Position numbers and translations under genes: made by a program. A stretch of 64,000 nucleotides of DNA from Nitrospiraceae bacterium (GTDB taxonomy: Bacteria; Nitrospirota; Thermodesulfovibrionia; UBA6902), in NCBI GenBank assembly GCA_003599275.1, contig QZJG01000051.1, positions 1 through 64,000 on the forward strand, written 5' to 3'. Numbering within the stretch: position 1 is the stretch's first letter; every line of letters starts with the position of its first letter. Below the pieces are notes generated by a model. It was not told the origin of the DNA, did not search any database, and saw only the letters and a list, made by a program, of their open reading frames with translations. Positions 1-64,000 of the stretch are shown in pieces.

Positions 1-864
1 GGCTATCAGCATGAGCTTGATAAAGAATGTCATCACATCTATCATCCTTGCAATGTTATAAAACGGAGTGAGCTTTTCCCATGAATGCACCTCGAAGATA
101 GGTTTGCCCTGCTGGTTAAGCTCTTTTGAAAGCAGGCCGTCTAATTTGTCGCTGAACTTATGGAGCGTCCCGAAATCCTTCAACCGGATGGCAACTTCGC
201 TTATTTCCATCCCCTCCATCCTGAGGACTTCTACGGCATCTTCTATGTGGATATAGCCGTCCCTGCCTCCCGGTCCCGTTGCGCTTTCAAGCACACCCGC
301 CACAATGAACTGCTTTCCATTGACAGAGCCGTCTTTATTGGTGGCAACGACCACTATCGTATCGCCGACCTTTACCTTCATTCCCTTAGACAGAAGTTCC
401 GGTATCCAGATTCCCCCTTTTTCAAGGATTTTTTTGCCCTCTATTACTCTTGAGGCAAGGAGCGGGACACTCTTTAATTCCTTATCAGGATAGATGCCGT
501 TCAGCCTTATGTTAGTTGTCTCCACAAAATTACTGAACATGCCGCCGAATTTTATTCTCGGAGAATAAGCAGTGATTTCCGGCTGTTTATCGAGGATATT
601 CTCAAGTCGTGTTATGGCCTCCGACTTCAGATTCAAATTCAGGGGAAGGTTTTCTATGGAAGCCACATAGCCCTTCCTGTGCACCTGCATGTGTCCGAGC
701 ATGGAGTCGGTTATCGATCCTACCATCATATTCTTGAAAGAGCCTGAGACGGAGATGAACACAAGGACAAAGACCACGCCTACTGTTATCAAAGAGGCTG
801 TAAGCAAGGTCCTTCTTTTATATCTTAAAAGATTCCGTATTGCTATTTTGAAGAGATTACCCAT
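1..864 (-). CDS. ABC transporter permease, FtsX/MacB type (3' end cut by window edge)
   Basis: This is the N-terminal 288 codons of a membrane permease that reads in from the window edge. The start is the ATG at 864-862, which overlaps the last codons of the upstream ATPase gene by a few bases, as is typical of translationally coupled pairs. The protein opens with [19 protein letters not shown], then a first transmembrane helix (about residues 19-42), and a large extracytoplasmic MacB-PCD-like domain. The window ends as the second helix begins. LolCE/MacB-type permeases with one large periplasmic loop extrude lipoproteins, peptides or drugs by mechanotransmission and do not import. The substrate cannot be told from the sequence. 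The domain order and the partner gene are seen; the exporter role is family knowledge. Confidence 0.85.
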   Translation of the reverse strand, partial: MGNLFKIAIRNLLRYKRRTLLTASLITVGVVFVLVFISVSGSFKNMMVGSITDSMLGHMQVHRKGYVASIENLPLNLNLKSEAITRLENILDKQPEITAYSPRIKFGGMFSNFVETTNIRLNGIYPDKELKSVPLLASRVIEGKKILEKGGIWIPELLSKGMKVKVGDTIVVVATNKDGSVNGKQFIVAGVLESATGPGGRDGYIHIEDAVEVLRMEGMEISEVAIRLKDFGTLHKFSDKLDGLLSKELNQQGKPIFEVHSWEKLTPFYNIARMIDVMTFFIKLMLIA

Positions 865-1561
865 TGTTTTTCCCTCCCTTAACCTCTTTTCCCTTCAATT
901 CTCCGTCCTCAAGCATGTAAATAATCTCTGCCTCTCCCACTATCTTCTGGTCGTGCGTAGAGAAGATAAAGGTTGTCCTGAACTCATCCCTCATCTTTTT
1001 CATAAGCTCTATGACCATGTAGGCTGTCTTGTGGTCTAAATTGGCGGTCGGCTCATCCGCAAGGACAAGCTTGGGATTTGTCACCAACGCCCTCGCAATC
1101 GCAACCCTCTGTTTCTGTCCTCCTGAAATCTGGTCGGGATATTTGTCCTTTTGCTCAATCATACCCACGGCCTCCAGAAGAGCGGAGACTCTCTTTTCCC
1201 TCTCGGATGCTGGCACACTCTGCACCATAAGGAGCGGGTATTCTATGTTTTCGTAAACGGTAAGGACAGGGAGCAGATTGAAGTCCTGAAAGATAAAGCC
1301 GATGTTGCTCCCTCTGAATGACGCACTCTGCTTTCTGTCCAGATGCAGGACATCAGTGTTGACCACTTTTAATGTCCCTTCAGTCGGTTTATCGAGGCAG
1401 CCGATGAGATTGAGCAGGGTTGTCTTCCCGCTTCCGGAAGGTCCGACAAACGAGACAAAAGAGGCAGGCTCGATTTCAAAGCTCAACGCCTTTAATGCCC
1501 TGACTGTTATCTCGCCTGCCCGATAATCTTTTCGAACATTTTCGGCGATTATTAATGACAT
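857..1561 (-). CDS. ABC transporter ATP-binding protein, LolD/MacB type
   Basis: This is a 234-residue ATPase of the MacB/LolD class that powers the permease encoded just downstream. It has Walker A (GPSGSGKTT), a Q-loop ([10 protein letters not shown]), the ABC signature ([15 protein letters not shown]), Walker B ([12 protein letters not shown]) and the H-loop (IFSTHDQ). A longer reading frame runs up to 1654, but I chose the internal ATG at 1561-1559 (MSLIIAENV) because it follows an AGGAG ribosome binding site and matches the usual family start. The last codons overlap the permease start. Family membership is certain; the substrate is unknown. Confidence 0.92.
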
Positions 1562-1639
1562 AAAGCATCTCCTTTCATGAAAGCAATGCTCTGATTCATA
1601 TCCTGTTTGCCTTCTTAAAGACAGTTTACACCCAAAACA

Positions 1640-1693
1640 GGATAACGAGAACATCCCTCCCTACCCTCTACACCCTACACCCTACTCCCTGAT
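1640..1693. repeat. CCCTACxCCCTACACCCTA-type tract
   Basis: This is a short pyrimidine-rich run of near-repeats of CCCTAC(T/A)CCCT between the ABC ATPase gene and the methyltransferase gene. Similar runs occur near 4110-4130, at 52000-52030 and at 59920-59998, so it looks like a dispersed simple-repeat family of this genome. No function is evident. Confidence 0.55.
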
Positions 1694-2875
1694 TCAAAAC
1701 ACCGGCGTAGGGACCGTTCCCCAGCCCGTTTCATCGGGAAGCTCCTTTAAGTCAAACAGCCGCAGATCATGTATGTCGATATCAATCATAAATTGAGGGA
1801 TACGCCCGGCATTTATGGAAAACATGTCGCTCAATGCCGCGCTCTCCGCATTCCCGATCTTAAGGAATATCAGCCGCCGCGTCATACCTCCGTTGACTGA
1901 ATGCGCTTCATGCTGCATCACGGTATGCATGCCCTGATGGGCTTCGCTGAGATGGCTGAAGGGATGGAATATCCAGTCGGTGATCATGGAAATTGTGTGA
2001 TGCTGTTTGTAGAGCTTCCAGTCGCCTCCCGTATCGGCTATGAGTCCCTGCATTATGTAATGAGGGGGCAGAAAATAGACGAGGTATTTATCGTTATCAT
2101 TCAACCTTGTCCTGATCTCGTCCATCCGGAGGATGTCCGGCATGCGGTGCTCCATCTTGAATTTGTCGTCATCGAGGATGGACATGGCGACTACATTATT
2201 ATCCGACCATATAGGAAGATGCGATATGGTATATGACCTCAGAAAAAAAGCTGATCCCGGGGCAAAAATTGAAAGCAGTACAAAAAGCGCTGTCCTGCCT
2301 CCTGCGCCCTGAGGCATGATCACCGTCTCGACCGGTTTTGGAAGAAACATCCCGGTGCGCTCCATATAAAGCCTGTAATCATCAGCATGAGAACGGAGCA
2401 TCCTTCTCTCCTCATCACGTGAGAGGAAGTAATAAATCAGTACCATAGCAAGCCAGAGGACCACGACAAGGAACCTCGGCCAGAGAATCGAGAGACCCGT
2501 GCCTGCTATGGCAAGATTCAGATACTGCGGGTGTCTGATGAATGAATAAATCCCCCCTATGACAGCGCCCCTTTTGAGAAACTTGTTCAAATATATCTGT
2601 GACGCGCAAATAAAGAAGAGCGCCATGCCTCCGACAAAAAGCGCCGACCCCATGACACGGACGAATTTCAGAAACGCATCCGGGGGGACTACCATGTGGG
2701 GAAGAAAAAAGGCGCTCAGCCACCGCGTGGCCGGGTATTTGGCTATCTCAAGTAAGAAAGGGTTAAACACGGAATAGAAAAATCCCGCGAAAGGGCTTAT
2801 CATTATTAATATTTCAAGGCCGATGATGAAGTAGAGCACAATGGCGCTACTCAGAATAGTCTTCTTCTTGTTCAT
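1694..2875 (-). CDS. ICMT/PEMT-type membrane methyltransferase with a long C-terminal domain
   Basis: This is a protein of about 393 residues. The N-terminal half has several transmembrane helices and the RHPQYL motif of the isoprenylcysteine/phospholipid methyltransferase group, which uses S-adenosylmethionine on membrane substrates. The C-terminal part (about residue 215 onward) begins with another hydrophobic segment and continues as a mostly soluble domain rich in His and Met that I do not recognise. I placed the start at the ATG at 2875-2873 (MNKKKTILSS), which follows GAGGAGG. The open frame extends to 3001, but those codons lie inside a dispersed GC-rich repeat. It lies downstream of the ars operon, separated by 265 bases, so a shared role is not implied. 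The substrate is unknown. Confidence 0.7.
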   Translation of the reverse strand: MNKKKTILSSAIVLYFIIGLEILIMISPFAGFFYSVFNPFLLEIAKYPATRWLSAFFLPHMVVPPDAFLKFVRVMGSALFVGGMALFFICASQIYLNKFLKRGAVIGGIYSFIRHPQYLNLAIAGTGLSILWPRFLVVVLWLAMVLIYYFLSRDEERRMLRSHADDYRLYMERTGMFLPKPVETVIMPQGAGGRTALFVLLSIFAPGSAFFLRSYTISHLPIWSDNNVVAMSILDDDKFKMEHRMPDILRMDEIRTRLNDNDKYLVYFLPPHYIMQGLIADTGGDWKLYKQHHTISMITDWIFHPFSHLSEAHQGMHTVMQHEAHSVNGGMTRRLIFLKIGNAESAALSDMFSINAGRIPQFMIDIDIHDLRLFDLKELPDETGWGTVPTPVF

Positions 2876-2916
2876 ATGAAACCTCCTCAATGTTTTAAGG
2901 TAACGGATATTCTGAA

Positions 2917-3010
2917 ACTCCCCCTTTGGAAAAGGGGGACGAAGGGGGATTATGAAATAAAACCATTCATTCAAAAAATCTCCCCGCCCCCTCTTTTTCA
3001 AAGAGGGGTG
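2917..3010. repeat. Inverted pair of CCCCTTTGGAAAAGGGG-type repeats
   Basis: Two copies of one GC-rich unit face each other: CTCCCCCTTTGGAAAAGGGG at 2918-2937 with a following GAAGGGGGATT, and its degenerate reverse complement at 2976-3010. The same unit appears inside arsA at 4026-4060. This is a dispersed, hairpin-forming intergenic element. It lies between the methyltransferase gene and arsA and could act as a weak terminator, but there is no clear T-run. Confidence 0.6.
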
Positions 3011-3140
3011 ATAACCATCCCGTAACTGAAAGGTTACTAACGCCTTAACGATTAAGGGCAGGAGGTTTGGTTGAAGGTTCCCTGAAATGGTCCGTGTTCA
3101 TCCTAAACTTTAAGTTTGAAGATAGTGTGAAGAAATAACT

Positions 3141-5126
3141 CTATTCAGGATTAAAGATAACACCTGCTGCTTTCAGCCGTTCAATCCCTTTTATCTCTTC
3201 CTGCATCATCGGCAATTGAAATACAGGCAGATTGAATTTATTCCGGATTTCGCCTAAGTATTTCATCTGCATCCGTCTCCTGTTCCTGAAAAAGTCATTG
3301 ACGCATACCTCTTCGGGCAGCACCATATTCGCCACCACAAGCTGCGTCTCTATCCCGGCATCTTTTAAATCAAGCATCGCCCGGTAGGATTCGAGGATTG
3401 GGGTGGATTCAGGATAGAGTACGAGGCAAAAGACAGACTGCTCTTTGCTTCTGAGGATTTTAATTATTTTCCCGAATCTGTTTTCTGTCTCTCTTTTTGT
3501 CTCCGCCGCTTCGGCAGTTGAGATCATCATCTCCGCCTGTTTCGCGTAATCAAAGGGAAGGTCGAGAAGCCTGAGCGTGTGTCCCGTCGGCGCGGTATCA
3601 AAGACGATTACATCATAAGCGCTGCTTTCTATGAAGCGGATGAATTTGTCGAATGCGGCCATCTCTTCAATGCAGGGAGAATTAAGCTCTTCCTCCATCG
3701 CGGCGATCATGTCTTCGGAATATTTCTCTCTCGCATCTTCAAGAATTCTATCTTTGTATTCAACAAAAGCCCTTTCCTGATCGATCATCACCGCAAAGAG
3801 ATTTTCCGCAATCTCCGAAGGCTCATCATATATTTTCATGTCAAACACTTCCCCGATATGCGCTGCAGGGTCTGTAGTCACAATGAGTGTCTTGAATCCC
3901 TTCTCCGCTGTGTGCATTGCAGTGATGCATGATATGGTCGTCTTGCCTACGCCGCCCTTGCCGGTGAAGAAGATCGCCTTGGTGCCGTTGGAGGGAAGCA
4001 AGAGAGTGTCGATGTCTATTTTTAAAAATCCCCCCTTGCCCCCCTTTGCTAAAGGGTGGGTATATTTTTCTGTCTTTTGTTTTCTGTCTTCTGTCTTTTG
4101 CTTTCTACTCCCTGCCCCCTGCCCGCTAACCCCTTTTTTAAACATCTTTTGTTTTCCAACCCTTGCCCCATTTTGGAACAATTCCCCTGCTACGTCCTTC
4201 AATGCCTCTATCCCCTTCACTTCTCCGTCCCTTAAAAACATATACCGCTTCGGCTTCCTGATTTCCGCTTCCGTCCTGCTGATCGTCTTCTGCTGGGCCT
4301 CGTATTTCTTGCTGAAAAATTCAATATCGCAGACCTCTTCCGGCAATACCCCGTTTATGATTATTTCGCCTGATTTAATTCCTATAGTCTCAAGCTCCTT
4401 TGACGCTCTTATCGTTTCGTAAAGTGAGAGGTCCTCCGGACGCATGACAAAAATAAAATCAGTCCGTTCCGGATTTTTCAGGAGGGCGGTCGCCCTGTCA
4501 TATTTGTCCTTTGATTCCCGGATAGACTGCACGGGACCAAGACATGTCTGGCCGCTGCCTTTTGCGGATTCCTCGATATGCTTTGACCAGTCAACGGGAA
4601 GTTCAAGTAATCTTATGGTATGTCCAGTTGGAGCGGTATCAAATACGATCACGTCATATTCATCACCCTCCATGAAATCAATGAACCTGTCAAAGGACGC
4701 CATCTCTGTTGTGCACGGCCCGCTGAGGTTTTCCTCCAGAGAAGCGATCACATCCTCAGGCATGACTTCACGAAACGGGCCGATGATGCGCTCCTTGTAT
4801 TCCTTTGTCGCCTCATCGGGGTCTATCTCCATTGCATGCAGAAATCCCTTCAATTCACCCTCCCCCTCGCCCCCTCCCGTCAAGGGAGGGGGATTGTTTG
4901 ATCCCCTCGCCCCCTGCGGGAGAGGGTTAGGGTGAGGGGGTTCAATATCTATCGGTGTTATCTTATGCCCTATCTCCTGTTCAAATACGTCCGCAAGATT
5001 GGAAGCAGGATCGGTTGTCACAATCAGCGTCTTCCTGCCTTGAAGCGCATGATGAATCGCTGTGGCGCAGGCCATCGTGGTTTTTCCAACGCCGCCTTTG
5101 CCGGAAAAGAAAATATACTGGGTCAT
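3141..5126 (-). CDS. arsA: Arsenical pump-driving ATPase ArsA, tandem two-domain form
   Basis: ArsA is the soluble ATPase that binds As(III)/Sb(III) and energises the membrane arsenite carrier. This 661-residue protein has the classical duplicated layout. Each half starts with a P-loop (GKGGVGKTT at about residues 9-17 and 389-397) and carries a DTAPTGHT signal-transduction motif. Two insertions are odd. Residues about 63-90 are a Pro/Gly-rich stretch encoded by a hairpin repeat (4857-4940). The interdomain linker, about residues 340-370, contains a Lys/Gln-rich run followed by a second repeat (4026-4060). Both stay in frame. ATG at 5126 sits 10 bases after arsD. It ends the operon arsR-acr3-arsD-arsA. 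Confidence 0.95.
   Translation of the reverse strand: MTQYIFFSGKGGVGKTTMACATAIHHALQGRKTLIVTTDPASNLADVFEQEIGHKITPIDIEPPHPNPLPQGARGSNNPPPLTGGGEGEGELKGFLHAMEIDPDEATKEYKERIIGPFREVMPEDVIASLEENLSGPCTTEMASFDRFIDFMEGDEYDVIVFDTAPTGHTIRLLELPVDWSKHIEESAKGSGQTCLGPVQSIRESKDKYDRATALLKNPERTDFIFVMRPEDLSLYETIRASKELETIGIKSGEIIINGVLPEEVCDIEFFSKKYEAQQKTISRTEAEIRKPKRYMFLRDGEVKGIEALKDVAGELFQNGARVGKQKMFKKGVSGQGAGSRKQKTEDRKQKTEKYTHPLAKGGKGGFLKIDIDTLLLPSNGTKAIFFTGKGGVGKTTISCITAMHTAEKGFKTLIVTTDPAAHIGEVFDMKIYDEPSEIAENLFAVMIDQERAFVEYKDRILEDAREKYSEDMIAAMEEELNSPCIEEMAAFDKFIRFIESSAYDVIVFDTAPTGHTLRLLDLPFDYAKQAEMMISTAEAAETKRETENRFGKIIKILRSKEQSVFCLVLYPESTPILESYRAMLDLKDAGIETQLVVANMVLPEEVCVNDFFRNRRRMQMKYLGEIRNKFNLPVFQLPMMQEEIKGIERLKAAGVIFNPE
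4026..4060. repeat. GC-rich repeat inserted in frame in the arsA linker
   Basis: This is the same unit as in the spacer at 2917-3010 (reverse complement CACCC-TTTAGCAAAGGGGGG-CAAGGGGGGATTT). It is read through as HPLAKGGKGGFLKI in the linker between the two ArsA ATPase halves. The adjacent run at 4061-4135 is a CTGTCTTTTGTTTT-type simple repeat read as Lys/Gln-rich residues. Confidence 0.65.
4857..4940. repeat. Palindromic GC-rich repeat inserted in frame in the arsA N-terminal domain
   Basis: This 84-base (28-codon) element has two hairpins, CCCCCTCCCGTCAAGGGAGG-type and CCCCTGCGGGAGAGGG-type. It is translated as a run such as PPHPNPLPQGARG followed by NNPPPLTGGGEGEGE, with no frameshift. 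It separates the sequence ITPIDIE from HAMEIDPDEA, which are close together in ordinary ArsA proteins. Confidence 0.7.
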
Positions 5127-5136
5127 TGATGTCCTT

Positions 5137-5472
5137 TCAACTGATTACAGTCAACGGCTTTTTTTTCAACGGCGCGATTCCTGATGCGCTGCACAATTCT
5201 TCATACAATGGATATTCCCCCGTCTTGAATACTTCTCCGTTTATCATTGTGACCGGCAATATTTTCTTGCCGTTCTTATGAAGCAAATCCGCAACCGTTT
5301 TGTTTTCAAGAAATGCCTTAGGCTGCTGCGCAAGGTTGAATCTTTCAACCTCTATCCCCTGTTTCTTCAATGTCAGCACGGTTTCATTCATTTTCACAAG
5401 AACAGGATCAATGCCTGGCCCGCAAAGTCCCGATGAACAGCACATCGCAGGGTCATATATTTCGATTTTCAT
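5137..5472 (-). CDS. arsD: Arsenite metallochaperone ArsD
   Basis: ArsD hands As(III) to ArsA and is a weak repressor in some operons. This 111-residue protein opens with KIEIYDPAMCCSSGLCGPG, which holds the vicinal Cys pair (residues 11-12) and the third Cys (17) that bind arsenite. The C-terminal Cys pairs of the longest ArsD proteins are absent, as in many homologues. It lies 3 bases after the ACR3 gene and 10 bases before arsA, so the operon is tightly packed. Confidence 0.95.
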   Translation of the reverse strand: MKIEIYDPAMCCSSGLCGPGIDPVLVKMNETVLTLKKQGIEVERFNLAQQPKAFLENKTVADLLHKNGKKILPVTMINGEVFKTGEYPLYEELCSASGIAPLKKKPLTVIS

Positions 5473-5475
5473 TCC

Positions 5476-6528
5476 TTATTCCCTCCCTTTAAAAAGTCTT
5501 TGCTCCGTATTTTTTGCAAACCAGACAAGCACGAGCATAACAGGCACTTCAATCAGAGGGCCGATGACCGTTGCCAGCGCAACCGTTGGATTGAATGCGG
5601 TGATCGCTATCGCTATGGCAATCTCAAAGTCCCTGCCCGTGGAATTAAATCCTACGGCTACAGCGTCCTTGTAATTAAGCCCAAGTTTCCATCCTGTAAG
5701 ATATACAACAACAAACATGATCCAGAAGAAGAGTGTCATGGGTATTGCAAGATGAGCAATTAACATGGGCTTTTCAAGGATCAGGTCGCCTTTTAAGGCA
5801 AACATCACAACAAGTGTGAATAAGAGTCCGATAATAGACATGGTGTCGAGATAGAATTTCAGCTTATGGAACCACTCCTCGCCGAATTGCTTCACTCCCA
5901 GAAACCTCGTCAGCATTCCAGCTACAAGTGGAATACCGAGATACAGGAGCACGCTTTCACCAACCACCCATACGTCAAATTTGACATCGCCCAGCAGGAG
6001 TTTTGCATATACAGGGATAAGGAGCATCTGTATAATGGAGTTCAACGCAACAAGAATTATTGCGAGCGGCCCATTGCCCGCCGAAAGGTAGGTAAACACA
6101 ATAACCATCGCTATACATGGCGCAAGCCCGTATAAAACCAGTCCTGTATATAAATCTGTTTCACCGCTCAAAAATATCTTTGCAAGCAGGAGCATAAAAA
6201 ACGGGGCAATTGCATAATTGGAAAACATAACGATGAGAAGTTGTTTGGGCGACTTTGCAGCCTTGCCCAGGTCCTCGAACTTTATGTTCGCCATTGCGGG
6301 ATACATCATCATGAAAAGGCCGGCGACCACACCGAGAGCGAGGGTGTTGGGAATGCTGAATTCATATATGCCGTGAAATATTGATTTAATGGCGTCAATC
6401 GGCGGCGTGAGCTGAAAATTGGAAATCCCGTACAATTTGCCGATTGCAATGCCGATGACCATACTGACGATCACGAACACCGGCAACAGCCTGAAGTTGT
6501 GCAGCTTTTCAAGAACGTTTCTGACCAT
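5476..6528 (-). CDS. acr3: ACR3-family arsenite efflux permease
   Basis: This inner-membrane carrier of 350 residues with about ten helices exports arsenite, driven by the proton gradient or by ArsA. The ACR3 marker cysteine is present in helix 4 (YGLAPCIAMVIVF), and the helix-9 region has the conserved Glu in TGRDFEIAIAIAI. It belongs to the ACR3 (BASS-related) family, not ArsB. It is preceded by arsR with a 6-base gap and followed by arsD. Confidence 0.95.
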   Translation of the reverse strand: MVRNVLEKLHNFRLLPVFVIVSMVIGIAIGKLYGISNFQLTPPIDAIKSIFHGIYEFSIPNTLALGVVAGLFMMMYPAMANIKFEDLGKAAKSPKQLLIVMFSNYAIAPFFMLLLAKIFLSGETDLYTGLVLYGLAPCIAMVIVFTYLSAGNGPLAIILVALNSIIQMLLIPVYAKLLLGDVKFDVWVVGESVLLYLGIPLVAGMLTRFLGVKQFGEEWFHKLKFYLDTMSIIGLLFTLVVMFALKGDLILEKPMLIAHLAIPMTLFFWIMFVVVYLTGWKLGLNYKDAVAVGFNSTGRDFEIAIAIAITAFNPTVALATVIGPLIEVPVMLVLVWFAKNTEQRLFKGRE

Positions 6529-6534
6529 TTCCCT

Positions 6535-6903
6535 CTATCTCTTTTCCCCTGTATTACAAAACGCCTTTATATCTTTTTTGATCACTTCTCTTAATTTGTC
6601 CTCATCTTTCCGGATAATAAAATCATCCTTCAAAACGGAAGAAAGCACACTTAAAAAACTGCGGTTATATATATGCGCAGCATCTTCCGAAATCTTATAA
6701 AACGCCCACGTCCATTCTTTTCTCACTTCCACAAGCCCTGCGTTCCTGAGAATTCCGAGGTGTTTTGAAACGGTAGACTGACCCATTCCCAGCACGGACA
6801 TAAGCTGACAAACGCACAACTCGCGATGTCCGAGGAGTTTCAATATCCTCACACGGGTCTCATCCGACAGCGCTTTCGATGCCTTGATAAAATCTTTCAG
6901 CAT
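6535..6903 (-). CDS. arsR: ArsR-family metalloregulatory repressor
   Basis: This is a winged-helix repressor of 122 residues and the first gene of the ars operon. The sensor cysteines lie in the ELCVCQL motif of the alpha-3 region (about residues 28-34), the classical As(III) site, and the DNA recognition helix follows (GMGQSTVSKHLGILRNAGLV). Arsenite binding would release it from the operator. It is probably autoregulated: a palindrome lies 13 bases upstream of its start codon. The lysine-rich C-terminal tail is ordinary. Confidence 0.95.
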   Translation of the reverse strand: MLKDFIKASKALSDETRVRILKLLGHRELCVCQLMSVLGMGQSTVSKHLGILRNAGLVEVRKEWTWAFYKISEDAAHIYNRSFLSVLSSVLKDDFIIRKDEDKLREVIKKDIKAFCNTGEKR

Positions 6904-6916
6904 ATATCAATTACTT

Positions 6917-6934
6917 TATCACGATATGGTGATA
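6917..6934 (-). promoter_or_regulatory. Putative ArsR operator palindrome
   Basis: TATCAC-6-GTGATA, an 18-base near-perfect inverted repeat directly upstream of arsR, is where an autoregulating ArsR protein is expected to bind. Position and symmetry are seen; binding is inferred. Confidence 0.55.
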
Positions 6935-6978
6935 TAAAATAACTCAAGCTTCCCTGTTTTGTCAAAGGACTGATTATT

Positions 6979-7117
6979 CCCAAATCCCGATATAGGATTT
7001 TGTCATTGCGAGAGAAGCGAAGCAATCCTGCTTTATTATGAGGAGATTGCCACGGTCGTATCGACCTCGCAATGACAGGCAAATAAAGGCATAATAATTT
7101 CTATATCGGGATTTGGG
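6979..7117. repeat. Nested inverted repeat (GTCATTGCGAG-type dispersed element)
   Basis: A perfect 17-base outer inverted repeat (CCCAAATCCCGATATAG at 6979-6995, its complement at 7101-7117) encloses a second inverted repeat (TGTCATTGCGAG at 7001-7012, CTCGCAATGACA at 7066-7077). The inner part, with GAAGCGAAGCAATC and GATTGCCACGGTCG, is the dispersed palindromic element common in Deltaproteobacteria and Nitrospirota. It fills the divergent spacer between the ars operon and the polysaccharide locus. The 61-codon reading frame across it is not a gene. Confidence 0.75.
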
Positions 7118-7166
7118 TTATTATTGGTATATGGCACTTTTTTATAAAAAACCGTAAAATACGTCA

Positions 7167-9257
7167 ATGGAATTTAAAGACATCTGGGATATCCTTGTCA
7201 GAAGAAAATGGATAATCATCCAGGCTTTCATATTAGTACTTGCAACAACAGGTATAATTACTTATTTCCTGCCCCCGGTTTACGAAGCAAAATCTAAAGT
7301 TCTTGTAGAAAGCTCGGGAACTACGGCCACCATGCTTTCAAATCTCGGACTCCAGGACCTGTCTTCATTAATTGGAGAAAAGGGAGCAACAGACATCGGC
7401 ACGAAAATTACCCTTATAAAGGTAGATCCTGTCATTAACGAAGTGGCAAACCGCCTTCAGCTTCGTGATGAAAACGGCGATATTTATACTGCTTTAAGGT
7501 TGGAGACAGCCGGAGTGCTTTATAAATTTCTTCCACGTCCCTATGTTTATGTTATGGAAGACATAGGGAGCAGCTCCATGACGGTCCTCGCAGATTCTGC
7601 ATCGCTCGATGAGGCCATTCAGCTGGCGGACACAGTGGCTGAAATCTATGTTACGGAAACAAGGAAACAAAGACAGAGAGAGCTGATCGAAGCGGGTAAA
7701 TTTATTGAAGATCAGATCGCTAATGTTAAAAAAGACTATTTTGATGCCCTGAATAGAGTAAATGAATTTCAGTTGACGAATAATTCCCTGGATACGGAAA
7801 TAGAGATAAAAGTTGCCATTGAAAAGCTCGGCGAGCTTATGAAGCAGAAAGAAGACAATATTATCGACATAAGCGAGGCCGAGACCAAGCTGAGAATACT
7901 TAAGGATAAACTTGCAACTCAGGACGCTTCCAATATTTTCGCAGTAACAATTACGGAAAACGCACAGATCAGGGACCTGCTGAAGAGCTTATCCGACCTT
8001 CAGATTAAGCTTGCGGGTCTCCTTATTGAGAGAACCGCAGAACATCCCGAGATTGTCGCGGTCAGGAAACAGATTGAGGAAACCGATAAAATTATAAAAA
8101 GAGAATTGTCAATTTACAAGAATTTTTCTCCTGAAATGGTGTCCCTTGAACTTGAGCTGGAAGCGCTTAAGGCGCATTTGATCGGGGTCAACAGGAACAT
8201 AGAAAAATATACAAAGCTTGCTCAGACCCTCCCGGTCAAATCGTCTGAAATGTCCAAACTCAAGCTGGCGCTTACTGCAAGCCAGAATATGTACAGTTCT
8301 CTTTTAGATACCAGTTTCAAGATAGGTGTTGCCAAGGCAATGACTGTTTCCGACGTCAGGATTGTTCAATACGCAAATCGTCTGGATTCGCTGAAACCAA
8401 TAAGTCCCCAAAGGGTGCTCAACTTGATCGTAGGGGCATTTCTCGGGCTTATTTCCGGCATCGGACTGGCATTGTTCATTGACCATGTAGACACCACAAT
8501 AAAGACATCGGATGACCTCAAGCCTTTTGAAAAACTTTATTATCTGGGGTCAATCCCGTACATGAAAAAGGACAGCCTGATATTTAAGCTCGATTCAAAG
8601 CATCCATCCGTAGAGACGTTTCGCACCATACGTAATTCATTACAGTTTGCAACCCTGAAGCCGCAGATAGGACCAATCCTTGTGACAAGCTGTGAGCCGT
8701 CCGCCGGCAAATCAACCACCGTCACCGACCTGGCGATATCTTTCGCACAAACAGGCAACAAAGTCCTTGCAATCGATACGGACCTGAGAAATCCGTCCCT
8801 CCATAAATTTTTTAATGTCTCTAACCAGAAGGGACTTACCACACTCTTGAGCAACAAGGCAACTACAAATGAAGTCATTATCGATACGAATGTTGAGGGA
8901 GTCCGTCTTCTTCCATGCGGACCGGTACCGCCCGATCCGGGGCTCTTTATTGAGTCGGAGGGCCTGAAAAAATATTTAGAACAACTTCGCGGCAGCTTCG
9001 ATATTATCATACTGGATTCCCCTCCGCTGTTTATCGTTTCCGATGCAGTCATACTTTCCAAATTAGTGGAGGCCACTATCCTGGTCCTTGAAAGCGGGAG
9101 AACGGACAGCAAAGCAGTTTCTGAAGCCCAGGACCTTTTTGAAAAGGCGGAGGTCAAGAAACCCGGAGCAATCATCAATAAAGTCAAAAAGAAATACGGT
9201 AAATATTATTATTCAAGCTATTACAAAAACTATTACGGCAGCAAGGGGAGCAAATGA
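7167..9257 (+). CDS. Wzc-type polysaccharide co-polymerase and tyrosine autokinase
   Basis: This 696-residue protein fuses a Wzz chain-length-determinant domain to a bacterial tyrosine kinase and controls polymer length and export at the inner membrane. A first helix lies near residues 16-34. A long periplasmic coiled-coil region (about 160-390) precedes a second helix (about 417-436). The cytosolic kinase has Walker A (EPSAGKSTT, about 509-517), Walker A' (VLAIDTDLRNP, about 532-542) and Walker B (IIILDSPPL, about 613-621). The last 23 residues hold eight tyrosines, the usual autophosphorylation cluster. Its phosphatase gene overlaps its stop codon. The matching outer-membrane exporter lies at 39783-40562. 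Confidence 0.95.
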   Translation: MEFKDIWDILVRRKWIIIQAFILVLATTGIITYFLPPVYEAKSKVLVESSGTTATMLSNLGLQDLSSLIGEKGATDIGTKITLIKVDPVINEVANRLQLRDENGDIYTALRLETAGVLYKFLPRPYVYVMEDIGSSSMTVLADSASLDEAIQLADTVAEIYVTETRKQRQRELIEAGKFIEDQIANVKKDYFDALNRVNEFQLTNNSLDTEIEIKVAIEKLGELMKQKEDNIIDISEAETKLRILKDKLATQDASNIFAVTITENAQIRDLLKSLSDLQIKLAGLLIERTAEHPEIVAVRKQIEETDKIIKRELSIYKNFSPEMVSLELELEALKAHLIGVNRNIEKYTKLAQTLPVKSSEMSKLKLALTASQNMYSSLLDTSFKIGVAKAMTVSDVRIVQYANRLDSLKPISPQRVLNLIVGAFLGLISGIGLALFIDHVDTTIKTSDDLKPFEKLYYLGSIPYMKKDSLIFKLDSKHPSVETFRTIRNSLQFATLKPQIGPILVTSCEPSAGKSTTVTDLAISFAQTGNKVLAIDTDLRNPSLHKFFNVSNQKGLTTLLSNKATTNEVIIDTNVEGVRLLPCGPVPPDPGLFIESEGLKKYLEQLRGSFDIIILDSPPLFIVSDAVILSKLVEATILVLESGRTDSKAVSEAQDLFEKAEVKKPGAIINKVKKKYGKYYYSSYYKNYYGSKGSK

Positions 9258-9997
9258 CCGATATCCATACACATATACTCCCCGGGGTTGATGACGGAGC
9301 AGAAGACATTAAGGAATCTTTACAGCTTTTAAGGCATGCCGAAGAAGAAGGTATCCGCAGGGTAGTAACTACACCCCATGTTTACAATATTTCGGATATG
9401 ATGCAGAGAGAAAAAATTGAAAATGCATTTAACCAGCTTAAGGAAGCGGCATTAATGGAGAATATCCGTATTACCTTAATATGGGGCGCTGAGTTAATGA
9501 TAGATTACAGGATCATCAGTGAAATAGAGATGCTTCATTATTACACTATCAACAGGGAGGGAAGGTTTGTGCTTCTTGAACTGCCGATGCACGAGATCCC
9601 GCCATACACACAATCAGTGATTTATGAATTAATGCTGGAGGGGGTAACGCCTATTATTGCGCATCCCGAAAGAAATGCCTCTATTATAATGAATCATGAA
9701 AAGCTTGAGGAACTCCTTTTGAAGGGCGCAATGGCACAACTTAATGCAGGGAGTCTTTTAGGGGAATACGGGAACAAGGTGCGGAAGACATCGGAGCTTC
9801 TTTTAAAAAAGGGGTATATTTCATTTATTGGAAGTGACGTTCATTCGTATAGTAAAAACAGGGGGCCGATGTTGAATGCCGCAGACATCATGAGCAAATT
9901 TATTTCTGATGATGAAATTGAAAAGATTTTTCACTCCAATACCGACCGGATGGTTGAAAGTAAACATATTTTAAATAGAAGCTCTGCAGTTAATTGA
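9254..9997 (+). CDS. PHP-family protein-tyrosine phosphatase, CpsB/YwqE type
   Basis: This is the metal-dependent phosphatase (247 residues) that dephosphorylates the tyrosine tail of the preceding kinase. PHP motifs are clear: DIHTHILPGVDDG at the N terminus (H5, H7), TTPHVYN, the Glu of WGAELM, IAHPERN and GSDVHS. The start ATG lies inside the end of the kinase gene (4-base ATGA overlap) after GGGGAG, so the two are translationally coupled. Cycling between kinase and phosphatase is needed for polymerisation in characterised systems. Confidence 0.95.
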   Translation: MTDIHTHILPGVDDGAEDIKESLQLLRHAEEEGIRRVVTTPHVYNISDMMQREKIENAFNQLKEAALMENIRITLIWGAELMIDYRIISEIEMLHYYTINREGRFVLLELPMHEIPPYTQSVIYELMLEGVTPIIAHPERNASIIMNHEKLEELLLKGAMAQLNAGSLLGEYGNKVRKTSELLLKKGYISFIGSDVHSYSKNRGPMLNAADIMSKFISDDEIEKIFHSNTDRMVESKHILNRSSAVN

Positions 9998-10016
9998 CAC
10001 GGGAGAGTAAAAAGAT

Positions 10017-10619
10017 ATGACCAGAATCGGGAAAAATGCATTGTGCACTCTAATAATATCTGCTTCTCTGTTTTTCATGTCCGGCTGCAGTGACAATAAT
10101 GTAAAACATACAATTGAAATGCTGAAGCAAAATCAAAACGAAGCAGTCAGGATAGACCTCATTCGCAGGATTTCTCTTGAGGCAAAAGATGGAATGCTCG
10201 AGAAATTGTTCCCCTTTTTATCCGACAGGGAAGAAATGGGGGCCACTGCAGATACACTTTTGGGATTTCTTGAAACAGGCTCGCTTGAAGTAAAAAAAGA
10301 AACTATAATCGCCGTCGGGGACCTTCAGGACAAGCGGGCCACAAAAAGCTTGATAAAGGTGATTGAGTCAGACGATAATGAGCTCAGAAAATTTGCAATA
10401 GAAGCGCTGGGAAAGATACGTGATAAAGAGGCTGTTCCGTTTCTGCTTTCATATCTGAATACTGAGGGTGATATCGGTTACGTGATCATTTGGGCGCTGG
10501 GCAACATAGGTGATTCAAGAGCGGTACCGGCATTAACTGCTCTGTTGAATCATCATGACAGCTATGTAAGGTATAATGCCTTCAATGCCTTGAAAGATAT
10601 TAACAGGGGACCTTCATAA
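10017..10619 (+). CDS. HEAT-repeat lipoprotein
   Basis: This is a 200-residue lipoprotein. The signal peptide ends in the lipobox MSGC (Cys24). The rest consists of PBS-lyase/HEAT-like helical repeats, with units such as LQDKRATKSLIKVIES, IRDKEAVPFLLSYLN and IGDSRAVPALTALLN. These scaffolds bind proteins; none has a catalytic site. It lies 19 bases after the phosphatase gene and is one of three HEAT proteins in the polysaccharide locus. A role in organising the export machinery at a membrane is a guess. Confidence 0.8.
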   Translation: MTRIGKNALCTLIISASLFFMSGCSDNNVKHTIEMLKQNQNEAVRIDLIRRISLEAKDGMLEKLFPFLSDREEMGATADTLLGFLETGSLEVKKETIIAVGDLQDKRATKSLIKVIESDDNELRKFAIEALGKIRDKEAVPFLLSYLNTEGDIGYVIIWALGNIGDSRAVPALTALLNHHDSYVRYNAFNALKDINRGPS

Positions 10620-10710
10620 CAAGGCTTTATCGTTAATCGAAAGCAGGAATTCCCTGAATAACAAAGGGGACAAACAACAGAGGCTGTGAAGATGGCAGCA
10701 GGAGGCATTA

Positions 10711-11787
10711 ATAAGAATACTTTATCTTAATATATTAAATCCCACACATGGATCTACCTGCCGGGCAAGAAACCTTTCCAATCTCTTCTCCAAAGTTGCA
10801 TTTGTAATTTATATTGAAGCCTCTCATGTAAAATCTTTTTTTAAGGGGACTTCTTCCTTCAGGCTTATGGAGATATCGTTTGACTTTCTCCGGCGCTCCA
10901 TATCAACCGACTATGATGTCCTGTTCCTGCAGAAGACATGGATATTTACCTTTCCATGTGTGCTGGCTGCCAAAATCAGGGGTAAAAAAGTGGTGATGGA
11001 CATGGATGACCTGGATTCTTTTTGGCAGCATAACCGCATAAAAACGGTTCTGACCATGCTGGGAGAGAAGGTAATGCCGTATTTTGCCGACGCCCTTACT
11101 ACTCACAATAAATATTTAATGAGTTATTTGGAATCCCGCTTTAAAAGGCCGTTATTTCTGTTGCCCCAGGGCGTGGAAACAGGGCTGTTTGACCCCGCTC
11201 ATTTTAACAGGGAAGAAGAAAAGAAAAGGCTCGGACTGACGGACAAAACCGTCTTATGTTTTTTAGGCTCCTTTACAGTCGGCAGCGCAAGGGACCTTGA
11301 CGCTATCATAAAGGCCTTCTCTGAAGTTTCCCGTGAAATTGACGAGGCGGTCCTGATGATCATAGGCGGCGGCGGGCCTTTAGAGGAGGCTTATCTTAAA
11401 ATGATAGAGGACATGAACATAAAATCGAAAACTATTGTTACAGGACATATGGACCAGGAAAATATTCCCGGATATCTGAGTGCCTGCGATTACGGGCTTA
11501 TCTTTATGCGCAATGACCTGGCCAATCAAGTGAGAGTCTCCCTGAAATTAAGGGAATATCTTTCCATGGATTTGACGGTTATAGGACATGTAGTGGGTTC
11601 TTCAAAAGACGACTTGGGTAAACAGTGTTTCTTATGTGAAGAAAATGTAACAGATTTTGCCGAAACGATCAGGAAAGTGATAAAATACAAACTCAAACAT
11701 AATACAACCCATGAATTTGTCAATAATAAATATGACTGGAATTCATTTTTACCTCATGTAAAAAACTTTTTAAATACTATTCACTGA
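10711..11787 (+). CDS. GT4-like glycosyltransferase, apparently starting at ATA
   Basis: The conserved body (KKVVMDMDDLDSFW, FLGSFTVGSARDLDAIIKAF, YGLIFMRNDLANQ) belongs to GT-B glycosyltransferases. The first ATG is at 10867, but the frame stays open upstream, and its translation RILYLNILNPTHGSTCRARN looks like the first Rossmann strand of this fold. No ATG, GTG or TTG lies in that extension. A strong AGGAGG (10700-10705) is followed after 5 bases by ATA at 10711, giving 358 residues. Either ATA is used, or an ATG start has mutated (or been miscalled) and the gene is weakly expressed. The acceptor C-terminal GT-B domain is intact. Donor and acceptor are unknown. Confidence 0.75.
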   Translation: MRILYLNILNPTHGSTCRARNLSNLFSKVAFVIYIEASHVKSFFKGTSSFRLMEISFDFLRRSISTDYDVLFLQKTWIFTFPCVLAAKIRGKKVVMDMDDLDSFWQHNRIKTVLTMLGEKVMPYFADALTTHNKYLMSYLESRFKRPLFLLPQGVETGLFDPAHFNREEEKKRLGLTDKTVLCFLGSFTVGSARDLDAIIKAFSEVSREIDEAVLMIIGGGGPLEEAYLKMIEDMNIKSKTIVTGHMDQENIPGYLSACDYGLIFMRNDLANQVRVSLKLREYLSMDLTVIGHVVGSSKDDLGKQCFLCEENVTDFAETIRKVIKYKLKHNTTHEFVNNKYDWNSFLPHVKNFLNTIH

Positions 11788-11900
11788 ATTAAACCATAAA
11801 CGTGTTTTCTGTCCTGAAACATTCGCTGTTGCAGGTTATGAATATTTGGAAAAACAAATCATGTAATTCATGGTGTTCATCTTTATCCAATGGAGAATAA

Positions 11901-13361
11901 ATGAAAATTGCATTTGTGGACGGACCCTGGCCTGGTCATGGCCATCGTACCCAGCGGTGGCCCCATAAAAATCCGGGGGGGAATATTAATCCGCCTCCGC
12001 TGTTTCAGATGTATGCGGCATCGGTTGCAAGACAGAAAGGCGCGGAAGTCAGGCTTTGGGACTCCCCGGCACAGGGATACGGATATGAAACATTGATGGG
12101 CGAACTTACTGGGTTTGCGCCACAGATAGTAGTCCTCAATACCAGCACAACCAGTTTTGACCATGATCTGAAATGCATCCGTCTCATAAAAGACAAGTTG
12201 GACACGTTCCTGGTTGCAGTAGGACCTCACGTCACCGCGCTGTACAAATCCGTTATGGAAGACGTTCGTGAACTTGATGCAATAGCCCTGGGCGAATACG
12301 ATGAAACCATAGCTGATATTGCCGGGAACCTGTCCGATTTGACAGTGGTCCCCGGCATAGTTTTCCGTAAAGGCAAAGAGATACTCATTACAAAAGAACG
12401 TCCGCTTATTTCAGATCTCGACAGCCTGCCTTTCCCTGCGTGGGACCTGGTGGACATTAATCTTTACTGGGAATCCACTTTTCCAAAGAGCCGGAAACCC
12501 GTTGCTACACTTATGAGCAGCCGCGGCTGTGCTTTCCGCTGTTCTTATTGTCTATACCCCCAGGTCCTTTTCAGGCACAAGCTTCGTTACAGGAAAATAG
12601 AGCGGGTCATAGACGAGATCGACTGGCTTGGGAAAAATTCCGGGGCGCGTTTCTTTTATTTTGAAGATGACAACTTCACCGGTTCATGGAAGCGGGTGGA
12701 GTCTTTTTGCAATAAACTTCTCGAGCAAAAGAAATCCATACACTGGGCATGCCTGTCACGCATAGACGGGGTCACTGAAGAAAGACTGCGGCTGATGAAG
12801 AAGGCGGGATGCTTCCTTATTAAATATGGAATTGAATCAGGGGTGCAGGACACGCTCGATCATATTTCCAAAAAAACGAGTCTTGAGAAAATAGAATACG
12901 CCTTTAAACTAACAAATAAAGTCGGTATGATGACCCACGGGACCGTAATGATGGGCGCACCGAATGATACTATGGAGTCCATCAGACAGACGCGGAATTT
13001 TGTCCGCAGGATTTCACCTGATTCGGTGCAATTCAGCATATGCACGCCCCTGCCCGGCACAGAATTCTGGGACGAGTGCGTCAAGGAGGGCTGGCTCGAC
13101 TATTCGAAATGGGAGGATTTTGACGGTGTCTGCGGAGGGACCCTGAATTATCCTTCTTTAAGCAAAGAAAAGATCCATAAGGCAATAAAAGATTCATACC
13201 TCCATTATTATTCATCCGTTCCCCATATACGCCAGAGGCTCAGGAGGCTGATTTTCGGGCCGGAGCGTTTTTCCCAGTTTATACGAAATTTCTGGCTGTT
13301 GAGAAGGCTGTTTTCCGTTCTAAGGGAAAAAGCAGGCGAGAGATTTGCGAGGTCCAGATGA
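11901..13361 (+). CDS. B12-binding-domain radical SAM protein (first of two)
   Basis: This is a 486-residue enzyme of the cobalamin-binding radical SAM class (BchE/HpnP-like). Residues about 1-150 form the Rossmann-like B12 domain. The radical SAM core starts with SSRGCAFRCSYCLYP near residue 210, where CxxxCxxC binds the 4Fe-4S cluster; GSWKRVESF and KYGIESGVQD lie further on. The His of the DxHxxG B12 motif is not seen, as in many of this class. Family members methylate or rearrange unreactive carbons. In this locus it could modify a sugar or lipid precursor. It is preceded by GGAG and overlaps the next gene by 4 bases. A homologue lies at 34187-35662. Confidence 0.9.
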   Translation: MKIAFVDGPWPGHGHRTQRWPHKNPGGNINPPPLFQMYAASVARQKGAEVRLWDSPAQGYGYETLMGELTGFAPQIVVLNTSTTSFDHDLKCIRLIKDKLDTFLVAVGPHVTALYKSVMEDVRELDAIALGEYDETIADIAGNLSDLTVVPGIVFRKGKEILITKERPLISDLDSLPFPAWDLVDINLYWESTFPKSRKPVATLMSSRGCAFRCSYCLYPQVLFRHKLRYRKIERVIDEIDWLGKNSGARFFYFEDDNFTGSWKRVESFCNKLLEQKKSIHWACLSRIDGVTEERLRLMKKAGCFLIKYGIESGVQDTLDHISKKTSLEKIEYAFKLTNKVGMMTHGTVMMGAPNDTMESIRQTRNFVRRISPDSVQFSICTPLPGTEFWDECVKEGWLDYSKWEDFDGVCGGTLNYPSLSKEKIHKAIKDSYLHYYSSVPHIRQRLRRLIFGPERFSQFIRNFWLLRRLFSVLREKAGERFARSR

Positions 13362-15055
13362 GACAGGTTGTCGTACTGGGGCTGGATGCGGCAACACTGG
13401 AAATAATAAACCCACTGATGGAAGAAGGCCTGTTGCCTAATTTCCAATCTATCTGCCGGCGGGGAGTTCACGGCGCACTGAGATCGACACTTCATCCTTT
13501 AAGCCCGCCTGCATGGTCCTCTTTTATAACAGGCAAGAATCCCGGCAAACATGGAATCTATGATTTTGTGGTCCATAAACCCGGCTCTTATGAATTGCTG
13601 TACACAAACGGAGGCATGCGCAAAGGTAAATCTTTATGGCGGATATTGTCGGATGAGGGGAAAAAAGTCGCTGTAGTAAATGTACCGATGACGTATCCCC
13701 CGGAGAACGTTAACGGGGTCATGATTTCTGGTTTTGATTCCCCCGGAGTTGATTCCGACTTCATCCGTCCCGGCTCGGTATACAAGGAAATTACGAGAGA
13801 CCTCGGTACTTATCTCCTGAGAGATTATCCCCAGGGACATACACCGGCGAGTTTTATTGAACATATTGAAGAACTTTTCGAATTTCACAAAAAGCTGACT
13901 TTTTATATATTGGAAAATTATGAATGGGATTTTTTTATGATCGTATTCAGCGTCCTTGACATAGTCCAGCACGGTTACTGGCAATACATGGACCCGGCCT
14001 TTACAGGTATTTCCGCAGAAGACAGAAAAAAGTTCGGGAATGTCATCAGAGACTTTTATATAAAGACAGACGGACTGCTGGGAGATCTGCTCGAAAAGGT
14101 GAAAGACAAGAACCTGATCATTATGTCCGACCACGGCGCAGGGCCCTGTTACAAGGCCATTTTCATAAATAACTGGCTGAAGGACATCGGATTATTAGAA
14201 TACAAGAGAAGCAGTAGAGATGGTAATGTTTCGTCGGGAATTAAAGACATGGCATTTAATGTTCTTGCGCAAATCCATTACCAGATTAAAAACAGGGTCT
14301 CTCCCGAAGGACTGGAACGGCTGAAGAGGGCATTCCCCGGTCTGCGTCACAAGGTGAAATCAAGACTTGTTTTTGGTGAAATCGACTGGGACCGCACCAA
14401 AGTGTATTCCTTTGGAAGAGAAAGCACCAATCTTTTTATAAACATGAATGGAAAATTCCCAGGGGGAATTGTGATGCCCGGCAGAGAATACGACGAGCTG
14501 ATTTCTTTTTTAAAAGAAAAACTGATGGAGCTCAGGGACCCTGACAGCGGAGAGCCTGTTGTAGAAGGAATTTACAGAGGCAGTGAAATATACCACGGCG
14601 AGTCCATGGAGTCAGCTCCGGACCTTTTGATTACCTGGAGAAACAGCGAATATACATCCTGGCCGGGATACAACGACCGGAACAGAAAGATTTTTGAAAC
14701 CAGCCTTGACCACAGTGATTATTCGGACTGGTCCCAGTTGCAAAAAGGCGGCAACCACAGACCCTATGGCATAGTCTTCATGGACGGGGAAGGCATTAAG
14801 CGTAACGAGGTAATTAACAGCGCGAGGATCATCGATCTTGCCCCTACAATTTTATACTGGATGGGCTTGGCTATTCCTGACGATATGGATGGAAAGGTCT
14901 TGCTGGATGCCTTTGATGATGCTTATAAAGCAGGAAACTCCCCCCAAAAAAGCGCAACTGCCGGGCTCCAGCCTGCTGATTCTTCAGAAACGATATATTC
15001 TGAAGAAGAAAAAAAAGCTATTGAAGAAAGATTGAAGAGCCTCGGTTATGTCTGA
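13358..15055 (+). CDS. AP-superfamily phosphohydrolase/phosphomutase-like protein, copy 1
   Basis: This is a 565-residue, COG3379-like member of the alkaline phosphatase superfamily. The candidate active site is complete: Asp10 (GLDAAT), a Ser49 nucleophile in LSPPAW, the Asp201/His205 pair in DIVQHGYW, Asp258-His259 in MSDHGAGP, and a late His467 in NHRPYG. There is no signal peptide or membrane helix, so it should be cytosolic. The C terminus ends in LKSLGYV, a tail shared by all six copies. Relatives hydrolyse or transfer phosphate mono- and diesters; the substrate is unknown. It overlaps both neighbours, by 4 bases upstream and 8 bases downstream. Confidence 0.88.
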   Translation: MRQVVVLGLDAATLEIINPLMEEGLLPNFQSICRRGVHGALRSTLHPLSPPAWSSFITGKNPGKHGIYDFVVHKPGSYELLYTNGGMRKGKSLWRILSDEGKKVAVVNVPMTYPPENVNGVMISGFDSPGVDSDFIRPGSVYKEITRDLGTYLLRDYPQGHTPASFIEHIEELFEFHKKLTFYILENYEWDFFMIVFSVLDIVQHGYWQYMDPAFTGISAEDRKKFGNVIRDFYIKTDGLLGDLLEKVKDKNLIIMSDHGAGPCYKAIFINNWLKDIGLLEYKRSSRDGNVSSGIKDMAFNVLAQIHYQIKNRVSPEGLERLKRAFPGLRHKVKSRLVFGEIDWDRTKVYSFGRESTNLFINMNGKFPGGIVMPGREYDELISFLKEKLMELRDPDSGEPVVEGIYRGSEIYHGESMESAPDLLITWRNSEYTSWPGYNDRNRKIFETSLDHSDYSDWSQLQKGGNHRPYGIVFMDGEGIKRNEVINSARIIDLAPTILYWMGLAIPDDMDGKVLLDAFDDAYKAGNSPQKSATAGLQPADSSETIYSEEEKKAIEERLKSLGYV

Positions 15056-16748
15056 TAAACAAAAAGTTCTGGTTATAGGGATTGACGGCGCCACATTTGA
15101 CCTGATCGGCCCATGGATTAGAGAAGGTCATCTGCCGAACCTCGGCAGGATGATGAAAAAAGGGACGTCCGGCGAGCTTCAATCCACTCCTCTTTCCAAC
15201 AGCGCACAGGCTTGGTCCTCTTTTATTACGGGAAAGAACCCGGGCAAGCACGGGATATACGACTTTTATGAGCCACGCAGCGACAGTTACGGGGTTCGCT
15301 TTATAAATGCAAGTTACCGCAAGGGGAAAAGCCTGTGGAAGCTGTTAAGCGAAGCAGGCAGAAAAGCCGGTGTGATAAACGTCCCCATCACATATCCCCC
15401 GGAAACTGTCAACGGCTTCATTATACCGGGGCTTGACTCCCCCGGAATGGGTCCGGACTTCGTCTATCCGCCCGGGCTGATGGAAGAATTAACCGAGCAC
15501 GTGGGCCAATATATACTGGAGCCGGGAATATGGGGAAACATTCGCCAGGGCAAGCCCGACCTTGCCTTGCAAAATCTTTTAAAGATGGTGAAGGCAAGGA
15601 CCGCCGCTGCAACATATCTTATGACCCATAAAGAGTGGGACTTATTTATGGTCGTTTATACGGCCAGCGATAAAGTGCAGCACCATTTCTGGAAATACAT
15701 CGATCCTGATCGCCCTGAATCGAAAGTCAAGACTGCATATAGTGATGCCATATTTCAGGTCTATGTGGAGATAGACAGGGGGATCGGAGAGATGATTAAA
15801 CAGGCTGGAGATGCGTCTGTTATAGTCATGTCGGACCACGGAGCGGGTCCTTCGACCAGAAAGACCATGTATATAAACAGATGGCTTTCTGCTGAAGGAT
15901 TTCTTACCTTTAAAGACGTTCATAAATCCGCAGGCGGTTTCGGGCATTTCAAATATTTACTTGTGGACAGGACAAACAACTGGCTGAAGAAGATGCTTCC
16001 GAGGGGCGTAAAAGAAAGGCTGCTGCGTCTTTTTCCGAGGTTGCGCGACAGGGTGGAGTCCATGCTGTTTCTTCCCGGAATTGAGTGGAAAAAGACCGCC
16101 GCTTATTCCAGGGAAAATCACCCGGCAATTTATATCAACACCAATGGCAGAGAAATAGACGGCACTGTCAGTCCGGGGGAAGACTACAATAAAGTGCGAA
16201 ACAGGATTATTGAGAGGTTAAAGGCCCTCAGATGCCCTGATACCGGAGAACCGATAGCAGGCAGAATATACACCCGCGAGGAGCTTTTTAACGGCCCCGA
16301 TTCCATGAGGGCGCCTGACATAATATTCGAGTGGAATAAATATCAATATGTACACAGGCCGAGCGGAAGAGGGAACAATAAAGACTTTCTCGAAATATTG
16401 AAGGATGATGATCTGCTTAAATCGGAAAATTACAACAGGCCCAGCGGCATTCACAGAGATTACGGAATATTTGCAGGCTCGGGAAAAAATCTCGGCAAAA
16501 CAAGGACAGTCGAAAATATAAACATTTATGATATTGCCCCTACGATTTTATATCTGCTGGGGGTCCCGGTCCCGGAAGACATGGACGGCCGCATTATTGA
16601 AGATGCAATTGACGACGATTATTTAAAACAGAACTCTCTGGAAAAAATATCTTCTTCCGTATCGGATGGACAGTACCAGCATGTTTTTGATGCAGACGAG
16701 GCAAAGGTAATTGAGGACCGGCTGAAGGGGCTGGGTTATATCGATTAA
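15048..16748 (+). CDS. AP-superfamily phosphohydrolase-like protein, copy 2
   Basis: This 566-residue paralogue has the same layout. It has Asp13 (GIDGATF), nucleophile Ser52 (NSAQAW), Asp208 and His212 (DKVQHHFW), Asp263-His264 (MSDHGAGPS) and His469 (GIHRDYGIF). A block between the metal motifs, CPDTGEP-x-YTREELFNG, is shared by copies 1-5. It ends in LKGLGYID and is predicted cytosolic. Its start overlaps the end of copy 1 by 8 bases, and no distinct ribosome site is needed if coupled. The substrate is unknown; copies 1 and 2 sit between a radical SAM enzyme and the flippase. Confidence 0.88.
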   Translation: MSDKQKVLVIGIDGATFDLIGPWIREGHLPNLGRMMKKGTSGELQSTPLSNSAQAWSSFITGKNPGKHGIYDFYEPRSDSYGVRFINASYRKGKSLWKLLSEAGRKAGVINVPITYPPETVNGFIIPGLDSPGMGPDFVYPPGLMEELTEHVGQYILEPGIWGNIRQGKPDLALQNLLKMVKARTAAATYLMTHKEWDLFMVVYTASDKVQHHFWKYIDPDRPESKVKTAYSDAIFQVYVEIDRGIGEMIKQAGDASVIVMSDHGAGPSTRKTMYINRWLSAEGFLTFKDVHKSAGGFGHFKYLLVDRTNNWLKKMLPRGVKERLLRLFPRLRDRVESMLFLPGIEWKKTAAYSRENHPAIYINTNGREIDGTVSPGEDYNKVRNRIIERLKALRCPDTGEPIAGRIYTREELFNGPDSMRAPDIIFEWNKYQYVHRPSGRGNNKDFLEILKDDDLLKSENYNRPSGIHRDYGIFAGSGKNLGKTRTVENINIYDIAPTILYLLGVPVPEDMDGRIIEDAIDDDYLKQNSLEKISSSVSDGQYQHVFDADEAKVIEDRLKGLGYID

Positions 16749-16771
16749 TTCGCAGACAATATAAAAAACTT

Positions 16772-18244
16772 ATGAAACCCGGTGTAAAAATCGTAAAAAA
16801 CATCATTGCGTTAATAAGCGGACAGACTTACGGACTTATAATGAACCTTCTGTCTATCGGGATGGTTGCCCGGTACCTCCCCCTGAATGAATTCGGCGAC
16901 TATGGATATGTCCTGGCCATAAGTATGACATACGCAATTATTATTGATATGGGAACAAATCAAATTATGATTCGCGAGATAGTCAGGAGGAAGGATCTTA
17001 CCGGGAAAATTTTTTCTGCATGTTTCATGTTAAAGGCCTTTTTTTCAATTATCGGTTTCTTGCTGATTGTAATTACTGTTCATTTAACATCTGACAGCCG
17101 GCAGGTTTTAAATTCGGCATATATCTGTGCGCTGGGAATCGGGTTCTTTATGATGGGGGACCTTTTTGAAGACAGTTTTAAAGCATATGAGAAGATGAAG
17201 TATAATGCGTACCTCAAAATTATTGAGGAGACCAGCTTCATTGCCGGTATTTTTACCGTAGTATATTTTGATTTCGGAGTATACGGGGTTTTTTCCGCCC
17301 AGCTTCTGACATATGCGATCAGATTCGTGACCGGTTATATAATGGTCTCAAAAAACTTTTTTTCACCGCGTATAACCTGGGACCTGCCGACTATAAAATG
17401 GATATTAAAAGAGTCTTATCCCATAGGGATCAGCAAAATTTTCAGGAAGATAAGTCTTCGCATAGATACAATATTGCTCAAGATCTTCAGGACGCGGGAG
17501 GAAGTAGGTCTGTATCATGGCGTATACCGCATTATTATTGTCGCCCAGTTTATTCCAAGGAATATAACTGATTCCATCTTTCCATTATTTTCCAAATATA
17601 CGGATTCAAAAGTTTCCCTGAATGCTGCATTTGAGAAGTCTTTTAAATATATTTTCATTGTAGTTCTTCCGTTGATTTTCAGTGTTTTTTTAATGTCGGA
17701 TAAAATTGTGACTATGATTTTAGGCAATAAATTTTCAAGTGCATCTCCGCTCTTACGGCTATTAGTATTAGTATGGATTGTTACTTTTTTCAGTATCTTG
17801 TGCAATAAAATGCTTAATGCGTCAAACCATCAAAAACTTGCGACTATCGCTACAGGAATATGTTTAATCGTCAATGTGATATTGGACCTTGTCCTTATCC
17901 CCGGATTTGGTTATATGGGGGCCGGTATCGCAACCTGTGCGGCGGAAGTCGTTTTGTTTACAGTCAGCTTTGGCTTTGTTTATAAATACGTATGCAAGGT
18001 CAACATCCTGAAAGTAATTATCAAACCTCTTCTATGTGGCGGCATCGCAACGATTTCGGGGTTGTTTTTTACGAATGGTCTCTCTCATTATGCCTCTGTA
18101 ATCGGCATCATAACGAGTTGTACTGTTTATATGCTGTTGCTGATTGTCCTGAGTGTAGTTGAAAAAGAAGAGTTAATTATAATGAAAGAAGTGGTTTACA
18201 GCGCAAAGAATAAACTCTTTAAAACAGCTTCCTTAAAAGTGTAG
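16772..18244 (+). CDS. Wzx-type oligosaccharide flippase
   Basis: This is a 490-residue polytopic membrane protein of the polysaccharide-transporter (MATE-like) superfamily with about 12-14 helices. The N terminus (IVKNIIALISGQTYGLIMNL) and the central RTREEVGLYHGVYRI match Wzx/RfbX proteins, which flip undecaprenyl-linked oligosaccharides to the periplasmic face. Only one flippase is present in the window. It stands between AP-like copies 2 and 3. Confidence 0.9.
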   Translation: MKPGVKIVKNIIALISGQTYGLIMNLLSIGMVARYLPLNEFGDYGYVLAISMTYAIIIDMGTNQIMIREIVRRKDLTGKIFSACFMLKAFFSIIGFLLIVITVHLTSDSRQVLNSAYICALGIGFFMMGDLFEDSFKAYEKMKYNAYLKIIEETSFIAGIFTVVYFDFGVYGVFSAQLLTYAIRFVTGYIMVSKNFFSPRITWDLPTIKWILKESYPIGISKIFRKISLRIDTILLKIFRTREEVGLYHGVYRIIIVAQFIPRNITDSIFPLFSKYTDSKVSLNAAFEKSFKYIFIVVLPLIFSVFLMSDKIVTMILGNKFSSASPLLRLLVLVWIVTFFSILCNKMLNASNHQKLATIATGICLIVNVILDLVLIPGFGYMGAGIATCAAEVVLFTVSFGFVYKYVCKVNILKVIIKPLLCGGIATISGLFFTNGLSHYASVIGIITSCTVYMLLLIVLSVVEKEELIIMKEVVYSAKNKLFKTASLKV

Positions 18245-18261
18245 CCGGGTCAACTTTATTC

Positions 18262-19935
18262 ATGAAAAAACAAAATAGAGTAATTGTCATAGGACTGGAC
18301 GGAGGGACTCTGGACCTGATCGATCCCTGGATGAGCGCAGGGCATCTTCCAAACCTTAAAAAAATATCCGGATCGGGTGTCAAGGCCCCTCTTCGATCGG
18401 TTATTCTTCCATTTACTCCTCAGGCATGGAGCTCTTTTATGACGGGAGTAAACCCGGGGGTCCACGGCATTTTCGGCTTCAAGGAGATAAAACAGGGGAC
18501 CTATGGCTTTCAGTTTGTCAACCACAAAAAAATGCGGGTCAAAAACATCTGGAATTTATTAAGTGAGGCAGGGAAGAAGGTAATTTCAATTAATATTCCG
18601 ATGACGTATCCTCCTGAGCCGATTAACGGCGTAATGATTTCCGGAATGGACGCGCCCGGAGCGGAATCCGAATTTGTTTATCCTGCAGAGCTTAAAAAGG
18701 AAATATTCAATATAGCGCCCGGTTATACAATACATCTCCACGTCGGCGCCGGCTATCTCGATTCCGACAGCAAGCGCAGGGCCGGATTAAAAGGTCTTAT
18801 GGACATGGTGGAAAACCGTGAAAAGATTGTTCTCCATTTTCTGGAAAAATATGAATGGGATTTTTTTGCGGTCAACTTTGCTGCAACCGACCAGGTGCAG
18901 CACCATTACTGGGAATACATGAATAAGGAAAGTGAATTCAAAGATGCCGTTCTCAGGATATACAAGCGTGTTGACGAGGCCGTCGGGCGGATAACCCGGA
19001 AACTTGATGACCGGACCACTCTGTTTATTATGTCTGATCACGGGGCAGGACCGGCTTCCGACCGGGTCTTTTTTATAGACGAATGGCTGAGACAGAACAG
19101 ATACCTTGAATTTGCATCAAGGTCGCCGCTTAAAGGCGCCGTGAGGCAAACTGTCCGTTTGGCGCTGGACACCCTTTCCAGGAATATTTCATCAAACGCT
19201 AAAGACGGTCTGATGAGAAAATTCCCCGGCCTGAGAGTACGTTCCCAGGGGTTTATTCGCCGCTCACTGATTAAATGGTCTGACACCCAGGTTTTTTCCG
19301 GCGAGCATCCCGCTACTTTAAGGATTAACCTGAAGGGCCGGGAGCCGCAGGGGACCGTTGCCCCGGGGAAAGAAAAAGACGAGCTTTGCAAGAAGCTCAT
19401 TGACGAGCTGGAGAGTCTGGTAATTCCTGATACGGGGGAAAGGCTTGTCGAAAAAGTTTATCGTCGTGAAGATCTTTATCACGGCCCCTGTACCGGGATT
19501 TCACCCGACCTGTACATCATAACCAGGGATTTCTCGCATCAGGTCAGGGGAGGACCATATCCTCCGGGCCTCGGGTATAAAAAAGTGATTGAAAAAAAGA
19601 ACCACCGTGAATTTTTCGTTAACGGAGTACATCGTATGAATGGAGTGTTTATGGCGCAGGGGCCTGATATTGTTCCCGGTCTCTGCTCTCAGCATTTCAG
19701 CATAATGGACCTTTTCCCTTCCATCCTGTACTGTATGGGGCTGGAAATTCCCCTCGGTCTGGACGGGAAAATACTGGAATCCATCTTTGATAAGTCTTTT
19801 ATGGAAGCTAATCCCGCAAAATACATGGAACGGGACATCGCCAAAGCCGGCAATCCGGATGGACCGACTTATGAAAGCGATGAAGATTCCAGAAAGATAG
19901 AAAAGTCCTTAAGAGGGTTGGGATATCTGGATTAA
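18262..19935 (+). CDS. AP-superfamily phosphohydrolase-like protein, copy 3
   Basis: This 557-residue paralogue has Asp13 (GLDGGTLD), nucleophile Thr52 in FTPQAW, Asp210/His214 (DQVQHHYW), Asp259-His260 (MSDHGAGPA) and His457 (NGVHRMNGVF). The IPDTGERL-x-YRREDLYHG block is present. It ends in LRGLGYLD. No signal peptide is seen. It lies 17 bases after the flippase gene and 3 bases before copy 4. It differs from copies 1 and 2 in its middle region, so it looks like an old duplication. Confidence 0.88.
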   Translation: MKKQNRVIVIGLDGGTLDLIDPWMSAGHLPNLKKISGSGVKAPLRSVILPFTPQAWSSFMTGVNPGVHGIFGFKEIKQGTYGFQFVNHKKMRVKNIWNLLSEAGKKVISINIPMTYPPEPINGVMISGMDAPGAESEFVYPAELKKEIFNIAPGYTIHLHVGAGYLDSDSKRRAGLKGLMDMVENREKIVLHFLEKYEWDFFAVNFAATDQVQHHYWEYMNKESEFKDAVLRIYKRVDEAVGRITRKLDDRTTLFIMSDHGAGPASDRVFFIDEWLRQNRYLEFASRSPLKGAVRQTVRLALDTLSRNISSNAKDGLMRKFPGLRVRSQGFIRRSLIKWSDTQVFSGEHPATLRINLKGREPQGTVAPGKEKDELCKKLIDELESLVIPDTGERLVEKVYRREDLYHGPCTGISPDLYIITRDFSHQVRGGPYPPGLGYKKVIEKKNHREFFVNGVHRMNGVFMAQGPDIVPGLCSQHFSIMDLFPSILYCMGLEIPLGLDGKILESIFDKSFMEANPAKYMERDIAKAGNPDGPTYESDEDSRKIEKSLRGLGYLD

Positions 19936-19938
19936 TTT

Positions 19939-21579
19939 ATGACTGATCATAAAACGAAATTAATGGTCATCGGCCTGGATGGAGCAACATATGATCTGGT
20001 CCTGCCCTGGATCAAACAGGGGGAACTGCCGAACCTTGAAAAGCTTATTAATGAAAGCGCATGGTCCCCGCTGGATTCCACGCGCCCTCCCCTCACCTGC
20101 CCTGCATGGCCGGTTTTTTATACCGGAAAAAACCCCGGCAAGATAGGTGTCATAGATTTCCTGGGAGGCGAAGACGGCGAAAAAATAATTTCATACAACG
20201 ATATTAAAGGACTTGCATTCTGGGACGTGGCCGCCCGTCAGGGAATGAGATCTATCGTCATCAATGTCCCGATTACATATCCGCCCAGGATTGAAAACGG
20301 AATCCTGCTTTCCGGGATGCTCACTCCCCAGGGTAAACCTTTTTGCTCCTCAGAGGAAGTCATGAACAATATATCCGCTAATGTGGGGGAATATATTGTT
20401 GACCTGGATATCCTTACTTTAAGTTCTTTTGATCGCAGCAACTCCCTGAAATTGTTTTACTTCATGACGGAACAGCGTTTTAAGACCGCCATGTTTTTAA
20501 AAAATACACAGCCTCACGACATAATGGTTGTTGTATTTCAGGGTACGGATATAGTTTGTCATCGTTTGTGGAACAACCCAATGGAGGTCCTGAAGGTTTA
20601 CAGGTTAATGGACAAGTATATAGGTGAACTCTCAAAAGGTGTGGAATATTTGATGTTAATGTCGGACCATGGTTTTGCCGGCTATGAACGCGGAGTCCGT
20701 ATTAATCAGGTTTTATTTGAAAGAGGTGACTTGCAGCGCAAAAAGGCCGCTTATGATTCCGGCTTTACACACGGTTCGAAAGAGATATTGGAACATCGCT
20801 TCGGCGGTGATAAAGATAAAGGCCTCGATGTTATTAAACGTATCAATAAACTGGTATGGTATTCGGGTATTAACAGGTCATTCATAAAGAAATTGATAAA
20901 AAACGAAAAACTTCTTGAGAGACTTAAAAACATCGCGCCGTCAGTTACGAAAAAGTTTATTCCTCCCGACAGGTTTATAGTAGACCGTCAGAAATCCGCA
21001 GCTTACCTTCATTCGTCACGAACGAGGTCTATCTGTATTAATAACGATAATATTCCGTCCGGTATGTCGCCAGATTCATACAGGAAGGGACTGATTGATG
21101 ATCTACTGTCATTGAAAGATCCGGAAACGGGAAAACAGATCATTCCCAGGATATATAAACGCGATGAACTTTACTCCGGACCCTTTAAAGATAATTTCCC
21201 GGACCTTTTTATAGAAACTGACCCGACTTATACCGTTCGAGGGAATTTTGGGCGATCTGTTATTGAAAAGTTCCATGCTCCCAAATCCAGTCATGCTCAG
21301 GACGGGGTGTTTCTTTGTAACGGGCCCGGTATAAACCCGGGACATTATGCCCCCCACATCAGCATTCACGACCTGGCCCCTACCATACTGTACCTGCTTG
21401 GTCTTCCGGTCCCCAAAGACATGGACGGTAAAGTTCAGCTCGACCTCCTGGACAGTTCTGCAAGAAAGCAAATAGAATATATAGAGCAACCCTCTCACAT
21501 CAGCGAAGATACATCTATGAGCCGGGAAGAGGAAAATGAAATAATGAATAAGCTCAAGGCAATCGGTTATATGGAATGA
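19939..21579 (+). CDS. AP-superfamily phosphohydrolase-like protein, copy 4
   Basis: This is a 546-residue paralogue. AWSS, present in copies 1-3, is AWPV here, but alignment to nucleotide pyrophosphatases places the nucleophile three to four residues earlier, where Thr53 of LTCPAW is kept. The other ligands are Asp14 (GLDGATYD), Asp204/His208 (DIVCHRLW), Asp243-His244 (MSDHGFAG) and His452 (SSHAQDGVF). DHGAGP has become DHGFAG, and HG of the TGKNPGKHG loop is IG, so substrate binding probably differs from the other copies. It ends in LKAIGYME. Confidence 0.86.
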   Translation: MTDHKTKLMVIGLDGATYDLVLPWIKQGELPNLEKLINESAWSPLDSTRPPLTCPAWPVFYTGKNPGKIGVIDFLGGEDGEKIISYNDIKGLAFWDVAARQGMRSIVINVPITYPPRIENGILLSGMLTPQGKPFCSSEEVMNNISANVGEYIVDLDILTLSSFDRSNSLKLFYFMTEQRFKTAMFLKNTQPHDIMVVVFQGTDIVCHRLWNNPMEVLKVYRLMDKYIGELSKGVEYLMLMSDHGFAGYERGVRINQVLFERGDLQRKKAAYDSGFTHGSKEILEHRFGGDKDKGLDVIKRINKLVWYSGINRSFIKKLIKNEKLLERLKNIAPSVTKKFIPPDRFIVDRQKSAAYLHSSRTRSICINNDNIPSGMSPDSYRKGLIDDLLSLKDPETGKQIIPRIYKRDELYSGPFKDNFPDLFIETDPTYTVRGNFGRSVIEKFHAPKSSHAQDGVFLCNGPGINPGHYAPHISIHDLAPTILYLLGLPVPKDMDGKVQLDLLDSSARKQIEYIEQPSHISEDTSMSREEENEIMNKLKAIGYME

Positions 21580-21597
21580 AAATCGGGAGAACATTAT

Positions 21598-23301
21598 ATG
21601 AATGAACAAAAAGTTTTTATTCTCGGTCTGGACGGCGCGACATTCGACATCATCAATAAAATGCTTGAACAGGGTGAACTGCCGAATTTCAGGAAAGTCA
21701 TGAAGAAAGGGTCTCACTGCGCCCTGAATTCAACGTTCCTCCACCATTCTCCTCCGGCGTGGACTTCGTTTTCAACCGGCAGGGACCCGGGAAAACACGG
21801 CATTCTCGGTTTTATACAGATGGCAAATAACGCATACGGACTACAACTGGTCAACGGGATCGACAACAGGTCCTCAACCATGTGGGAGGAACTGACCAAT
21901 GAAGGCAGGAAGGTCATAGTTATGAATATCCCTATGACGTACCCTCCAAAACCTGTTAACGGCATCCTGATCAGCGGATTGGATACGCCAAGTTTAGATG
22001 TAGATTTTACATATCCTAAAAACATAAAACAGGAGGTCCTTCAAAATGCGCCGAATTACCAGATCAATCTGCACCTGGGAGGATATTTATATAACGATAA
22101 GAGGAAAATGAAAGGGTTGAATATTATCCATGAAAATATTGAAAGCCAGAGAAAAACCGTCCTGTACCTTATGGAGAAATATCCATGGGACATGTTTGCA
22201 GTCCGCTTTAACAGTCCGGACAATGTTCAGCACCAGTATTGGGCGTATATGGACGAAAAACATCCGGAATATAATCCCAGGGCTGACAGGAAACTGAAAG
22301 ACGCTATCTTCGGAGTATATCGCAAACTGGATGAGGTAGTAGGTGAAATCTATTCCCGGCTGGAGTCCGCAAATATAAATTTGATTATCATGTCCGATCA
22401 CGGGGCCGGGCCGCGCGTCGGGAAATCCATTTTTGTTAATGAGTGGTTGAAAGATATGGGTCTGCTTAGTCAAATCGGGAAAGAAAACAAATCAAGCTTC
22501 AGACGGTTATTGGATGATACAAAGTTTTTTGTCAAAGGGAAAATACTTTCATTTTTCCTGAAGAGCATCCCGCCGCATATCAAGGCCAAATTAACCGAAT
22601 TGGTCCCGTGGGCGGCAGCTAAAACAGCCAACTACCTGCGCTTTTCAGGACTGGACTGGGCAAATACAAGAGCGTTCATGGGTGAAGTTGAGGGCATCCG
22701 CATCAATCTGAAGGGTAAGTATCCCCAGGGCATAGTTGCAGAAGAAGAATATGAAAAACTCCGGGACAAGATCATCAGCAAAGCCAAAATGCTCAAAGAC
22801 CCGGAAACCGGCAACAATGCGTTTAAGGGAGTATACCGCCGGGAAGAGGTTTTCAAAGGAGACTGTACAGTCAATTTTCCCGATATTGTTTTGAAACCTA
22901 ATGACCTGTATTACCTGAGTCCGAAGTTTTTCCGCCGCAATGAAAAGAAGCCCGGAGTATATCTGGCGAATGACACGCACTGGCGTAAAATTTCCGGGTC
23001 CCACAGCCAGCACGGTATTTTCATAATCACCGGGCCGGATGTTAAACCTGACAATCAGATCGATGCCGCCGATATAATAGATATCTTTCCTACGGCTTTT
23101 TATCTTATGGGCGTTCCTGTATCGGATGACGTTGACGGCAAGGTGTTGTATAAATGTTTTAATGAGAATTTTGTAGATTCCAGGAAAGTTAAATTCAAAA
23201 AGTCGGATACAAAGACAAAGAGCGACGGTTCAGACATATATTCAAAAGAAGAACAGGATGAATTAATGAAAAGCCTGAAAGGATTGGGATATATCGGGTG
23301 A
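21598..23301 (+). CDS. AP-superfamily phosphohydrolase-like protein, copy 5
   Basis: This 567-residue paralogue carries Asp12 (GLDGATFD), nucleophile Ser51 (HSPPAW), Asp208/His212 (DNVQHQYW), Asp267-His268 (MSDHGAGPR) and His469 (SGSHSQHGIF). The block DPETGNN-x-YRREEVFKG corresponds to that in copies 1-4. It ends in LKGLGYIG. A GGGAG ribosome site precedes the ATG. The stop codon overlaps the GTG start of the FAD oxidoreductase gene. It is predicted cytosolic; the substrate is unknown. Confidence 0.88.
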   Translation: MNEQKVFILGLDGATFDIINKMLEQGELPNFRKVMKKGSHCALNSTFLHHSPPAWTSFSTGRDPGKHGILGFIQMANNAYGLQLVNGIDNRSSTMWEELTNEGRKVIVMNIPMTYPPKPVNGILISGLDTPSLDVDFTYPKNIKQEVLQNAPNYQINLHLGGYLYNDKRKMKGLNIIHENIESQRKTVLYLMEKYPWDMFAVRFNSPDNVQHQYWAYMDEKHPEYNPRADRKLKDAIFGVYRKLDEVVGEIYSRLESANINLIIMSDHGAGPRVGKSIFVNEWLKDMGLLSQIGKENKSSFRRLLDDTKFFVKGKILSFFLKSIPPHIKAKLTELVPWAAAKTANYLRFSGLDWANTRAFMGEVEGIRINLKGKYPQGIVAEEEYEKLRDKIISKAKMLKDPETGNNAFKGVYRREEVFKGDCTVNFPDIVLKPNDLYYLSPKFFRRNEKKPGVYLANDTHWRKISGSHSQHGIFIITGPDVKPDNQIDAADIIDIFPTAFYLMGVPVSDDVDGKVLYKCFNENFVDSRKVKFKKSDTKTKSDGSDIYSKEEQDELMKSLKGLGYIG

Positions 23302-24713
23302 GGGAAGGAACAACAGGGCATACATTTCTGGTACTGGGTGCGGGGCTTAGCGGTCTGTCCTGCGGCATCGGCCTTCTCGAAGCCGGGCATGATGTCACTA
23401 TTCTGGAAAAAGAACAGTCTGCCGGCGGACTATGCCGCAGTTTCAGGGCAAACGGATTCACATTTGATTATGGCCCTCATTTTCTTTTTGGACCCGGAAT
23501 CAAAACTGCATTAAAAGAGAATATTGTCCCTTCGTTCGATATTCCCCTTATCAACCGGAACGGGGAACGTATATTGGCCCGGGACCGGCTTTTTAAATTC
23601 CCGTTTGAACCCAAAAACATATTGAAGCACATGGAAAAGACCCGCATGCTGCCGGTATTAATAGACTTGGTGGCGTCTCACAGTTTCAGGAAAGCAGTAC
23701 CGGCCTCAAATCTTGAGGAATGGATCATCAATGCAGTCGGCAATAAAATTTATGATTATATTTGTCTGTCGGACTATGTGAAAAAACTGTACGGGCTGTC
23801 ACCCCGGGAAGTTTCCCCGAAGTGGGGAGAGCAGAAATTAAAATTTCTGTCCCGCTGGCGCAATAATAGTTTGCTGGTGATGGCATTGAATGCATTGAAA
23901 GAGGACAAAAAGCTGCAAAAGCAGATTGTTTCATATCCCCCGTCAGGAATTGACGCAATTCCCGGAAAGCTGGCAGAACGATATGCAGAGCTTGGCGGCA
24001 AAATAATATTCTCATCGCCTGTAGCGGCAATCCGGGAAAGGCACGACTGTGTGGAAGTGACCGGTCTGAATAACCGGACATTCAGCGCAGAATACCTGAT
24101 TTCTTCCATTCCCCTTACTGAACTGCTTAACAATACTTCTTCCGGCTCTGATAAAATCAACTCCGGGCTTATTATGCAATTAAGACACAGGAAAACGGTT
24201 TTTTTCCTCCTGTATTTTAATGCACCCAGGGTGATGAATTATCAATGCATCTATTTTACTCAACCGGATTATTTGTTCCGCAGGGTGACGGAATTCAGGA
24301 ATCTGAGCTCGTCGATGTCCCCTGCAGGCAAGTCTTCGCTATGTGTTGAAGTTACCTGTAACGAAAAGGAAGTAATTGATACTTCACTGGACAAAGTCCA
24401 TGCGCTTTTAAAGCAGTTGGACAAAAGCGGTCATTTCAATATTAAAGATTTTTCACATTATGATATATTGGATGTCCCTAATACTTACCCTGTATATACG
24501 GTTGATTATATGGACGTAATTAAAAAGGCCCTGGATTGTCTCAAGTCCTATAAGCGGATAATTTCCTTTGGACGGCAGGGACTGTTTTTTTACAATACGA
24601 TGAACAATTCCATAATGCAGGGCTACGCTTTGGGGCAGAGCTTTGGAAGCAAGCATGATTTTTCCTGCATTAAAGATGATCATTACAATAATCATGCGGC
24701 ACTTTTAAATTAA
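23298..24713 (+). CDS. FAD-dependent oxidoreductase, UDP-galactopyranose-mutase/protoporphyrinogen-oxidase-like
   Basis: This is a 471-residue flavoprotein with an N-terminal dinucleotide fold (VLGAGLSGLSCGIGLLEAG) and the ILEKEQSAGGLCRSF segment typical of FAD/NAD-binding_8 proteins. GPHFLFGPG follows. Members near polysaccharide genes often act on nucleotide sugars, as UDP-galactopyranose mutases do, but others desaturate lipids; the sequence does not decide. The start is a GTG overlapping the stop of AP-like copy 5 (GTGA), so it is in the same operon. The C-terminal domain carries no recognisable UGM signature, so the name is cautious. Confidence 0.72.
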   Translation: MREGTTGHTFLVLGAGLSGLSCGIGLLEAGHDVTILEKEQSAGGLCRSFRANGFTFDYGPHFLFGPGIKTALKENIVPSFDIPLINRNGERILARDRLFKFPFEPKNILKHMEKTRMLPVLIDLVASHSFRKAVPASNLEEWIINAVGNKIYDYICLSDYVKKLYGLSPREVSPKWGEQKLKFLSRWRNNSLLVMALNALKEDKKLQKQIVSYPPSGIDAIPGKLAERYAELGGKIIFSSPVAAIRERHDCVEVTGLNNRTFSAEYLISSIPLTELLNNTSSGSDKINSGLIMQLRHRKTVFFLLYFNAPRVMNYQCIYFTQPDYLFRRVTEFRNLSSSMSPAGKSSLCVEVTCNEKEVIDTSLDKVHALLKQLDKSGHFNIKDFSHYDILDVPNTYPVYTVDYMDVIKKALDCLKSYKRIISFGRQGLFFYNTMNNSIMQGYALGQSFGSKHDFSCIKDDHYNNHAALLN

Positions 24714-24742
24714 TTTTTCGGAATTTGGAGGCATAAACGCCT

Positions 24743-26152
24743 GTGTTAAAGCCAAAGATAAAAAAGACGATCAGATTTTTCAAAGGTTATATACATAACC
24801 GCAGTCTTGTGAAAAAGAAAAAAGGGGTCACCATTGAGAGCATCGATATCTCCCGCCTGAATAAATCAAAAATTATTCTCATGGGCATCGACGCACTTAC
24901 ATGGGAAATCATAAATCCTCTTATAAAAGACGGGAAGCTGCCGCATATCAGCTCTTTGATGCAAAAGGGAAGCTATGGGCCTTTAAAGACTTTATGTCCT
25001 GCCTTGTCACCGGAACTGTGGAGCAGCATCGGCACAGGCAAGCTGCCGCGCAAACACGGTATTGAAGGTTTCGTGACAAAAGACCCGGTGACAGGAAAAC
25101 TTGTTCCTTATACGTCCAATATGCGAAAGAGCAAGGCGGTGTGGGAAATTTTGGGCGACTATCAAAAGACGGTCGGCGTGGTTGGATGGTGGAACAGCTG
25201 GCCGGCGGAGCCTGTTAACGGCAACATGGTCTGTGGTATTTTGGGCTATAAAGTAAAAGACCTCGAAGGAGTAAAAAGAAACAAAAAAGCAACCGCTGAT
25301 TCATCGGACGAATTTGTTGAGATGACACGTAAATCGAGGCTTAGAACATCTTCATTTGAAAAACAGACATATCCTGAATCTCTTTTTGAGAATGTTAAAT
25401 CATTTATTCGGCCCAGTGAAAAAATTGACGACGTCCCTGCTTTTTTAAAGAACATCCGGAGCAATCCGGAAGCTCTGTCGGAGATTGAAAAAGACAGTCT
25501 GAGACTTATAACCGGCGTGTACAATATTGATCGTTCATATAAAGAAATTGCGCAATATATCAGCCGGCAATCAAATCCGGATTTTCTGACTTTCTATATG
25601 GCCGGTATAGATGTTGTCGGACACAAGTACTGGGCGTACATGGAGCCTGAGAGCTTTTCCACGCATATCAACAAAGATAAAATAGACCGTTACGGTATGC
25701 TCATTCGTAATTATTACAGGTATATCGATGAAACAATCGGTGAATTTTCAAATGCCGCTGATGAAGATACAATAATAGCCGTGGTATCAGATCACGGCAT
25801 GTCGCGGAATGAACGTACTTTCAGAAAAACCGGGATCAATTCCGCCAGGCATTTCAACGAAGACGGGATTTTCATATTTGCAGGCCCGGGGGTCCGAAAA
25901 AATAATCATGTGCGCAGTCTGTCATCAGTATTGGACGTTACCCCCTCGATTTTAGCATTATTGGGATTGCCGGTCGCCCTCGATATGGACGGCGATGTAA
26001 TACATGATATCCTGACCCCTGAATTCAAATCGCAGCATTCTGTAAAATATATAAAAAGTTTTGGTGACCGGAAATACAGCAGCACGCCTGTTGAATCGCC
26101 GGTTGATGATGAAATAAAGGAACGGCTGAGGAGCCTGGGCTATATCGAATAA
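24743..26152 (+). CDS. AP-superfamily phosphohydrolase-like protein, copy 6 (short, divergent)
   Basis: This 469-residue paralogue is the most divergent. A basic leader of about 40 residues precedes the usual first strand (ILMGIDALTWE, Asp50). The nucleophile is Ser89 (LSPELW), followed by Asp290/His294 (DVVGHKYW), Asp350-His351 (VSDHGMSR) and His370 (ARHFNEDGIF). The roughly 100-residue block with PDTGE and YRRE, present in copies 1-5, is missing. It still ends in LRSLGYIE. The start is a GTG, with GGAGG 11 bases upstream. It is the last AP-like gene before the ligase. Confidence 0.85.
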   Translation: MLKPKIKKTIRFFKGYIHNRSLVKKKKGVTIESIDISRLNKSKIILMGIDALTWEIINPLIKDGKLPHISSLMQKGSYGPLKTLCPALSPELWSSIGTGKLPRKHGIEGFVTKDPVTGKLVPYTSNMRKSKAVWEILGDYQKTVGVVGWWNSWPAEPVNGNMVCGILGYKVKDLEGVKRNKKATADSSDEFVEMTRKSRLRTSSFEKQTYPESLFENVKSFIRPSEKIDDVPAFLKNIRSNPEALSEIEKDSLRLITGVYNIDRSYKEIAQYISRQSNPDFLTFYMAGIDVVGHKYWAYMEPESFSTHINKDKIDRYGMLIRNYYRYIDETIGEFSNAADEDTIIAVVSDHGMSRNERTFRKTGINSARHFNEDGIFIFAGPGVRKNNHVRSLSSVLDVTPSILALLGLPVALDMDGDVIHDILTPEFKSQHSVKYIKSFGDRKYSSTPVESPVDDEIKERLRSLGYIE

Positions 26153-26169
26153 TTCCGTGTTAAAAGATA

Positions 26170-27564
26170 ATGTTCAGCAATAGCTTAATCACATATTCCC
26201 GTGAACGCGTGTGGATTTTAATACTCGCCGTATCACAGATAACTCTGGGTATCTTTTCTGCTGTTATGCCCCTGCAATATCTCCCTCTTGTGTTTAGCCC
26301 CCTTTTGTTAATAGCGATATATTACAGACCGCTTATCGGGTATCTCATACTCGTTTTTTTTCTGCCGAATTACGGGATAGACCTTTTCAAGATAGGGGGA
26401 CAAGCCGATGTCAGCTTGCTGGAACCGGCCGTATTTATAGCCTTCATAGGATTTGTCTTCTTTATTACAAAAGAAAGAAAATTAAACTTATCAATAACTG
26501 AAGTGGAATTTGCCATGTTCTTACTTTTCTTATGGGCGGCATTTTCCATCATCTGGACCCCTGTCCCGATAAGGGGAATTCAGCAGACCATTAAAATTTT
26601 AATCGGATTTTTCATATATTTCCTCTCAATAACCCTAATTAAGGACAGGCAAAATTTCAATGCCGTAGCCGGAGCATGGATAGTTATGGGGTTGGTTATT
26701 TCAATCCTCGGGGTTTACGAAACATTCACTACAGGCTTCCAGTCGGCGGCCTCCTACAGCTTTACATCCGGGTACGATAAAATACATAAAGATGTCCGTA
26801 CGACGGCAATGTTTGAAGGAGCGGACATGGTAGGGTTTCTGACATCGCTGGTAATCGTCCTTAATCTTACTTATCTTGTGTTTCTCCCCCGGGGGAAATG
26901 GAAGAACCTGCTGTTAATTATTCTTCCTCTCGCCTTATTTACTCTGATAACCGCAATGTCAAGGAAGAGTTTTGTGGCCTTGTTCGGCGCACTGATCTTC
27001 ATGCAATTTATGCTGAAGAAGAAATTTCTTAAAAAACTGTTCCCTGTCCTCCTTATCAGTTTCCTTGGCGGCATCGCTGCCATCCTGTATGCCGGGACAT
27101 ACGGTTTTTGGGAGGCCCTGTCTGAAAGAGTTATGTCGCTATTCATGCCGGTTGAAGAATCGATCAAATACAGGTTGATGGCATGGGCCGTAGGCGTTGA
27201 TATGTTTACTAACTCACCTTTAATCGGCAGAGGGTTGGGTTCTTTTTACCGGGAATCCCTGTTAGCAGGATCGCAACTTAATTTCCCTCATAATTTCTAT
27301 ATCTTCATACTCTCGGAATTAGGGCTGGTCGGCCTCTTTTTTCTGCTCTTCTGGTGGTTCCAGCTCGGTTCAAGCTTTGTAAGATTATTCAGAAATTGCA
27401 CAAATGATGAAACAAGGACAATAGCCGTCGGTCTGATAGCAGGACTTATCACAATCGCCCTGCATATGGCATTTCGCTCGTTTAGTCTCACGGACCCGAC
27501 TTTCTGGGGGTATATAGGATTGACCTCGGCTTTCCTGAAAATAAATTCCCGGAGGACAGGATAA
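26170..27564 (+). CDS. O-antigen ligase/polymerase-family membrane protein
   Basis: This 464-residue protein has about 12 hydrophobic helices and the Wzy_C-like region (AVGVDMFTNSPLIGRGLGSF followed by LNFPHNFYIFILSELGLVG). Such proteins polymerise undecaprenyl-linked repeat units or join them to an acceptor at the periplasmic face. It is the only candidate polymerase or ligase in the window, which suggests a Wzx/Wzy-type route. It sits 8 bases before the propeller protein. Confidence 0.88.
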   Translation: MFSNSLITYSRERVWILILAVSQITLGIFSAVMPLQYLPLVFSPLLLIAIYYRPLIGYLILVFFLPNYGIDLFKIGGQADVSLLEPAVFIAFIGFVFFITKERKLNLSITEVEFAMFLLFLWAAFSIIWTPVPIRGIQQTIKILIGFFIYFLSITLIKDRQNFNAVAGAWIVMGLVISILGVYETFTTGFQSAASYSFTSGYDKIHKDVRTTAMFEGADMVGFLTSLVIVLNLTYLVFLPRGKWKNLLLIILPLALFTLITAMSRKSFVALFGALIFMQFMLKKKFLKKLFPVLLISFLGGIAAILYAGTYGFWEALSERVMSLFMPVEESIKYRLMAWAVGVDMFTNSPLIGRGLGSFYRESLLAGSQLNFPHNFYIFILSELGLVGLFFLLFWWFQLGSSFVRLFRNCTNDETRTIAVGLIAGLITIALHMAFRSFSLTDPTFWGYIGLTSAFLKINSRRTG

Positions 27565-27571
27565 TACGGCC

Positions 27572-30457
27572 ATGAAAAAAACGACGTCTTTCGTAATAGC
27601 TTCAATATTTCTGATGTTATCATTCATTGAAACCCTGCCCGCAGCAGAAATTGATATAAACCAGGTCATATGGAAAACCGCTTACGGCAAACTTGAAGCA
27701 GGCGCCCGTGAAAGTTTGGTCCTGGGCGGAGCGGATGGCAATATTTATGTCCTTAATGACAAAGGAGAAGTGCTGCTGAAACGTAATCTCGACGGCATAC
27801 CTTCCGATATTGTTACTGCAAATATGGATGGCGCTCCAGGAGATGAAATCGCTGCTTCAGTTATGGACAAGGATGGTAATATCTATATGCTTGACGGCAA
27901 GTTGAATCCCGTTTGGAAATATAATGATGGTCAGACATTTTTTTCTGTAGGGGCAGGTGATATTAATAATGACGGCGAAATGGAGATTGTCGGGGGGACT
28001 TCATCCGGAAATATTTATGCCCTGAGCTGGAGAGGGGACCTCCTCTGGAAAAAAAATATTTCCGATAACTCTTCCATCAGTGCGGTCGCTGTCGGCAATA
28101 TCAGCAGTAATCAGGGTGACGAGATTGTGGTGGGCACGAGACAGGAAGGGATATATATCCTGGACGGTAAAGGCAGTATCCTGAAGCATATTAAGCCCGC
28201 GCTGGATGAAGGCGGCAAGAAACGTCACTACAGGATGCTCTGGATAAGGAATATACAAATAGATGATATTAACAACGACGGCAAGAAAGAGATCGTTATA
28301 GGAAGTCGTCCGTCAGGAATGGTGACAGTTTTAAATGGACAAGGCGAGCTCATCTGGAGGACCGAATTTCCGGACCTTGTAAACAGGTGGTCAAATTCTC
28401 AAATAAGTATCGGAAACCTCACCGGCGATGCCAACAAGGAAATTATCTGTCTTCTCCATGGTATTGTTTTAGGAGCAAAGATGAATACAACTCCCGTAGC
28501 AGTGCTTGATTCCCGGGGCAAAATCATTTCCAGAATTTTTCCGGAAACCGGTTATTTAAATATAAATACCTTTCCTTCTGAAAGCGGACATGACCGGGTC
28601 CTTTTGGGACCTTCTGCCCGGGACACAAAACTATATCTCACACAACTGAAAGATTTGTCAGGAGGCCTGACAGGAGCCGGCGTGAGTAAACCGGACGAGA
28701 TGACGGACAGATTATACGGCAAGGTAGCGGAACTACCTTCCAGCGCTGTTGATATGAAAGGTGAGAAGAAAAAAATACATGTGCTTCAGCATATTTCTTT
28801 CTCCGAAGGACCAGGAGAGATTGAGCGGCTTTATGGTTTTCTAAAATCAAGGGCCTCTGACAGACTGGTCTTTGAAATCATGATCGACGGGCTGAGAGAA
28901 AAAATGGGCGGGGACAAAGAGAAAGATGTGAAAGAAAAAGATGTAAAAGCGAAAGGCGTAAAAGAAAAAAATAGAAAAAAACAAGATAGAAAAGAGAAAA
29001 AACAATCTGTAAAAGGACACAAAAAGAAAGATAAACAAGAGGCAGAGGAAGAGCAGGAAGAGCAGGAAGAGGAAGATCTCACGGTCCCGGAGAGGTTCGA
29101 GGGAGGAAAGGCGTTCTCACAAAATGACATACTGGAATTTGTTGCTGAAATGGAGCAAAAAAATATTCCTTTTTATATCAGGGTCGCCAAAAACAATCAA
29201 CTCCATTTAAGACTGCAAACCGTTGAAAAGGTCCTTGTCGCCGCCCCACGTTCATGCAGGGGTTTTATCGTAAATGAGAGCAGCTATACCCGTAGAGGCT
29301 TTGATTCCTTTGTGACCTCAATGGAAAAAATAATGGAACTGCTGGCCAAACACGGCGAAAGAAAATTGATACTGGACCAGCATTTTGATTTCTGGTTTGA
29401 AATACCGTCAAATTATTCCATAGCGCAGAGGATGTTTAAGCCATCTTTCAAGAACGTTCTCATTCCGATGTATAAAACAAATCGCCCCCACATCCCGGAG
29501 TTGAATCTCGCCATGATTGTCGGTATGTGGAAAAGCGGCAGTTTTAACGAGTGGGGTTACAGCGCCCAGGATGACGTTTGGAAATGGGAGTCTATCTTTA
29601 TCAGCCGGCCTTCCGACGTGCTGTTGAGAATGGAAGTGCTTGCAGCGGGCCTGGGGGCAACGTATTTCAGGATTGAAGGAAACGGTGAATTCGTCAGGAA
29701 AGAAGGAAGAGATTTTGTGCTTGATTCGCAAAGCAAAAGACATCGTGATTTTTTTCATTCCATGGTAAGAAAAGGGGTCATCATCCCGGCTGATAATAGC
29801 GGTCAGGTCTTGACTTCACCCGTGCTTTTTCAAAAAAAGAATGGTTCCAAACAAATGCCAAAGGGATTGGAGACACACCATTCATACTGGATTAAAAAAT
29901 TTCAGCAGAAGGGTCTGTTCTCTTATGAGTTTCCCCTGAAGCACGTAAAGGATGATTATATTCCGGCAGCATGGACCGGAATGAAGTACTATTATGAAGG
30001 TCTTTTGCCCGAGACACCATATGGTTTCGTGTCCTTTGTCCCTGATTGGATCAATCCTCATCAGAGGTCGTGGGCCTCCGGGATTTTTACAACAAATGGT
30101 GAATCAATCATGGATAAGGAAGGGCATAAAATACCTGAGGGAAGGGAAAAGAGCGTGGTTTTGGAGTCATTGAAAAAGTTCAATACCATGCTTCCTTTTT
30201 CTGCCGAAAATGTAGTATTGACCATCAATAAACTTGACAGTGACAGCTATCTGCTTTATCTGATAGACCCTAATCAATTTAATGTGCACGATATCAGTAC
30301 CGTTTTAAAATTCAATCTAAAAGGTGCGGTTGTGAAAGTTGAGGATGTTATAGAACATAAATCCTTAGACATAACCAATTCCGGGGCTAATGTCACTGTC
30401 CCTTCAGGGCTGTTCAGGATATTAAAAGTGTCTTTAAGAAGCGAAAAGAAGAAATGA
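27572..30457 (+). CDS. Secreted beta-propeller protein with C-terminal catalytic-like module, GH150-like layout
   Basis: This is a 961-residue exported protein. The signal peptide (about residues 1-25) is followed by FG-GAP/VCBS-type propeller blades with DINNDGEMEIV and DINNDGKKEIV calcium-type loops. A Lys/Glu-rich low-complexity linker (about 446-506) leads to a C-terminal module of about 450 residues with LILDQHFDFWFEI and MIVGMWKSGSFNEWGYS. This order (propeller, linker, unknown catalytic module) and the length resemble lambda-carrageenases of GH150. That would make it a lyase or hydrolase acting on the exported polymer. The propeller is seen; the GH150 assignment is inference. A ribosome site (GGAGGACAGGA) precedes the ATG. 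Confidence 0.6.
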   Translation: MKKTTSFVIASIFLMLSFIETLPAAEIDINQVIWKTAYGKLEAGARESLVLGGADGNIYVLNDKGEVLLKRNLDGIPSDIVTANMDGAPGDEIAASVMDKDGNIYMLDGKLNPVWKYNDGQTFFSVGAGDINNDGEMEIVGGTSSGNIYALSWRGDLLWKKNISDNSSISAVAVGNISSNQGDEIVVGTRQEGIYILDGKGSILKHIKPALDEGGKKRHYRMLWIRNIQIDDINNDGKKEIVIGSRPSGMVTVLNGQGELIWRTEFPDLVNRWSNSQISIGNLTGDANKEIICLLHGIVLGAKMNTTPVAVLDSRGKIISRIFPETGYLNINTFPSESGHDRVLLGPSARDTKLYLTQLKDLSGGLTGAGVSKPDEMTDRLYGKVAELPSSAVDMKGEKKKIHVLQHISFSEGPGEIERLYGFLKSRASDRLVFEIMIDGLREKMGGDKEKDVKEKDVKAKGVKEKNRKKQDRKEKKQSVKGHKKKDKQEAEEEQEEQEEEDLTVPERFEGGKAFSQNDILEFVAEMEQKNIPFYIRVAKNNQLHLRLQTVEKVLVAAPRSCRGFIVNESSYTRRGFDSFVTSMEKIMELLAKHGERKLILDQHFDFWFEIPSNYSIAQRMFKPSFKNVLIPMYKTNRPHIPELNLAMIVGMWKSGSFNEWGYSAQDDVWKWESIFISRPSDVLLRMEVLAAGLGATYFRIEGNGEFVRKEGRDFVLDSQSKRHRDFFHSMVRKGVIIPADNSGQVLTSPVLFQKKNGSKQMPKGLETHHSYWIKKFQQKGLFSYEFPLKHVKDDYIPAAWTGMKYYYEGLLPETPYGFVSFVPDWINPHQRSWASGIFTTNGESIMDKEGHKIPEGREKSVVLESLKKFNTMLPFSAENVVLTINKLDSDSYLLYLIDPNQFNVHDISTVLKFNLKGAVVKVEDVIEHKSLDITNSGANVTVPSGLFRILKVSLRSEKKK

Positions 30458-30571
30458 AAGTTGTTTACTGGAACTCATATAATTGTCGGCATTTCTTACA
30501 TTGTTAAAATAGTTGCCAATTATTTATAAATCAATAAATTCATTGTCCTTAATAATCTTGAAGTTACAATT

Positions 30572-30587
30572 TGGCATTGAATTTGCA
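30572..30587 (+). promoter_or_regulatory. Sigma-54 promoter for the subtilisin gene
   Basis: TGGCATTGAATTTGCA matches the -24 TGGCA and -12 TTGCA elements, with exactly 10 bases between GG and GC. It lies 89 bases before the start codon in the 219-base spacer after the propeller gene. Confidence 0.85.
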
Positions 30588-30676
30588 GTTATAAATATTG
30601 TATACGAACCTGAATTTTCGAATTGATTCGCTTCAGCGAATAGATAATCAGTACAAATCAAGAAAGGAGATTTATC

Positions 30677-31996
30677 ATGAAGAAGTTTGCAATTGTTGTT
30701 TCTCTGTTTCTGTTCTCGGTTTTTTGCGTTTCAGCAACAGTCGTTGCACAGGGCAATATTATGACCGATCAAAACGGCAGGCAGTATGTTGACGGAGAGG
30801 TTATTGTAAAACCTGTATCCTCTGTCGATATTGATAAAGTTGTTAAATCCAGGACCCGTATGGGAAGCCATGTAATTCGCAAGTCTCACAATAGCGGCAT
30901 CGTTCATGTAAAACTTTCCACCGACCTCTCAGTTAAAGAAGCTGTCGATAATTATACGAAGAGCGGGCTTGTGGAATTTGCAGAGCCAAATTATGTTTAC
31001 CATACCGATGTCATACCGGACGATACAAGGTTCGGCGAGCTATGGGGGCTTAACAATACAGGTGCTGGAAGCTGTAAAAACGACGCCGACATCGACGCTC
31101 CTGAGGCATGGGATTTTGTTACAGGATCGAGCAATTTCATAATAATGGTTATTGACACCGGAATGGATTATACCCATCCGGACTTACAGGCAAACAGATG
31201 GGTCAATACCATTGAGAAAAACGGCGTAGCCGGAATCGATGATGACGGCAACGGTTATGTGGATGACATTTACGGTATCGATACAGTCAATCACGATAGC
31301 AACCCGATGGATGATAATGGTCACGGGACACATGTTTCAGGCACGATCGGAGCGATTGGAAACAACGGCAATGGCGTTGTCGGAGTAATGTGGGACGCTA
31401 CAATCATGCCGTGCAAGTTTTTAAATTCCGGCGGCTCAGGCTCTACTTCCGGTGCGATTGAATGTCTGGATTATGCAGTTGATATGAAAATGAACCACGG
31501 ACACGATATCAGGCTCACAAGCAATAGCTGGGGGGGCGGAGGGTTCTCCAATGCGCTGCAGAGCGCCATTAACGCATCCAAACAGCAGGGCATGCTCTTT
31601 ATAGCCGCTGCCGGCAATGATCATATGGACACTGACATTACACCTCATTATCCCTCATCATACACCGTTGCGAATATCATATCTGTGGCGTCAACAGACT
31701 GTAACGACAACCTGTCATCATTTTCCAACTGGGGTTTAACATCAGTAGATGTGGCAGCGCCGGGCTCCGCCATATTAAGCACAGTTCCCGGCGGCGGTTA
31801 CGCAACTTATAGCGGTACATCTATGGCTACTCCCCATGTGTCCGGACTCGCAGGCCTTATCTGGGCAAAACATCCTGACTGGCCATGGAAGAGAGTAAGA
31901 AACAAGATACTGAATAAGGTCGATTCGCTTTCTTCTCTTTCAGGCAAAATTGCTACTGGAGGCAGGATCAATGCCAAAAAGGCAGTGAAAAAATAA
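30677..31996 (+). CDS. Secreted S8-family subtilisin-like serine protease
   Basis: This is a 439-residue protease. The signal peptide (about residues 1-26) leads into an I9-type inhibitor propeptide (EVIVKPVSSVDIDKVVKSR through LVEFAEPNY) and then the peptidase domain. The catalytic triad is visible: Asp in MVIDTGMDYTHPD, His in NGHGTHVSGT and Ser in SGTSMATPHVSG. Secreted subtilisins in polysaccharide loci may process surface proteins or help disperse matrix. The ribosome site (AAGGAG) and sigma-54 promoter just upstream show regulated expression. It is followed by a strong terminator, so it may be a single-gene unit. Confidence 0.95.
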   Translation: MKKFAIVVSLFLFSVFCVSATVVAQGNIMTDQNGRQYVDGEVIVKPVSSVDIDKVVKSRTRMGSHVIRKSHNSGIVHVKLSTDLSVKEAVDNYTKSGLVEFAEPNYVYHTDVIPDDTRFGELWGLNNTGAGSCKNDADIDAPEAWDFVTGSSNFIIMVIDTGMDYTHPDLQANRWVNTIEKNGVAGIDDDGNGYVDDIYGIDTVNHDSNPMDDNGHGTHVSGTIGAIGNNGNGVVGVMWDATIMPCKFLNSGGSGSTSGAIECLDYAVDMKMNHGHDIRLTSNSWGGGGFSNALQSAINASKQQGMLFIAAAGNDHMDTDITPHYPSSYTVANIISVASTDCNDNLSSFSNWGLTSVDVAAPGSAILSTVPGGGYATYSGTSMATPHVSGLAGLIWAKHPDWPWKRVRNKILNKVDSLSSLSGKIATGGRINAKKAVKK

Positions 31997-32006
31997 CAGG
32001 AAAGTC

Positions 32007-32048
32007 AAGAAGCCCCGAACTTGAATGTTCGGGGCTTCTTGGTTATTT
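32007..32048 (+). terminator. Hairpin terminator after the subtilisin gene
   Basis: A perfect 14-base stem, AAGAAGCCCCGAAC and GTTCGGGGCTTCTT, with a 6-base loop. The T-run after it is short (GGTTATTTAAAA), so termination may be partial. Confidence 0.7.
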
Positions 32049-32055
32049 AAAAAAT

Positions 32056-32646
32056 ATGAGACAAATAACATTTCCAATTTTGGGTTTTTTAGTAGTTATG
32101 CTTTCAGGCTTCAATCTTCAAGCCGTTGAAGTTACCAAGAATAAAGTTGACAATATCACCAATTCTTCAGGCATTACCGATAATAGCTCACCGGAGAACA
32201 TGATAAAGCCGTACATAGAGGGCGCACATACTAAAATTGAAGAAGGGACAGTCGAGGTGATCTATAGAGAGGAATCGGATGGTGTGGTTACGTTAACAAA
32301 AAAATACATCAGGAAAGATGATGGGACCCCCATTGAAACACTGCTAAGTCAGTTACAGAAAGACACGGACACGAATGTCAGAGAAGGGGCGGCAGAGATA
32401 CTGGGACAGAGAGGCGGGAAAGAGGCTGTAGGGCCGCTTATAAATGCTTTACAGGACAGTGATGATTTTGTCAAAGAGGCGGCCGCAGATGCGCTGGCAA
32501 AGATAGGTGATAAGAAAGCTGTTATTCCCCTTGAGGAGGCAGTTGAAAGTGCTGATGACGAAGACCTTAAAGCGAGTATTGCTGCAGCACTGAATATCTT
32601 AAAGGGAAAGGAGGTGAAAAAGCAAAGAACAAGGCTGTTCAATTGA
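32056..32646 (+). CDS. Secreted HEAT-repeat protein
   Basis: This is a 196-residue protein with a signal peptide (residues 1-22, ending ...NLQA) and about two to three HEAT/PBS-lyase repeats at the C terminus (TNVREGAAEILGQ, DDFVKEAAADALAKIGDKKA). The N-terminal 90 residues contain VEVIYREESDGVVTLTKKYI, which I do not recognise. No ribosome site is evident before the ATG. It lies 60 bases downstream of the subtilisin stop. The function is unknown; it is probably a periplasmic binding or scaffold protein. Confidence 0.7.
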   Translation: MRQITFPILGFLVVMLSGFNLQAVEVTKNKVDNITNSSGITDNSSPENMIKPYIEGAHTKIEEGTVEVIYREESDGVVTLTKKYIRKDDGTPIETLLSQLQKDTDTNVREGAAEILGQRGGKEAVGPLINALQDSDDFVKEAAADALAKIGDKKAVIPLEEAVESADDEDLKASIAAALNILKGKEVKKQRTRLFN

Positions 32647-32671
32647 ATTTTTAAAAAAATAGGGAGGAAAA

Positions 32672-33163
32672 ATGAAAAGAATACTATTTATGTTAATCGG
32701 TTTAGTTATTGCCCTTTCGCCTGTTTTGACACATGCGGCAGACATTACAGGGGCAGAAGTTCCGGGAACATCCGAGCAGACAGATATAAGCACTAATGGC
32801 GGTGAGTTTTGTGCACAATTTGATTATTCAGAAGGCTACAACTTCATTCTTGAAGTAAATAGTGGCGGCACAGGACATACACTTGGGTCATGGTGCCAGG
32901 ATTGGGCCCCGACAGGAAGCGTAACTGTTAAGGACAAGACAGCAAAAGACAAGAGGATCGTTAACTTTGACCTGAGCGGAACAGTCCCGTCAGACGGTTG
33001 CTGCGATTCTGTCCATACATATGGTAAATATATATACAAACTCAGCACCGATACACTGAAGAAGGCCGTAGTTTCCTGGGCGTATCCCAGTACTGACTGT
33101 GCTTCCGGCCCATATGACTTTGTCGGAAAAACCAAGCTGGGTCAGGTGAGTGACTGTCGTTAG
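32672..33163 (+). CDS. Small secreted cysteine-rich protein of unknown function
   Basis: This is a 163-residue protein with a clear signal peptide (cut after LTHA-A, about residue 23) and six cysteines in the mature part, which suggests disulfides outside the cytosol. I do not recognise the fold. Motifs such as GGTGHTLGSWCQDW and SDGCCDSVHTYG are striking. It follows the HEAT protein gene after 25 bases, with GGGAGG before the ATG, and ends at the next terminator. A surface or matrix role is inferred from context only. Confidence 0.55.
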   Translation: MKRILFMLIGLVIALSPVLTHAADITGAEVPGTSEQTDISTNGGEFCAQFDYSEGYNFILEVNSGGTGHTLGSWCQDWAPTGSVTVKDKTAKDKRIVNFDLSGTVPSDGCCDSVHTYGKYIYKLSTDTLKKAVVSWAYPSTDCASGPYDFVGKTKLGQVSDCR

Positions 33164-33183
33164 TGTTCTAAGTAATTCAACAA

Positions 33184-33230
33184 GGCAAAGGGTCTCGTAA
33201 TTTTTGAAACGAGGTCCTTTGCCTTTCATT
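33184..33230 (+). terminator. Hairpin terminator after the cysteine-rich protein gene
   Basis: GGCAAAGGGTCTCG (33184-33197) pairs with CGAGGTCCTTTGCC (33210-33223) with two mismatches, followed by TTTCATTTT. It cuts into the 5' end of the longest frame of the next gene, which argues for a later start there. Confidence 0.6.
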
Positions 33231-33251
33231 TTAATGCAAGGAGAGATTCAC

Positions 33252-34133
33252 TTGTTATCTTATTCTGCCATGAGATTTGGAATTGCAATAGGGGCACTAA
33301 TGTTCTCAATGCTTTTTACAGGCGGAACGTATGCTGTGCAGAAAAGCCCGAACACCTCTTTAGTGAACGCTGATACACGTTCAGAGAGCACACATATTAT
33401 GGTTGACAATAATCTGGTAACCGCCGTGATCCGGGATGAAAAAGTACAGGACATAGTCAGTTTGTTGGGCGAAAAGTCGGGCGTTGAAGTAAAAATTTTC
33501 CGGGAGATTGAAGGGAAAATAACCGTCAACCTGAAGAAAACACCTATCGAAGAAGCGTTTCAGCAACTACTCAATAATACGGCGGATTATGTGCTGATTT
33601 ATTCCGGTGCAACAGGCGCCGATCAGGCGATAAAACATTATCCGAGACTCAGCAAGATACTGGTTTTCCCGAAAAATGACTCGGGCGCCAATCAAAACGG
33701 TTCAACAGCCATCAGCGCCGCCTCAGGGACCGCCACTTCATCCGTCAGTAATAGGTCCGCTGCAGGTGGTGATATTACAAATCCACTTAATGATCCCGAC
33801 CCCGAAGTCCGTATTGCTACAATAGAAGCCTTTGGGGAATTGAAAGATGAACGCGCTGTCAGCTATCTTACAAATGCCCTTAAGGATGAAAATGAGGACG
33901 TCAGGGAAAGCGCTGTCGATTCACTTGCAGCGATAGGTAATTCCGCCGCAGTTGAATCGATAATGGGGGCGCTTGATGACGATGCCCCTGAAATACGTGA
34001 AACCGCCGTTGATGCCCTGGCTGCTATCGGTGACAAGCGTGCGATAAAAAGGCTGGAAGGTCTTCTGAATGATCCGGATGAAGATGTGAGAGAGAGCGTA
34101 ATGTTGGCGCTGAAAAGGTTGAAACAGAAATAA
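33252..34133 (+). CDS. Secreted STN-like plus HEAT-repeat protein
   Basis: The frame is open from 33204, but that part lies inside the terminator. I chose the TTG at 33252, six bases after AAGGAGAG, which gives a signal peptide of about 30 residues. About residues 60-120 resemble the STN (secretin/TonB short N-terminal) domain: VQDIVSLLGEKSGVEVKI, EGKITVNLKKTPIEEAFQQL. The rest is a Ser/Ala-rich linker and three or four HEAT repeats (DPEVRIATIEAFGELKDERA, DEDVRESVMLALKRL). STN domains are found in outer-membrane assemblies. The combination suggests a periplasmic adaptor to an outer-membrane pore. The partner is unknown. Confidence 0.65.
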   Translation: MLSYSAMRFGIAIGALMFSMLFTGGTYAVQKSPNTSLVNADTRSESTHIMVDNNLVTAVIRDEKVQDIVSLLGEKSGVEVKIFREIEGKITVNLKKTPIEEAFQQLLNNTADYVLIYSGATGADQAIKHYPRLSKILVFPKNDSGANQNGSTAISAASGTATSSVSNRSAAGGDITNPLNDPDPEVRIATIEAFGELKDERAVSYLTNALKDENEDVRESAVDSLAAIGNSAAVESIMGALDDDAPEIRETAVDALAAIGDKRAIKRLEGLLNDPDEDVRESVMLALKRLKQK

Positions 34134-34186
34134 TTAACGGGTATAATTAAAGCCGGATCATGTTAAGAATTTTCAGCAATTAGGGC

Positions 34187-35662
34187 ATGCAAAATAAGAA
34201 TGACTTGAGAATAATACTGCTTAACCCGCCTTATTTCCCAAAGTTCTCCCGTTCACAGCGCAGCCCCGCCGTGATAAAAAGCGGCACCATTTACTATCCC
34301 ATATGGCTTGCCTATGCAACAGGTTTGTTGCAGAAAAAGGGCTTCGATGTCAACCTTATTGATTCGCCGGCCGAAGGCTTTGATCTGGCAAAGACCCTGG
34401 AGCTGATTGAGAAATATAATCCTTCCATCGTTGTCGTTGACACGTCTACCCCCAGTATAGAAAACGATGCCATGATTGCTGAGAGAATTAAGAAATCAAT
34501 ACCCGCAGCATATATTGTTATGGTTGGTACTCATGTTTCCGCCACCCCGGAAGAAACGCTCCGGGATTATCCTTGGGTGAATGCCGTTGCCCGGCGTGAA
34601 TACGATGAAACCCTTTCAGATATCGCCGGCATGTTCTCTCACAATAAAACGGCGGACACGGAGGACCTGAAAAAAATCCAGGGACTGAGTTTTCGCTCCA
34701 ACGACAGCATCGTTCACAATGCAGACAGGCCGTTTATAACCGACCTTGACCAGTTTCCTTTCGTAAGCCAGGTATATAAACAGTTCCTTAACGTTGAGAA
34801 TTATTTCTATTCCATTACCAAGCATCCTGAAATTACCATTATTACAGGACGGGGATGTCCCCACCAGTGCACATACTGTGTTTATCCGCAGGTCCAGTAC
34901 GGTCATCGTTACAGGCACCGCTCCCCGGAAAACGTGGCGGCTGAATTTGTCTATATCAGGGAAAATTTCCCTCATGTAAAAGAAGTATTTATTGAAGACG
35001 ATACCTTTACTATAAATAAAGATTTCTGCCGGACGGTATGTGAATTGCTGATAAAAGCAAATTTGGGATTGCCGTGGACTGCCAACTCACGTGCGGATGT
35101 GGACATGGAAACATTGAAAATTATGAAGAAGGCAGGGTGCCGGCTGCTTTGTATCGGCGTGGAAAGCGGTCACCAGCAGATACTTGATAATATCAGGAAG
35201 AAGTTGAAAATAGAGCAGGTGGAGACGTTTATGAAAAATGCCAGAAAAGCAGGCATCCTGGTGCATGGATGCTTTATGGTTGGGAACCAGGGTGAAACAC
35301 TTGAAACCATGGAAAAGACGCTGCGGCTGGCTAAACGTTTACACCCCGATACCGCACAGTTTTTCCCGCTTATGGTCTATCCCGGGACCAGGGCCTTTGA
35401 ATGGGCCAGTGAAAAGAACTATATCAAATACAGAACATACAACGACTGGCTGACATCCGAGGGACTCCATAATTGCGTTATTAATACACCCACGCTTTCA
35501 AGCGATGAAATGGTCTCTTTTTGCAATCGGGCCAGGCGGTCGTTTTATCTCAGGCCGGCTTATATAGCCTCAAAGCTTTGGCAGACCGTCACTCATCCCT
35601 CGGAAATGAAGCGGCTTCTTAAATCGTTTATTACTTTTTCACGCTATCTGTTTCAAAAATGA
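34187..35662 (+). CDS. B12-binding-domain radical SAM protein (second of two)
   Basis: This 491-residue paralogue of the enzyme at 11901-13361 has the N-terminal cobalamin-binding Rossmann domain (LRIILLNPPYFPKFS and DVNLIDSPAEGFDL), then TGRGCPHQCTYCVYPQVQYG with the CxxxCxxC cluster site. IEDDTFTINK and CIGVESGHQQ also match the radical SAM fold. Such enzymes can methylate unreactive carbons. Its substrate and relation to the sugars are unknown. The stop codon overlaps the start of the GT2 gene, so the two are co-translated and probably act in one pathway. Confidence 0.9.
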   Translation: MQNKNDLRIILLNPPYFPKFSRSQRSPAVIKSGTIYYPIWLAYATGLLQKKGFDVNLIDSPAEGFDLAKTLELIEKYNPSIVVVDTSTPSIENDAMIAERIKKSIPAAYIVMVGTHVSATPEETLRDYPWVNAVARREYDETLSDIAGMFSHNKTADTEDLKKIQGLSFRSNDSIVHNADRPFITDLDQFPFVSQVYKQFLNVENYFYSITKHPEITIITGRGCPHQCTYCVYPQVQYGHRYRHRSPENVAAEFVYIRENFPHVKEVFIEDDTFTINKDFCRTVCELLIKANLGLPWTANSRADVDMETLKIMKKAGCRLLCIGVESGHQQILDNIRKKLKIEQVETFMKNARKAGILVHGCFMVGNQGETLETMEKTLRLAKRLHPDTAQFFPLMVYPGTRAFEWASEKNYIKYRTYNDWLTSEGLHNCVINTPTLSSDEMVSFCNRARRSFYLRPAYIASKLWQTVTHPSEMKRLLKSFITFSRYLFQK

Positions 35663-36639
35663 CGATACCAGCTTCCATCATAATACCTGTTTATAATGGC
35701 GAGGCCACGATAGAAAACTGCATTCTGTCGCTCTTAAACCAGAGCATGCCTGCTGACACCTATGAAATAATCGTTGTGGATGACGGGAGCACGGACTCAA
35801 CCGGAGATGTAGTCGGCAAGTTTGCCGGTTCTAAAAATCTAAAATATATCCACCAGAAAAACAGCGGCCCTTCGGCAGCACGCAATTGCGGTGTCGAGGC
35901 TGCGTCAGGAGAAATTGTCCTGTTTATAGATGCTGATTGTGAAGCGTCATTCAACTGGATTGAGGAAATGCTCCGTCCATTTAAGGATGCCGGCGTTGCA
36001 GGAGTTAAAGGGGTTTATACATCGCGCCAGAAAGAAATTATAGCCAGACTGGTCCAGCTTGAATATGAAGACAAGTATAATCGCATGAAGCGTTTTCCCT
36101 CTATTGATTTTATAGATACTTATGCCTGTGGTTACAGACGGAAGGTTTTCCGGCAGGCCGGAGGCTTTGATAACAGTTTCCCGACCGCTTCTGTTGAAGA
36201 TCAGGAGTTTTCCTTCCGTATTGCAAAAAAAGGGCATAAACTGGTTTTCAACCCAAAGGCTTCGGTCAGGCATTTACATGCGGCAAGCCTCGGTAATTAT
36301 CTGAGGAAAAAATATAAGATCGGCTACTGGAAAGTGCTTGTCCTGAAAAAGCATCCTGAGAAAATGGTGTCCGATTCGCACACTCCACAGTTGTTGAAAT
36401 TTCAGATGGTCCTTGCTCCGGTTGTGATTATTTCAGGGTTATATAAATTTGTTTGTGGCGGTCGTCTTTTTTTTGAGTTGAGCTTGCTTTCCTATTTATT
36501 AACATCTACGCCCTTTATTCTTTTTTCCTCGGGAAAAGACATTGTCGTCAGTATAATCTCCCCAGCCGTTTTCTATTTGCGATCTTTGGCGTTACTTTCA
36601 GGAATGATAAAAGGGTTTTTCATACTTGGCAAACAGTAA
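35659..36639 (+). CDS. GT2-family glycosyltransferase with C-terminal membrane segments
   Basis: This is a 326-residue GT-A enzyme. It has the nucleotide-binding start ASIIIPVYNGEATIENCI, the VVDDGSTDST motif, the DxD-type metal site in FIDADCEAS and a late EDQEFSFRI catalytic-base region. After residue about 235 come three hydrophobic segments, which place it at the cytoplasmic membrane face. It overlaps the radical SAM gene by 4 bases. It could extend the lipid-linked repeat unit. Sugar specificity is not visible. Confidence 0.92.
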   Translation: MTIPASIIIPVYNGEATIENCILSLLNQSMPADTYEIIVVDDGSTDSTGDVVGKFAGSKNLKYIHQKNSGPSAARNCGVEAASGEIVLFIDADCEASFNWIEEMLRPFKDAGVAGVKGVYTSRQKEIIARLVQLEYEDKYNRMKRFPSIDFIDTYACGYRRKVFRQAGGFDNSFPTASVEDQEFSFRIAKKGHKLVFNPKASVRHLHAASLGNYLRKKYKIGYWKVLVLKKHPEKMVSDSHTPQLLKFQMVLAPVVIISGLYKFVCGGRLFFELSLLSYLLTSTPFILFSSGKDIVVSIISPAVFYLRSLALLSGMIKGFFILGKQ

Positions 36640-36937
36640 AACCTCGAAGTGTCGATTATCTTAACTATCGCAAATCTTATTTACAATAGTTCCTCCCGAT
36701 AAGAATCTTAATTAAATTATGACGTTACATGATCAACTTAGTATATCCCGCATCAATGCTGCATAGATCTGTCGAAATATCTTACATAAATCAGAGTTAA
36801 ACACCTTAAGCATTTAAGATAAATAAAACAATTCACTTTGTTTTTCAGGTAGTTATGTGTTTCCTTGAGAACTGGCATTACATTTGCAGCATTCTAATTA
36901 AGCTGTTCTTAACTTCTTAAATTTAAGGAGAAAATCA
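36640..36937. other. Intergenic region before the TolB-like gene
   Basis: This is 298 bases of AT-rich spacer. I see a sigma-54 promoter near its end and no ORF or RNA of note. Upstream activator sites may lie in the first 200 bases, but I cannot identify a repeated motif. Confidence 0.5.
36873..36888 (+). promoter_or_regulatory. Sigma-54 promoter for the TolB-like gene
   Basis: TGGCATTACATTTGCA matches -24 TGGCA and -12 TTGCA with 10 bases between GG and GC. It lies 49 bases before the ATG at 36938 and differs from the promoter at 30572 in only a few central bases. Confidence 0.88.
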
Positions 36938-37948
36938 ATGGTAAAATTAAAGATCCCGGTTTTTTTAATTATGTTTGGATTACTAATAACCACCCAGGCA
37001 AATACTGCGGAAACAATCGAATGCGAGACTCAGACATTAAACAAAATTGTATTCCGTTCCGACAGGGCAGAGTATGAGGGTGACGTTATTCGTGATGATA
37101 ACGTTTATATGATGAATCAGGATGGTACAGAATTAGTCCAGCTTACGAACAACCAGGCAGAAGACCGCGACTCGTCTCTTTCTCCTGTCAAAACCAGTAA
37201 CAGGAACAAGATTGCATTTTCATCGAACAGGGAGGGAAACTGGAATATATATCTTATGGAAATAGAAGGGGAGATTTCAGGCCCCCCCGCGCAGCGTGTG
37301 ACCTTATGTCCTCCTTTCTGCGATAGTGATCAGGAACAACCGGACTGGGCCCCGGATGGAGAAGGGGTAGTATTTCAATCTAATATAGCCGGCAGCAAAG
37401 ATATTTATACTATGAAACTTGACGGGACCAATCTCTTAAGGCTGACCAACTCACCTTATGATGATCAGGGACCTCAGTGGTCGCCTGATGGGAACAAGAT
37501 TGCATATGTCAATGATCACTTTGGTAACAGAGATATATGGATCATTGAAAAGTTGAAAGACAAATGGGGAAAGATCCGCCGTCTGACTTGTGAAACAGGC
37601 GATGATGCAAATCCATCATGGCATCCGGACGAGGGAAGCATATTATATGGCGCTTTTGAAATGGGCAAGGCACATATTATAAAAATAACTAACGCCGGTA
37701 ATTGCAGCTGCGATAATATCGATTACAATTCATGCCAAACCGAGCAACTAACCTGGGGCAATTTCTTTGACAGAAGCCCAGTATATTCACCCAATGGAAG
37801 AAGTATTGCTTTTTCCTCAAACCGGTTTGATAACTTTGATATCTGGCGCATGAAGGGAAACGGCAAACGCATGATACCTTTGACAATTAATACGGGATAT
37901 GATTCGGGGCCTGACTGGGGCAAAGTAAAAGTTCCGGTTGTTCCTTAG
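36938..37948 (+). CDS. Secreted TolB-like PD40 beta-propeller protein
   Basis: This is a 336-residue exported protein with a signal peptide (about residues 1-24) and repeated PD40/WD40-like blades: NKIVFRSDRAEYEG, NKIAFSSNREGNWNIYLME, DQEQPDWAPDGEGVVFQSN, DQGPQWSPDGNKIAYVND and RSIAFSSNRFDNFDIWRM. About six blades are visible, as in the TolB propeller. It lacks the TolB N-terminal domain and is not next to tol genes, so it is not TolB itself. AAGGAG precedes the ATG. With its own sigma-54 promoter it belongs to a regulated set with the subtilisin. Its ligand is unknown. Confidence 0.82.
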   Translation: MVKLKIPVFLIMFGLLITTQANTAETIECETQTLNKIVFRSDRAEYEGDVIRDDNVYMMNQDGTELVQLTNNQAEDRDSSLSPVKTSNRNKIAFSSNREGNWNIYLMEIEGEISGPPAQRVTLCPPFCDSDQEQPDWAPDGEGVVFQSNIAGSKDIYTMKLDGTNLLRLTNSPYDDQGPQWSPDGNKIAYVNDHFGNRDIWIIEKLKDKWGKIRRLTCETGDDANPSWHPDEGSILYGAFEMGKAHIIKITNAGNCSCDNIDYNSCQTEQLTWGNFFDRSPVYSPNGRSIAFSSNRFDNFDIWRMKGNGKRMIPLTINTGYDSGPDWGKVKVPVVP

Positions 37949-38277
37949 AAAGTAATTTTAAATTTATGCAGCGTATACGATAAGAATCCGTCTATAGCAG
38001 GAACTTAAATAACACTAACCAGAAGGGCAGGCTTAAAAGTAACGCGGTAAAGATACCCTTAAAAATCAGGATATCACAGTGATTTTCATCGAAGTTATTA
38101 TTCTGATTATATGTAATATCGTTAAATGATGATACGTTGAAGTAGCTCTTATGCATTAAGTATGTTATCGGCTGTTCATAGAAAAACTTTAGAGCTTTTT
38201 AAATCTTGACCTGTCTTAAATTATTCTGATAAAAGACGGTCAAATATAACGCTACAAATCCAGGGAGAGACATAAGC
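37949..38277. other. Intergenic region before the sugar transferase gene
   Basis: This is 329 bases. I find no ORF, repeat or known RNA. TTGACC near 38206 and TAAAAG about 18 bases later form a weak sigma-70-like promoter for the sugar transferase gene, followed by GGGAGAG just before its ATG. Confidence 0.4.
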
Positions 38278-39648
38278 ATGTTGCTGAATATAGCAGCATT
38301 TACAATAGTGACACTGTCAGGGTTGTTTTTCTTTGTACCTTCATTGGCTGCATCGGTTTTGTTTGGGAATGGTCTTTCCTCGGCATTATTCGGCAATCGC
38401 AAATTGCTGCATCTTTCCCTTTTTATACTCCAGTGGGTATTCCTGCTGGATGCAACCCAATGGTTTGAGCATTCCGGACATTTAAAGAGGAAACTCGTTA
38501 TCATTATGTTAGGCTCATCCATAATAGTTTTTCTGTTTCCACGTTATGGTAATTCCAGTTCTTATATCATCCTCTTTTTCATAAATATTATATTTGTCAG
38601 TATCTTGATGTTTCTCAGGAGTTCGGTACTGCTCTTTGGGAAAGAAAAAGGACGTGACACCAGATCGGCATTTGTCTTCTCCTCGAGAGATTTCTTTTAC
38701 AGACTGAAACGCAATTCAAACAACAAAAAGGGTATAGTTTTTAATCCCGCAGGTTATTTTGACGGAAAGCAAATCGACTGGGAGAACGGCGGGGAAACGA
38801 TATCAATGAAATGGGACATACAACAACTGATACAGACAATAAAACAAAACAATGTCTCTGAAATAATACTGGCCCACCCATCTCTAACCTATAAAGATGT
38901 AACGGATTTCATGATGAACAGCAACACAGGCGACATGTCCGTCAAGATATCAAAAAACCTTTACAACAGGCTGATAGGTGGAGAATCATGGGAAGAGAAT
39001 GATCCATTATGTTTAATAGATCTTAAAAAGACTGAAGACATCAGTGAATGCTATGCCTATATAAAACGATTCGTTGACTTGTTGTTCTCATTTACCATAC
39101 TCCTGGCAATCATGCCTGTTTTCATAATTACAGCGATTGCAATAAAACTGTCAAGCAGGGGCCCGGTTTTTTATAAACAGGTGCGTGCAGGCAAACATGG
39201 CAAGCCGTTTATTATGTACAAATTTCGTTCCATGGATGCCAATGCCGATGCTTTACTGGAAAAATACGTTAAACTGAACGAACTGGATGAACCTGTTTAT
39301 AAACTTAAACATGATCCGAGGATTTTCCCCCTTGGCAGATTTCTCCGTAAAACAAGTATTGATGAATTGCCTCAGATTTTCAATGTGATCAAAAACGACA
39401 TGAGCTGGGTGGGCATAAGGCCTGAGGATATAAAAGTTGTAAGGTACTATAATAATTTTTTCCGCCAGAGATTGATGGTAAAACCGGGCATTACAGGATT
39501 GCAGCAGATAAAATGCCGGGGCATTCAGTCGTTGAAGAAACGGGTCAAGTATGACATGATATACCGCAAACGACAGAGTTTCTGGCTCGATTTAAAAATT
39601 ATTATCCGCTCTTTTACGGTTGTTCTGTCACGAAAAGGTGCCTGGTAG
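38278..39648 (+). CDS. Polyprenyl glycosylphosphotransferase (WbaP/WcaJ-like), initiating sugar transferase
   Basis: This is a 456-residue initiating enzyme that moves a sugar-1-phosphate onto undecaprenyl phosphate. The N-terminal half has several helices (about residues 1-120) and a degenerate nucleotide-binding region. The catalytic C-terminal half starts with a membrane hairpin, followed by the YKQVRAGKHGKPFIMYKFRSM and SIDELPQIFNVIKNDMSWVG motifs of the PF02397 family. It is the last gene of the plus-strand polysaccharide locus, about 330 bases after the TolB-like gene. The sugar (hexose-1-P or a derivative) is not predictable. Confidence 0.92.
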   Translation: MLLNIAAFTIVTLSGLFFFVPSLAASVLFGNGLSSALFGNRKLLHLSLFILQWVFLLDATQWFEHSGHLKRKLVIIMLGSSIIVFLFPRYGNSSSYIILFFINIIFVSILMFLRSSVLLFGKEKGRDTRSAFVFSSRDFFYRLKRNSNNKKGIVFNPAGYFDGKQIDWENGGETISMKWDIQQLIQTIKQNNVSEIILAHPSLTYKDVTDFMMNSNTGDMSVKISKNLYNRLIGGESWEENDPLCLIDLKKTEDISECYAYIKRFVDLLFSFTILLAIMPVFIITAIAIKLSSRGPVFYKQVRAGKHGKPFIMYKFRSMDANADALLEKYVKLNELDEPVYKLKHDPRIFPLGRFLRKTSIDELPQIFNVIKNDMSWVGIRPEDIKVVRYYNNFFRQRLMVKPGITGLQQIKCRGIQSLKKRVKYDMIYRKRQSFWLDLKIIIRSFTVVLSRKGAW

Positions 39649-39782
39649 GCAGTTAGTTCAACACTATCTCACAGAACGTGGGTCCCCAAACCTTTTAGTG
39701 GTTGTTTACCGAAAGAGGTTGATCTGCCCCATCAATGCTGAATCCATTCTGAGATAAAAAGACCGTAGATATTTGTCAGAAG

Positions 39783-40562
39783 TTATGGAGAGACTACCGT
39801 TTGCCTGCTCTGGTCCTGCTCTCCTCTTAAAATGTCTTTAACCTGATCACCCAGAATAATGCCTTTTTCCAACGTAGTAAATGGTCTCAATATGTTATCG
39901 AGACGCTGCATAAATTTGTCCAGGTCAGCGATAACCGTGGGAGGCACATAAATGATATCACCATTTCTGAGATAGGATTTATCTCTGGGTAAATTAGCCT
40001 GCGATATGGTGTTCAAATCCATGGTTACAGCATACAGCCGGGAGACATTATTTTCCGTTCTTAGAAGCAAAGCGTTTTTCATGTTCGCGTCCACTGTAAA
40101 GCCTCCTGCCTTAAGAACAGCCTCAAGTGGGATCAACTTTTGATCGAGCGTGAATGTACCGGGCAACTTTACCTCGCCCAAGACATGGATCCTGCTATTT
40201 TTTGCAGAGACCAGATTAACGAAAACCTTAGGATTCACATAATACTTTTTCAATTGAATGGTTATTTCATCCTGCAAGCCGGTTACGGTCGCCCCGGATG
40301 CCTTCACCTTACCTATCAGCGGAAAATAAATATGACCTGTCAGATCTACCTTGGCATCGGTCTTTAAGCTTTCTTCTTTCAGGACATTAATGCTCAATTC
40401 ATCACCTTCGCCGAGTAAGTAAGCGAAATCCGTGGAAGAAGCTTCTGTTTCAATAGTGGAAGATTTATCCAGCGAGGGGATTTCTTTTGCACCCCTCATC
40501 CCCGTGCAGGAGACGAGAACAGATATCGTTAATAAAATAATAGCTTTATACATTAACCGCAT
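39783..40562 (-). CDS. Polysaccharide export lipoprotein, Wza/GumB type
   Basis: This outer-membrane polysaccharide export (Poly_export/SLBB) protein of 259 residues starts with a lipobox VLVSC (Cys19). The Poly_export domain (GEGDELSINVLKEESLKTDAK and GHIYFPLIGKVKASG) and the SLBB beta-grasp region (SRIHVLGEVKLPGTF) are clear. It is shorter than E. coli Wza but normal for the GumB/VpsM group. It pairs functionally with the Wzc-like kinase at 7167-9257, although it sits on the opposite strand at the far end of the locus. No C-terminal helix is obvious. Confidence 0.92.
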   Translation of the reverse strand: MRLMYKAIILLTISVLVSCTGMRGAKEIPSLDKSSTIETEASSTDFAYLLGEGDELSINVLKEESLKTDAKVDLTGHIYFPLIGKVKASGATVTGLQDEITIQLKKYYVNPKVFVNLVSAKNSRIHVLGEVKLPGTFTLDQKLIPLEAVLKAGGFTVDANMKNALLLRTENNVSRLYAVTMDLNTISQANLPRDKSYLRNGDIIYVPPTVIADLDKFMQRLDNILRPFTTLEKGIILGDQVKDILRGEQDQSRQTVVSP

Positions 40563-40861
40563 ATGTTCTGAATGGACCCGTTATCGTAAAAAAACGATTA
40601 CAGTTATTATGATATAACTGTTCGAGAAATGTCAAAAAACAAGCTGAAAGGTACGTAAGCTTAAAAGATAACTGTAACCATCGCAATTTATTATCCTTTG
40701 CCTCATGAACTCCTTGAACCGCATACGCTCATGAAGCATAAAGTAATTTGAACTATAAGCTGTGAATGAATCTGAACGCACGGACTCGGAGACGCTACAT
40801 TTTTACTACGGAAATATGATAGACTATTTCGCATCTTGTTGCGGCGTTATTGATCATGTAT
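40563..40861. other. Spacer between the exporter gene and tRNA-Arg
   Basis: This is 299 bases. I see no ORF or repeat. It must hold the promoter of the exporter gene (minus strand) and that of the tRNA (plus strand), but neither has a clear -35/-10 pair. Confidence 0.35.
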
Positions 40862-40935
40862 GCCCCCTTAGCTCAGTAGGATAGAGCACAGGTTTCCTAA
40901 ACCTGGGGCCGCAAGTTCGATCCTTGCAGGGGGCA
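40862..40935 (+). tRNA. tRNA-Arg (anticodon CCT)
   Basis: The cloverleaf folds fully: acceptor GCCCCCT with AGGGGGC, D arm GCTC/GAGC, anticodon stem CAGGT/ACCTG with loop TTCCTAA (anticodon CCT at 40896-40898), T arm GCAAG-TTCGATC-CTTGC. CCA is not encoded. It reads the AGG codon. Confidence 0.95.
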
Positions 40936-41013
40936 CTTTTCTTTTTAGGGCGTTACGCCATCGTTTATAGAATCCGCATTAACAATTTTTTTTCACTGTA
41001 GCAGAATTGTAAT

Positions 41014-41118
41014 TCAACGATAGAATCTGAGTGATTCCGGGTAGAGATGGGCGCACCGTTGGGTCGTACTTACGTCTTTGTGGCCGAGTAGTTTTGAGAT
41101 TCTTGTAAATGCCTGCTT
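41014..41118 (-). pseudogene. Remnant of a tyrosine-type integrase, C-terminal end only
   Basis: Read on the minus strand, 41118-41014 gives ISKLLGHKDVSTTQRCAHL followed by YPESLR and a stop. This is the canonical end of phage-type integrases (LGHxxxxTTxRYxH), with the catalytic Tyr replaced by Cys (RCAH). Immediately upstream there are stops in frame, so no more of the gene is left. It lies about 80 bases from tRNA-Arg, the usual place for an island integrase. The motif is seen; origin from an island is inferred. Confidence 0.75.
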
Positions 41119-41262
41119 TCAGACCTAACTTGACCTGACTTACGGGATTTTCCTTGCACCATCTCCATGTCCACCAGCATCCTCTCATTCATCTGTCTGA
41201 TTTCGTGATACCATGCTATTTCACGGGAGGATGAAGAGGGACAAGATTTTTATCTCTCAGTC

Positions 41263-42156
41263 CTACCAGCACGCTATCGCCATCATTTGAGACCCGGAGT
41301 TCTCCATATTTGGCAGTCGAATAATATTCAGCATGACCCTCCTGGAAGAAAAATGATTCCGCACCCAGTCGGACGTCATCCCCCGCTTGCGATATCTCAG
41401 GAGGTGTTCATTTTTTGCGAGCGGTGCTTGATAATCAAGTAAGCGTTTGAAACCCGCAATATTGTTTGAATCAAGCGTCACGACGACCTTTCCACTTTTG
41501 GGAGTAATCTTATAACGGGAATAGCGAGTTATATCTTTATAGGTATTGTGCACCTGATTTACCAGAGACAGCACGGCACGTTTCCCAGGGAAATATGAAT
41601 TTGCCCGTACAAAGAAAAATATAAATGCTGTCATGATCCCGGTAAAATGACTCAGGGGCACAGATACAAATGACTTTTCGCCGGGATAAGGCAGCAGTGA
41701 ATCAGAGAAATATATTTCTAACCCGGTCTTGATGATCAGGGACAACAGGGCAAGCACGTAAAGAACCGGTGACTGCCTTTTTTCATATATCCCGGTAAGG
41801 GCAAGGTAAGATATGCAACCACACGCCAATCCGGATAGGCCGCCGTAATATCGCATATCAGGTATTGCGATGAATAAAACGATGCCGATAGAAACCGCCA
41901 TCATAAGACACAGTAAGCCCAGATATCTGTCACCCTTGATCTCGATTATCGACCCGGCAATACCGAATGCCAGAAGATCATATGCCAAATGAGTTCCGCT
42001 GAAGTGGACGAGATGTGCGGATATCAGCCTCCAAATATCCCCGCTTAAGACGGACTGACGGTCATAAATAAACAACGCAGTCATGTCCGGCAACATATAA
42101 CAGGCAGCGCTCAGAAGGAGCACAGAGATGGTCACTAATGGCAATCGCGTGTTCAT
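41263..42156 (-). CDS. rrtA: Rhombosortase-type rhomboid protease with C-terminal extension
   Basis: This is a 297-residue rhomboid-fold membrane protease with about six helices in the first 200 residues. The active-site Ser is in YYGGLSGLACG and the His in PLSHFTGI. The family usually has about 200 residues; here a further ~95 soluble residues follow helix 6 (VNQVHNTYKDITRYSR onward), which I do not recognise. Rhombosortases cut GlyGly-CTERM tails of exported proteins, mostly type II secretion substrates. The gene overlaps the stop codon of the rhombotarget lipoprotein gene just upstream by one base (TAATG), so enzyme and likely substrate are co-expressed. Confidence 0.8.
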   Translation of the reverse strand: MNTRLPLVTISVLLLSAACYMLPDMTALFIYDRQSVLSGDIWRLISAHLVHFSGTHLAYDLLAFGIAGSIIEIKGDRYLGLLCLMMAVSIGIVLFIAIPDMRYYGGLSGLACGCISYLALTGIYEKRQSPVLYVLALLSLIIKTGLEIYFSDSLLPYPGEKSFVSVPLSHFTGIMTAFIFFFVRANSYFPGKRAVLSLVNQVHNTYKDITRYSRYKITPKSGKVVVTLDSNNIAGFKRLLDYQAPLAKNEHLLRYRKRGMTSDWVRNHFSSRRVMLNIIRLPNMENSGSQMMAIACW

Positions 42157-42995
42157 TACCTCTTGCCTCTAAGTGACCGCAGAGCCAATACGCCTGATAT
42201 TATGAAAGGCAGAAGAAGAAAGAAATCGATGCTGCCGGCCCCGGTATAACCCGGTTTATTAACTACTTTATACTCCTCAGGGGTTTCCTTCACCTTGTCT
42301 TTAAACAACTGAAGCTGTTCATCCAGATTTGCCGCCAGGTTTACTCTTGCTTCATCAAAACTCAGCTTCTTGTCGAGACGGAGCTGTTCTGAAATATTGA
42401 TCGGTGTGGCGTTGCCCTTCAGGTGATTAACGCCTGGGGCGCGGAACAGCATTTTCCGGCTCCTGATATCATAGACAGCGGCGTCAAGCATCGTATGGGT
42501 AGTGTTCTTTTCCCCCGGAACCACATAAGCGCCTATGAGTGTCCAGTATGTTATTGATGCAACCCCTCTGTCGGTAAACTGGACCTGGTCATATGATATC
42601 AATGCAATAACATCGACCCCGAACATCATTGCAACCTGGTCCATATTGGTAAAGCTTCCGTCCTGCACCATGTATTGCGTCGGAATAAATTCTATCTTCC
42701 TGACAAAATCATACTTTTTAAAATACCCGCCCAATTCCTTCATAAGTTCAAGCTTTTCTTTTTCGGTCAGATATGGGACATGTTCCTTTGGTTCCGGCAC
42801 AAAGGCGATCCCAACGTCAATAGGCAAAGACAGCAGCGGGATTCCGGGCTTCTGAGGCGTGACATCCTTATTTGGATAAAGGTACTGGACTACGCTGCTG
42901 TAGTGTCTTGTGCTGTTTGGCGTAATGCAGCCAATCAGGACGCTTGCGAAAAGAAGTGAGATGGTGAGCACGGTCATCAGTCTTGGATTTTTCAT
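42156..42995 (-). CDS. Rhombotarget lipoprotein with GlyGly-CTERM-like tail
   Basis: This is a 279-residue lipoprotein (lipobox LIGC, Cys23) that ends in a sorting tail: a GYTGAGS motif, a hydrophobic segment and the basic end LRSLRGKR. That is the tripartite GlyGly-CTERM layout recognised by rhombosortase, and the gene is directly coupled to the rhombosortase gene. The middle domain (VGIAFVPEPKEHVPYLTEKE and VDVIALISYDQVQFTDRGV) matches the family called rhombotarget lipoprotein, whose function is unknown. Having a lipid anchor at one end and a processed anchor at the other is unusual. A likely sigma-54 promoter lies about 50 bases upstream. Confidence 0.82.
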   Translation of the reverse strand: MKNPRLMTVLTISLLFASVLIGCITPNSTRHYSSVVQYLYPNKDVTPQKPGIPLLSLPIDVGIAFVPEPKEHVPYLTEKEKLELMKELGGYFKKYDFVRKIEFIPTQYMVQDGSFTNMDQVAMMFGVDVIALISYDQVQFTDRGVASITYWTLIGAYVVPGEKNTTHTMLDAAVYDIRSRKMLFRAPGVNHLKGNATPINISEQLRLDKKLSFDEARVNLAANLDEQLQLFKDKVKETPEEYKVVNKPGYTGAGSIDFFLLLPFIISGVLALRSLRGKR

Positions 42996-43042
42996 TTTCT
43001 CCTCCTGCAGTTTTAAGTTATTAACTGTTTATGGACTTTCTA

Positions 43043-43059
43043 TTGCAATGGTCATGCCC
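43043..43059 (-). promoter_or_regulatory. Probable sigma-54 promoter for the rhombotarget-rhombosortase operon
   Basis: On the minus strand the site reads GGGCATGACCATTGCAA. GG and GC are 10 bases apart, with a good -12 element (TTGCA) and one mismatch in the -24 element (GGGCA for TGGCA). It lies 48 bases upstream of the lipoprotein start and near a divergent sigma-54 activator gene. Confidence 0.55.
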
Positions 43060-43164
43060 ATGCTGATGATTACTGCAACCCTTTGAGGCTTCTTGTTTTT
43101 CTGGCTGGTTGGGAAATGCAGACTCGGCGCTAATATATTTTAATTGACAATTAATGCATGAGAC

Positions 43165-44658
43165 ATGTACATTTTATGCATGGCTAAAATGTACAATCTC
43201 ACTCAGGAGGAACGGGACTTTTTCAGTCTCGTACATGATGCCGCATTCATAAACCCGTTTGGTCCAAGGCGCAGGGAGATCAATCTCAAGATACATGGCA
43301 GCAGAGAAGCAGATGACCGCAGCCTGAGGGCAAAGTCTTTCTCAAAGGTCGGCAGTCGTGTTGCAAAATTCGAGTCTGAGCATAAGGCCGATTTCAGTCT
43401 CTTCACAGGCAAAGACAGGGATCTTGTCCGCACTGCGCTGCTGTTCGACCTGTACCATCGCTATAATGACGATTTCGACTCACTGATTGCAGAGCAGATC
43501 AAGGCTGGAGACAAAACGTGTCACGTCCCGTTTGCCGGGGAAGCCTTATCTTTATTGGGTAAGCGGGGTTTCAGCCCTGATGAATCAATTATGTATTTTG
43601 CCTTTTTTTATCAGATACGCCGGGCCTTCTATTTCATCAGCAACAATATCGCCGGCAAAAGCCTCTCTATGGAAAACCTGAGGTGCCGGCTGTGGGACAA
43701 TATATTTACGCATTATACCCGCTTCTACGAGGAATTTCTTTGGGACCGCATGGAGGACTTCTCCACTCTCCTGCTCGGCGAGACTGGGACCGGCAAGGGA
43801 TTGGCGGCCTCCGCCATAGGCAGGTCCGGGTTCATCCCCTTTGACGAGAAGAGCGGCTGTTTTACGGAAAGCTTCATGCATAACTTCATGTCAATAAACC
43901 TCTCGCAGTTTGCCGAGTCTCTTATCGAATCCGAACTGTTCGGACATAAGAAAGGGGCATTCACAGGCGCGGTTGATAACTACCAGGGAGTATTGTCTCG
44001 CTGTACTCCCAACGGCACGCTGTTTCTCGATGAGATCGGCGACGTGTCCATCCCGCTGCAGATAAAGCTGCTACAGGTACTTCAGGAGCGCACGTTCTCT
44101 CCGGTAGGGGACCACAAAAAATACCATTTCCATGGAAGGGTCATCGCGGCCACCAACCATTCACTGACAGAGCTGAGGGAGCAGGGAAAATTCCGCGATG
44201 ATTTCTTTTACAGGATATGCTCTGATGTCATAACGATCCCGCCGCTGCGCCAGCGTTTAAAGGAAGACCCCGGCGAACTGGAGATATTACTGGAGCATAC
44301 GGTAAAACGCATTGTAGGTGAACCCTCTCCTGACGTGCAGAGAGAGGTAAAGAATGTCCTCACGAAAGAACTCCCCAAAGACTATCCCTGGCCCGGCAAT
44401 GTCCGTGAACTGGAGCAGGCGGTAAGGCGGATAATCCTGACCCGGCATTACAGCGGCGACATCATCGATACTTCCGAAGGGCTGCAAGACCATTTGTTGA
44501 AGGGGATACATGATGGCGCAATTGACGCTGATGGGATACTGTCTCTTTATTGCCGTGTGCTTTATGAGCGGCACGGCACCTATGAGGAAGTTGCCCGTAT
44601 TTCCAATCTCGACAGGCGCACTGTCAAGAAATATCTTGAAATCAAAAAGCAGAAGTGA
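43165..44658 (+). CDS. Sigma-54-dependent transcription activator without a receiver domain
   Basis: This is a 497-residue activator. The unrecognised N-terminal ~200 residues replace the usual response-regulator receiver, so it may sense a ligand or be controlled by protein contact. The AAA+ domain has Walker A (LLGETGTGKG), the sigma-54 loop GAFTGA, Walker B (GTLFLDEIGD) and DYPWPGNVRELEQA. A C-terminal helix-turn-helix (YEEVARISNLDRRTVKKYL) is present. The start is uncertain: ATGs at 43165, 43180 and 43189 are all possible, with no strong ribosome site. It diverges from the rhombotarget operon and could drive the sigma-54 promoters in this window. Confidence 0.9.
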   Translation: MYILCMAKMYNLTQEERDFFSLVHDAAFINPFGPRRREINLKIHGSREADDRSLRAKSFSKVGSRVAKFESEHKADFSLFTGKDRDLVRTALLFDLYHRYNDDFDSLIAEQIKAGDKTCHVPFAGEALSLLGKRGFSPDESIMYFAFFYQIRRAFYFISNNIAGKSLSMENLRCRLWDNIFTHYTRFYEEFLWDRMEDFSTLLLGETGTGKGLAASAIGRSGFIPFDEKSGCFTESFMHNFMSINLSQFAESLIESELFGHKKGAFTGAVDNYQGVLSRCTPNGTLFLDEIGDVSIPLQIKLLQVLQERTFSPVGDHKKYHFHGRVIAATNHSLTELREQGKFRDDFFYRICSDVITIPPLRQRLKEDPGELEILLEHTVKRIVGEPSPDVQREVKNVLTKELPKDYPWPGNVRELEQAVRRIILTRHYSGDIIDTSEGLQDHLLKGIHDGAIDADGILSLYCRVLYERHGTYEEVARISNLDRRTVKKYLEIKKQK

Positions 44659-44683
44659 GAAGTTAAAACCCTATAACTTGCAT

Positions 44684-47600
44684 TTATTGTATTGCGGCTT
44701 CTTTCACTGATTTAAGCGCAAGCTGCTTAAGCCCCTTGAGATCGATCTTGCCGCTGCCGAGTACAGGAATAACGTCAATCAGAATATAATTGTTGTTATC
44801 AGGCTTCCATAGATTCGGCAACTGACTTTCTGCCATGATCTTCTGGAGGTCCTCCCTGTCACCTGCCTCTTTTGTAAACAGGACCACGAGCCGTTCTCCT
44901 CTCCTGTCATCCGGTACGGATGTAACCGCAATGGACTGCTCTGTCTTGCTAAGCCCGGCATAGAATTCGTCTTCAATCTTTTTATGCGGTACCATCTCTC
45001 CGGCGATCTTGCTAAACCTGTTGAGCCTGTCCGTAATGTGAATAAACCCGTCTTCATCACTGAACCCGATGTCCCCTGTAATGTACCAACCGTCCTGAAT
45101 GACGTCCGCTGTCTGCTGCAGCCGGTTAAGGTAGCCCAGCATGACATTCGGTCCTTTTACCAGGATAAGTCCTGATCCGCCTGAAGGAATTGTTTCCTTT
45201 GTGTCTGGATCGACGATCTTTACCGCTATCCCCGGAAGGGGATGGCCCACACTATCTTCCCTGGAGCCAACGTGCAGTATCCCGTCCATTTCAACATCCT
45301 GGATATTCAAAGATATGACCGGCGACAATTCAGTCGCTCCATATCCTTCAAGGGGACGGATGCCGAATCTTTCCTTGAAGGCATCTGCTATGCGCTTACT
45401 CAGTTTTTCAGCTCCTGTAATGACCAGCCGGAGTGATGCGAAATCAGCGGGCTTTGCCTTCCGCATATAGGCCAGCAGGAATGTAGGGGTGGCAAGGAGA
45501 ATGGTTGAACGATTCTTTGAAACCAGTTCAGCGATCCTGGCGCCTTCCAGCGGATTCACATGATAACAGACTGAAACCCCACTGAGCAAAGGCAGACATA
45601 TCGTGCCGGTAAATCCCAGTGAATGGAAAAACGGCAGGGCGCTGCATATATTGTCATCCGGTGTTGCGCGCAAGACCGTTCTCACTGCCTCAACATTCGA
45701 AATAATATTATGATGCGAAAGCATCACGCCCTTTGGATCTCCTGTACTCCCTGATGAAAAAATGATCGTGGCAAGGGTGTCAGGATCAAAGCCCTTCCGC
45801 CTCACCAGAAAACCAACAGGAAGAAGACGCGCCTTGATCCAGGCCGAAAGCTTTACACCCGACTTGATCCGATCAGATACATCTTCCAGATAAATGTAAT
45901 TGATCGGCATCCCGGTCAGTGCTATTTTTTCCATAAAGGCCTTTGAGGTAATGACTTGTTTAATGCCGCATTGCTCAATGGCAGAGCATACGGATTCGAT
46001 TGATGCGGTGTAGTTCAGATTTACAGGGACCTTCCCGATAATCGTCAATCCAAGATTCACAAGCGCTCCTCCTGCTGTGGAGGGGAGCAATACTCCGACC
46101 TTGTCACTTCCCGCGGTATCTTTTTTAAGCTCAGCGGAAAAGAGAATTGAAGCGGTCAGCATTTCCCCGTAGCTGAGCCGCTTGCCGGTCGAGTCTGAGA
46201 TTGCCGGACGCTTCCAGTGCTTGCGTGCTGAATTGATCAGGGCTTCAGGCAATGATCTGCGGTTGGATTTCTTTGAATTGAAGTAATCACAAGACAACTC
46301 CTCAACCGCCTGCCTTACTTCGTGGACAGTGCATCCTGCCGCAATGGGGCGGCCGAAGATAATCGTTACCGGGTACGGAAGCTTGACCGGCCAGCGGGAA
46401 ACCAGTCTGCCGTGGGCGTAGCTGAAGATGCTCCCCCATAACCCGCCCAAATAGACCGGAATGACCGGCGCTTCTGTCCCTTTGACTATACGTTCCAGGC
46501 CTTCTTTGAAGCTTTGTATCATACCATTTCGGGTGACTGCTCCTTCCGCAAATATACAGACCATATACCCGGCGGTGATCGCCTCACGGGCCTGCTTGAT
46601 GGATCGAAGGATTTCCTTGGGCGGATCGTCCGATGAAATGGGGATCACTCCCATTAATTTAAGGAGCGGGTTTAAATACCAGGTCTCATAGATCGAGCGC
46701 TCCATTAGAAACCGGATGCGCCTCTGCTGGGTCGCGGTCAAAAGCAGTGCATCAACCCAGGAAACATGGTTAGGGACAAGCAATGCCGGGCCGCTGACCG
46801 GTATGTTATTGATGCCGATTACTCTGATCCTATAGAACAGTTTCAAGCAAATCAAAGCCAGGAAACGGACAAGAAAGTCAGGCAGTACGTACAAAGTTAT
46901 CAGCGTCATGAGCATTGTCATTGCTCCGATTATCATGAACCCCTTTGAAGCGGATATTTTCAGATAGCCCGTCAAAAGATAAACAAAACCTGATGCAAGC
47001 AGGACACTGATCCAACCTAAGAAACCGGCGGTAGCGAGGACCTCACCCCTTCGGTCATTAGGGCTGCGAAACTGGATAAATGACTGCAGAGGCACAATGA
47101 AGAGACCTGCCCCGATTCCCAATGCAAAAACAGCGGCTAAAATAGCAGCTAATTTAACAGGGACAATATGCAGGGCTGCCAATGAAAGACTGAGTCCAAT
47201 TGCGCCTATGGGTACCACTCCGAACTCAATATTACGCCCCGAAAGTCTGCCCGACATGTAAGAACCGATGCCGATGCCGAGTGCAGCCACAAAGAAAAGA
47301 TAACCGCTCTGCTCCTGAGTCAGACTCAGTATTTCAATCCCGTATGGAATAAGATTGATCTGCGAAAAGGCGCCTGCAAACATAAAATAAGCGGACCCGA
47401 GCACTGCCAAAAACAGATAACCGTCCTTTCTGATGATCCCCAGAGTTTCCCATATTTCTCCAAGAAAAAATGCCGATGCCTTTCTGGTTGATCCGGCCGG
47501 AGACGTATGCTCTATCTTCAGACTCGTAAGGAGCCCAGCTATCGCTACGACAACGCACCATATGGCTGCCAGTGCATAATTGGCTGAGATCATCGAAAGG

Positions 47601-48109
47601 AATGGGGCAACTGCAGTTCCCATAATGATGGCAAGATACGTGAAGGATTCGATAAAGCTGTTGGCCTTTGAAAGCTGCTCTGTTTTGACGAGTTCCGGGA
47701 CGATACCGTATTTGGCCGGTGCAAAAAGTGCGCTATGAGAGCCCATCAGAAAGAGTGTCAGGTATAACCCGTATTCATTGCCGGCAAAAAAGGCGGCAGT
47801 CCCAAGCAGCATTACTATGACTTCAATCGTCTTTGCTACTACGATGATCCGCTGCTTGCTGATGCGGTCCGCGAGAATACCGGAGGCTGATGAAAAAAGC
47901 AGAAAGGGGACCACAAAGACCGCGCCTGCCATAGCAGAAATTGTTCCGGCCTTGTCTGCTCCATTAACATGTATCAGGAAAAACACGATCAATAATTTAA
48001 AAATATTGTCGTTGAGTGCGCCTGCAAACTGGGTAGCGTTCAGCCACCAGAATGAGTGCGGCAGCTTATTTTCTGAATGATTTAGGTCTTCAGCCTGATT
48101 GTTAGTCAT
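44684..48109 (-). CDS. LplT-PlsC-acyl-ACP synthetase fusion (Aas type)
   Basis: This is a 1141-residue, three-part enzyme that remodels membrane lysophospholipids. Residues about 1-420 are an MFS lysophospholipid transporter (LplT-like). About 430-620 are a PlsC acyltransferase with the NHVSWVD (H-x4-D) motif and EGAVTRNG. About 640-1141 are an AMP-binding acyl-ACP/CoA synthetase with FSSGSTGDPKGV and GYGATELSP. In E. coli LplT and Aas are two proteins; the fusion is known in other bacteria. It overlaps the amidohydrolase gene by 8 bases and ends convergent with the sigma-54 activator. Confidence 0.92.
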   Translation of the reverse strand: MTNNQAEDLNHSENKLPHSFWWLNATQFAGALNDNIFKLLIVFFLIHVNGADKAGTISAMAGAVFVVPFLLFSSASGILADRISKQRIIVVAKTIEVIVMLLGTAAFFAGNEYGLYLTLFLMGSHSALFAPAKYGIVPELVKTEQLSKANSFIESFTYLAIIMGTAVAPFLSMISANYALAAIWCVVVAIAGLLTSLKIEHTSPAGSTRKASAFFLGEIWETLGIIRKDGYLFLAVLGSAYFMFAGAFSQINLIPYGIEILSLTQEQSGYLFFVAALGIGIGSYMSGRLSGRNIEFGVVPIGAIGLSLSLAALHIVPVKLAAILAAVFALGIGAGLFIVPLQSFIQFRSPNDRRGEVLATAGFLGWISVLLASGFVYLLTGYLKISASKGFMIIGAMTMLMTLITLYVLPDFLVRFLALICLKLFYRIRVIGINNIPVSGPALLVPNHVSWVDALLLTATQQRRIRFLMERSIYETWYLNPLLKLMGVIPISSDDPPKEILRSIKQAREAITAGYMVCIFAEGAVTRNGMIQSFKEGLERIVKGTEAPVIPVYLGGLWGSIFSYAHGRLVSRWPVKLPYPVTIIFGRPIAAGCTVHEVRQAVEELSCDYFNSKKSNRRSLPEALINSARKHWKRPAISDSTGKRLSYGEMLTASILFSAELKKDTAGSDKVGVLLPSTAGGALVNLGLTIIGKVPVNLNYTASIESVCSAIEQCGIKQVITSKAFMEKIALTGMPINYIYLEDVSDRIKSGVKLSAWIKARLLPVGFLVRRKGFDPDTLATIIFSSGSTGDPKGVMLSHHNIISNVEAVRTVLRATPDDNICSALPFFHSLGFTGTICLPLLSGVSVCYHVNPLEGARIAELVSKNRSTILLATPTFLLAYMRKAKPADFASLRLVITGAEKLSKRIADAFKERFGIRPLEGYGATELSPVISLNIQDVEMDGILHVGSREDSVGHPLPGIAVKIVDPDTKETIPSGGSGLILVKGPNVMLGYLNRLQQTADVIQDGWYITGDIGFSDEDGFIHITDRLNRFSKIAGEMVPHKKIEDEFYAGLSKTEQSIAVTSVPDDRRGERLVVLFTKEAGDREDLQKIMAESQLPNLWKPDNNNYILIDVIPVLGSGKIDLKGLKQLALKSVKEAAIQ

Positions 48110-49214
48110 TTTCCCCCCTCATGGATACAGTTATCATTGAGTCTCGGTTTTTTATCCGCAATACTGAAGCTGCGTTTTCAAAAATCTCTTCCGGAAACCC
48201 GATGCTCCGCTTGAGCGCCACGTCTTTGTCCCACGGATTGTCTGTCTGGAGAATAGAAATCAATTCACGTGGAGAGAGTTTAAAGGTGTGAAATACGGGA
48301 GAAGCAATGCCGGTCTGAGGCAGCGGCATATCAGTCCCATACAGCAGTCTTCCGTGGACTTCTGTGTGTCTGAGGACCTTTCTGAGGTAGCGCATCTTGT
48401 TGATCTGGGTCAGGCTGGATAAATCGGCATATAAGTTTGGATATGCGGAGAACATGGACAGCAGTCTGTCGATATTTTCCTCGCCGCCGTTTTTCCCTGT
48501 TGTTGCCATATGCGCGGCTATTACAGTGACTCCCAAACTAAGCGGCAGTTCAAGCCGTTTCGGATCACTAAGTTCATTTCGCGCTTTGGTGAATGAATGC
48601 TCATCGCCAGTATGAGTCAGGAGCGGCATGCCAAGTTCTTTCATCCGCAGATAGAACGGTATGAGTCTTTTATCAGCGGGATCGATATGCTGGATCGCAG
48701 GAAGCCATTTGACAAGAACCGCTCCCTGTTCCGCGGCCGCATCAAGCCTGTTAATTGCGTCCGGCCTGTAAGGATTAATGCTGGCGCCGTAATAGAGGTT
48801 ATTATATTTCTGCACTTCACGCGCAACATACTCACCCGGCACATAGAATTCGGTATTCTCCGGATCGAGTTTGCCTTGTGAATCAACCGCTCCATCCATG
48901 GCAAGCACAACAGCGGCCCTTACGTATTCCGACCGGCTGAGCTGTTCCGACAGTTTCCTGATTATGATCTCATCTCCATGCTCCATGACCTCTTTTTCAG
49001 TCACGCCAAATGACCTGAGAAATACTTTATATTTGAGGCTGCTCCTCATCCTCTCTGAAATAAAACATTCGCTGCCGGCCCCTATCCCCGCCGCATGGAC
49101 ATGCATGTCAATTATTTCCCTCTTCATAGCCGAAGGCTTCCCCGATGCGTTTGTTGACAACAAGAAAATAATTAGTAAGAGGATTATCGGTACTGAGATT
49201 TTCACTATTAACAT
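48102..49214 (-). CDS. Amidohydrolase-family protein with export signal
   Basis: This is a 370-residue metal-dependent hydrolase with an N-terminal signal or anchor (about residues 1-25). Motifs of the amidohydrolase superfamily are present: the HxH pair in DMHVHAAG, LLTHTGDEH, VIAAHMAT and YGTDMPLP, resembling the TIM-barrel ACMSD/TatD-like group. The substrate is unknown. The start overlaps nothing upstream; its end overlaps the acyltransferase fusion gene, so the two are probably one operon. The link between them suggests a lipid- or envelope-related substrate, which is inference. Confidence 0.8.
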   Translation of the reverse strand: MLIVKISVPIILLLIIFLLSTNASGKPSAMKREIIDMHVHAAGIGAGSECFISERMRSSLKYKVFLRSFGVTEKEVMEHGDEIIIRKLSEQLSRSEYVRAAVVLAMDGAVDSQGKLDPENTEFYVPGEYVAREVQKYNNLYYGASINPYRPDAINRLDAAAEQGAVLVKWLPAIQHIDPADKRLIPFYLRMKELGMPLLTHTGDEHSFTKARNELSDPKRLELPLSLGVTVIAAHMATTGKNGGEENIDRLLSMFSAYPNLYADLSSLTQINKMRYLRKVLRHTEVHGRLLYGTDMPLPQTGIASPVFHTFKLSPRELISILQTDNPWDKDVALKRSIGFPEEIFENAASVLRIKNRDSMITVSMRGEND

Positions 49215-49371
49215 TACGGCCCCCCTTTTTTGTTAATTGTAAATTAATATTGCAAATGAGATGCTAATGAAAAGAGAAGGTGTAACTGCCTGTTAATTAA
49301 TTGAAAAATGCTTGGGCAATGTCTGGGCATAGTGCTGCACGTTTGCCTGTATACAAAAATTGAATAATGGA

Positions 49372-49554
49372 TTAGACATAAATTGGACAACCGAGCAGAC
49401 AGGTTTCTTTGTCTGGGCAGGTTGAATGCTGCGGAATTTCGTGTACAAAGGTCTCATAGTTCAGTCTATAAATGGCCTCGAACTCCCACGGCTCCGTAGC
49501 CAATTTGTAGATCTGTTCCCCCATGCTTAGAATCTCCTGTTTCTGCCCAACCAA
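49372..49554 (-). pseudogene. Truncated exosortase-associated N-acyltransferase (GNAT-like) remnant
   Basis: The first 42 residues contain KLATEPWEFEAIYRLNYETF and VHEIPQH, the conserved start of the acyltransferases that accompany PEP-CTERM/exosortase systems. After EIPQH the frame loses similarity and stops, so only about a fifth of the gene is left. There is no ribosome site of note. It marks a lost gene. Confidence 0.6.
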
Positions 49555-49621
49555 TGATTATGCGTTTTACGAGCAACTACAAAAATATACCTTTTCTTAT
49601 GAGGAATAGACAAGAATGGAG

Positions 49622-49649
49622 ATGACATTCATTTGATTTGTAGTATACT
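49622..49649 (+). promoter_or_regulatory. Sigma-70-type promoter for lgt
   Basis: ATGACA (49622-49627), a 16-base spacer and TATACT (49644-49649), 38 bases before the lgt start codon. Confidence 0.6.
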
Positions 49650-49687
49650 ATGATAATTTTTTGAAAATCGGAGTTATGGATTAAAAC

Positions 49688-50524
49688 ATGAATCAATTTA
49701 TTCATTTCTGGCAGCATATGCCGGAATACATAAAGCCTTATATCTTCCAGATCGGGCAGTTCCAGGTCCGTTATTACGGTCTGATGTATATTGTCGCATT
49801 TACAGTCGTATATCTTCTCTCCCGTTACAGACTCAAAGATGAAGATTTCGATTATTCAAAAACCGATATGGAAAACTATTTTGTCGGGGCAATTCTGGGC
49901 CTTTTGATAGGCGCCAGGCTGGGGTATGTGCTGTTTTATAATCTCGGTTATTACATATCAAACCCTTTGGAGATAATCCTGCCTTTCAGCTTTTCAGGCG
50001 GCTTTCATTTTACGGGACTTGCAGGCATGTCCTATCACGGGGGGTTAGCCGGCGTTCTTTTGGCTACGGGCAGATTCTGCCGCAACCATAAAATAAACTT
50101 CTGGCGTTTTGTTGACTTCCTTATTCCCCCGATTCCGCTCGGATACACCTTCGGAAGAATCGGCAATTTCATAAACGGTGAGTTGTACGGAAGGGCCACA
50201 ACCGTTCCCTGGGGAATGTATTTCCCTCTTGATGTAACGCGCCAACTCAGGCATCCATCGCAGCTTTATGAGGCGTTTTTTGAGGGAGTATTCCTCTTCG
50301 CCATACTCTGGCTCATTCGCAAAAAAAGCTTGTTCGACGGCTTTCTGTTTTCTATGTACCTTATCGGTTACGGAACGGTGAGATTCTTTATCGAGTTCGT
50401 GCGTGAACCGGATGTACAACTCGGTGTCTTTTTCGGCTTTGTAACAATGGGACAAACGCTTTGTCTGTTGATGATAGCAACAGGGACTGGAATATTTTTG
50501 GTGAGAAAATACAGATTACACTAA
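49688..50524 (+). CDS. lgt: Prolipoprotein diacylglyceryl transferase Lgt
   Basis: Lgt attaches diacylglycerol from phosphatidylglycerol to the lipobox Cys of prolipoproteins in the inner membrane. This 278-residue protein has seven helices and the family signature GRIGNFINGELYG, with YHGGLAG (catalytic His region) before it. Several lipoproteins in this window (the HEAT protein, the Wza-type exporter, the rhombotarget protein) are its substrates. The ATG follows CGGAGTTATGG. It stands alone with its own promoter. Confidence 0.97.
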   Translation: MNQFIHFWQHMPEYIKPYIFQIGQFQVRYYGLMYIVAFTVVYLLSRYRLKDEDFDYSKTDMENYFVGAILGLLIGARLGYVLFYNLGYYISNPLEIILPFSFSGGFHFTGLAGMSYHGGLAGVLLATGRFCRNHKINFWRFVDFLIPPIPLGYTFGRIGNFINGELYGRATTVPWGMYFPLDVTRQLRHPSQLYEAFFEGVFLFAILWLIRKKSLFDGFLFSMYLIGYGTVRFFIEFVREPDVQLGVFFGFVTMGQTLCLLMIATGTGIFLVRKYRLH

Positions 50525-50540
50525 GGAACTGACGTCATTC

Positions 50541-50582
50541 CAGCCCTGTACCCGGCCCAGAGTATATTCAATATCAGGGCTG
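50541..50582. terminator. Weak hairpin after lgt
   Basis: CAGCCCTG (50541-50548) and CAGGGCTG (50575-50582) form an 8-base stem with a long loop; no clear T-run follows. It may belong to a dispersed palindromic repeat (GTCATTCC-type). Confidence 0.35.
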
Positions 50583-50640
50583 ACATTCCGGTGAGACTTT
50601 AGTAAACTACAAAAAGTAAATTATTAAAAGGAGGCTATAC

Positions 50641-51081
50641 GTGCAGGTAAAACATGGAGACAGGGTCAAGGTGCATTATACACTGAAAGATGCAGGCGGA
50701 CAGGTAATAGAAACCTCAAGGGAATTTACCCCTATAGAATTTACCGTCGGCAAAGGAAATGTAATTCCGGGTTTTGAGAAGGGCATTGTCGGCATGAAGA
50801 CAAATGAATTAAAGACAATCACAATTCCTCCTGATGAGGCTTACGGCGTCCACGATATAAATAAGGTTTTCGAGTTTGAAAGAAAGAATGCGCCGAACGA
50901 TTTCGATCCCAGGATTGGAGATACGATAAGAATGCACAGACCGGACGGAAAAACCGTCCCGGTAACTGTGATGGCCGTTTCTGATAAATGCTTCACAATG
51001 GACGCCAACCATCCTCTCGCAGGCAAAGAACTTGTCTTCGACCTGGAGCTGATGGAGATAGTAACAGCAGAAAGCAAATGA
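50641..51081 (+). CDS. FKBP-type peptidyl-prolyl isomerase, SlpA/SlyD-like
   Basis: This is a 146-residue cytosolic FKBP isomerase. It starts with GTG after AAAGGAGG. The FKBP core (GDRVKVHYTLKDAGGQVIET and GKGNVIPGFEKGIVGMK) is split by the IF (chaperone) domain (PPDEAYGVHDINKVFEFER through TMDANHPLAGK), the SlyD/SlpA layout. It lacks the His-rich tail of SlyD, so SlpA is the closer name. Such proteins help slow-folding proteins and ribosome-associated chains. It is a housekeeping gene between lgt and panB. Confidence 0.93.
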   Translation: MQVKHGDRVKVHYTLKDAGGQVIETSREFTPIEFTVGKGNVIPGFEKGIVGMKTNELKTITIPPDEAYGVHDINKVFEFERKNAPNDFDPRIGDTIRMHRPDGKTVPVTVMAVSDKCFTMDANHPLAGKELVFDLELMEIVTAESK

Positions 51082-51110
51082 ACCAATTAAAGATGCGGGA
51101 TATCTGAAAG

Positions 51111-51187
51111 CTGATTCTTGTCGTCTCCCGCCTGTCGGGAATCTTATTTAAAGAGGGATTCCGAACAAGCCGGCATGACGAAAATTA
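51111..51187. repeat. Palindromic repeat upstream of panB
   Basis: TTCTTGTCGTCTCCCGCC and TGTCGGGAATC are mirrored imperfectly by GATTCCGAACAAGCCGGC and ATGACGAAAA. It resembles the dispersed GTCATTCCCGC elements of many genomes. It lies between slpA and panB. Confidence 0.5.
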
Positions 51188-51199
51188 GGAGCAACCATA

Positions 51200-52000
51200 A
51201 TGTCAAATATTACAATCCATGATTTCCTGAAAAAGAAAAAAGAGGGTAAAAAAATTACAATGCTTACGGCCTATGACTACCCTTTTGCGCGCATTGTGGA
51301 TGAAGCAGGGATTGACGCTGTCCTTGTCGGAGACTCTCTCGGCATGGTAGTTCAGGGACTTGAGAATACCCTGCCGGTAACGATGGATGAAATGATTTAC
51401 CATACAAAAATGGTCACAAGAGCAGTAAAGAATGCAATGGTTATAGGGGATATGCCCTTCATGTCATATCAGGCGAGTATTGAGGAGGCCCTGAAAAACG
51501 CAGGCAGGTTTTTAAAAGAGGGTGGCGCTTCCGCAGTAAAGATGGAAGGTGGCGCGGAAATAGCAGGGCATATCAGGGCCATGACCAAATCGGATATACC
51601 GGTTATGGCGCATATAGGCCTTACGCCCCAGTCGATCCACAGGATGGGCGGATACAAAGTTCAGGGCAAGACCGAAGAAGCTGCAATGAAACTAATTGAA
51701 GAAGCGCACATCGTTGAAGACGCCGGGGCCTTCTCACTATTGCTCGAAGCAATACCCATGGGCTTGGGAAAAATAATATCCGAAGAGCTTTCCATTCCTG
51801 CAATCGGGATCGGAGCAGGTCCGCACTGCGACGGACAGATACTTGTTCTTCACGATGTCATCGGCTTATTTGAGAGATTTGTTCCGAAATTTGTAAAGCA
51901 GTACGCAAACGTTAAAGAAGATGCATTGAAAGCAATTAAAACATTTAAAGAAGAAATCGAAAGAGGCGCGTTCCCTTCAGACGAGCAGAGTTTCAGGTAA
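51200..52000 (+). CDS. panB: 3-methyl-2-oxobutanoate hydroxymethyltransferase PanB
   Basis: PanB adds a hydroxymethyl group from methylenetetrahydrofolate to 2-oxoisovalerate, the first step of pantothenate synthesis. This 266-residue protein has the family length and motifs: MLTAYDYPFARIVDEAGID, VLVGDSLGMVVQG (Mg and substrate site), HIGLTPQSIHRMGGYKVQG and IGIGAGPHCDGQILVLHD. The catalytic Glu is in SLLLEAIP. No other pan gene lies nearby. The ATG follows AGGAGC. Confidence 0.97.
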   Translation: MSNITIHDFLKKKKEGKKITMLTAYDYPFARIVDEAGIDAVLVGDSLGMVVQGLENTLPVTMDEMIYHTKMVTRAVKNAMVIGDMPFMSYQASIEEALKNAGRFLKEGGASAVKMEGGAEIAGHIRAMTKSDIPVMAHIGLTPQSIHRMGGYKVQGKTEEAAMKLIEEAHIVEDAGAFSLLLEAIPMGLGKIISEELSIPAIGIGAGPHCDGQILVLHDVIGLFERFVPKFVKQYANVKEDALKAIKTFKEEIERGAFPSDEQSFR

Positions 52001-52030
52001 TATTCCCTGCTCCCTATCTCCCATTCCCTG
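52000..52030. repeat. CCCTGCTCCCTATCTCCC tract
   Basis: A short tract of the CCCTACTCCCT family between panB and the chemoreceptor gene; like the one at 1640-1693, it is in a convergent spacer. It overlaps the end of the chemoreceptor frame. Confidence 0.4.
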
Positions 52031-53291
52031 AGGCATAAACATGGGACCCGTTATATCGCGGACCGGTATGGCCCGTGCTTCTCCCGCCGTTATAAGACTC
52101 TGTCTTAAACCAGGACACAAGCCCTTTCAACTCGCCTGCGATTCGGGCCAGCTCATTTGCAGATACATTAATCTGCGAAACCGCCTCGCGTGAAGTTCCA
52201 AAAACGCCGGAAACGTTTTCGATGCTGGAAGATACCAGATCGATTGCCGCCGACTGCTCCTCTGTGGCTGTTGCGATCGAACGGACAATGTCAAGACATT
52301 GTTCGGATGCGGAGACTATCTTTTCGAGAGACTCCTTGGCCTGATTTGCAAGCTTGACGCCTTCTTCAGCCTCCCTCCTGTTGTCTGCCATGCTTTGTAC
52401 GGATATTTCCGTCTCCTGCTGGATCTTTTTGATCATTTCCGTTATCTCATCTGTCGCCTTGCCGGTTTTCTCGGCAAGTTTTCTGACTTCATCGGCCACA
52501 ACTGCAAAACCCCTTCCCTGTTCACCGGCCCTTGCAGCCTCGATGGCCGCATTCAATGCGAGGAGGTTAGTTTGTCCGGCAATATCATTAATCACATTGA
52601 TAATATCTCCTATCTGCCGGCTGCTCTCGCCCAGATTTCCGATGGTCTGTGAAGATTTCTCAATGGTTGAAGCAATGTTTAATATGCTTGTAACAGCCTT
52701 CTCGACGACTGATTTACCCTCACTCGCGATGGTAACTGACTCTTTTGCCGCTTCCGATGCATTTGAAGCATTCTTGGCGACATCCACTATTGTCTGTGAC
52801 ACCTCTGTCGTGGCTGCCGCAGACTGTTCGATCTGCTGGGTCTGGTCATCAATCGCGCTATTGATTTGAGTTATCATAGTAGACACTTCTTCCGAACTGG
52901 TCGCCACGGTGTGAGAGACTTCTTTCATTTGCCCCACCGTTTTTCCCATATTCTCGACCATTGTCTTAAGTGCGGCCTGTAACGCACCAATTTCGTCATT
53001 GCTTTTCACGTTAATTTCCATTGCCAGCTCACCATCTTTTAAATGATTGGCTATATCCACTGTCTCACTCAGATCACCAAATATTTTTTTCTTTACATTG
53101 TAATAAGCAACCGCTGCTATCGAGACAGAAACGGCAAAAAATAAAGCCGAAACATATCTGAGTATGTATACGGCGTCCGGAGAGTCCAGCTTCATCATAA
53201 GCGTTGCGATAAAATTACCGAAACCACATGTCGCCAATGCTAAAAGGATGAAGCCTATTTTCCACTGAATGCTTATATCGCGAATATTCAT
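52014..53291 (-). CDS. Methyl-accepting chemotaxis protein, cytoplasmic-signalling type
   Basis: This is a 425-residue chemoreceptor. Two helices (about residues 10-30 and 45-65) are separated by only a few residues, so there is no periplasmic sensor domain. A HAMP domain follows (about 66-118) and then the signalling domain with the conserved hairpin tip ([21 protein letters not shown] and [20 protein letters not shown]). It may sense membrane state or energy, or work with another input. No che genes are nearby. It ends with a Gly/Ser-rich tail ([12 protein letters not shown]). Confidence 0.93.
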
Positions 53292-53756
53292 ATCTGCTCT
53301 TTACCTCCAGCGCCCTTATTAATCCTGTACCTCTTTGTACCATTCACATGCATACTTATCGGCATCTTTTTCATTAACCTTTATGATCAGATTTTAATAG
53401 ACAAAAACTATTACTACGAGTATTTTTACCGGGTATTGCATTTATCGTTACAATGTTGTAAATTAATAAGCGTCATTAAATTGGTACGCAGGAAAAAAGC
53501 ATTTCGTTAAGTTATAACGAGTGCGTAATTAATATAAGAATAGAATGCTGACCCCTGATGTAAAAGGTATTCCCTGCCTATGCTAAGAGCCCAACCTTTT
53601 AACTTCAGCCATGTCCCCTCATAGGGTCAGCATTCTTTTTTTTACTCAATCCATTAATACTACCTGTTGTTTTTTCCTCATTCCTTGTATTACCCTTAAA
53701 GAGTTGAATGCTGTTTAAAAACCAATTCTCCTTATTAAAGAACCATAGGGATACTC
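53292..53756. other. Intergenic region between the chemoreceptor gene and the ExeA-like gene
   Basis: This is 465 bases without a convincing ORF. It holds an AT-rich stretch (53380-53540) and the strongly folded element at 53544-53649. A gene start region for the ExeA-like protein lies at 53700-53756. Confidence 0.5.
53544..53649 (+). ncRNA. Candidate structured small RNA with its own terminator
   Basis: About 100 bases fold as a long rod. GAATGCTGACCC (53543-53554) pairs with GGGTCAGCATTC (53624-53635), next CTGA/TCAG, then AAAAGGT (53562-53568) with ACCTTTT (53594-53600), leaving a 25-base loop. The outer stem is followed by a run of nine T residues, so transcription ends there. A TATAAG box sits about 10 bases before the 5' end. 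It may be a small RNA, or only a long terminator for an unseen transcript. It does not match tmRNA, the SRP core motif or 6S RNA by eye. Confidence 0.45.
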
Positions 53757-54971
53757 ATGTATAGAGAATATTTCGACCTTGAGGAGCTGCCCTTTTCCAT
53801 TGCCCCTGACCCACGCTATCTTTTTATGAGCGAGCAGCACAGGGAAGCCCTGGCCCATCTGATCTATGGCTTCAACGGCAATGGAGGCTTTGTTCTCCTG
53901 ACCGGCGAAGTCGGGACAGGGAAAACAACTGTCTGCCGCTGCTTTCTGGAGCAGATACCCAAAGACTCCGCAATTGCATTTATAATAAATCCCAAGCTGA
54001 CCGTAGATGAGCTGCTTGCCACGATCTGCGATGAATTCGGCCTTCAGTATCCCGCCAGCAATGCCGGCATAAAAGTTCTTGTCGATCTTATTAACGCCCA
54101 TTTACTTGAAGTCCATGCGAAAGGGAAAAGGGCTGTACTCATAATTGACGAGGCCCAAAACCTGAGCTCCGATGTGCTTGAGCAATTGCGCCTGTTGACC
54201 AACCTTGAGACTAACCATGCCAAACTTTTACAGATAATATTGTTAGGACAACCTGAGCTCAGGGACAAATTATCGAAACCGGAGTTGAGACAGCTTTCAC
54301 AGCGTATCATCGCGCGATACCATCTGGGGCCCCTGTCTGAAAAAGACGTTACGGCCTACATCGTTCACCGGTTGACCGTCGCAGGCTTAAAAAAACGTAT
54401 AAGAAGGCAGTTGTTTACCGGACCGGCAATCCGTAAATTATATAAATTAAGCGGAGGGGTCCCCCGTCTTATTAATGTGCTCTGTGACCGTGCCATGCTT
54501 GGAACGTTCGCTCAGGGCAGAAAAGAAGTAGGTAAATCCACGCTGACCAAAGCTGCACACGAGGTATTCGGTAATAACGGCTTTAATCATCCATACCAAA
54601 AAACAGTGGTCCGTCTGCTGATGATTATAACGCCGCTGATTGTGGGGGCGGCCCTTATGACGACTTACTATATCCAAGGTGGACCAAACGAGCCGGAGCA
54701 TAAGGCAGTTGATGGAGCGATTGCTGCCTCTGCAACTGCTCCCGGCTATGATAATAACAAAGGACCGTATCGGCATGATTTTATATTTCCCTGGCTTTCG
54801 GCTGATTATTACGGCGATAATATTCCCGGGAATATGGAGCCGATGGAACATACGGACAAACAGTTACCAATTCTTCCGGGCAGTCAACTCCCGCCGGAAG
54901 CAAATCCCGTATCCAGATATGAATCAGCAACAGATGTCAATAAAATCCAATTGCCCGAAGGACTGAAATAG
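53757..54971 (+). CDS. GspA/ExeA-like AAA ATPase with a membrane anchor
   Basis: This is a 404-residue protein of the ExeA/GspA type. The AAA domain (about residues 1-270) has Walker A (LLTGEVGTGKTT), Walker B (AVLIIDEAQNL) and the N-terminal YFDLEELPFSIAPDPRYLFM signature. A single helix (about residues 283-302) leads to a ~100-residue periplasmic tail. ExeA family members open peptidoglycan for secretin assembly with GspB; the usual peptidoglycan-binding domain is not seen here. It lies 3 bases before a GspB-like gene, so the pair works together. No other type II secretion genes are in the window. Confidence 0.88.
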   Translation: MYREYFDLEELPFSIAPDPRYLFMSEQHREALAHLIYGFNGNGGFVLLTGEVGTGKTTVCRCFLEQIPKDSAIAFIINPKLTVDELLATICDEFGLQYPASNAGIKVLVDLINAHLLEVHAKGKRAVLIIDEAQNLSSDVLEQLRLLTNLETNHAKLLQIILLGQPELRDKLSKPELRQLSQRIIARYHLGPLSEKDVTAYIVHRLTVAGLKKRIRRQLFTGPAIRKLYKLSGGVPRLINVLCDRAMLGTFAQGRKEVGKSTLTKAAHEVFGNNGFNHPYQKTVVRLLMIITPLIVGAALMTTYYIQGGPNEPEHKAVDGAIAASATAPGYDNNKGPYRHDFIFPWLSADYYGDNIPGNMEPMEHTDKQLPILPGSQLPPEANPVSRYESATDVNKIQLPEGLK

Positions 54972-54973
54972 GC

Positions 54974-55699
54974 ATGTCGTTCATTCTCGACGCACTGAAA
55001 AAACTGGAGCAAAAACGGCAGCGGGACGCCGTGCCCAATCTGATGACGGTACATGTGCCGGAGCAGGAGGAACAAAAAAGACGTCCGATGTGGCAGTATC
55101 TTCTGCTTGCCGCAATGGTCCTGAATGCCGGAGTATTTACAGCCTGGCTTCGTCCCTGGGAAGCGAAGGAGCAAAATACTGCAATACATTCTGAAGCCAT
55201 GCCGAACACGGCAATCCCCAAATCATCCATTGGCGAAAAGACACCGTCCCCAGGGACCTCAAAGGAACGCCAGGCTGAAACAAAAGTGCAGGAGCCTGCC
55301 CAAGTAGAGGAAAAGCCGTCAGAGGATACAACGACGCCTCCCGAAACAAAGTCCGGGGACCCAAAAAGATCTTCTTCTGTCAAAACTTCGAAACAACCGC
55401 CTGCTGAAGATATTAAATCAGCGCCTGCGGCCGGGCAGTCCGATACACCTGATGCCGTTGCGACAAATGACATCCCGGAATTAAACAGATTACCTGCAGC
55501 ACTTCAAGGCGAGATTCCCGGGATATCCATCCTCGGTCATGTTTATTCCAACAGTCCCAATACCAGGATGGTCAACATAAACGGAGATCTCTTTCGCGAA
55601 GGAGATAACATAACCGACAATTTGAAGATTGAAGAGATTGTAGAAACCGGGGTCATCCTTAATTACAAGGGGACAAAATTCAGATTGAATGCGTTCTGA
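54974..55699 (+). CDS. GspB-like general secretion protein
   Basis: This is a 241-residue protein. It opens with the GspB signature MSFILDALKKLEQKRQRD, followed by one helix (residues 38-56), a Pro/Glu/Lys-rich spacer, and a C-terminal beta-domain (LPAALQGEIPGISILGHVYS and MVNINGDLFREGDNITDN) as in T2SSB proteins. It partners with the ExeA-like ATPase encoded 2 bases upstream. With rhombosortase and its target in the window, it fits a type II-like secretion context. The helix and domain are seen; the role is family knowledge. Confidence 0.87.
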   Translation: MSFILDALKKLEQKRQRDAVPNLMTVHVPEQEEQKRRPMWQYLLLAAMVLNAGVFTAWLRPWEAKEQNTAIHSEAMPNTAIPKSSIGEKTPSPGTSKERQAETKVQEPAQVEEKPSEDTTTPPETKSGDPKRSSSVKTSKQPPAEDIKSAPAAGQSDTPDAVATNDIPELNRLPAALQGEIPGISILGHVYSNSPNTRMVNINGDLFREGDNITDNLKIEEIVETGVILNYKGTKFRLNAF

Positions 55700-55711
55700 T
55701 ACCCAGCTCTT

Positions 55712-56224
55712 TCATCCTTTGCTCACCGCAGCCACAATGCCCTTTAACATTGCAAGAGGCGTCGGCGGACAGCCGGTAATATAAGCGTCAACGGGAATGA
55801 CGTTGCCTATCCCCCCCCGTGAAGCATAGCTCTCTCCGAATATTCCGCCGTTGAAGGCGCAGTCTCCTGCAGCGACAACGAGCTTCGGGGAAGGCGTTGC
55901 GTCATAGGTCCTCCTGAGTGCTATTTCCATATTATGGGACACAGGCCCGGTAACCAGCAGCATGTCGGCAAAACGCGGTGAGGCGGTGAAATGAATGCCG
56001 AAGCGCTCACAGTTGTAAACAGGATTATTCAATGCGTGGATTTCAAGCTCGCAGCCGTTGCAGGAACCTGCGTCAACCTGCCTGATGGTAAGACTGCCGC
56101 AAAAACGTTTTCGTATCGAATCATTAAGCTTAGAGCATATCTCAACGATTTCCTTTTCCATTTCAGGTGGAAGCGGTTCAGTGACAATGCCTGTGCGAAA
56201 TATCTGTTTGAGTATCCTTATCAT
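55712..56224 (-). CDS. NuoB/HycG-like Fe-S small subunit
   Basis: This is a 170-residue subunit related to NuoB and the small subunit of group 4 hydrogenases. The cubane ligands remain: the GSCNGCE pair (about residues 54-57), a later Cys in AAGDCAFNG and one in TGCPPTP. It would carry the last iron-sulfur cluster next to the large subunit. It is the last gene of the complex operon, with a 4-base overlap to the large-subunit gene. The cluster motif is complete although the partner's Ni site is not. Confidence 0.9.
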   Translation of the reverse strand: MIRILKQIFRTGIVTEPLPPEMEKEIVEICSKLNDSIRKRFCGSLTIRQVDAGSCNGCELEIHALNNPVYNCERFGIHFTASPRFADMLLVTGPVSHNMEIALRRTYDATPSPKLVVAAGDCAFNGGIFGESYASRGGIGNVIPVDAYITGCPPTPLAMLKGIVAAVSKG

Positions 56225-57792
56225 ACATCATGCCCCGAATATGACTGATTGAAACTCTTGTTGCAAAGCGGAAAATCAGGGACAATATTACCATATATCG
56301 ACTGCTCCAGTCCGATCCAGTTCAAGCTGGAAGGGTCCCGGACCATACAGCGGTTTATCTCTCCTTTTGGTCCTGATTGCACCCAGTATATAATTTCACC
56401 GCGCCATCCTTCCACCGCCGCAAATCCGGTTGTTTCGGGGGCCGGTTGTCCTACGGGTCCGGAAACAGCGCCTTCAGGGATGTTTTCAAGGATAAAACGT
56501 ATAATGCGTACGGACTCCCGGATCTCCTCTGTTCTCACCCGGACGCGGGCGTCTACATCTCCTTCGATAAAGACCGGGACATTCATTTCAATCCGGTCAT
56601 ATGGCGGGTATGGATTCATGGCCCTGCAATCGAGGTTAAGGCCGCTCGCCCTTGCAACAATGCCCACCGTGCACAGTTCACGCGCCTTCTCGGGAATGAG
56701 TATCCCTGTCTCCTTTACCCTGTCATCAAGCGAAGAATGCTCATCGTAAATAACGACAAGCCTCTCAAATTCCGCAGAGATGCAATCGAGCTCGGCCAGG
56801 ATTTCTTTCTTCCCGTCTGCGCTAATGTCAACGGTCACCCCGCCGGGTATCACCCTGTCCATGATAAAGCGGTGTCCGAAAAGTTTATGATTAGTGCGCA
56901 TCATTATCTCTTTAAGACGCATAAGCTGATAAAGCATGAATGCAAAGGCCGCATCATTGCAGATTGCGCCGATATCTCCAAGATGATTGGCGATGCGCTC
57001 CCTCTCAAGAAACAGCGCCCTCAACCAGTATGCGCGTTCAGGCACGGCGCAATTCGTAATGGCCTCAACCGCCATTGAATACGCGGTGCTGTGTGCAACG
57101 GTGGTATCTCCCGACACCCTTCCCGCAAGGGCTGGACCCTCTTTCCATGAAAGGGACTCAAAGCGTTTTTCTATGCCCTTGTGAACATAGCCAAGCCGTT
57201 CTTCAAGATTGATGACCATTTCACCCACCGCCTGAAAACGAAAATGCCCGGGCTCGATTATTCCGGCATGGACAGGGCCTACAGGTATCTCGTACACGCC
57301 TTCTCCCTCTGCCCTGGCCCATGTATATTCTCCCTTTACCCGCTTCATTGAAGTTTGGCCGTCAAAAGACTTCCTCAGCGGCCATGCATCTTCAGGCCAG
57401 TCCTCAAATTTTATCCAGGGTCTTAAATCAGGATGTCCAACAGGGACAAGTCCCATCAGGCTGTGTATCTGACGCTCAAACCTGTAAGCCGGGACATATT
57501 TTTTTGTGATGCTCGGGAAAACGGGATCATCAGCAGGCACTTCGATCTTTATAATAAGGTATTCGCTCCACCACCTGTAACAGGCAAACACGGCAAAACC
57601 GCGTCCGAACGGCGTTTCATCAACCGCCCATTCAGCGGCAAGCAGGGCGTGCGACTTTTTCATGGCCTTTGCCGCATCGGTAAACCGCTGCCTGGGGACA
57701 ACGCACGAAACAACAGGCGAAAAAGATTGCGTGCTGTCAAATCTTACATCGCCGCCAAGCGCTTCAGTGATTGCATCTGTCAATAAACTCAT
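56221..57792 (-). CDS. NuoCD/HycE-like large subunit lacking Ni ligands
   Basis: This is a 523-residue fusion of a NuoC-like N-terminal domain (about residues 1-130) and a hydrogenase-large-subunit/NuoD-like domain (about 165-523). In group 4 NiFe hydrogenases the L1 motif is RVCGICxxxH; here residues 225-234 are RVSGDTTVAH. The L2 motif DPCxxCTxR has become NQSYSGHDV at the C terminus (residues 515-523). All four Ni-Fe cysteines are gone. The protein also ends where the hydrogenase tail would be cleaved. So it is an Ehr-type (energy-converting-hydrogenase-related) subunit, unlikely to use H2. The quinone-type or other substrate is unknown. Confidence 0.9.
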   Translation of the reverse strand: MSLLTDAITEALGGDVRFDSTQSFSPVVSCVVPRQRFTDAAKAMKKSHALLAAEWAVDETPFGRGFAVFACYRWWSEYLIIKIEVPADDPVFPSITKKYVPAYRFERQIHSLMGLVPVGHPDLRPWIKFEDWPEDAWPLRKSFDGQTSMKRVKGEYTWARAEGEGVYEIPVGPVHAGIIEPGHFRFQAVGEMVINLEERLGYVHKGIEKRFESLSWKEGPALAGRVSGDTTVAHSTAYSMAVEAITNCAVPERAYWLRALFLERERIANHLGDIGAICNDAAFAFMLYQLMRLKEIMMRTNHKLFGHRFIMDRVIPGGVTVDISADGKKEILAELDCISAEFERLVVIYDEHSSLDDRVKETGILIPEKARELCTVGIVARASGLNLDCRAMNPYPPYDRIEMNVPVFIEGDVDARVRVRTEEIRESVRIIRFILENIPEGAVSGPVGQPAPETTGFAAVEGWRGEIIYWVQSGPKGEINRCMVRDPSSLNWIGLEQSIYGNIVPDFPLCNKSFNQSYSGHDV

Positions 57793-59237
57793 TTCAGCAG
57801 CTCCACTGCGGTTTTAAACCAGCGGTTCAGGAAATCAGGCAGATGTATTCCTATAAACAGGACTATGGCCATGTGCAGGAGCACTGGAACGTGGGCGGCT
57901 TTTAAAGGTTTCTGATAAGGTGGTATCTCACCGGACACCATATTCTGCACCTTTCTCAGCAGGGCCGCAAAGGCCACGCCGAGACCCAGGAGGAGAAACG
58001 GGGTCATGAGCGGCGCATCCTTCATGGTAGCTGTAAGAATAAGAAATTCGCTTGTGAAAACACCGAACGGCGGCATCCCCATAATGGCCATCACCCCGAA
58101 CATCAGCCCCCATCCTACAAGAGGATTTCCCTTGATGAGTCCTTTAATGCGGTCCATTTCCTGTGTCCGGTGCATCTGCGATGCATGACCGACAGTAAAA
58201 AATATTGATGACTTTGTCAGACTGTGCACCAGCATGTGGAGCAGCGCCCCGAATGTGGCTATGGGCCCGCCTAATCCGAACGCAAAGGTGGCTATGCCCA
58301 TATGTTCAATAGAGGAATACGAAAACATGCGTTTTATATCTTTCTGTCTTAGAAGCGAGAATGCTGCAACAAGGATTGAGAGTATGCCGAAGCCCATCAT
58401 GATGTCTCCGGCCCGGTGAGTCTGAGTTGAGCCGTCAACAAGCACTTTGCAGCGAACAAGCGCATAGAGCGCGATATTAAGCAGAAGACCCGATAGCACC
58501 GCCGAGATAGGGGTGGGGCCTTCGCTGTGGGCATCCGGCAGCCAGTTGTGCAAAGGGACCAGTCCCACCTTTGTGCCGTAACCGACCATGAGAAACACAA
58601 AGGCCAGCGAGAGGACGGTGGGTTCGAGCTTGTCGCTCACCTGGCTCAGATTGGTCCACAACAGCGCGTCTCCGCCTTCCCCAAGGACTTTTTCTGCGGC
58701 AAAATAAAGAAGCACTGTTCCAAAGAGGGCCTGCGCAATTCCGACGCCGCAGAGGATGAAATATTTCCACGCGGCCTCGATGGCCGTCGGAGTGCGGTAA
58801 AGCGAAACGAGCAGCACTGTTGAAAGGGTCGCAAGCTCCATTGCTATCCAGAGGACCCCGATGTTGTTTGTAAGCAGGCAAAGGAGCATGGCAAAGATAA
58901 AGAGCTGAAACATCGCGTGATAAAACCGCATGCCCAGATGTCCTACCCTTCCGTGCTGGCGCTCCCTCCTCATGTACCTCTTGCTGAAAATGGCAGTCGT
59001 CATGGAAACAAAGGACGTGAGGACAGCAAGATAGACATTAAAGGCGTCCACGAAAAAAAACTTGCCGCCTGCCATCATGGCGCCGTTTTCATAAACCTGA
59101 AGCGCAAGGCCCGTGCCGGCTATAAAAGTGGCTGCAGAGCCTGCGATATTCACCTCCGGCGCGAGCTTCCTGTCGCCCACAAATGCAAGGACTACAGCGG
59201 CGACAAGGGGCGTTAAAAGTAAAACAAGCAGCATCAT
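57789..59237 (-). CDS. HyfF/NuoN-like proton-channel subunit
   Basis: This is a 482-residue antiporter-like membrane subunit (Proton_antipo_M, Mrp/NuoLMN) with about 14 helices. Key motifs are the KVGLVPLHNWLPDAHSEGPT loop, HMLVHSLTKSSIFF and the conserved Lys in GYGTKVGL. It would pump protons or sodium, driven by the soluble-arm redox reaction. It overlaps both neighbours by 4 bases, so it is in the operon. Confidence 0.9.
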   Translation of the reverse strand: MMLLVLLLTPLVAAVVLAFVGDRKLAPEVNIAGSAATFIAGTGLALQVYENGAMMAGGKFFFVDAFNVYLAVLTSFVSMTTAIFSKRYMRRERQHGRVGHLGMRFYHAMFQLFIFAMLLCLLTNNIGVLWIAMELATLSTVLLVSLYRTPTAIEAAWKYFILCGVGIAQALFGTVLLYFAAEKVLGEGGDALLWTNLSQVSDKLEPTVLSLAFVFLMVGYGTKVGLVPLHNWLPDAHSEGPTPISAVLSGLLLNIALYALVRCKVLVDGSTQTHRAGDIMMGFGILSILVAAFSLLRQKDIKRMFSYSSIEHMGIATFAFGLGGPIATFGALLHMLVHSLTKSSIFFTVGHASQMHRTQEMDRIKGLIKGNPLVGWGLMFGVMAIMGMPPFGVFTSEFLILTATMKDAPLMTPFLLLGLGVAFAALLRKVQNMVSGEIPPYQKPLKAAHVPVLLHMAIVLFIGIHLPDFLNRWFKTAVELLK

Positions 59238-59908
59238 TCCGTATAGTCCTCCTCTTTCAGTCGCGCCATCTGCTCGACATCAAGGCTGTCGAATGTAGTA
59301 TGGATATGAAAAAAGAATATGCCGAATATAAATGCTGCTATCAGGACATCGAGCGCGACCCCGAGCTCCACCACCAGAGGCATGCCGTAAGTAGCGCTTG
59401 TGGCCGCGAAGAAAAGCCCGTTTTCCATAGCAAGAAAACCGATGATCTGCGTTACCGCATGCCTCCTTGTAATCATCATCAGCAGGCCGATCATGACCGT
59501 TGCAAGGGCGACCGCTATTGTAGAGCGCGTTATGAGAGTCGAAAGCTCCGTCACCGGAGCGGTCAAATGATAAGAGAATATGACAAGGGCTATGCCGATA
59601 AGCATGGTGGCGGGGATATTCACTACCGTTTCCACTTCTTTGCGTATATTCAGGCGGACGATGAGGGCGTGCAGAATATACGGCAGAAGGAACACCTTGA
59701 GGGAAAGGGTCAGGATCGATGAAATATACAGGTGGTGCTTGTTTGCAACATAGCCCACTATGGCGGTGTTGATGGAAAGGAAAAGCCCCTGCCATGTGAA
59801 AAGATGAATAAGGCTGTATATCCTTTTCTGCGCCAACATGCCGAAGGCGGTCAGAAGGACAAATGCCGCGAGGAAACCGTTTATCTGAGATGCCGTCTGT
59901 ATGTTCAT
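59234..59908 (-). CDS. HyfE-like membrane subunit
   Basis: This is a 224-residue membrane protein with about six helices that matches the hydrogenase-4 component E family. Its C-terminal part resembles NuoK (GLLMMITRRHAVTQIIGFLA followed by ENGLFF). It bridges the antiporter-like subunits. It overlaps the HyfF-like gene by 4 bases and is separated from the HyfC-like gene by a repeat-containing 94-base spacer. Confidence 0.88.
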   Translation of the reverse strand: MNIQTASQINGFLAAFVLLTAFGMLAQKRIYSLIHLFTWQGLFLSINTAIVGYVANKHHLYISSILTLSLKVFLLPYILHALIVRLNIRKEVETVVNIPATMLIGIALVIFSYHLTAPVTELSTLITRSTIAVALATVMIGLLMMITRRHAVTQIIGFLAMENGLFFAATSATYGMPLVVELGVALDVLIAAFIFGIFFFHIHTTFDSLDVEQMARLKEEDYTE

Positions 59909-59917
59909 TTTAATTTC

Positions 59918-59999
59918 AGGGAGTAGGGTGAAGGGGGTAGGGTGTAGAATTGCAGTCTTTACTACCCCCTATCCCCTTCACCCTAATTCTCATCCTCTC
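59918..59999. repeat. CCCTACTCCCT-type tract within the hydrogenase-like operon
   Basis: A tract with GGGAGTAGGGTGAAGGGGGT and its inverse (ACCCCCTATCCCCTTCACCC), the only gap in the otherwise overlapping operon. The two halves can form a hairpin, so it could attenuate transcription between the HyfC-like and HyfE-like genes. Confidence 0.5.
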
Positions 60000-60002
60000 A
60001 CT

Positions 60003-60941
60003 TCACTCCAATATAAAAAACGACAACATCCCTAATGTCGCCATTAAAAAAGCGGCCCCTAAAAATTCAGTCAGCCTGAACAGGCGCATCTTTGCAAGGC
60101 CCGTCTCTATTACTACAAGCACCACCCCTGAAATAAACAGTTTCAAAATCAGCGCGACCGCCGCCACAGGGACGCCCGCAGGGTTGTCCGTTCCTGCGAT
60201 GCCGAAGGGATAAAAGAGCGTGCTGCTCAACGCAATGAAAAGGAACAGCTTCATCATGCCTGCCCATTCAATCAGGGCCAGATGTCTTCCTGAATATTCC
60301 AGTATCATTGCCTCGTGTATCATGGTCAGCTCAAGATGCGTTGCCGGGTTGTCAACCGGTATCCTGCCGTTTTCCGCAAGCGCGATAAGTATAAACGCAA
60401 TGAACGCAAATGCAAGAGAAGGCTTGGCCACAAACCCCGCGGTGTAAATGACCTCTGCAATGCGTGAAAGAGAAGTCGATTTGCAAAGGAGAGATACGGT
60501 AAATATGGCCATGAGCATTGCGGGCTCGGCAAGTGAAGCGACCATCATCTCACGGCTGGACCCCATGCCGCCGAATGCAGTCCCTATGTCCATGCCGGAC
60601 AGGGCGGTAAAAAAACGGGCAATGGCGAACAACCCCACGAGCACGATAACGTCGGCGGTCAGTGCCAGGGGGAGGTCTGTGGAAAGCATCGGCACAATCC
60701 CGCCTGCAAGCACCACCGTGCCGAAACATAAATACGGAGTGAAGCGGAATATCCACGACGCGTTATGGGCCAGTACGATATCTTTGGAAAATAGCTTTGC
60801 AAGGTCGCGGTAAGGCTGAAACATGCCGGCTGAGGTACGTCCCTGCATCCAGCACTTCAGCATCCTGACCCAGCCGGTAAATGCGGGGGCGATCCCTATG
60901 AGAATGGCAATCTGTAATGTTTCTACGATAATCCCGTTCAT
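60003..60941 (-). CDS. HyfC/NuoH-like membrane anchor subunit
   Basis: This is a 312-residue NuoH/HycD-type subunit with about eight helices that links the redox module to the proton channel. The cytosolic loop QGRTSAGMFQPYRDLAKLF and the late ENGRIPVDNPATHLELTMIH motif are the family hallmarks. The last includes the conserved acidic residues of the E-channel. It overlaps the HyfB-like gene by 4 bases. Confidence 0.93.
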   Translation of the reverse strand: MNGIIVETLQIAILIGIAPAFTGWVRMLKCWMQGRTSAGMFQPYRDLAKLFSKDIVLAHNASWIFRFTPYLCFGTVVLAGGIVPMLSTDLPLALTADVIVLVGLFAIARFFTALSGMDIGTAFGGMGSSREMMVASLAEPAMLMAIFTVSLLCKSTSLSRIAEVIYTAGFVAKPSLAFAFIAFILIALAENGRIPVDNPATHLELTMIHEAMILEYSGRHLALIEWAGMMKLFLFIALSSTLFYPFGIAGTDNPAGVPVAAVALILKLFISGVVLVVIETGLAKMRLFRLTEFLGAAFLMATLGMLSFFILE

Positions 60942-62986
60942 AAAGATTTCACCAGAAGCAGAATAATAATTGTTAAAAACGAGTAAATCAAATACGCCTG
61001 TATGCGTCCCTGCTGAAGCCTTCCTACCTGACGCGACACCCGGAAGGTCGCATCTGCAACGGGTTTGTAAATCCAGTTCCAGAAACGGTCTTTTATCCTG
61101 AGATTGTAAATCAGTCTCGCAGGGAAGGCAGAGTGCGCTGCTTGCGGCGACACTCTCGTTTCCTCCCTTATATGGAAGAGAAAGCCGAATATCCTGCGGA
61201 TGGGCATGGAAAAAGACGTTGCGTTATACTGCATCCTCGATGTAAGTTTCTCGAATCCGCAGTCCCAAATCGCTCCGCGCCGTATCTTGCCGGGGTTGAC
61301 ATGAAGGACGGCATAAACAACGGCATACACAATGAGAACGCCCAGGAATACGATAAAGCCGGAATAAGACGCGCGCTCCGGGGCTATCGGCGTCAGCCAC
61401 ATCCAGCCGCCGGAAGTAGCCGACGTGCTGAGTTTTGCGCCCACCAGCGATTCCGAAAGCACATCGGTCCACTCGATAAACACCGTCGGGAAAATACCAA
61501 GACACAAACATGTCAGCGCACTCAGTATCATGCCTGTCCGCATATGCCAGTCGACTTCATGCACATTGGGTTGATGGCGTCCCCGCCAGTGTCCTAAAAA
61601 CGTGACGCCGAACGCCTTCACGAAACAGGCGGCAGCCAGCGCGCCTGTAAGGGCAAGAAGCGCGGCCCCCATAGGCATAATGAGCTTCATCACCTGATTG
61701 GGTAAAGACGGCGAAAGAAGAAACGCCTGGAAGGTGAGCCATTCCGATACGAAGCCGTTAAACGGCGGCAGGGCGGAAATGGATACACAGCCCACAAGAA
61801 ACAGCGCAGCAGTCCACGGCATTTTGTGAATCAGCCCGCCCATTTCTTCCATGTTCCTCTCGTGCGTGGAGTGAAGGACGGCCCCGGCCCCCATAAAAAG
61901 CAGGCCCTTGAACATCGCGTGATTCAGAGTATGATATAGCCCCGCGATCAACGCGAGGGCCGCCATTACCGGCAAATTAAATGACGTAAATATCATGGAG
62001 AGACCAATGCCTATAAGTATGATGCCGATATTTTCTACCGAATGATATGCAAGAAGCCTTTTCAGGTCATGCTGCATGAGTGCATAGAGCACTCCCATGA
62101 CGGCGGATATCAGTCCCAGCGCCAGCACAAGGCCTCCCCACCACCAGGGGAATACACCGATAAGATCAAAGGTGACGCGTACTATGCCGTAGATGGCGGT
62201 CTTGAGCATGACCCCGCTCATCAGCGCCGAGACGTTTGAAGGGGCCACAGGATGCGCCTCCGGAAGCCAGACATGCAGAGGGACAACGCCCGCCTTTGCG
62301 GCAAACCCGAAAAATGCCAGCAAAAAAGCGATCGTCGCCCATTTCGCGGGGAACTGCGCCTGACGCATGGCATCGAAGGTAAACCCGCTGAAATCATCAA
62401 ATCCCGCAGAGAGCCCGGCCATGACCCCGAAGGACAAAAGTATGGCAATCGCCCCCACATGGGCCACAACCAGGTAGAGGAATGCGGCCCTGCGGTTCTC
62501 TATCTGTTCATCTTCAAACATGACGAGAAAATATGATGCGGCAGCCATCGCCTCCCATGAGATGAGAAAAAAGAGCGCGTCATCGGCAAGCACCACCATA
62601 AGCATCCCGGCAATGAAGAGGCAATAAAATACGACGAGCTTAACTACAGGCTTGCGCCCTGTCATGGCCTTTACATAACCTGCGGAGTATATTGAAACAA
62701 AGAAACAGAGAAGACCCACGACGGTAAGGAAAAAACCTGAAAGGGGGTCGAGCCGGAGGTGAAACGGAAGGTCGGGAAGTCCGGAAAGGAGGACCATCTT
62801 TCCTGTGACATTGCCCGCAACCGTCCATATGCCCGACGTCACAGCCATCAACGACGCCAGGGCGCAAGAGTAAAAAGAAACCGTTGTCAAAAATCCCGGA
62901 CTTTTTCTGAAAAGTACTGCCGCCAACCCGGTAATCAGAAGAAGCATAACGGACGCAGCGGCAATATCAACAGGCGCAACTATCAT
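60938..62986 (-). CDS. HyfB/HycC-like large antiporter subunit
   Basis: This is a 682-residue, Proton_antipo-type membrane subunit with about 16 helices. It has the channel signature (AKAGVVPLHVWLPEAHPVAP and LYHTLNHAMFKGLLFMGAG). The C-terminal part has a long amphipathic-type segment and a last helix. It is the first gene of the operon and lies divergent from asnS across a 143-base spacer that must hold the promoter. No separate ferredoxin subunit (HyfH/NuoI-like) is in the window. Confidence 0.92.
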   Translation of the reverse strand: MIVAPVDIAAASVMLLLITGLAAVLFRKSPGFLTTVSFYSCALASLMAVTSGIWTVAGNVTGKMVLLSGLPDLPFHLRLDPLSGFFLTVVGLLCFFVSIYSAGYVKAMTGRKPVVKLVVFYCLFIAGMLMVVLADDALFFLISWEAMAAASYFLVMFEDEQIENRRAAFLYLVVAHVGAIAILLSFGVMAGLSAGFDDFSGFTFDAMRQAQFPAKWATIAFLLAFFGFAAKAGVVPLHVWLPEAHPVAPSNVSALMSGVMLKTAIYGIVRVTFDLIGVFPWWWGGLVLALGLISAVMGVLYALMQHDLKRLLAYHSVENIGIILIGIGLSMIFTSFNLPVMAALALIAGLYHTLNHAMFKGLLFMGAGAVLHSTHERNMEEMGGLIHKMPWTAALFLVGCVSISALPPFNGFVSEWLTFQAFLLSPSLPNQVMKLIMPMGAALLALTGALAAACFVKAFGVTFLGHWRGRHQPNVHEVDWHMRTGMILSALTCLCLGIFPTVFIEWTDVLSESLVGAKLSTSATSGGWMWLTPIAPERASYSGFIVFLGVLIVYAVVYAVLHVNPGKIRRGAIWDCGFEKLTSRMQYNATSFSMPIRRIFGFLFHIREETRVSPQAAHSAFPARLIYNLRIKDRFWNWIYKPVADATFRVSRQVGRLQQGRIQAYLIYSFLTIIILLLVKSL

Positions 62987-63129
62987 TGTTCTTGATTGTC
63001 CATCGGCTTAACGTTGTACGATTTTAAACCCCTCAATGTTTTTTTGTCAAAGTATTGAATAAAGTTTTTGCGATTTTTTTAAAATGTGCGCCTCATCGGG
63101 TATTATATTAAGGAGCAACGGAGGTGCCT

Positions 63130-64000
63130 ATGGAACGAATGCAAATAAAATCACTCCTGTCATACGGAAACTCAGGACAGGAAGTCTCGGTCTGCGGCTG
63201 GGTAAGGACAAGGCGCGAGTCAAAGGGCATTGCCTTTATCGCGTTGAATGACGGCTCTACCCAGGACACCCTGCAACTTGTAATTGCCGGGACCTCACCG
63301 GCTTTTCGGAAATTAACTCTTTGCAACACCGGGGCCGCAATTAAAGCCACAGGCGTTTTGAAAGACTCTCCGGCACAGGGACAAAAGTTCGAGGTGGAAG
63401 TCTCCGGGATCGAAGTTTTCGGCGACGCCGATCCGGCCTCATACCCTTTGCAGAAAAAAGGGCATACCCTGGAATTCCTTCGGGAGATAGGGCACCTCAG
63501 GCCGAGGACCAATACCTTCGGCGCGGTGTTCAGGGTGCGAAATATCCTTGCCCATGCGGTGCACGAATTTTTCCAGGGCAAAGGTTTTATCTGGGTGCAC
63601 ACCCCGATTATTACATCAAGCGACTGCGAGGGCGCAGGGGACATGTTCACCGTGACGGCCCTCGATCCGGAGAAATTGTCCAAAGACTGCAGAGGCGTCG
63701 ATTTCTCACAGGACTTTTTCGGACGGCGTGCCTTTCTGACGGTCAGCGGCCAGCTTGAAGCTGAATTTCTCGCTATGTCGATGGGCGACGTCTATACATT
63801 CGGACCGACCTTCAGGGCGGAGAACTCCAACACTTCGCGCCATCTCTCCGAATTCTGGATGATAGAGCCTGAAATGGCCTTTGCGGATTTGAAGGACGAC
63901 ATGCAGCTTGCCGAAGAATTCGTCCGCTTTCTCTGTGTAAGGGTCCTGGAAAAAGGAGAAGGCGAAATCGCATTCCTCGATAAATTCTATAAAAACACAT
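63130..64000 (+). CDS. asnS: Asparaginyl-tRNA synthetase (3' end cut by window edge)
   Basis: This is the first 290 residues of a class IIb aminoacyl-tRNA synthetase that charges tRNA-Asn. The OB-fold anticodon domain (VSVCGWVRTRRESKGIAFIA) precedes the class II core with FLTVSGQLEAEFLAM and the motif 2 region YTFGPTFRAENSNTSRHLSE. The EFWMIEPEMAF sequence, with an uncharged residue where AspRS has other signatures, fits AsnS. The ATG follows GGAGG (63119-63123). The window ends inside the catalytic domain. Confidence 0.93.
   Translation, partial: MERMQIKSLLSYGNSGQEVSVCGWVRTRRESKGIAFIALNDGSTQDTLQLVIAGTSPAFRKLTLCNTGAAIKATGVLKDSPAQGQKFEVEVSGIEVFGDADPASYPLQKKGHTLEFLREIGHLRPRTNTFGAVFRVRNILAHAVHEFFQGKGFIWVHTPIITSSDCEGAGDMFTVTALDPEKLSKDCRGVDFSQDFFGRRAFLTVSGQLEAEFLAMSMGDVYTFGPTFRAENSNTSRHLSEFWMIEPEMAFADLKDDMQLAEEFVRFLCVRVLEKGEGEIAFLDKFYKNT

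Follow-up and report, generated by a model that had tools for sequence, protein, structure and literature searches.

Six genes of one branch of the alkaline phosphatase (AP) superfamily lie inside a single polysaccharide locus of a Nitrospiraceae bacterium, and we tentatively read their products, here AP1 to AP6, as cytosolic enzymes of AP fold that transfer a group to lipid-linked repeat units, probably as PAPS-dependent sulfotransferases. The window on which this is based is the 64,000-nucleotide stretch at the start of contig QZJG01000051.1. In the mechanism envisioned, the six would be metal-dependent, cytosolic enzymes of the NPP branch, active in the assembly of a Wzx/Wzy-type polysaccharide. 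Each would modify its own position of the lipid-linked repeat unit before the flippase carries that unit across the membrane. The likeliest reaction would be group transfer and not hydrolysis, and the likeliest group sulfate from PAPS, with a phosphate or phosphodiester group as the alternative.

Six divergent family members in one polysaccharide operon

A preliminary description, made from the letters of the window, had named six AP-superfamily reading frames of a single family, and profile search bears this out: all six are plus-strand genes (Table 1) whose products fall in PF01663, an NPP-branch family of the superfamily (E 1.7e-31 to 9e-45; 110-154 bits against a cut-off of 23), and none belongs to an unrelated family. 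Only about 13 PF01663 proteins are encoded in the whole 3.05-Mb source genome; against that number, the grouping of six within 12.8 kb is not a chance arrangement. The interleaving with a flippase, an FAD enzyme and a ligase is likewise confirmed and takes the form of a tight operon. From the radical SAM gene through the beta-propeller gene, adjacent plus-strand genes are separated by -8 to +29 bp, and because of this spacing AP1 to AP6 are probably co-transcribed with the flippase, the FAD enzyme and the Wzy_C protein.

Pairwise identity among the six is 26-38%, which rules out recent tandem duplication as their origin; on this comparison they are ancient paralogs or xenologs. Their reading frames are intact, and they are probably divergent, catalytically active enzymes.

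Table 1. The six AP genes and their neighbors in the window
Feature	Coordinates	Strand	Product and family	Remarks
Wzc-like protein	7167..9257	+	Chain-length/tyrosine-kinase protein	
CpsB/CapC	9254..9997	+	Phosphatase	
GT4	10867..11787	+	Glycosyltransferase	
Radical SAM	11901..13361	+	B12-binding radical SAM protein	Overlaps AP1
AP1	13358..15055	+	565 aa, PF01663	Nucleophile motif SPPAW; tail LKSLGYV; overlaps radical SAM gene upstream and AP2 downstream
AP2	15048..16748	+	566 aa, PF01663	Nucleophile motif SAQAW; AlphaFold mean pLDDT 91.6; NPP/PhnA-branch fold
Flippase	16772..18244	+	Wzx-type polysaccharide flippase, PF01943	
AP3	18262..19935	+	557 aa, PF01663	Nucleophile motif TPQAW; sister of AP5 (support 0.966)
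AP4	19939..21579	+	546 aa, PF01663	Nucleophile motif TCPAW; most divergent of the long copies
AP5	21598..23301	+	567 aa, PF01663	Nucleophile motif SPPAW
FAD enzyme	23298..24713	+	FAD-dependent amine-oxidase-like protein, PF01593	Best NCBIfam match the PRK07208 group, below cut-off
AP6	24743..26152	+	469 aa, PF01663; weaker PF00884 sulfatase match	Nucleophile motif SPELW; no cap
Wzy_C	26170..27564	+	O-antigen ligase/polymerase-like membrane protein, PF04932	
CGLA-like	27572..30457	+	961-aa secreted protein	Lambda-carrageenase-like beta-propeller plus middle domains
GT2	35659..36639	+	Glycosyltransferase	
Sugar transferase	38278..39648	+	Initiating sugar transferase, PF02397	
Wza-like protein	39783..40562	-	Polysaccharide export protein	

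Active site, fold, and C-terminal tail

In an alignment of 190 family sequences, AP1 to AP6 included, the residues D, S/T, D, H, D, H, H (early Asp, nucleophile, DxxxH, DH and late His) line up in all six and are near-invariant across the family; the late His is kept in 188. The claim that every copy retains a full set of candidate ligands holds for AP1 to AP5, which have the complete bimetal residue set, and is doubtful for AP6, where the late His is displaced by one residue from the family spacing (RHFNEDGI versus HxxxG[IV]). An ortholog of AP6 (L077) has Arg at this position, and the third metal site of AP6 is uncertain. The LGY tail described for the six is present in each of them but does not set them apart: it is a family hallmark, found in 150 of the 190 sequences (more than 90% in A2).

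None of the six nucleophile motifs (Table 1) conforms to the strict NPP motif (Thr nucleophile, Asn at +3, TFPN). Identity as formylglycine sulfatases is ruled out, since the C/SxPxR maturation motif is absent and Trp stands at the Arg position in all six. No close homolog with a solved structure was found for the AP proteins; the solved structures nearest to the AlphaFold model of AP2 are NPPs and the phosphonoacetate hydrolase PhnA (Foldseek E about 1e-14; PhnA TM 0.71 by target), while the AP6 model (pLDDT 79) matches both NPP and sulfatase structures. With the NPP/PhnA enzymes the AP proteins share the PF01663 profile, the fold, and the Asp, Ser/Thr, DxxxH, DH and late His residues. They differ in a cap domain, about 190 residues long, that separates DHG from the late His in AP1 to AP5, in having no signal peptide, and in the replacement of the Asn after the nucleophile by Ala or Leu and then Trp; the best structural matches are only about 11-15% identical to the AP protein.

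AP1 to AP5 contain no membrane helix or signal and no stretch with hydrophobicity above 1.6. AP6 has a single such stretch, at residue 395 and within the conserved core; its N-terminal extension, common to AP6 orthologs, is basic and amphipathic. LtaS, EptA and OpgB are AP-fold enzymes that use a Thr nucleophile for transfer instead of hydrolysis, but they are membrane-anchored and act outside the cytoplasm. AP1 to AP5 differ from them in lacking a membrane helix, and the membrane anchor plus extracytoplasmic domain of the LtaS/EptA type was found in none of the six.

Multi-AP loci and the link to sulfate activation

The locus is not the only one of its kind. A survey took in 51 loci, each at least 12 kb long, from a wide range of phyla and counted family members within about 10 kb: there was one AP gene in 24 loci, two in 18, three in seven, four in one and six in one. 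A Blastocatellia polysaccharide locus with six (L114), which also has a flippase and an AP6 ortholog, rules out uniqueness; AP6 orthologs in Blastocatellia/Acidobacteria are 48% identical. The window locus is thus the high end of a widespread, uncharacterized kind of locus, and the earlier statement that no described polysaccharide pathway is known to use such a set is not supported in that form, given the spread of multi-AP polysaccharide loci and an N-glycan cluster of Halobacterium salinarum that contains three AP-superfamily genes, one besides agl30 and agl31 (PMC11980604).

Multi-AP loci of Desulfobacteria (L111), Blastocatellia, Brocadia (L069), Nitrospirota (L091, L092) and haloarchaeal plasmids (L108) resemble the window in combining two to six APs with Wzx, GT4, FAD enzyme and Wzy_C in varying selections; they differ from it in the number and clade membership of the APs. 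On the plasmids a single record has up to five family matches, and glycan loci hold several of these; on an Anaerolineae contig two complete AP modules are fused in one 1079-aa protein. The full order AP-Wzx-FAD-WzyC-CGLA recurs only in the Desulfobacteria metagenome-assembled genome (MAG), with four APs; because this core order is conserved and the AP number varies, the APs resemble in their behavior those variable enzymes of such loci that define the polymer structure. A census of 113 neighbors of AP-rich loci returned mostly glycosyltransferases (22 GT4, 9 GT2), flippases and Wzy_C proteins, with no enrichment of genes for phospho-donor synthesis. A search of a phage collection gave no match.

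In the family tree AP1 to AP6 are scattered over different clades. A three-AP set in the clade order B-A-C (clade supports 0.999, 1.0 and 0.943) is orthologous and syntenic in two Nitrospirota genomes, Brocadia and a deltaproteobacterium, whose contig holds A and C only; a GT9 or beta-propeller gene usually lies in between. Such ordered sets support distinct roles for the copies. Conservation in close relatives, which the preliminary description had opposed to decay, gave a divided answer: congeners have no one-to-one orthologs of AP1 to AP6 in a search of 41 genomes, and yet no copy in the window is decaying. Because the congeners lack these orthologs, the locus is accessory or horizontally acquired. 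No AP6 ortholog was found in 296 Nitrospirota genomes, and no ortholog of the CGLA-like protein in those genomes or, G041 itself excepted, among 297 genomes from the G041 phylum. Since close relatives lack the locus and, among 593 genomes sampled, the CGLA-like gene occurs outside the window only in the Desulfobacteria MAG, the pattern points to horizontal spread.

The proposal of several distinct phosphate or phosphodiester steps survives in part. Non-redundancy of the copies is supported, as they lie in different clades with active sites kept and three-AP orthologs elsewhere; phosphate, however, had been assumed, and the strongest functional link found for the family is to sulfate activation. 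A sister PF01663 clade occurs in 25 of 301 Chloroflexota genomes; at 18 of its 28 loci there, ATP sulfurylase (Sat) and/or APS kinase is joined to the AP in one protein or encoded no more than 1.5 kb away. Two Chloroflexota proteins, 862 and 881 aa long, combine ATP sulfurylase with a PF01663 domain, and one Sat-PF01663 fusion ORF is followed about a dozen bases downstream by APS kinase. This fusion came to light through a check of long AP proteins. Other arrangements include a 740-aa protein that joins PF01663 to APS kinase and, adjoining Sat and AP, a fusion of APS kinase with a sulfatase-like AP protein. In Methylomirabilota, too, members of the sister clade neighbor APS kinase, and in polysaccharide loci of Verrucomicrobia they neighbor Sat-APS kinase.

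An AP-type tail (acidic residues plus LGY) is carried by the APS kinases of L149, L016, L021, L159-L161, L163, L165 and L180, of which L016 and L021 are near APs of the AP1-AP5 clades. As a strict marker of AP loci the tail was rejected, since for five of 30 sampled APS kinases with the tail no AP was detected in the surrounding 13-20 kb (in L216 and L219 the APS kinase itself is missing from the gene listing); taken alone, it is weak evidence.

The Sat/APS-kinase-linked clade (L149, L158, L165, L014, L013, L020) resembles AP1 to AP6 in its PF01663 profile, its catalytic set, its partial placement in polysaccharide loci and the AP-type tail of its partner APS kinase. Its AP part is shorter and without the LGY tail, and it is tied to PAPS synthesis, which the window locus is not: no sulfate-activation gene is found at the AP1-AP6 locus, and neither Sat nor APS kinase is fused or adjacent to the six. 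The source genome does encode Sat (contig C29) and APS kinase (contig C15), and in it a PAPS-reductase-domain protein with an AP-like tail lies directly upstream of another AP (L001, L089). We infer that AP1 to AP6 may have the sister clade's connection to sulfate, act as transferases and use lipid-linked sugars as acceptors; the step from that clade to the six is tentative, for they are only 27-32% identical to it, stand outside it in the tree, and have no sulfate-activation gene in the window.

An experimental parallel comes from archaea. Using deletion and heterologous expression, Zaretsky et al. 2025 report that Agl30 and Agl31 of H. salinarum (VNG1056C, VNG1057C) are AP-superfamily glycan sulfotransferases and that the two modify different sugars; Agl31 is cytosolic and Agl30 membrane-associated (PMC11980604). 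Like AP1 to AP6, they have an AP-superfamily core and come from a gene cluster for glycan assembly that holds several AP genes. They serve an archaeal N-glycan and not a Wzx/Wzy polymer, and their activity is demonstrated, whereas AP1 to AP6 are known from sequence. By published description, their nearest solved structures are sulfatases, compared with NPPs for AP2, and neither is placed in PF01663, one belonging to an arylsulfatase family and the other to none. Agl30 and Agl31 are a functional analogy for AP1 to AP6, not proof of membership.

Sulfate, phosphate, or hydrolysis

The argument for transfer onto a repeat unit draws on the conserved catalytic set, the NPP/PhnA fold, the operon with Wzx and Wzy_C, the glycan-related neighbors and the orthology of AP sets. 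For sulfate we count the fusions with Sat or APS kinase together with the 18 of 28 loci, the tails on APS kinases, the Sat and APS kinase of the genome, and Agl30/Agl31. Against sulfate stands the chemistry of the active site: a Ser/Thr nucleophile combined with a complete two-metal site is the classical equipment for transferring phosphoryl groups, not sulfuryl groups. In addition, the L031 locus of a relative contains an ordinary sulfotransferase as well, and a role as PAP phosphatase would also explain adjacency to Sat and APS kinase. Phosphate is the main rival as the group transferred, though on the unlikely side: each AP would draw on a nucleotide or lipid donor and, via a covalent Ser/Thr intermediate, pass on a phosphoryl or a phospho-alcohol/phospho-sugar group, giving a polymer with several phosphate-linked groups, much as LtaS and EptA do outside the cell. 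Retention of the nucleophile and all two-metal ligands, absence of the formylglycine sulfatase motif, fold neighbors that act on phosphorus, and the small number of glycosyltransferases relative to six APs would all suit phosphate. Yet neither the commonest neighbor families nor the annotated portion of the window include a CDP-glycerol, CDP-ribitol or other phospho-donor gene, and the strongest link at family level is the one to sulfate activation.

Hydrolysis is a less probable explanation. PF01663 enzymes of known function hydrolyze phosphodiester and phosphoanhydride bonds (PMC5133447) and the closest folds are NPPs, so that AP1 to AP6 could trim or proofread, cleaving nucleotide sugars or dead-end polyprenyl-diphosphate intermediates as pyrophosphatases or phosphodiesterases; this would leave unexplained both the locus-dependent AP number with its position-specific orthologs and the joining of family members to ATP sulfurylase and APS kinase in single proteins. 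It is more improbable still that the family does adenylyl-sulfate housekeeping in the manner of CysQ, removing PAP (or APS/PAPS) after sulfation or reduction, with AP1 to AP6 as such phosphatases or their relatives. By-product removal would also fit the Sat-APS kinase-AP operons and the AP beside a PAPS-reductase-domain protein, but a polysaccharide operon that has no sulfation gene would have little use for six different PAP phosphatases, and AP genes scale with glycan loci, not with sulfate assimilation. That the six are redundant duplicates with little specific function we consider very improbable: one family in six copies, and a set absent from congeners, might suggest it, but their divergence, intact frames and catalytic residues, and ordered orthologs elsewhere argue otherwise.

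A wider form of the sulfotransferase reading is doubtful, if worth stating. PF01663 proteins of bacterial and archaeal polysaccharide loci could be a widespread, unrecognized class of cytosolic, PAPS-using AP-fold sulfotransferases acting on lipid-linked repeat units, with a portable LGY tail that may recruit APS kinase; a six-AP operon would then sulfate up to six positions per repeat unit. Literature searches returned almost nothing on PF01663/COG3379 proteins of glycan loci, with COG3379 mentioned in a single full text, and nothing useful on AP-superfamily proteins with flippases or exopolysaccharides; the ten best-ranked papers on sulfotransferases, PAPS and APS kinase included none on such AP proteins. 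EboF of the ebo operon is also a PF01663 protein in a biosynthetic operon, but one with prenyltransferase and isomerase-like genes, and it is a separate lineage (PMC5133447).

Glycan loci of uncultured bacteria and archaea contain PF01663/COG3379 proteins in abundance, and under either chemistry the annotation "alkaline phosphatase family protein" is probably misleading for them. If sulfate transfer is correct, a large class of sulfated or phosphorylated polysaccharides made by prokaryotes would have escaped notice, their enzymes being annotated as phosphatases; phosphate transfer would instead mean a new set of cytosolic glycan phosphotransferases. The Sat and APS kinase fusions, as one-gene constructs, allow a direct test of sulfate transfer. 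Such AP sets may represent an overlooked class of enzymes that add sulfate (or phosphate) to polysaccharides.

Fusions of AP-fold domains

In four Chloroflexota loci (L149, L158, L165 and L170), ATP sulfurylase or APS kinase is joined to an AP-fold domain of the PF01663 or PF00884 type; our literature search found no published description of such fusions. A single Anaerolineae protein carries two complete AP-family modules in tandem.

The LGY tail on other proteins

The C-terminal LGY tail of the AP family is also present on small proteins of 66–83 aa, ribbon-helix-helix-like by eye, three of the four directly adjoining AP genes. In L001, L089, L107 and L052, a short AP without the tail is immediately preceded by an LGY-tailed PAPS-reductase-domain protein. 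In one Chloroflexota lineage (L186, L187, L189, L191 and L202), APS kinases bear the AP-type tail, and no AP was detected within the surrounding 13–20 kb.

Coordinates of fusion, tandem and tailed proteins, by locus
Feature	Locus	Position	Strand
Sat–AP fusion locus, Chloroflexota	L149	1723-4311 and 1094-1708	(-)
Tandem double-AP protein, 1079 aa, Anaerolineae	L044	1566-4805	(+)
Small LGY-tailed protein	L067	end 11815	(+)
Small LGY-tailed protein	L115	end 7387	(+)
Small LGY-tailed protein	L116	5770	(-)
Small LGY-tailed protein	L062	20348	(-)
LGY-tailed PAPS-reductase-domain protein	L001	626-1447	
LGY-tailed PAPS-reductase-domain protein	L089 (G000:C6)	12368-13189	
LGY-tailed PAPS-reductase-domain protein	L107		
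LGY-tailed PAPS-reductase-domain protein	L052		
Protein with central APS kinase domain, 686 aa	L154 (G000:C15)	7286-9367	(-)

The window and its own genome

Elsewhere in the window's own genome (G000), scattered APS-kinase-like fragments interrupted by stops (contig C12, about 11623-13194) are possibly a decayed copy. The 686-aa protein carries its APS kinase domain centrally; its N-terminus is P-loop-like and its C-terminus repeat-like.

Two B12-binding radical SAM proteins (11901-13361 and 34187-35662) flank the AP block; HpnJ/BchE-type models are closest to the former, with scores well under their cut-offs. A Complex I/Mrp-antiporter-type cluster (56221-62986, minus strand) lies downstream of the polysaccharide region. 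Within the AP operon, a secreted, lambda-carrageenase-like beta-propeller protein of 961 aa (27572-30457) has, among the genomes sampled, a homologue in only one Desulfobacteria MAG.
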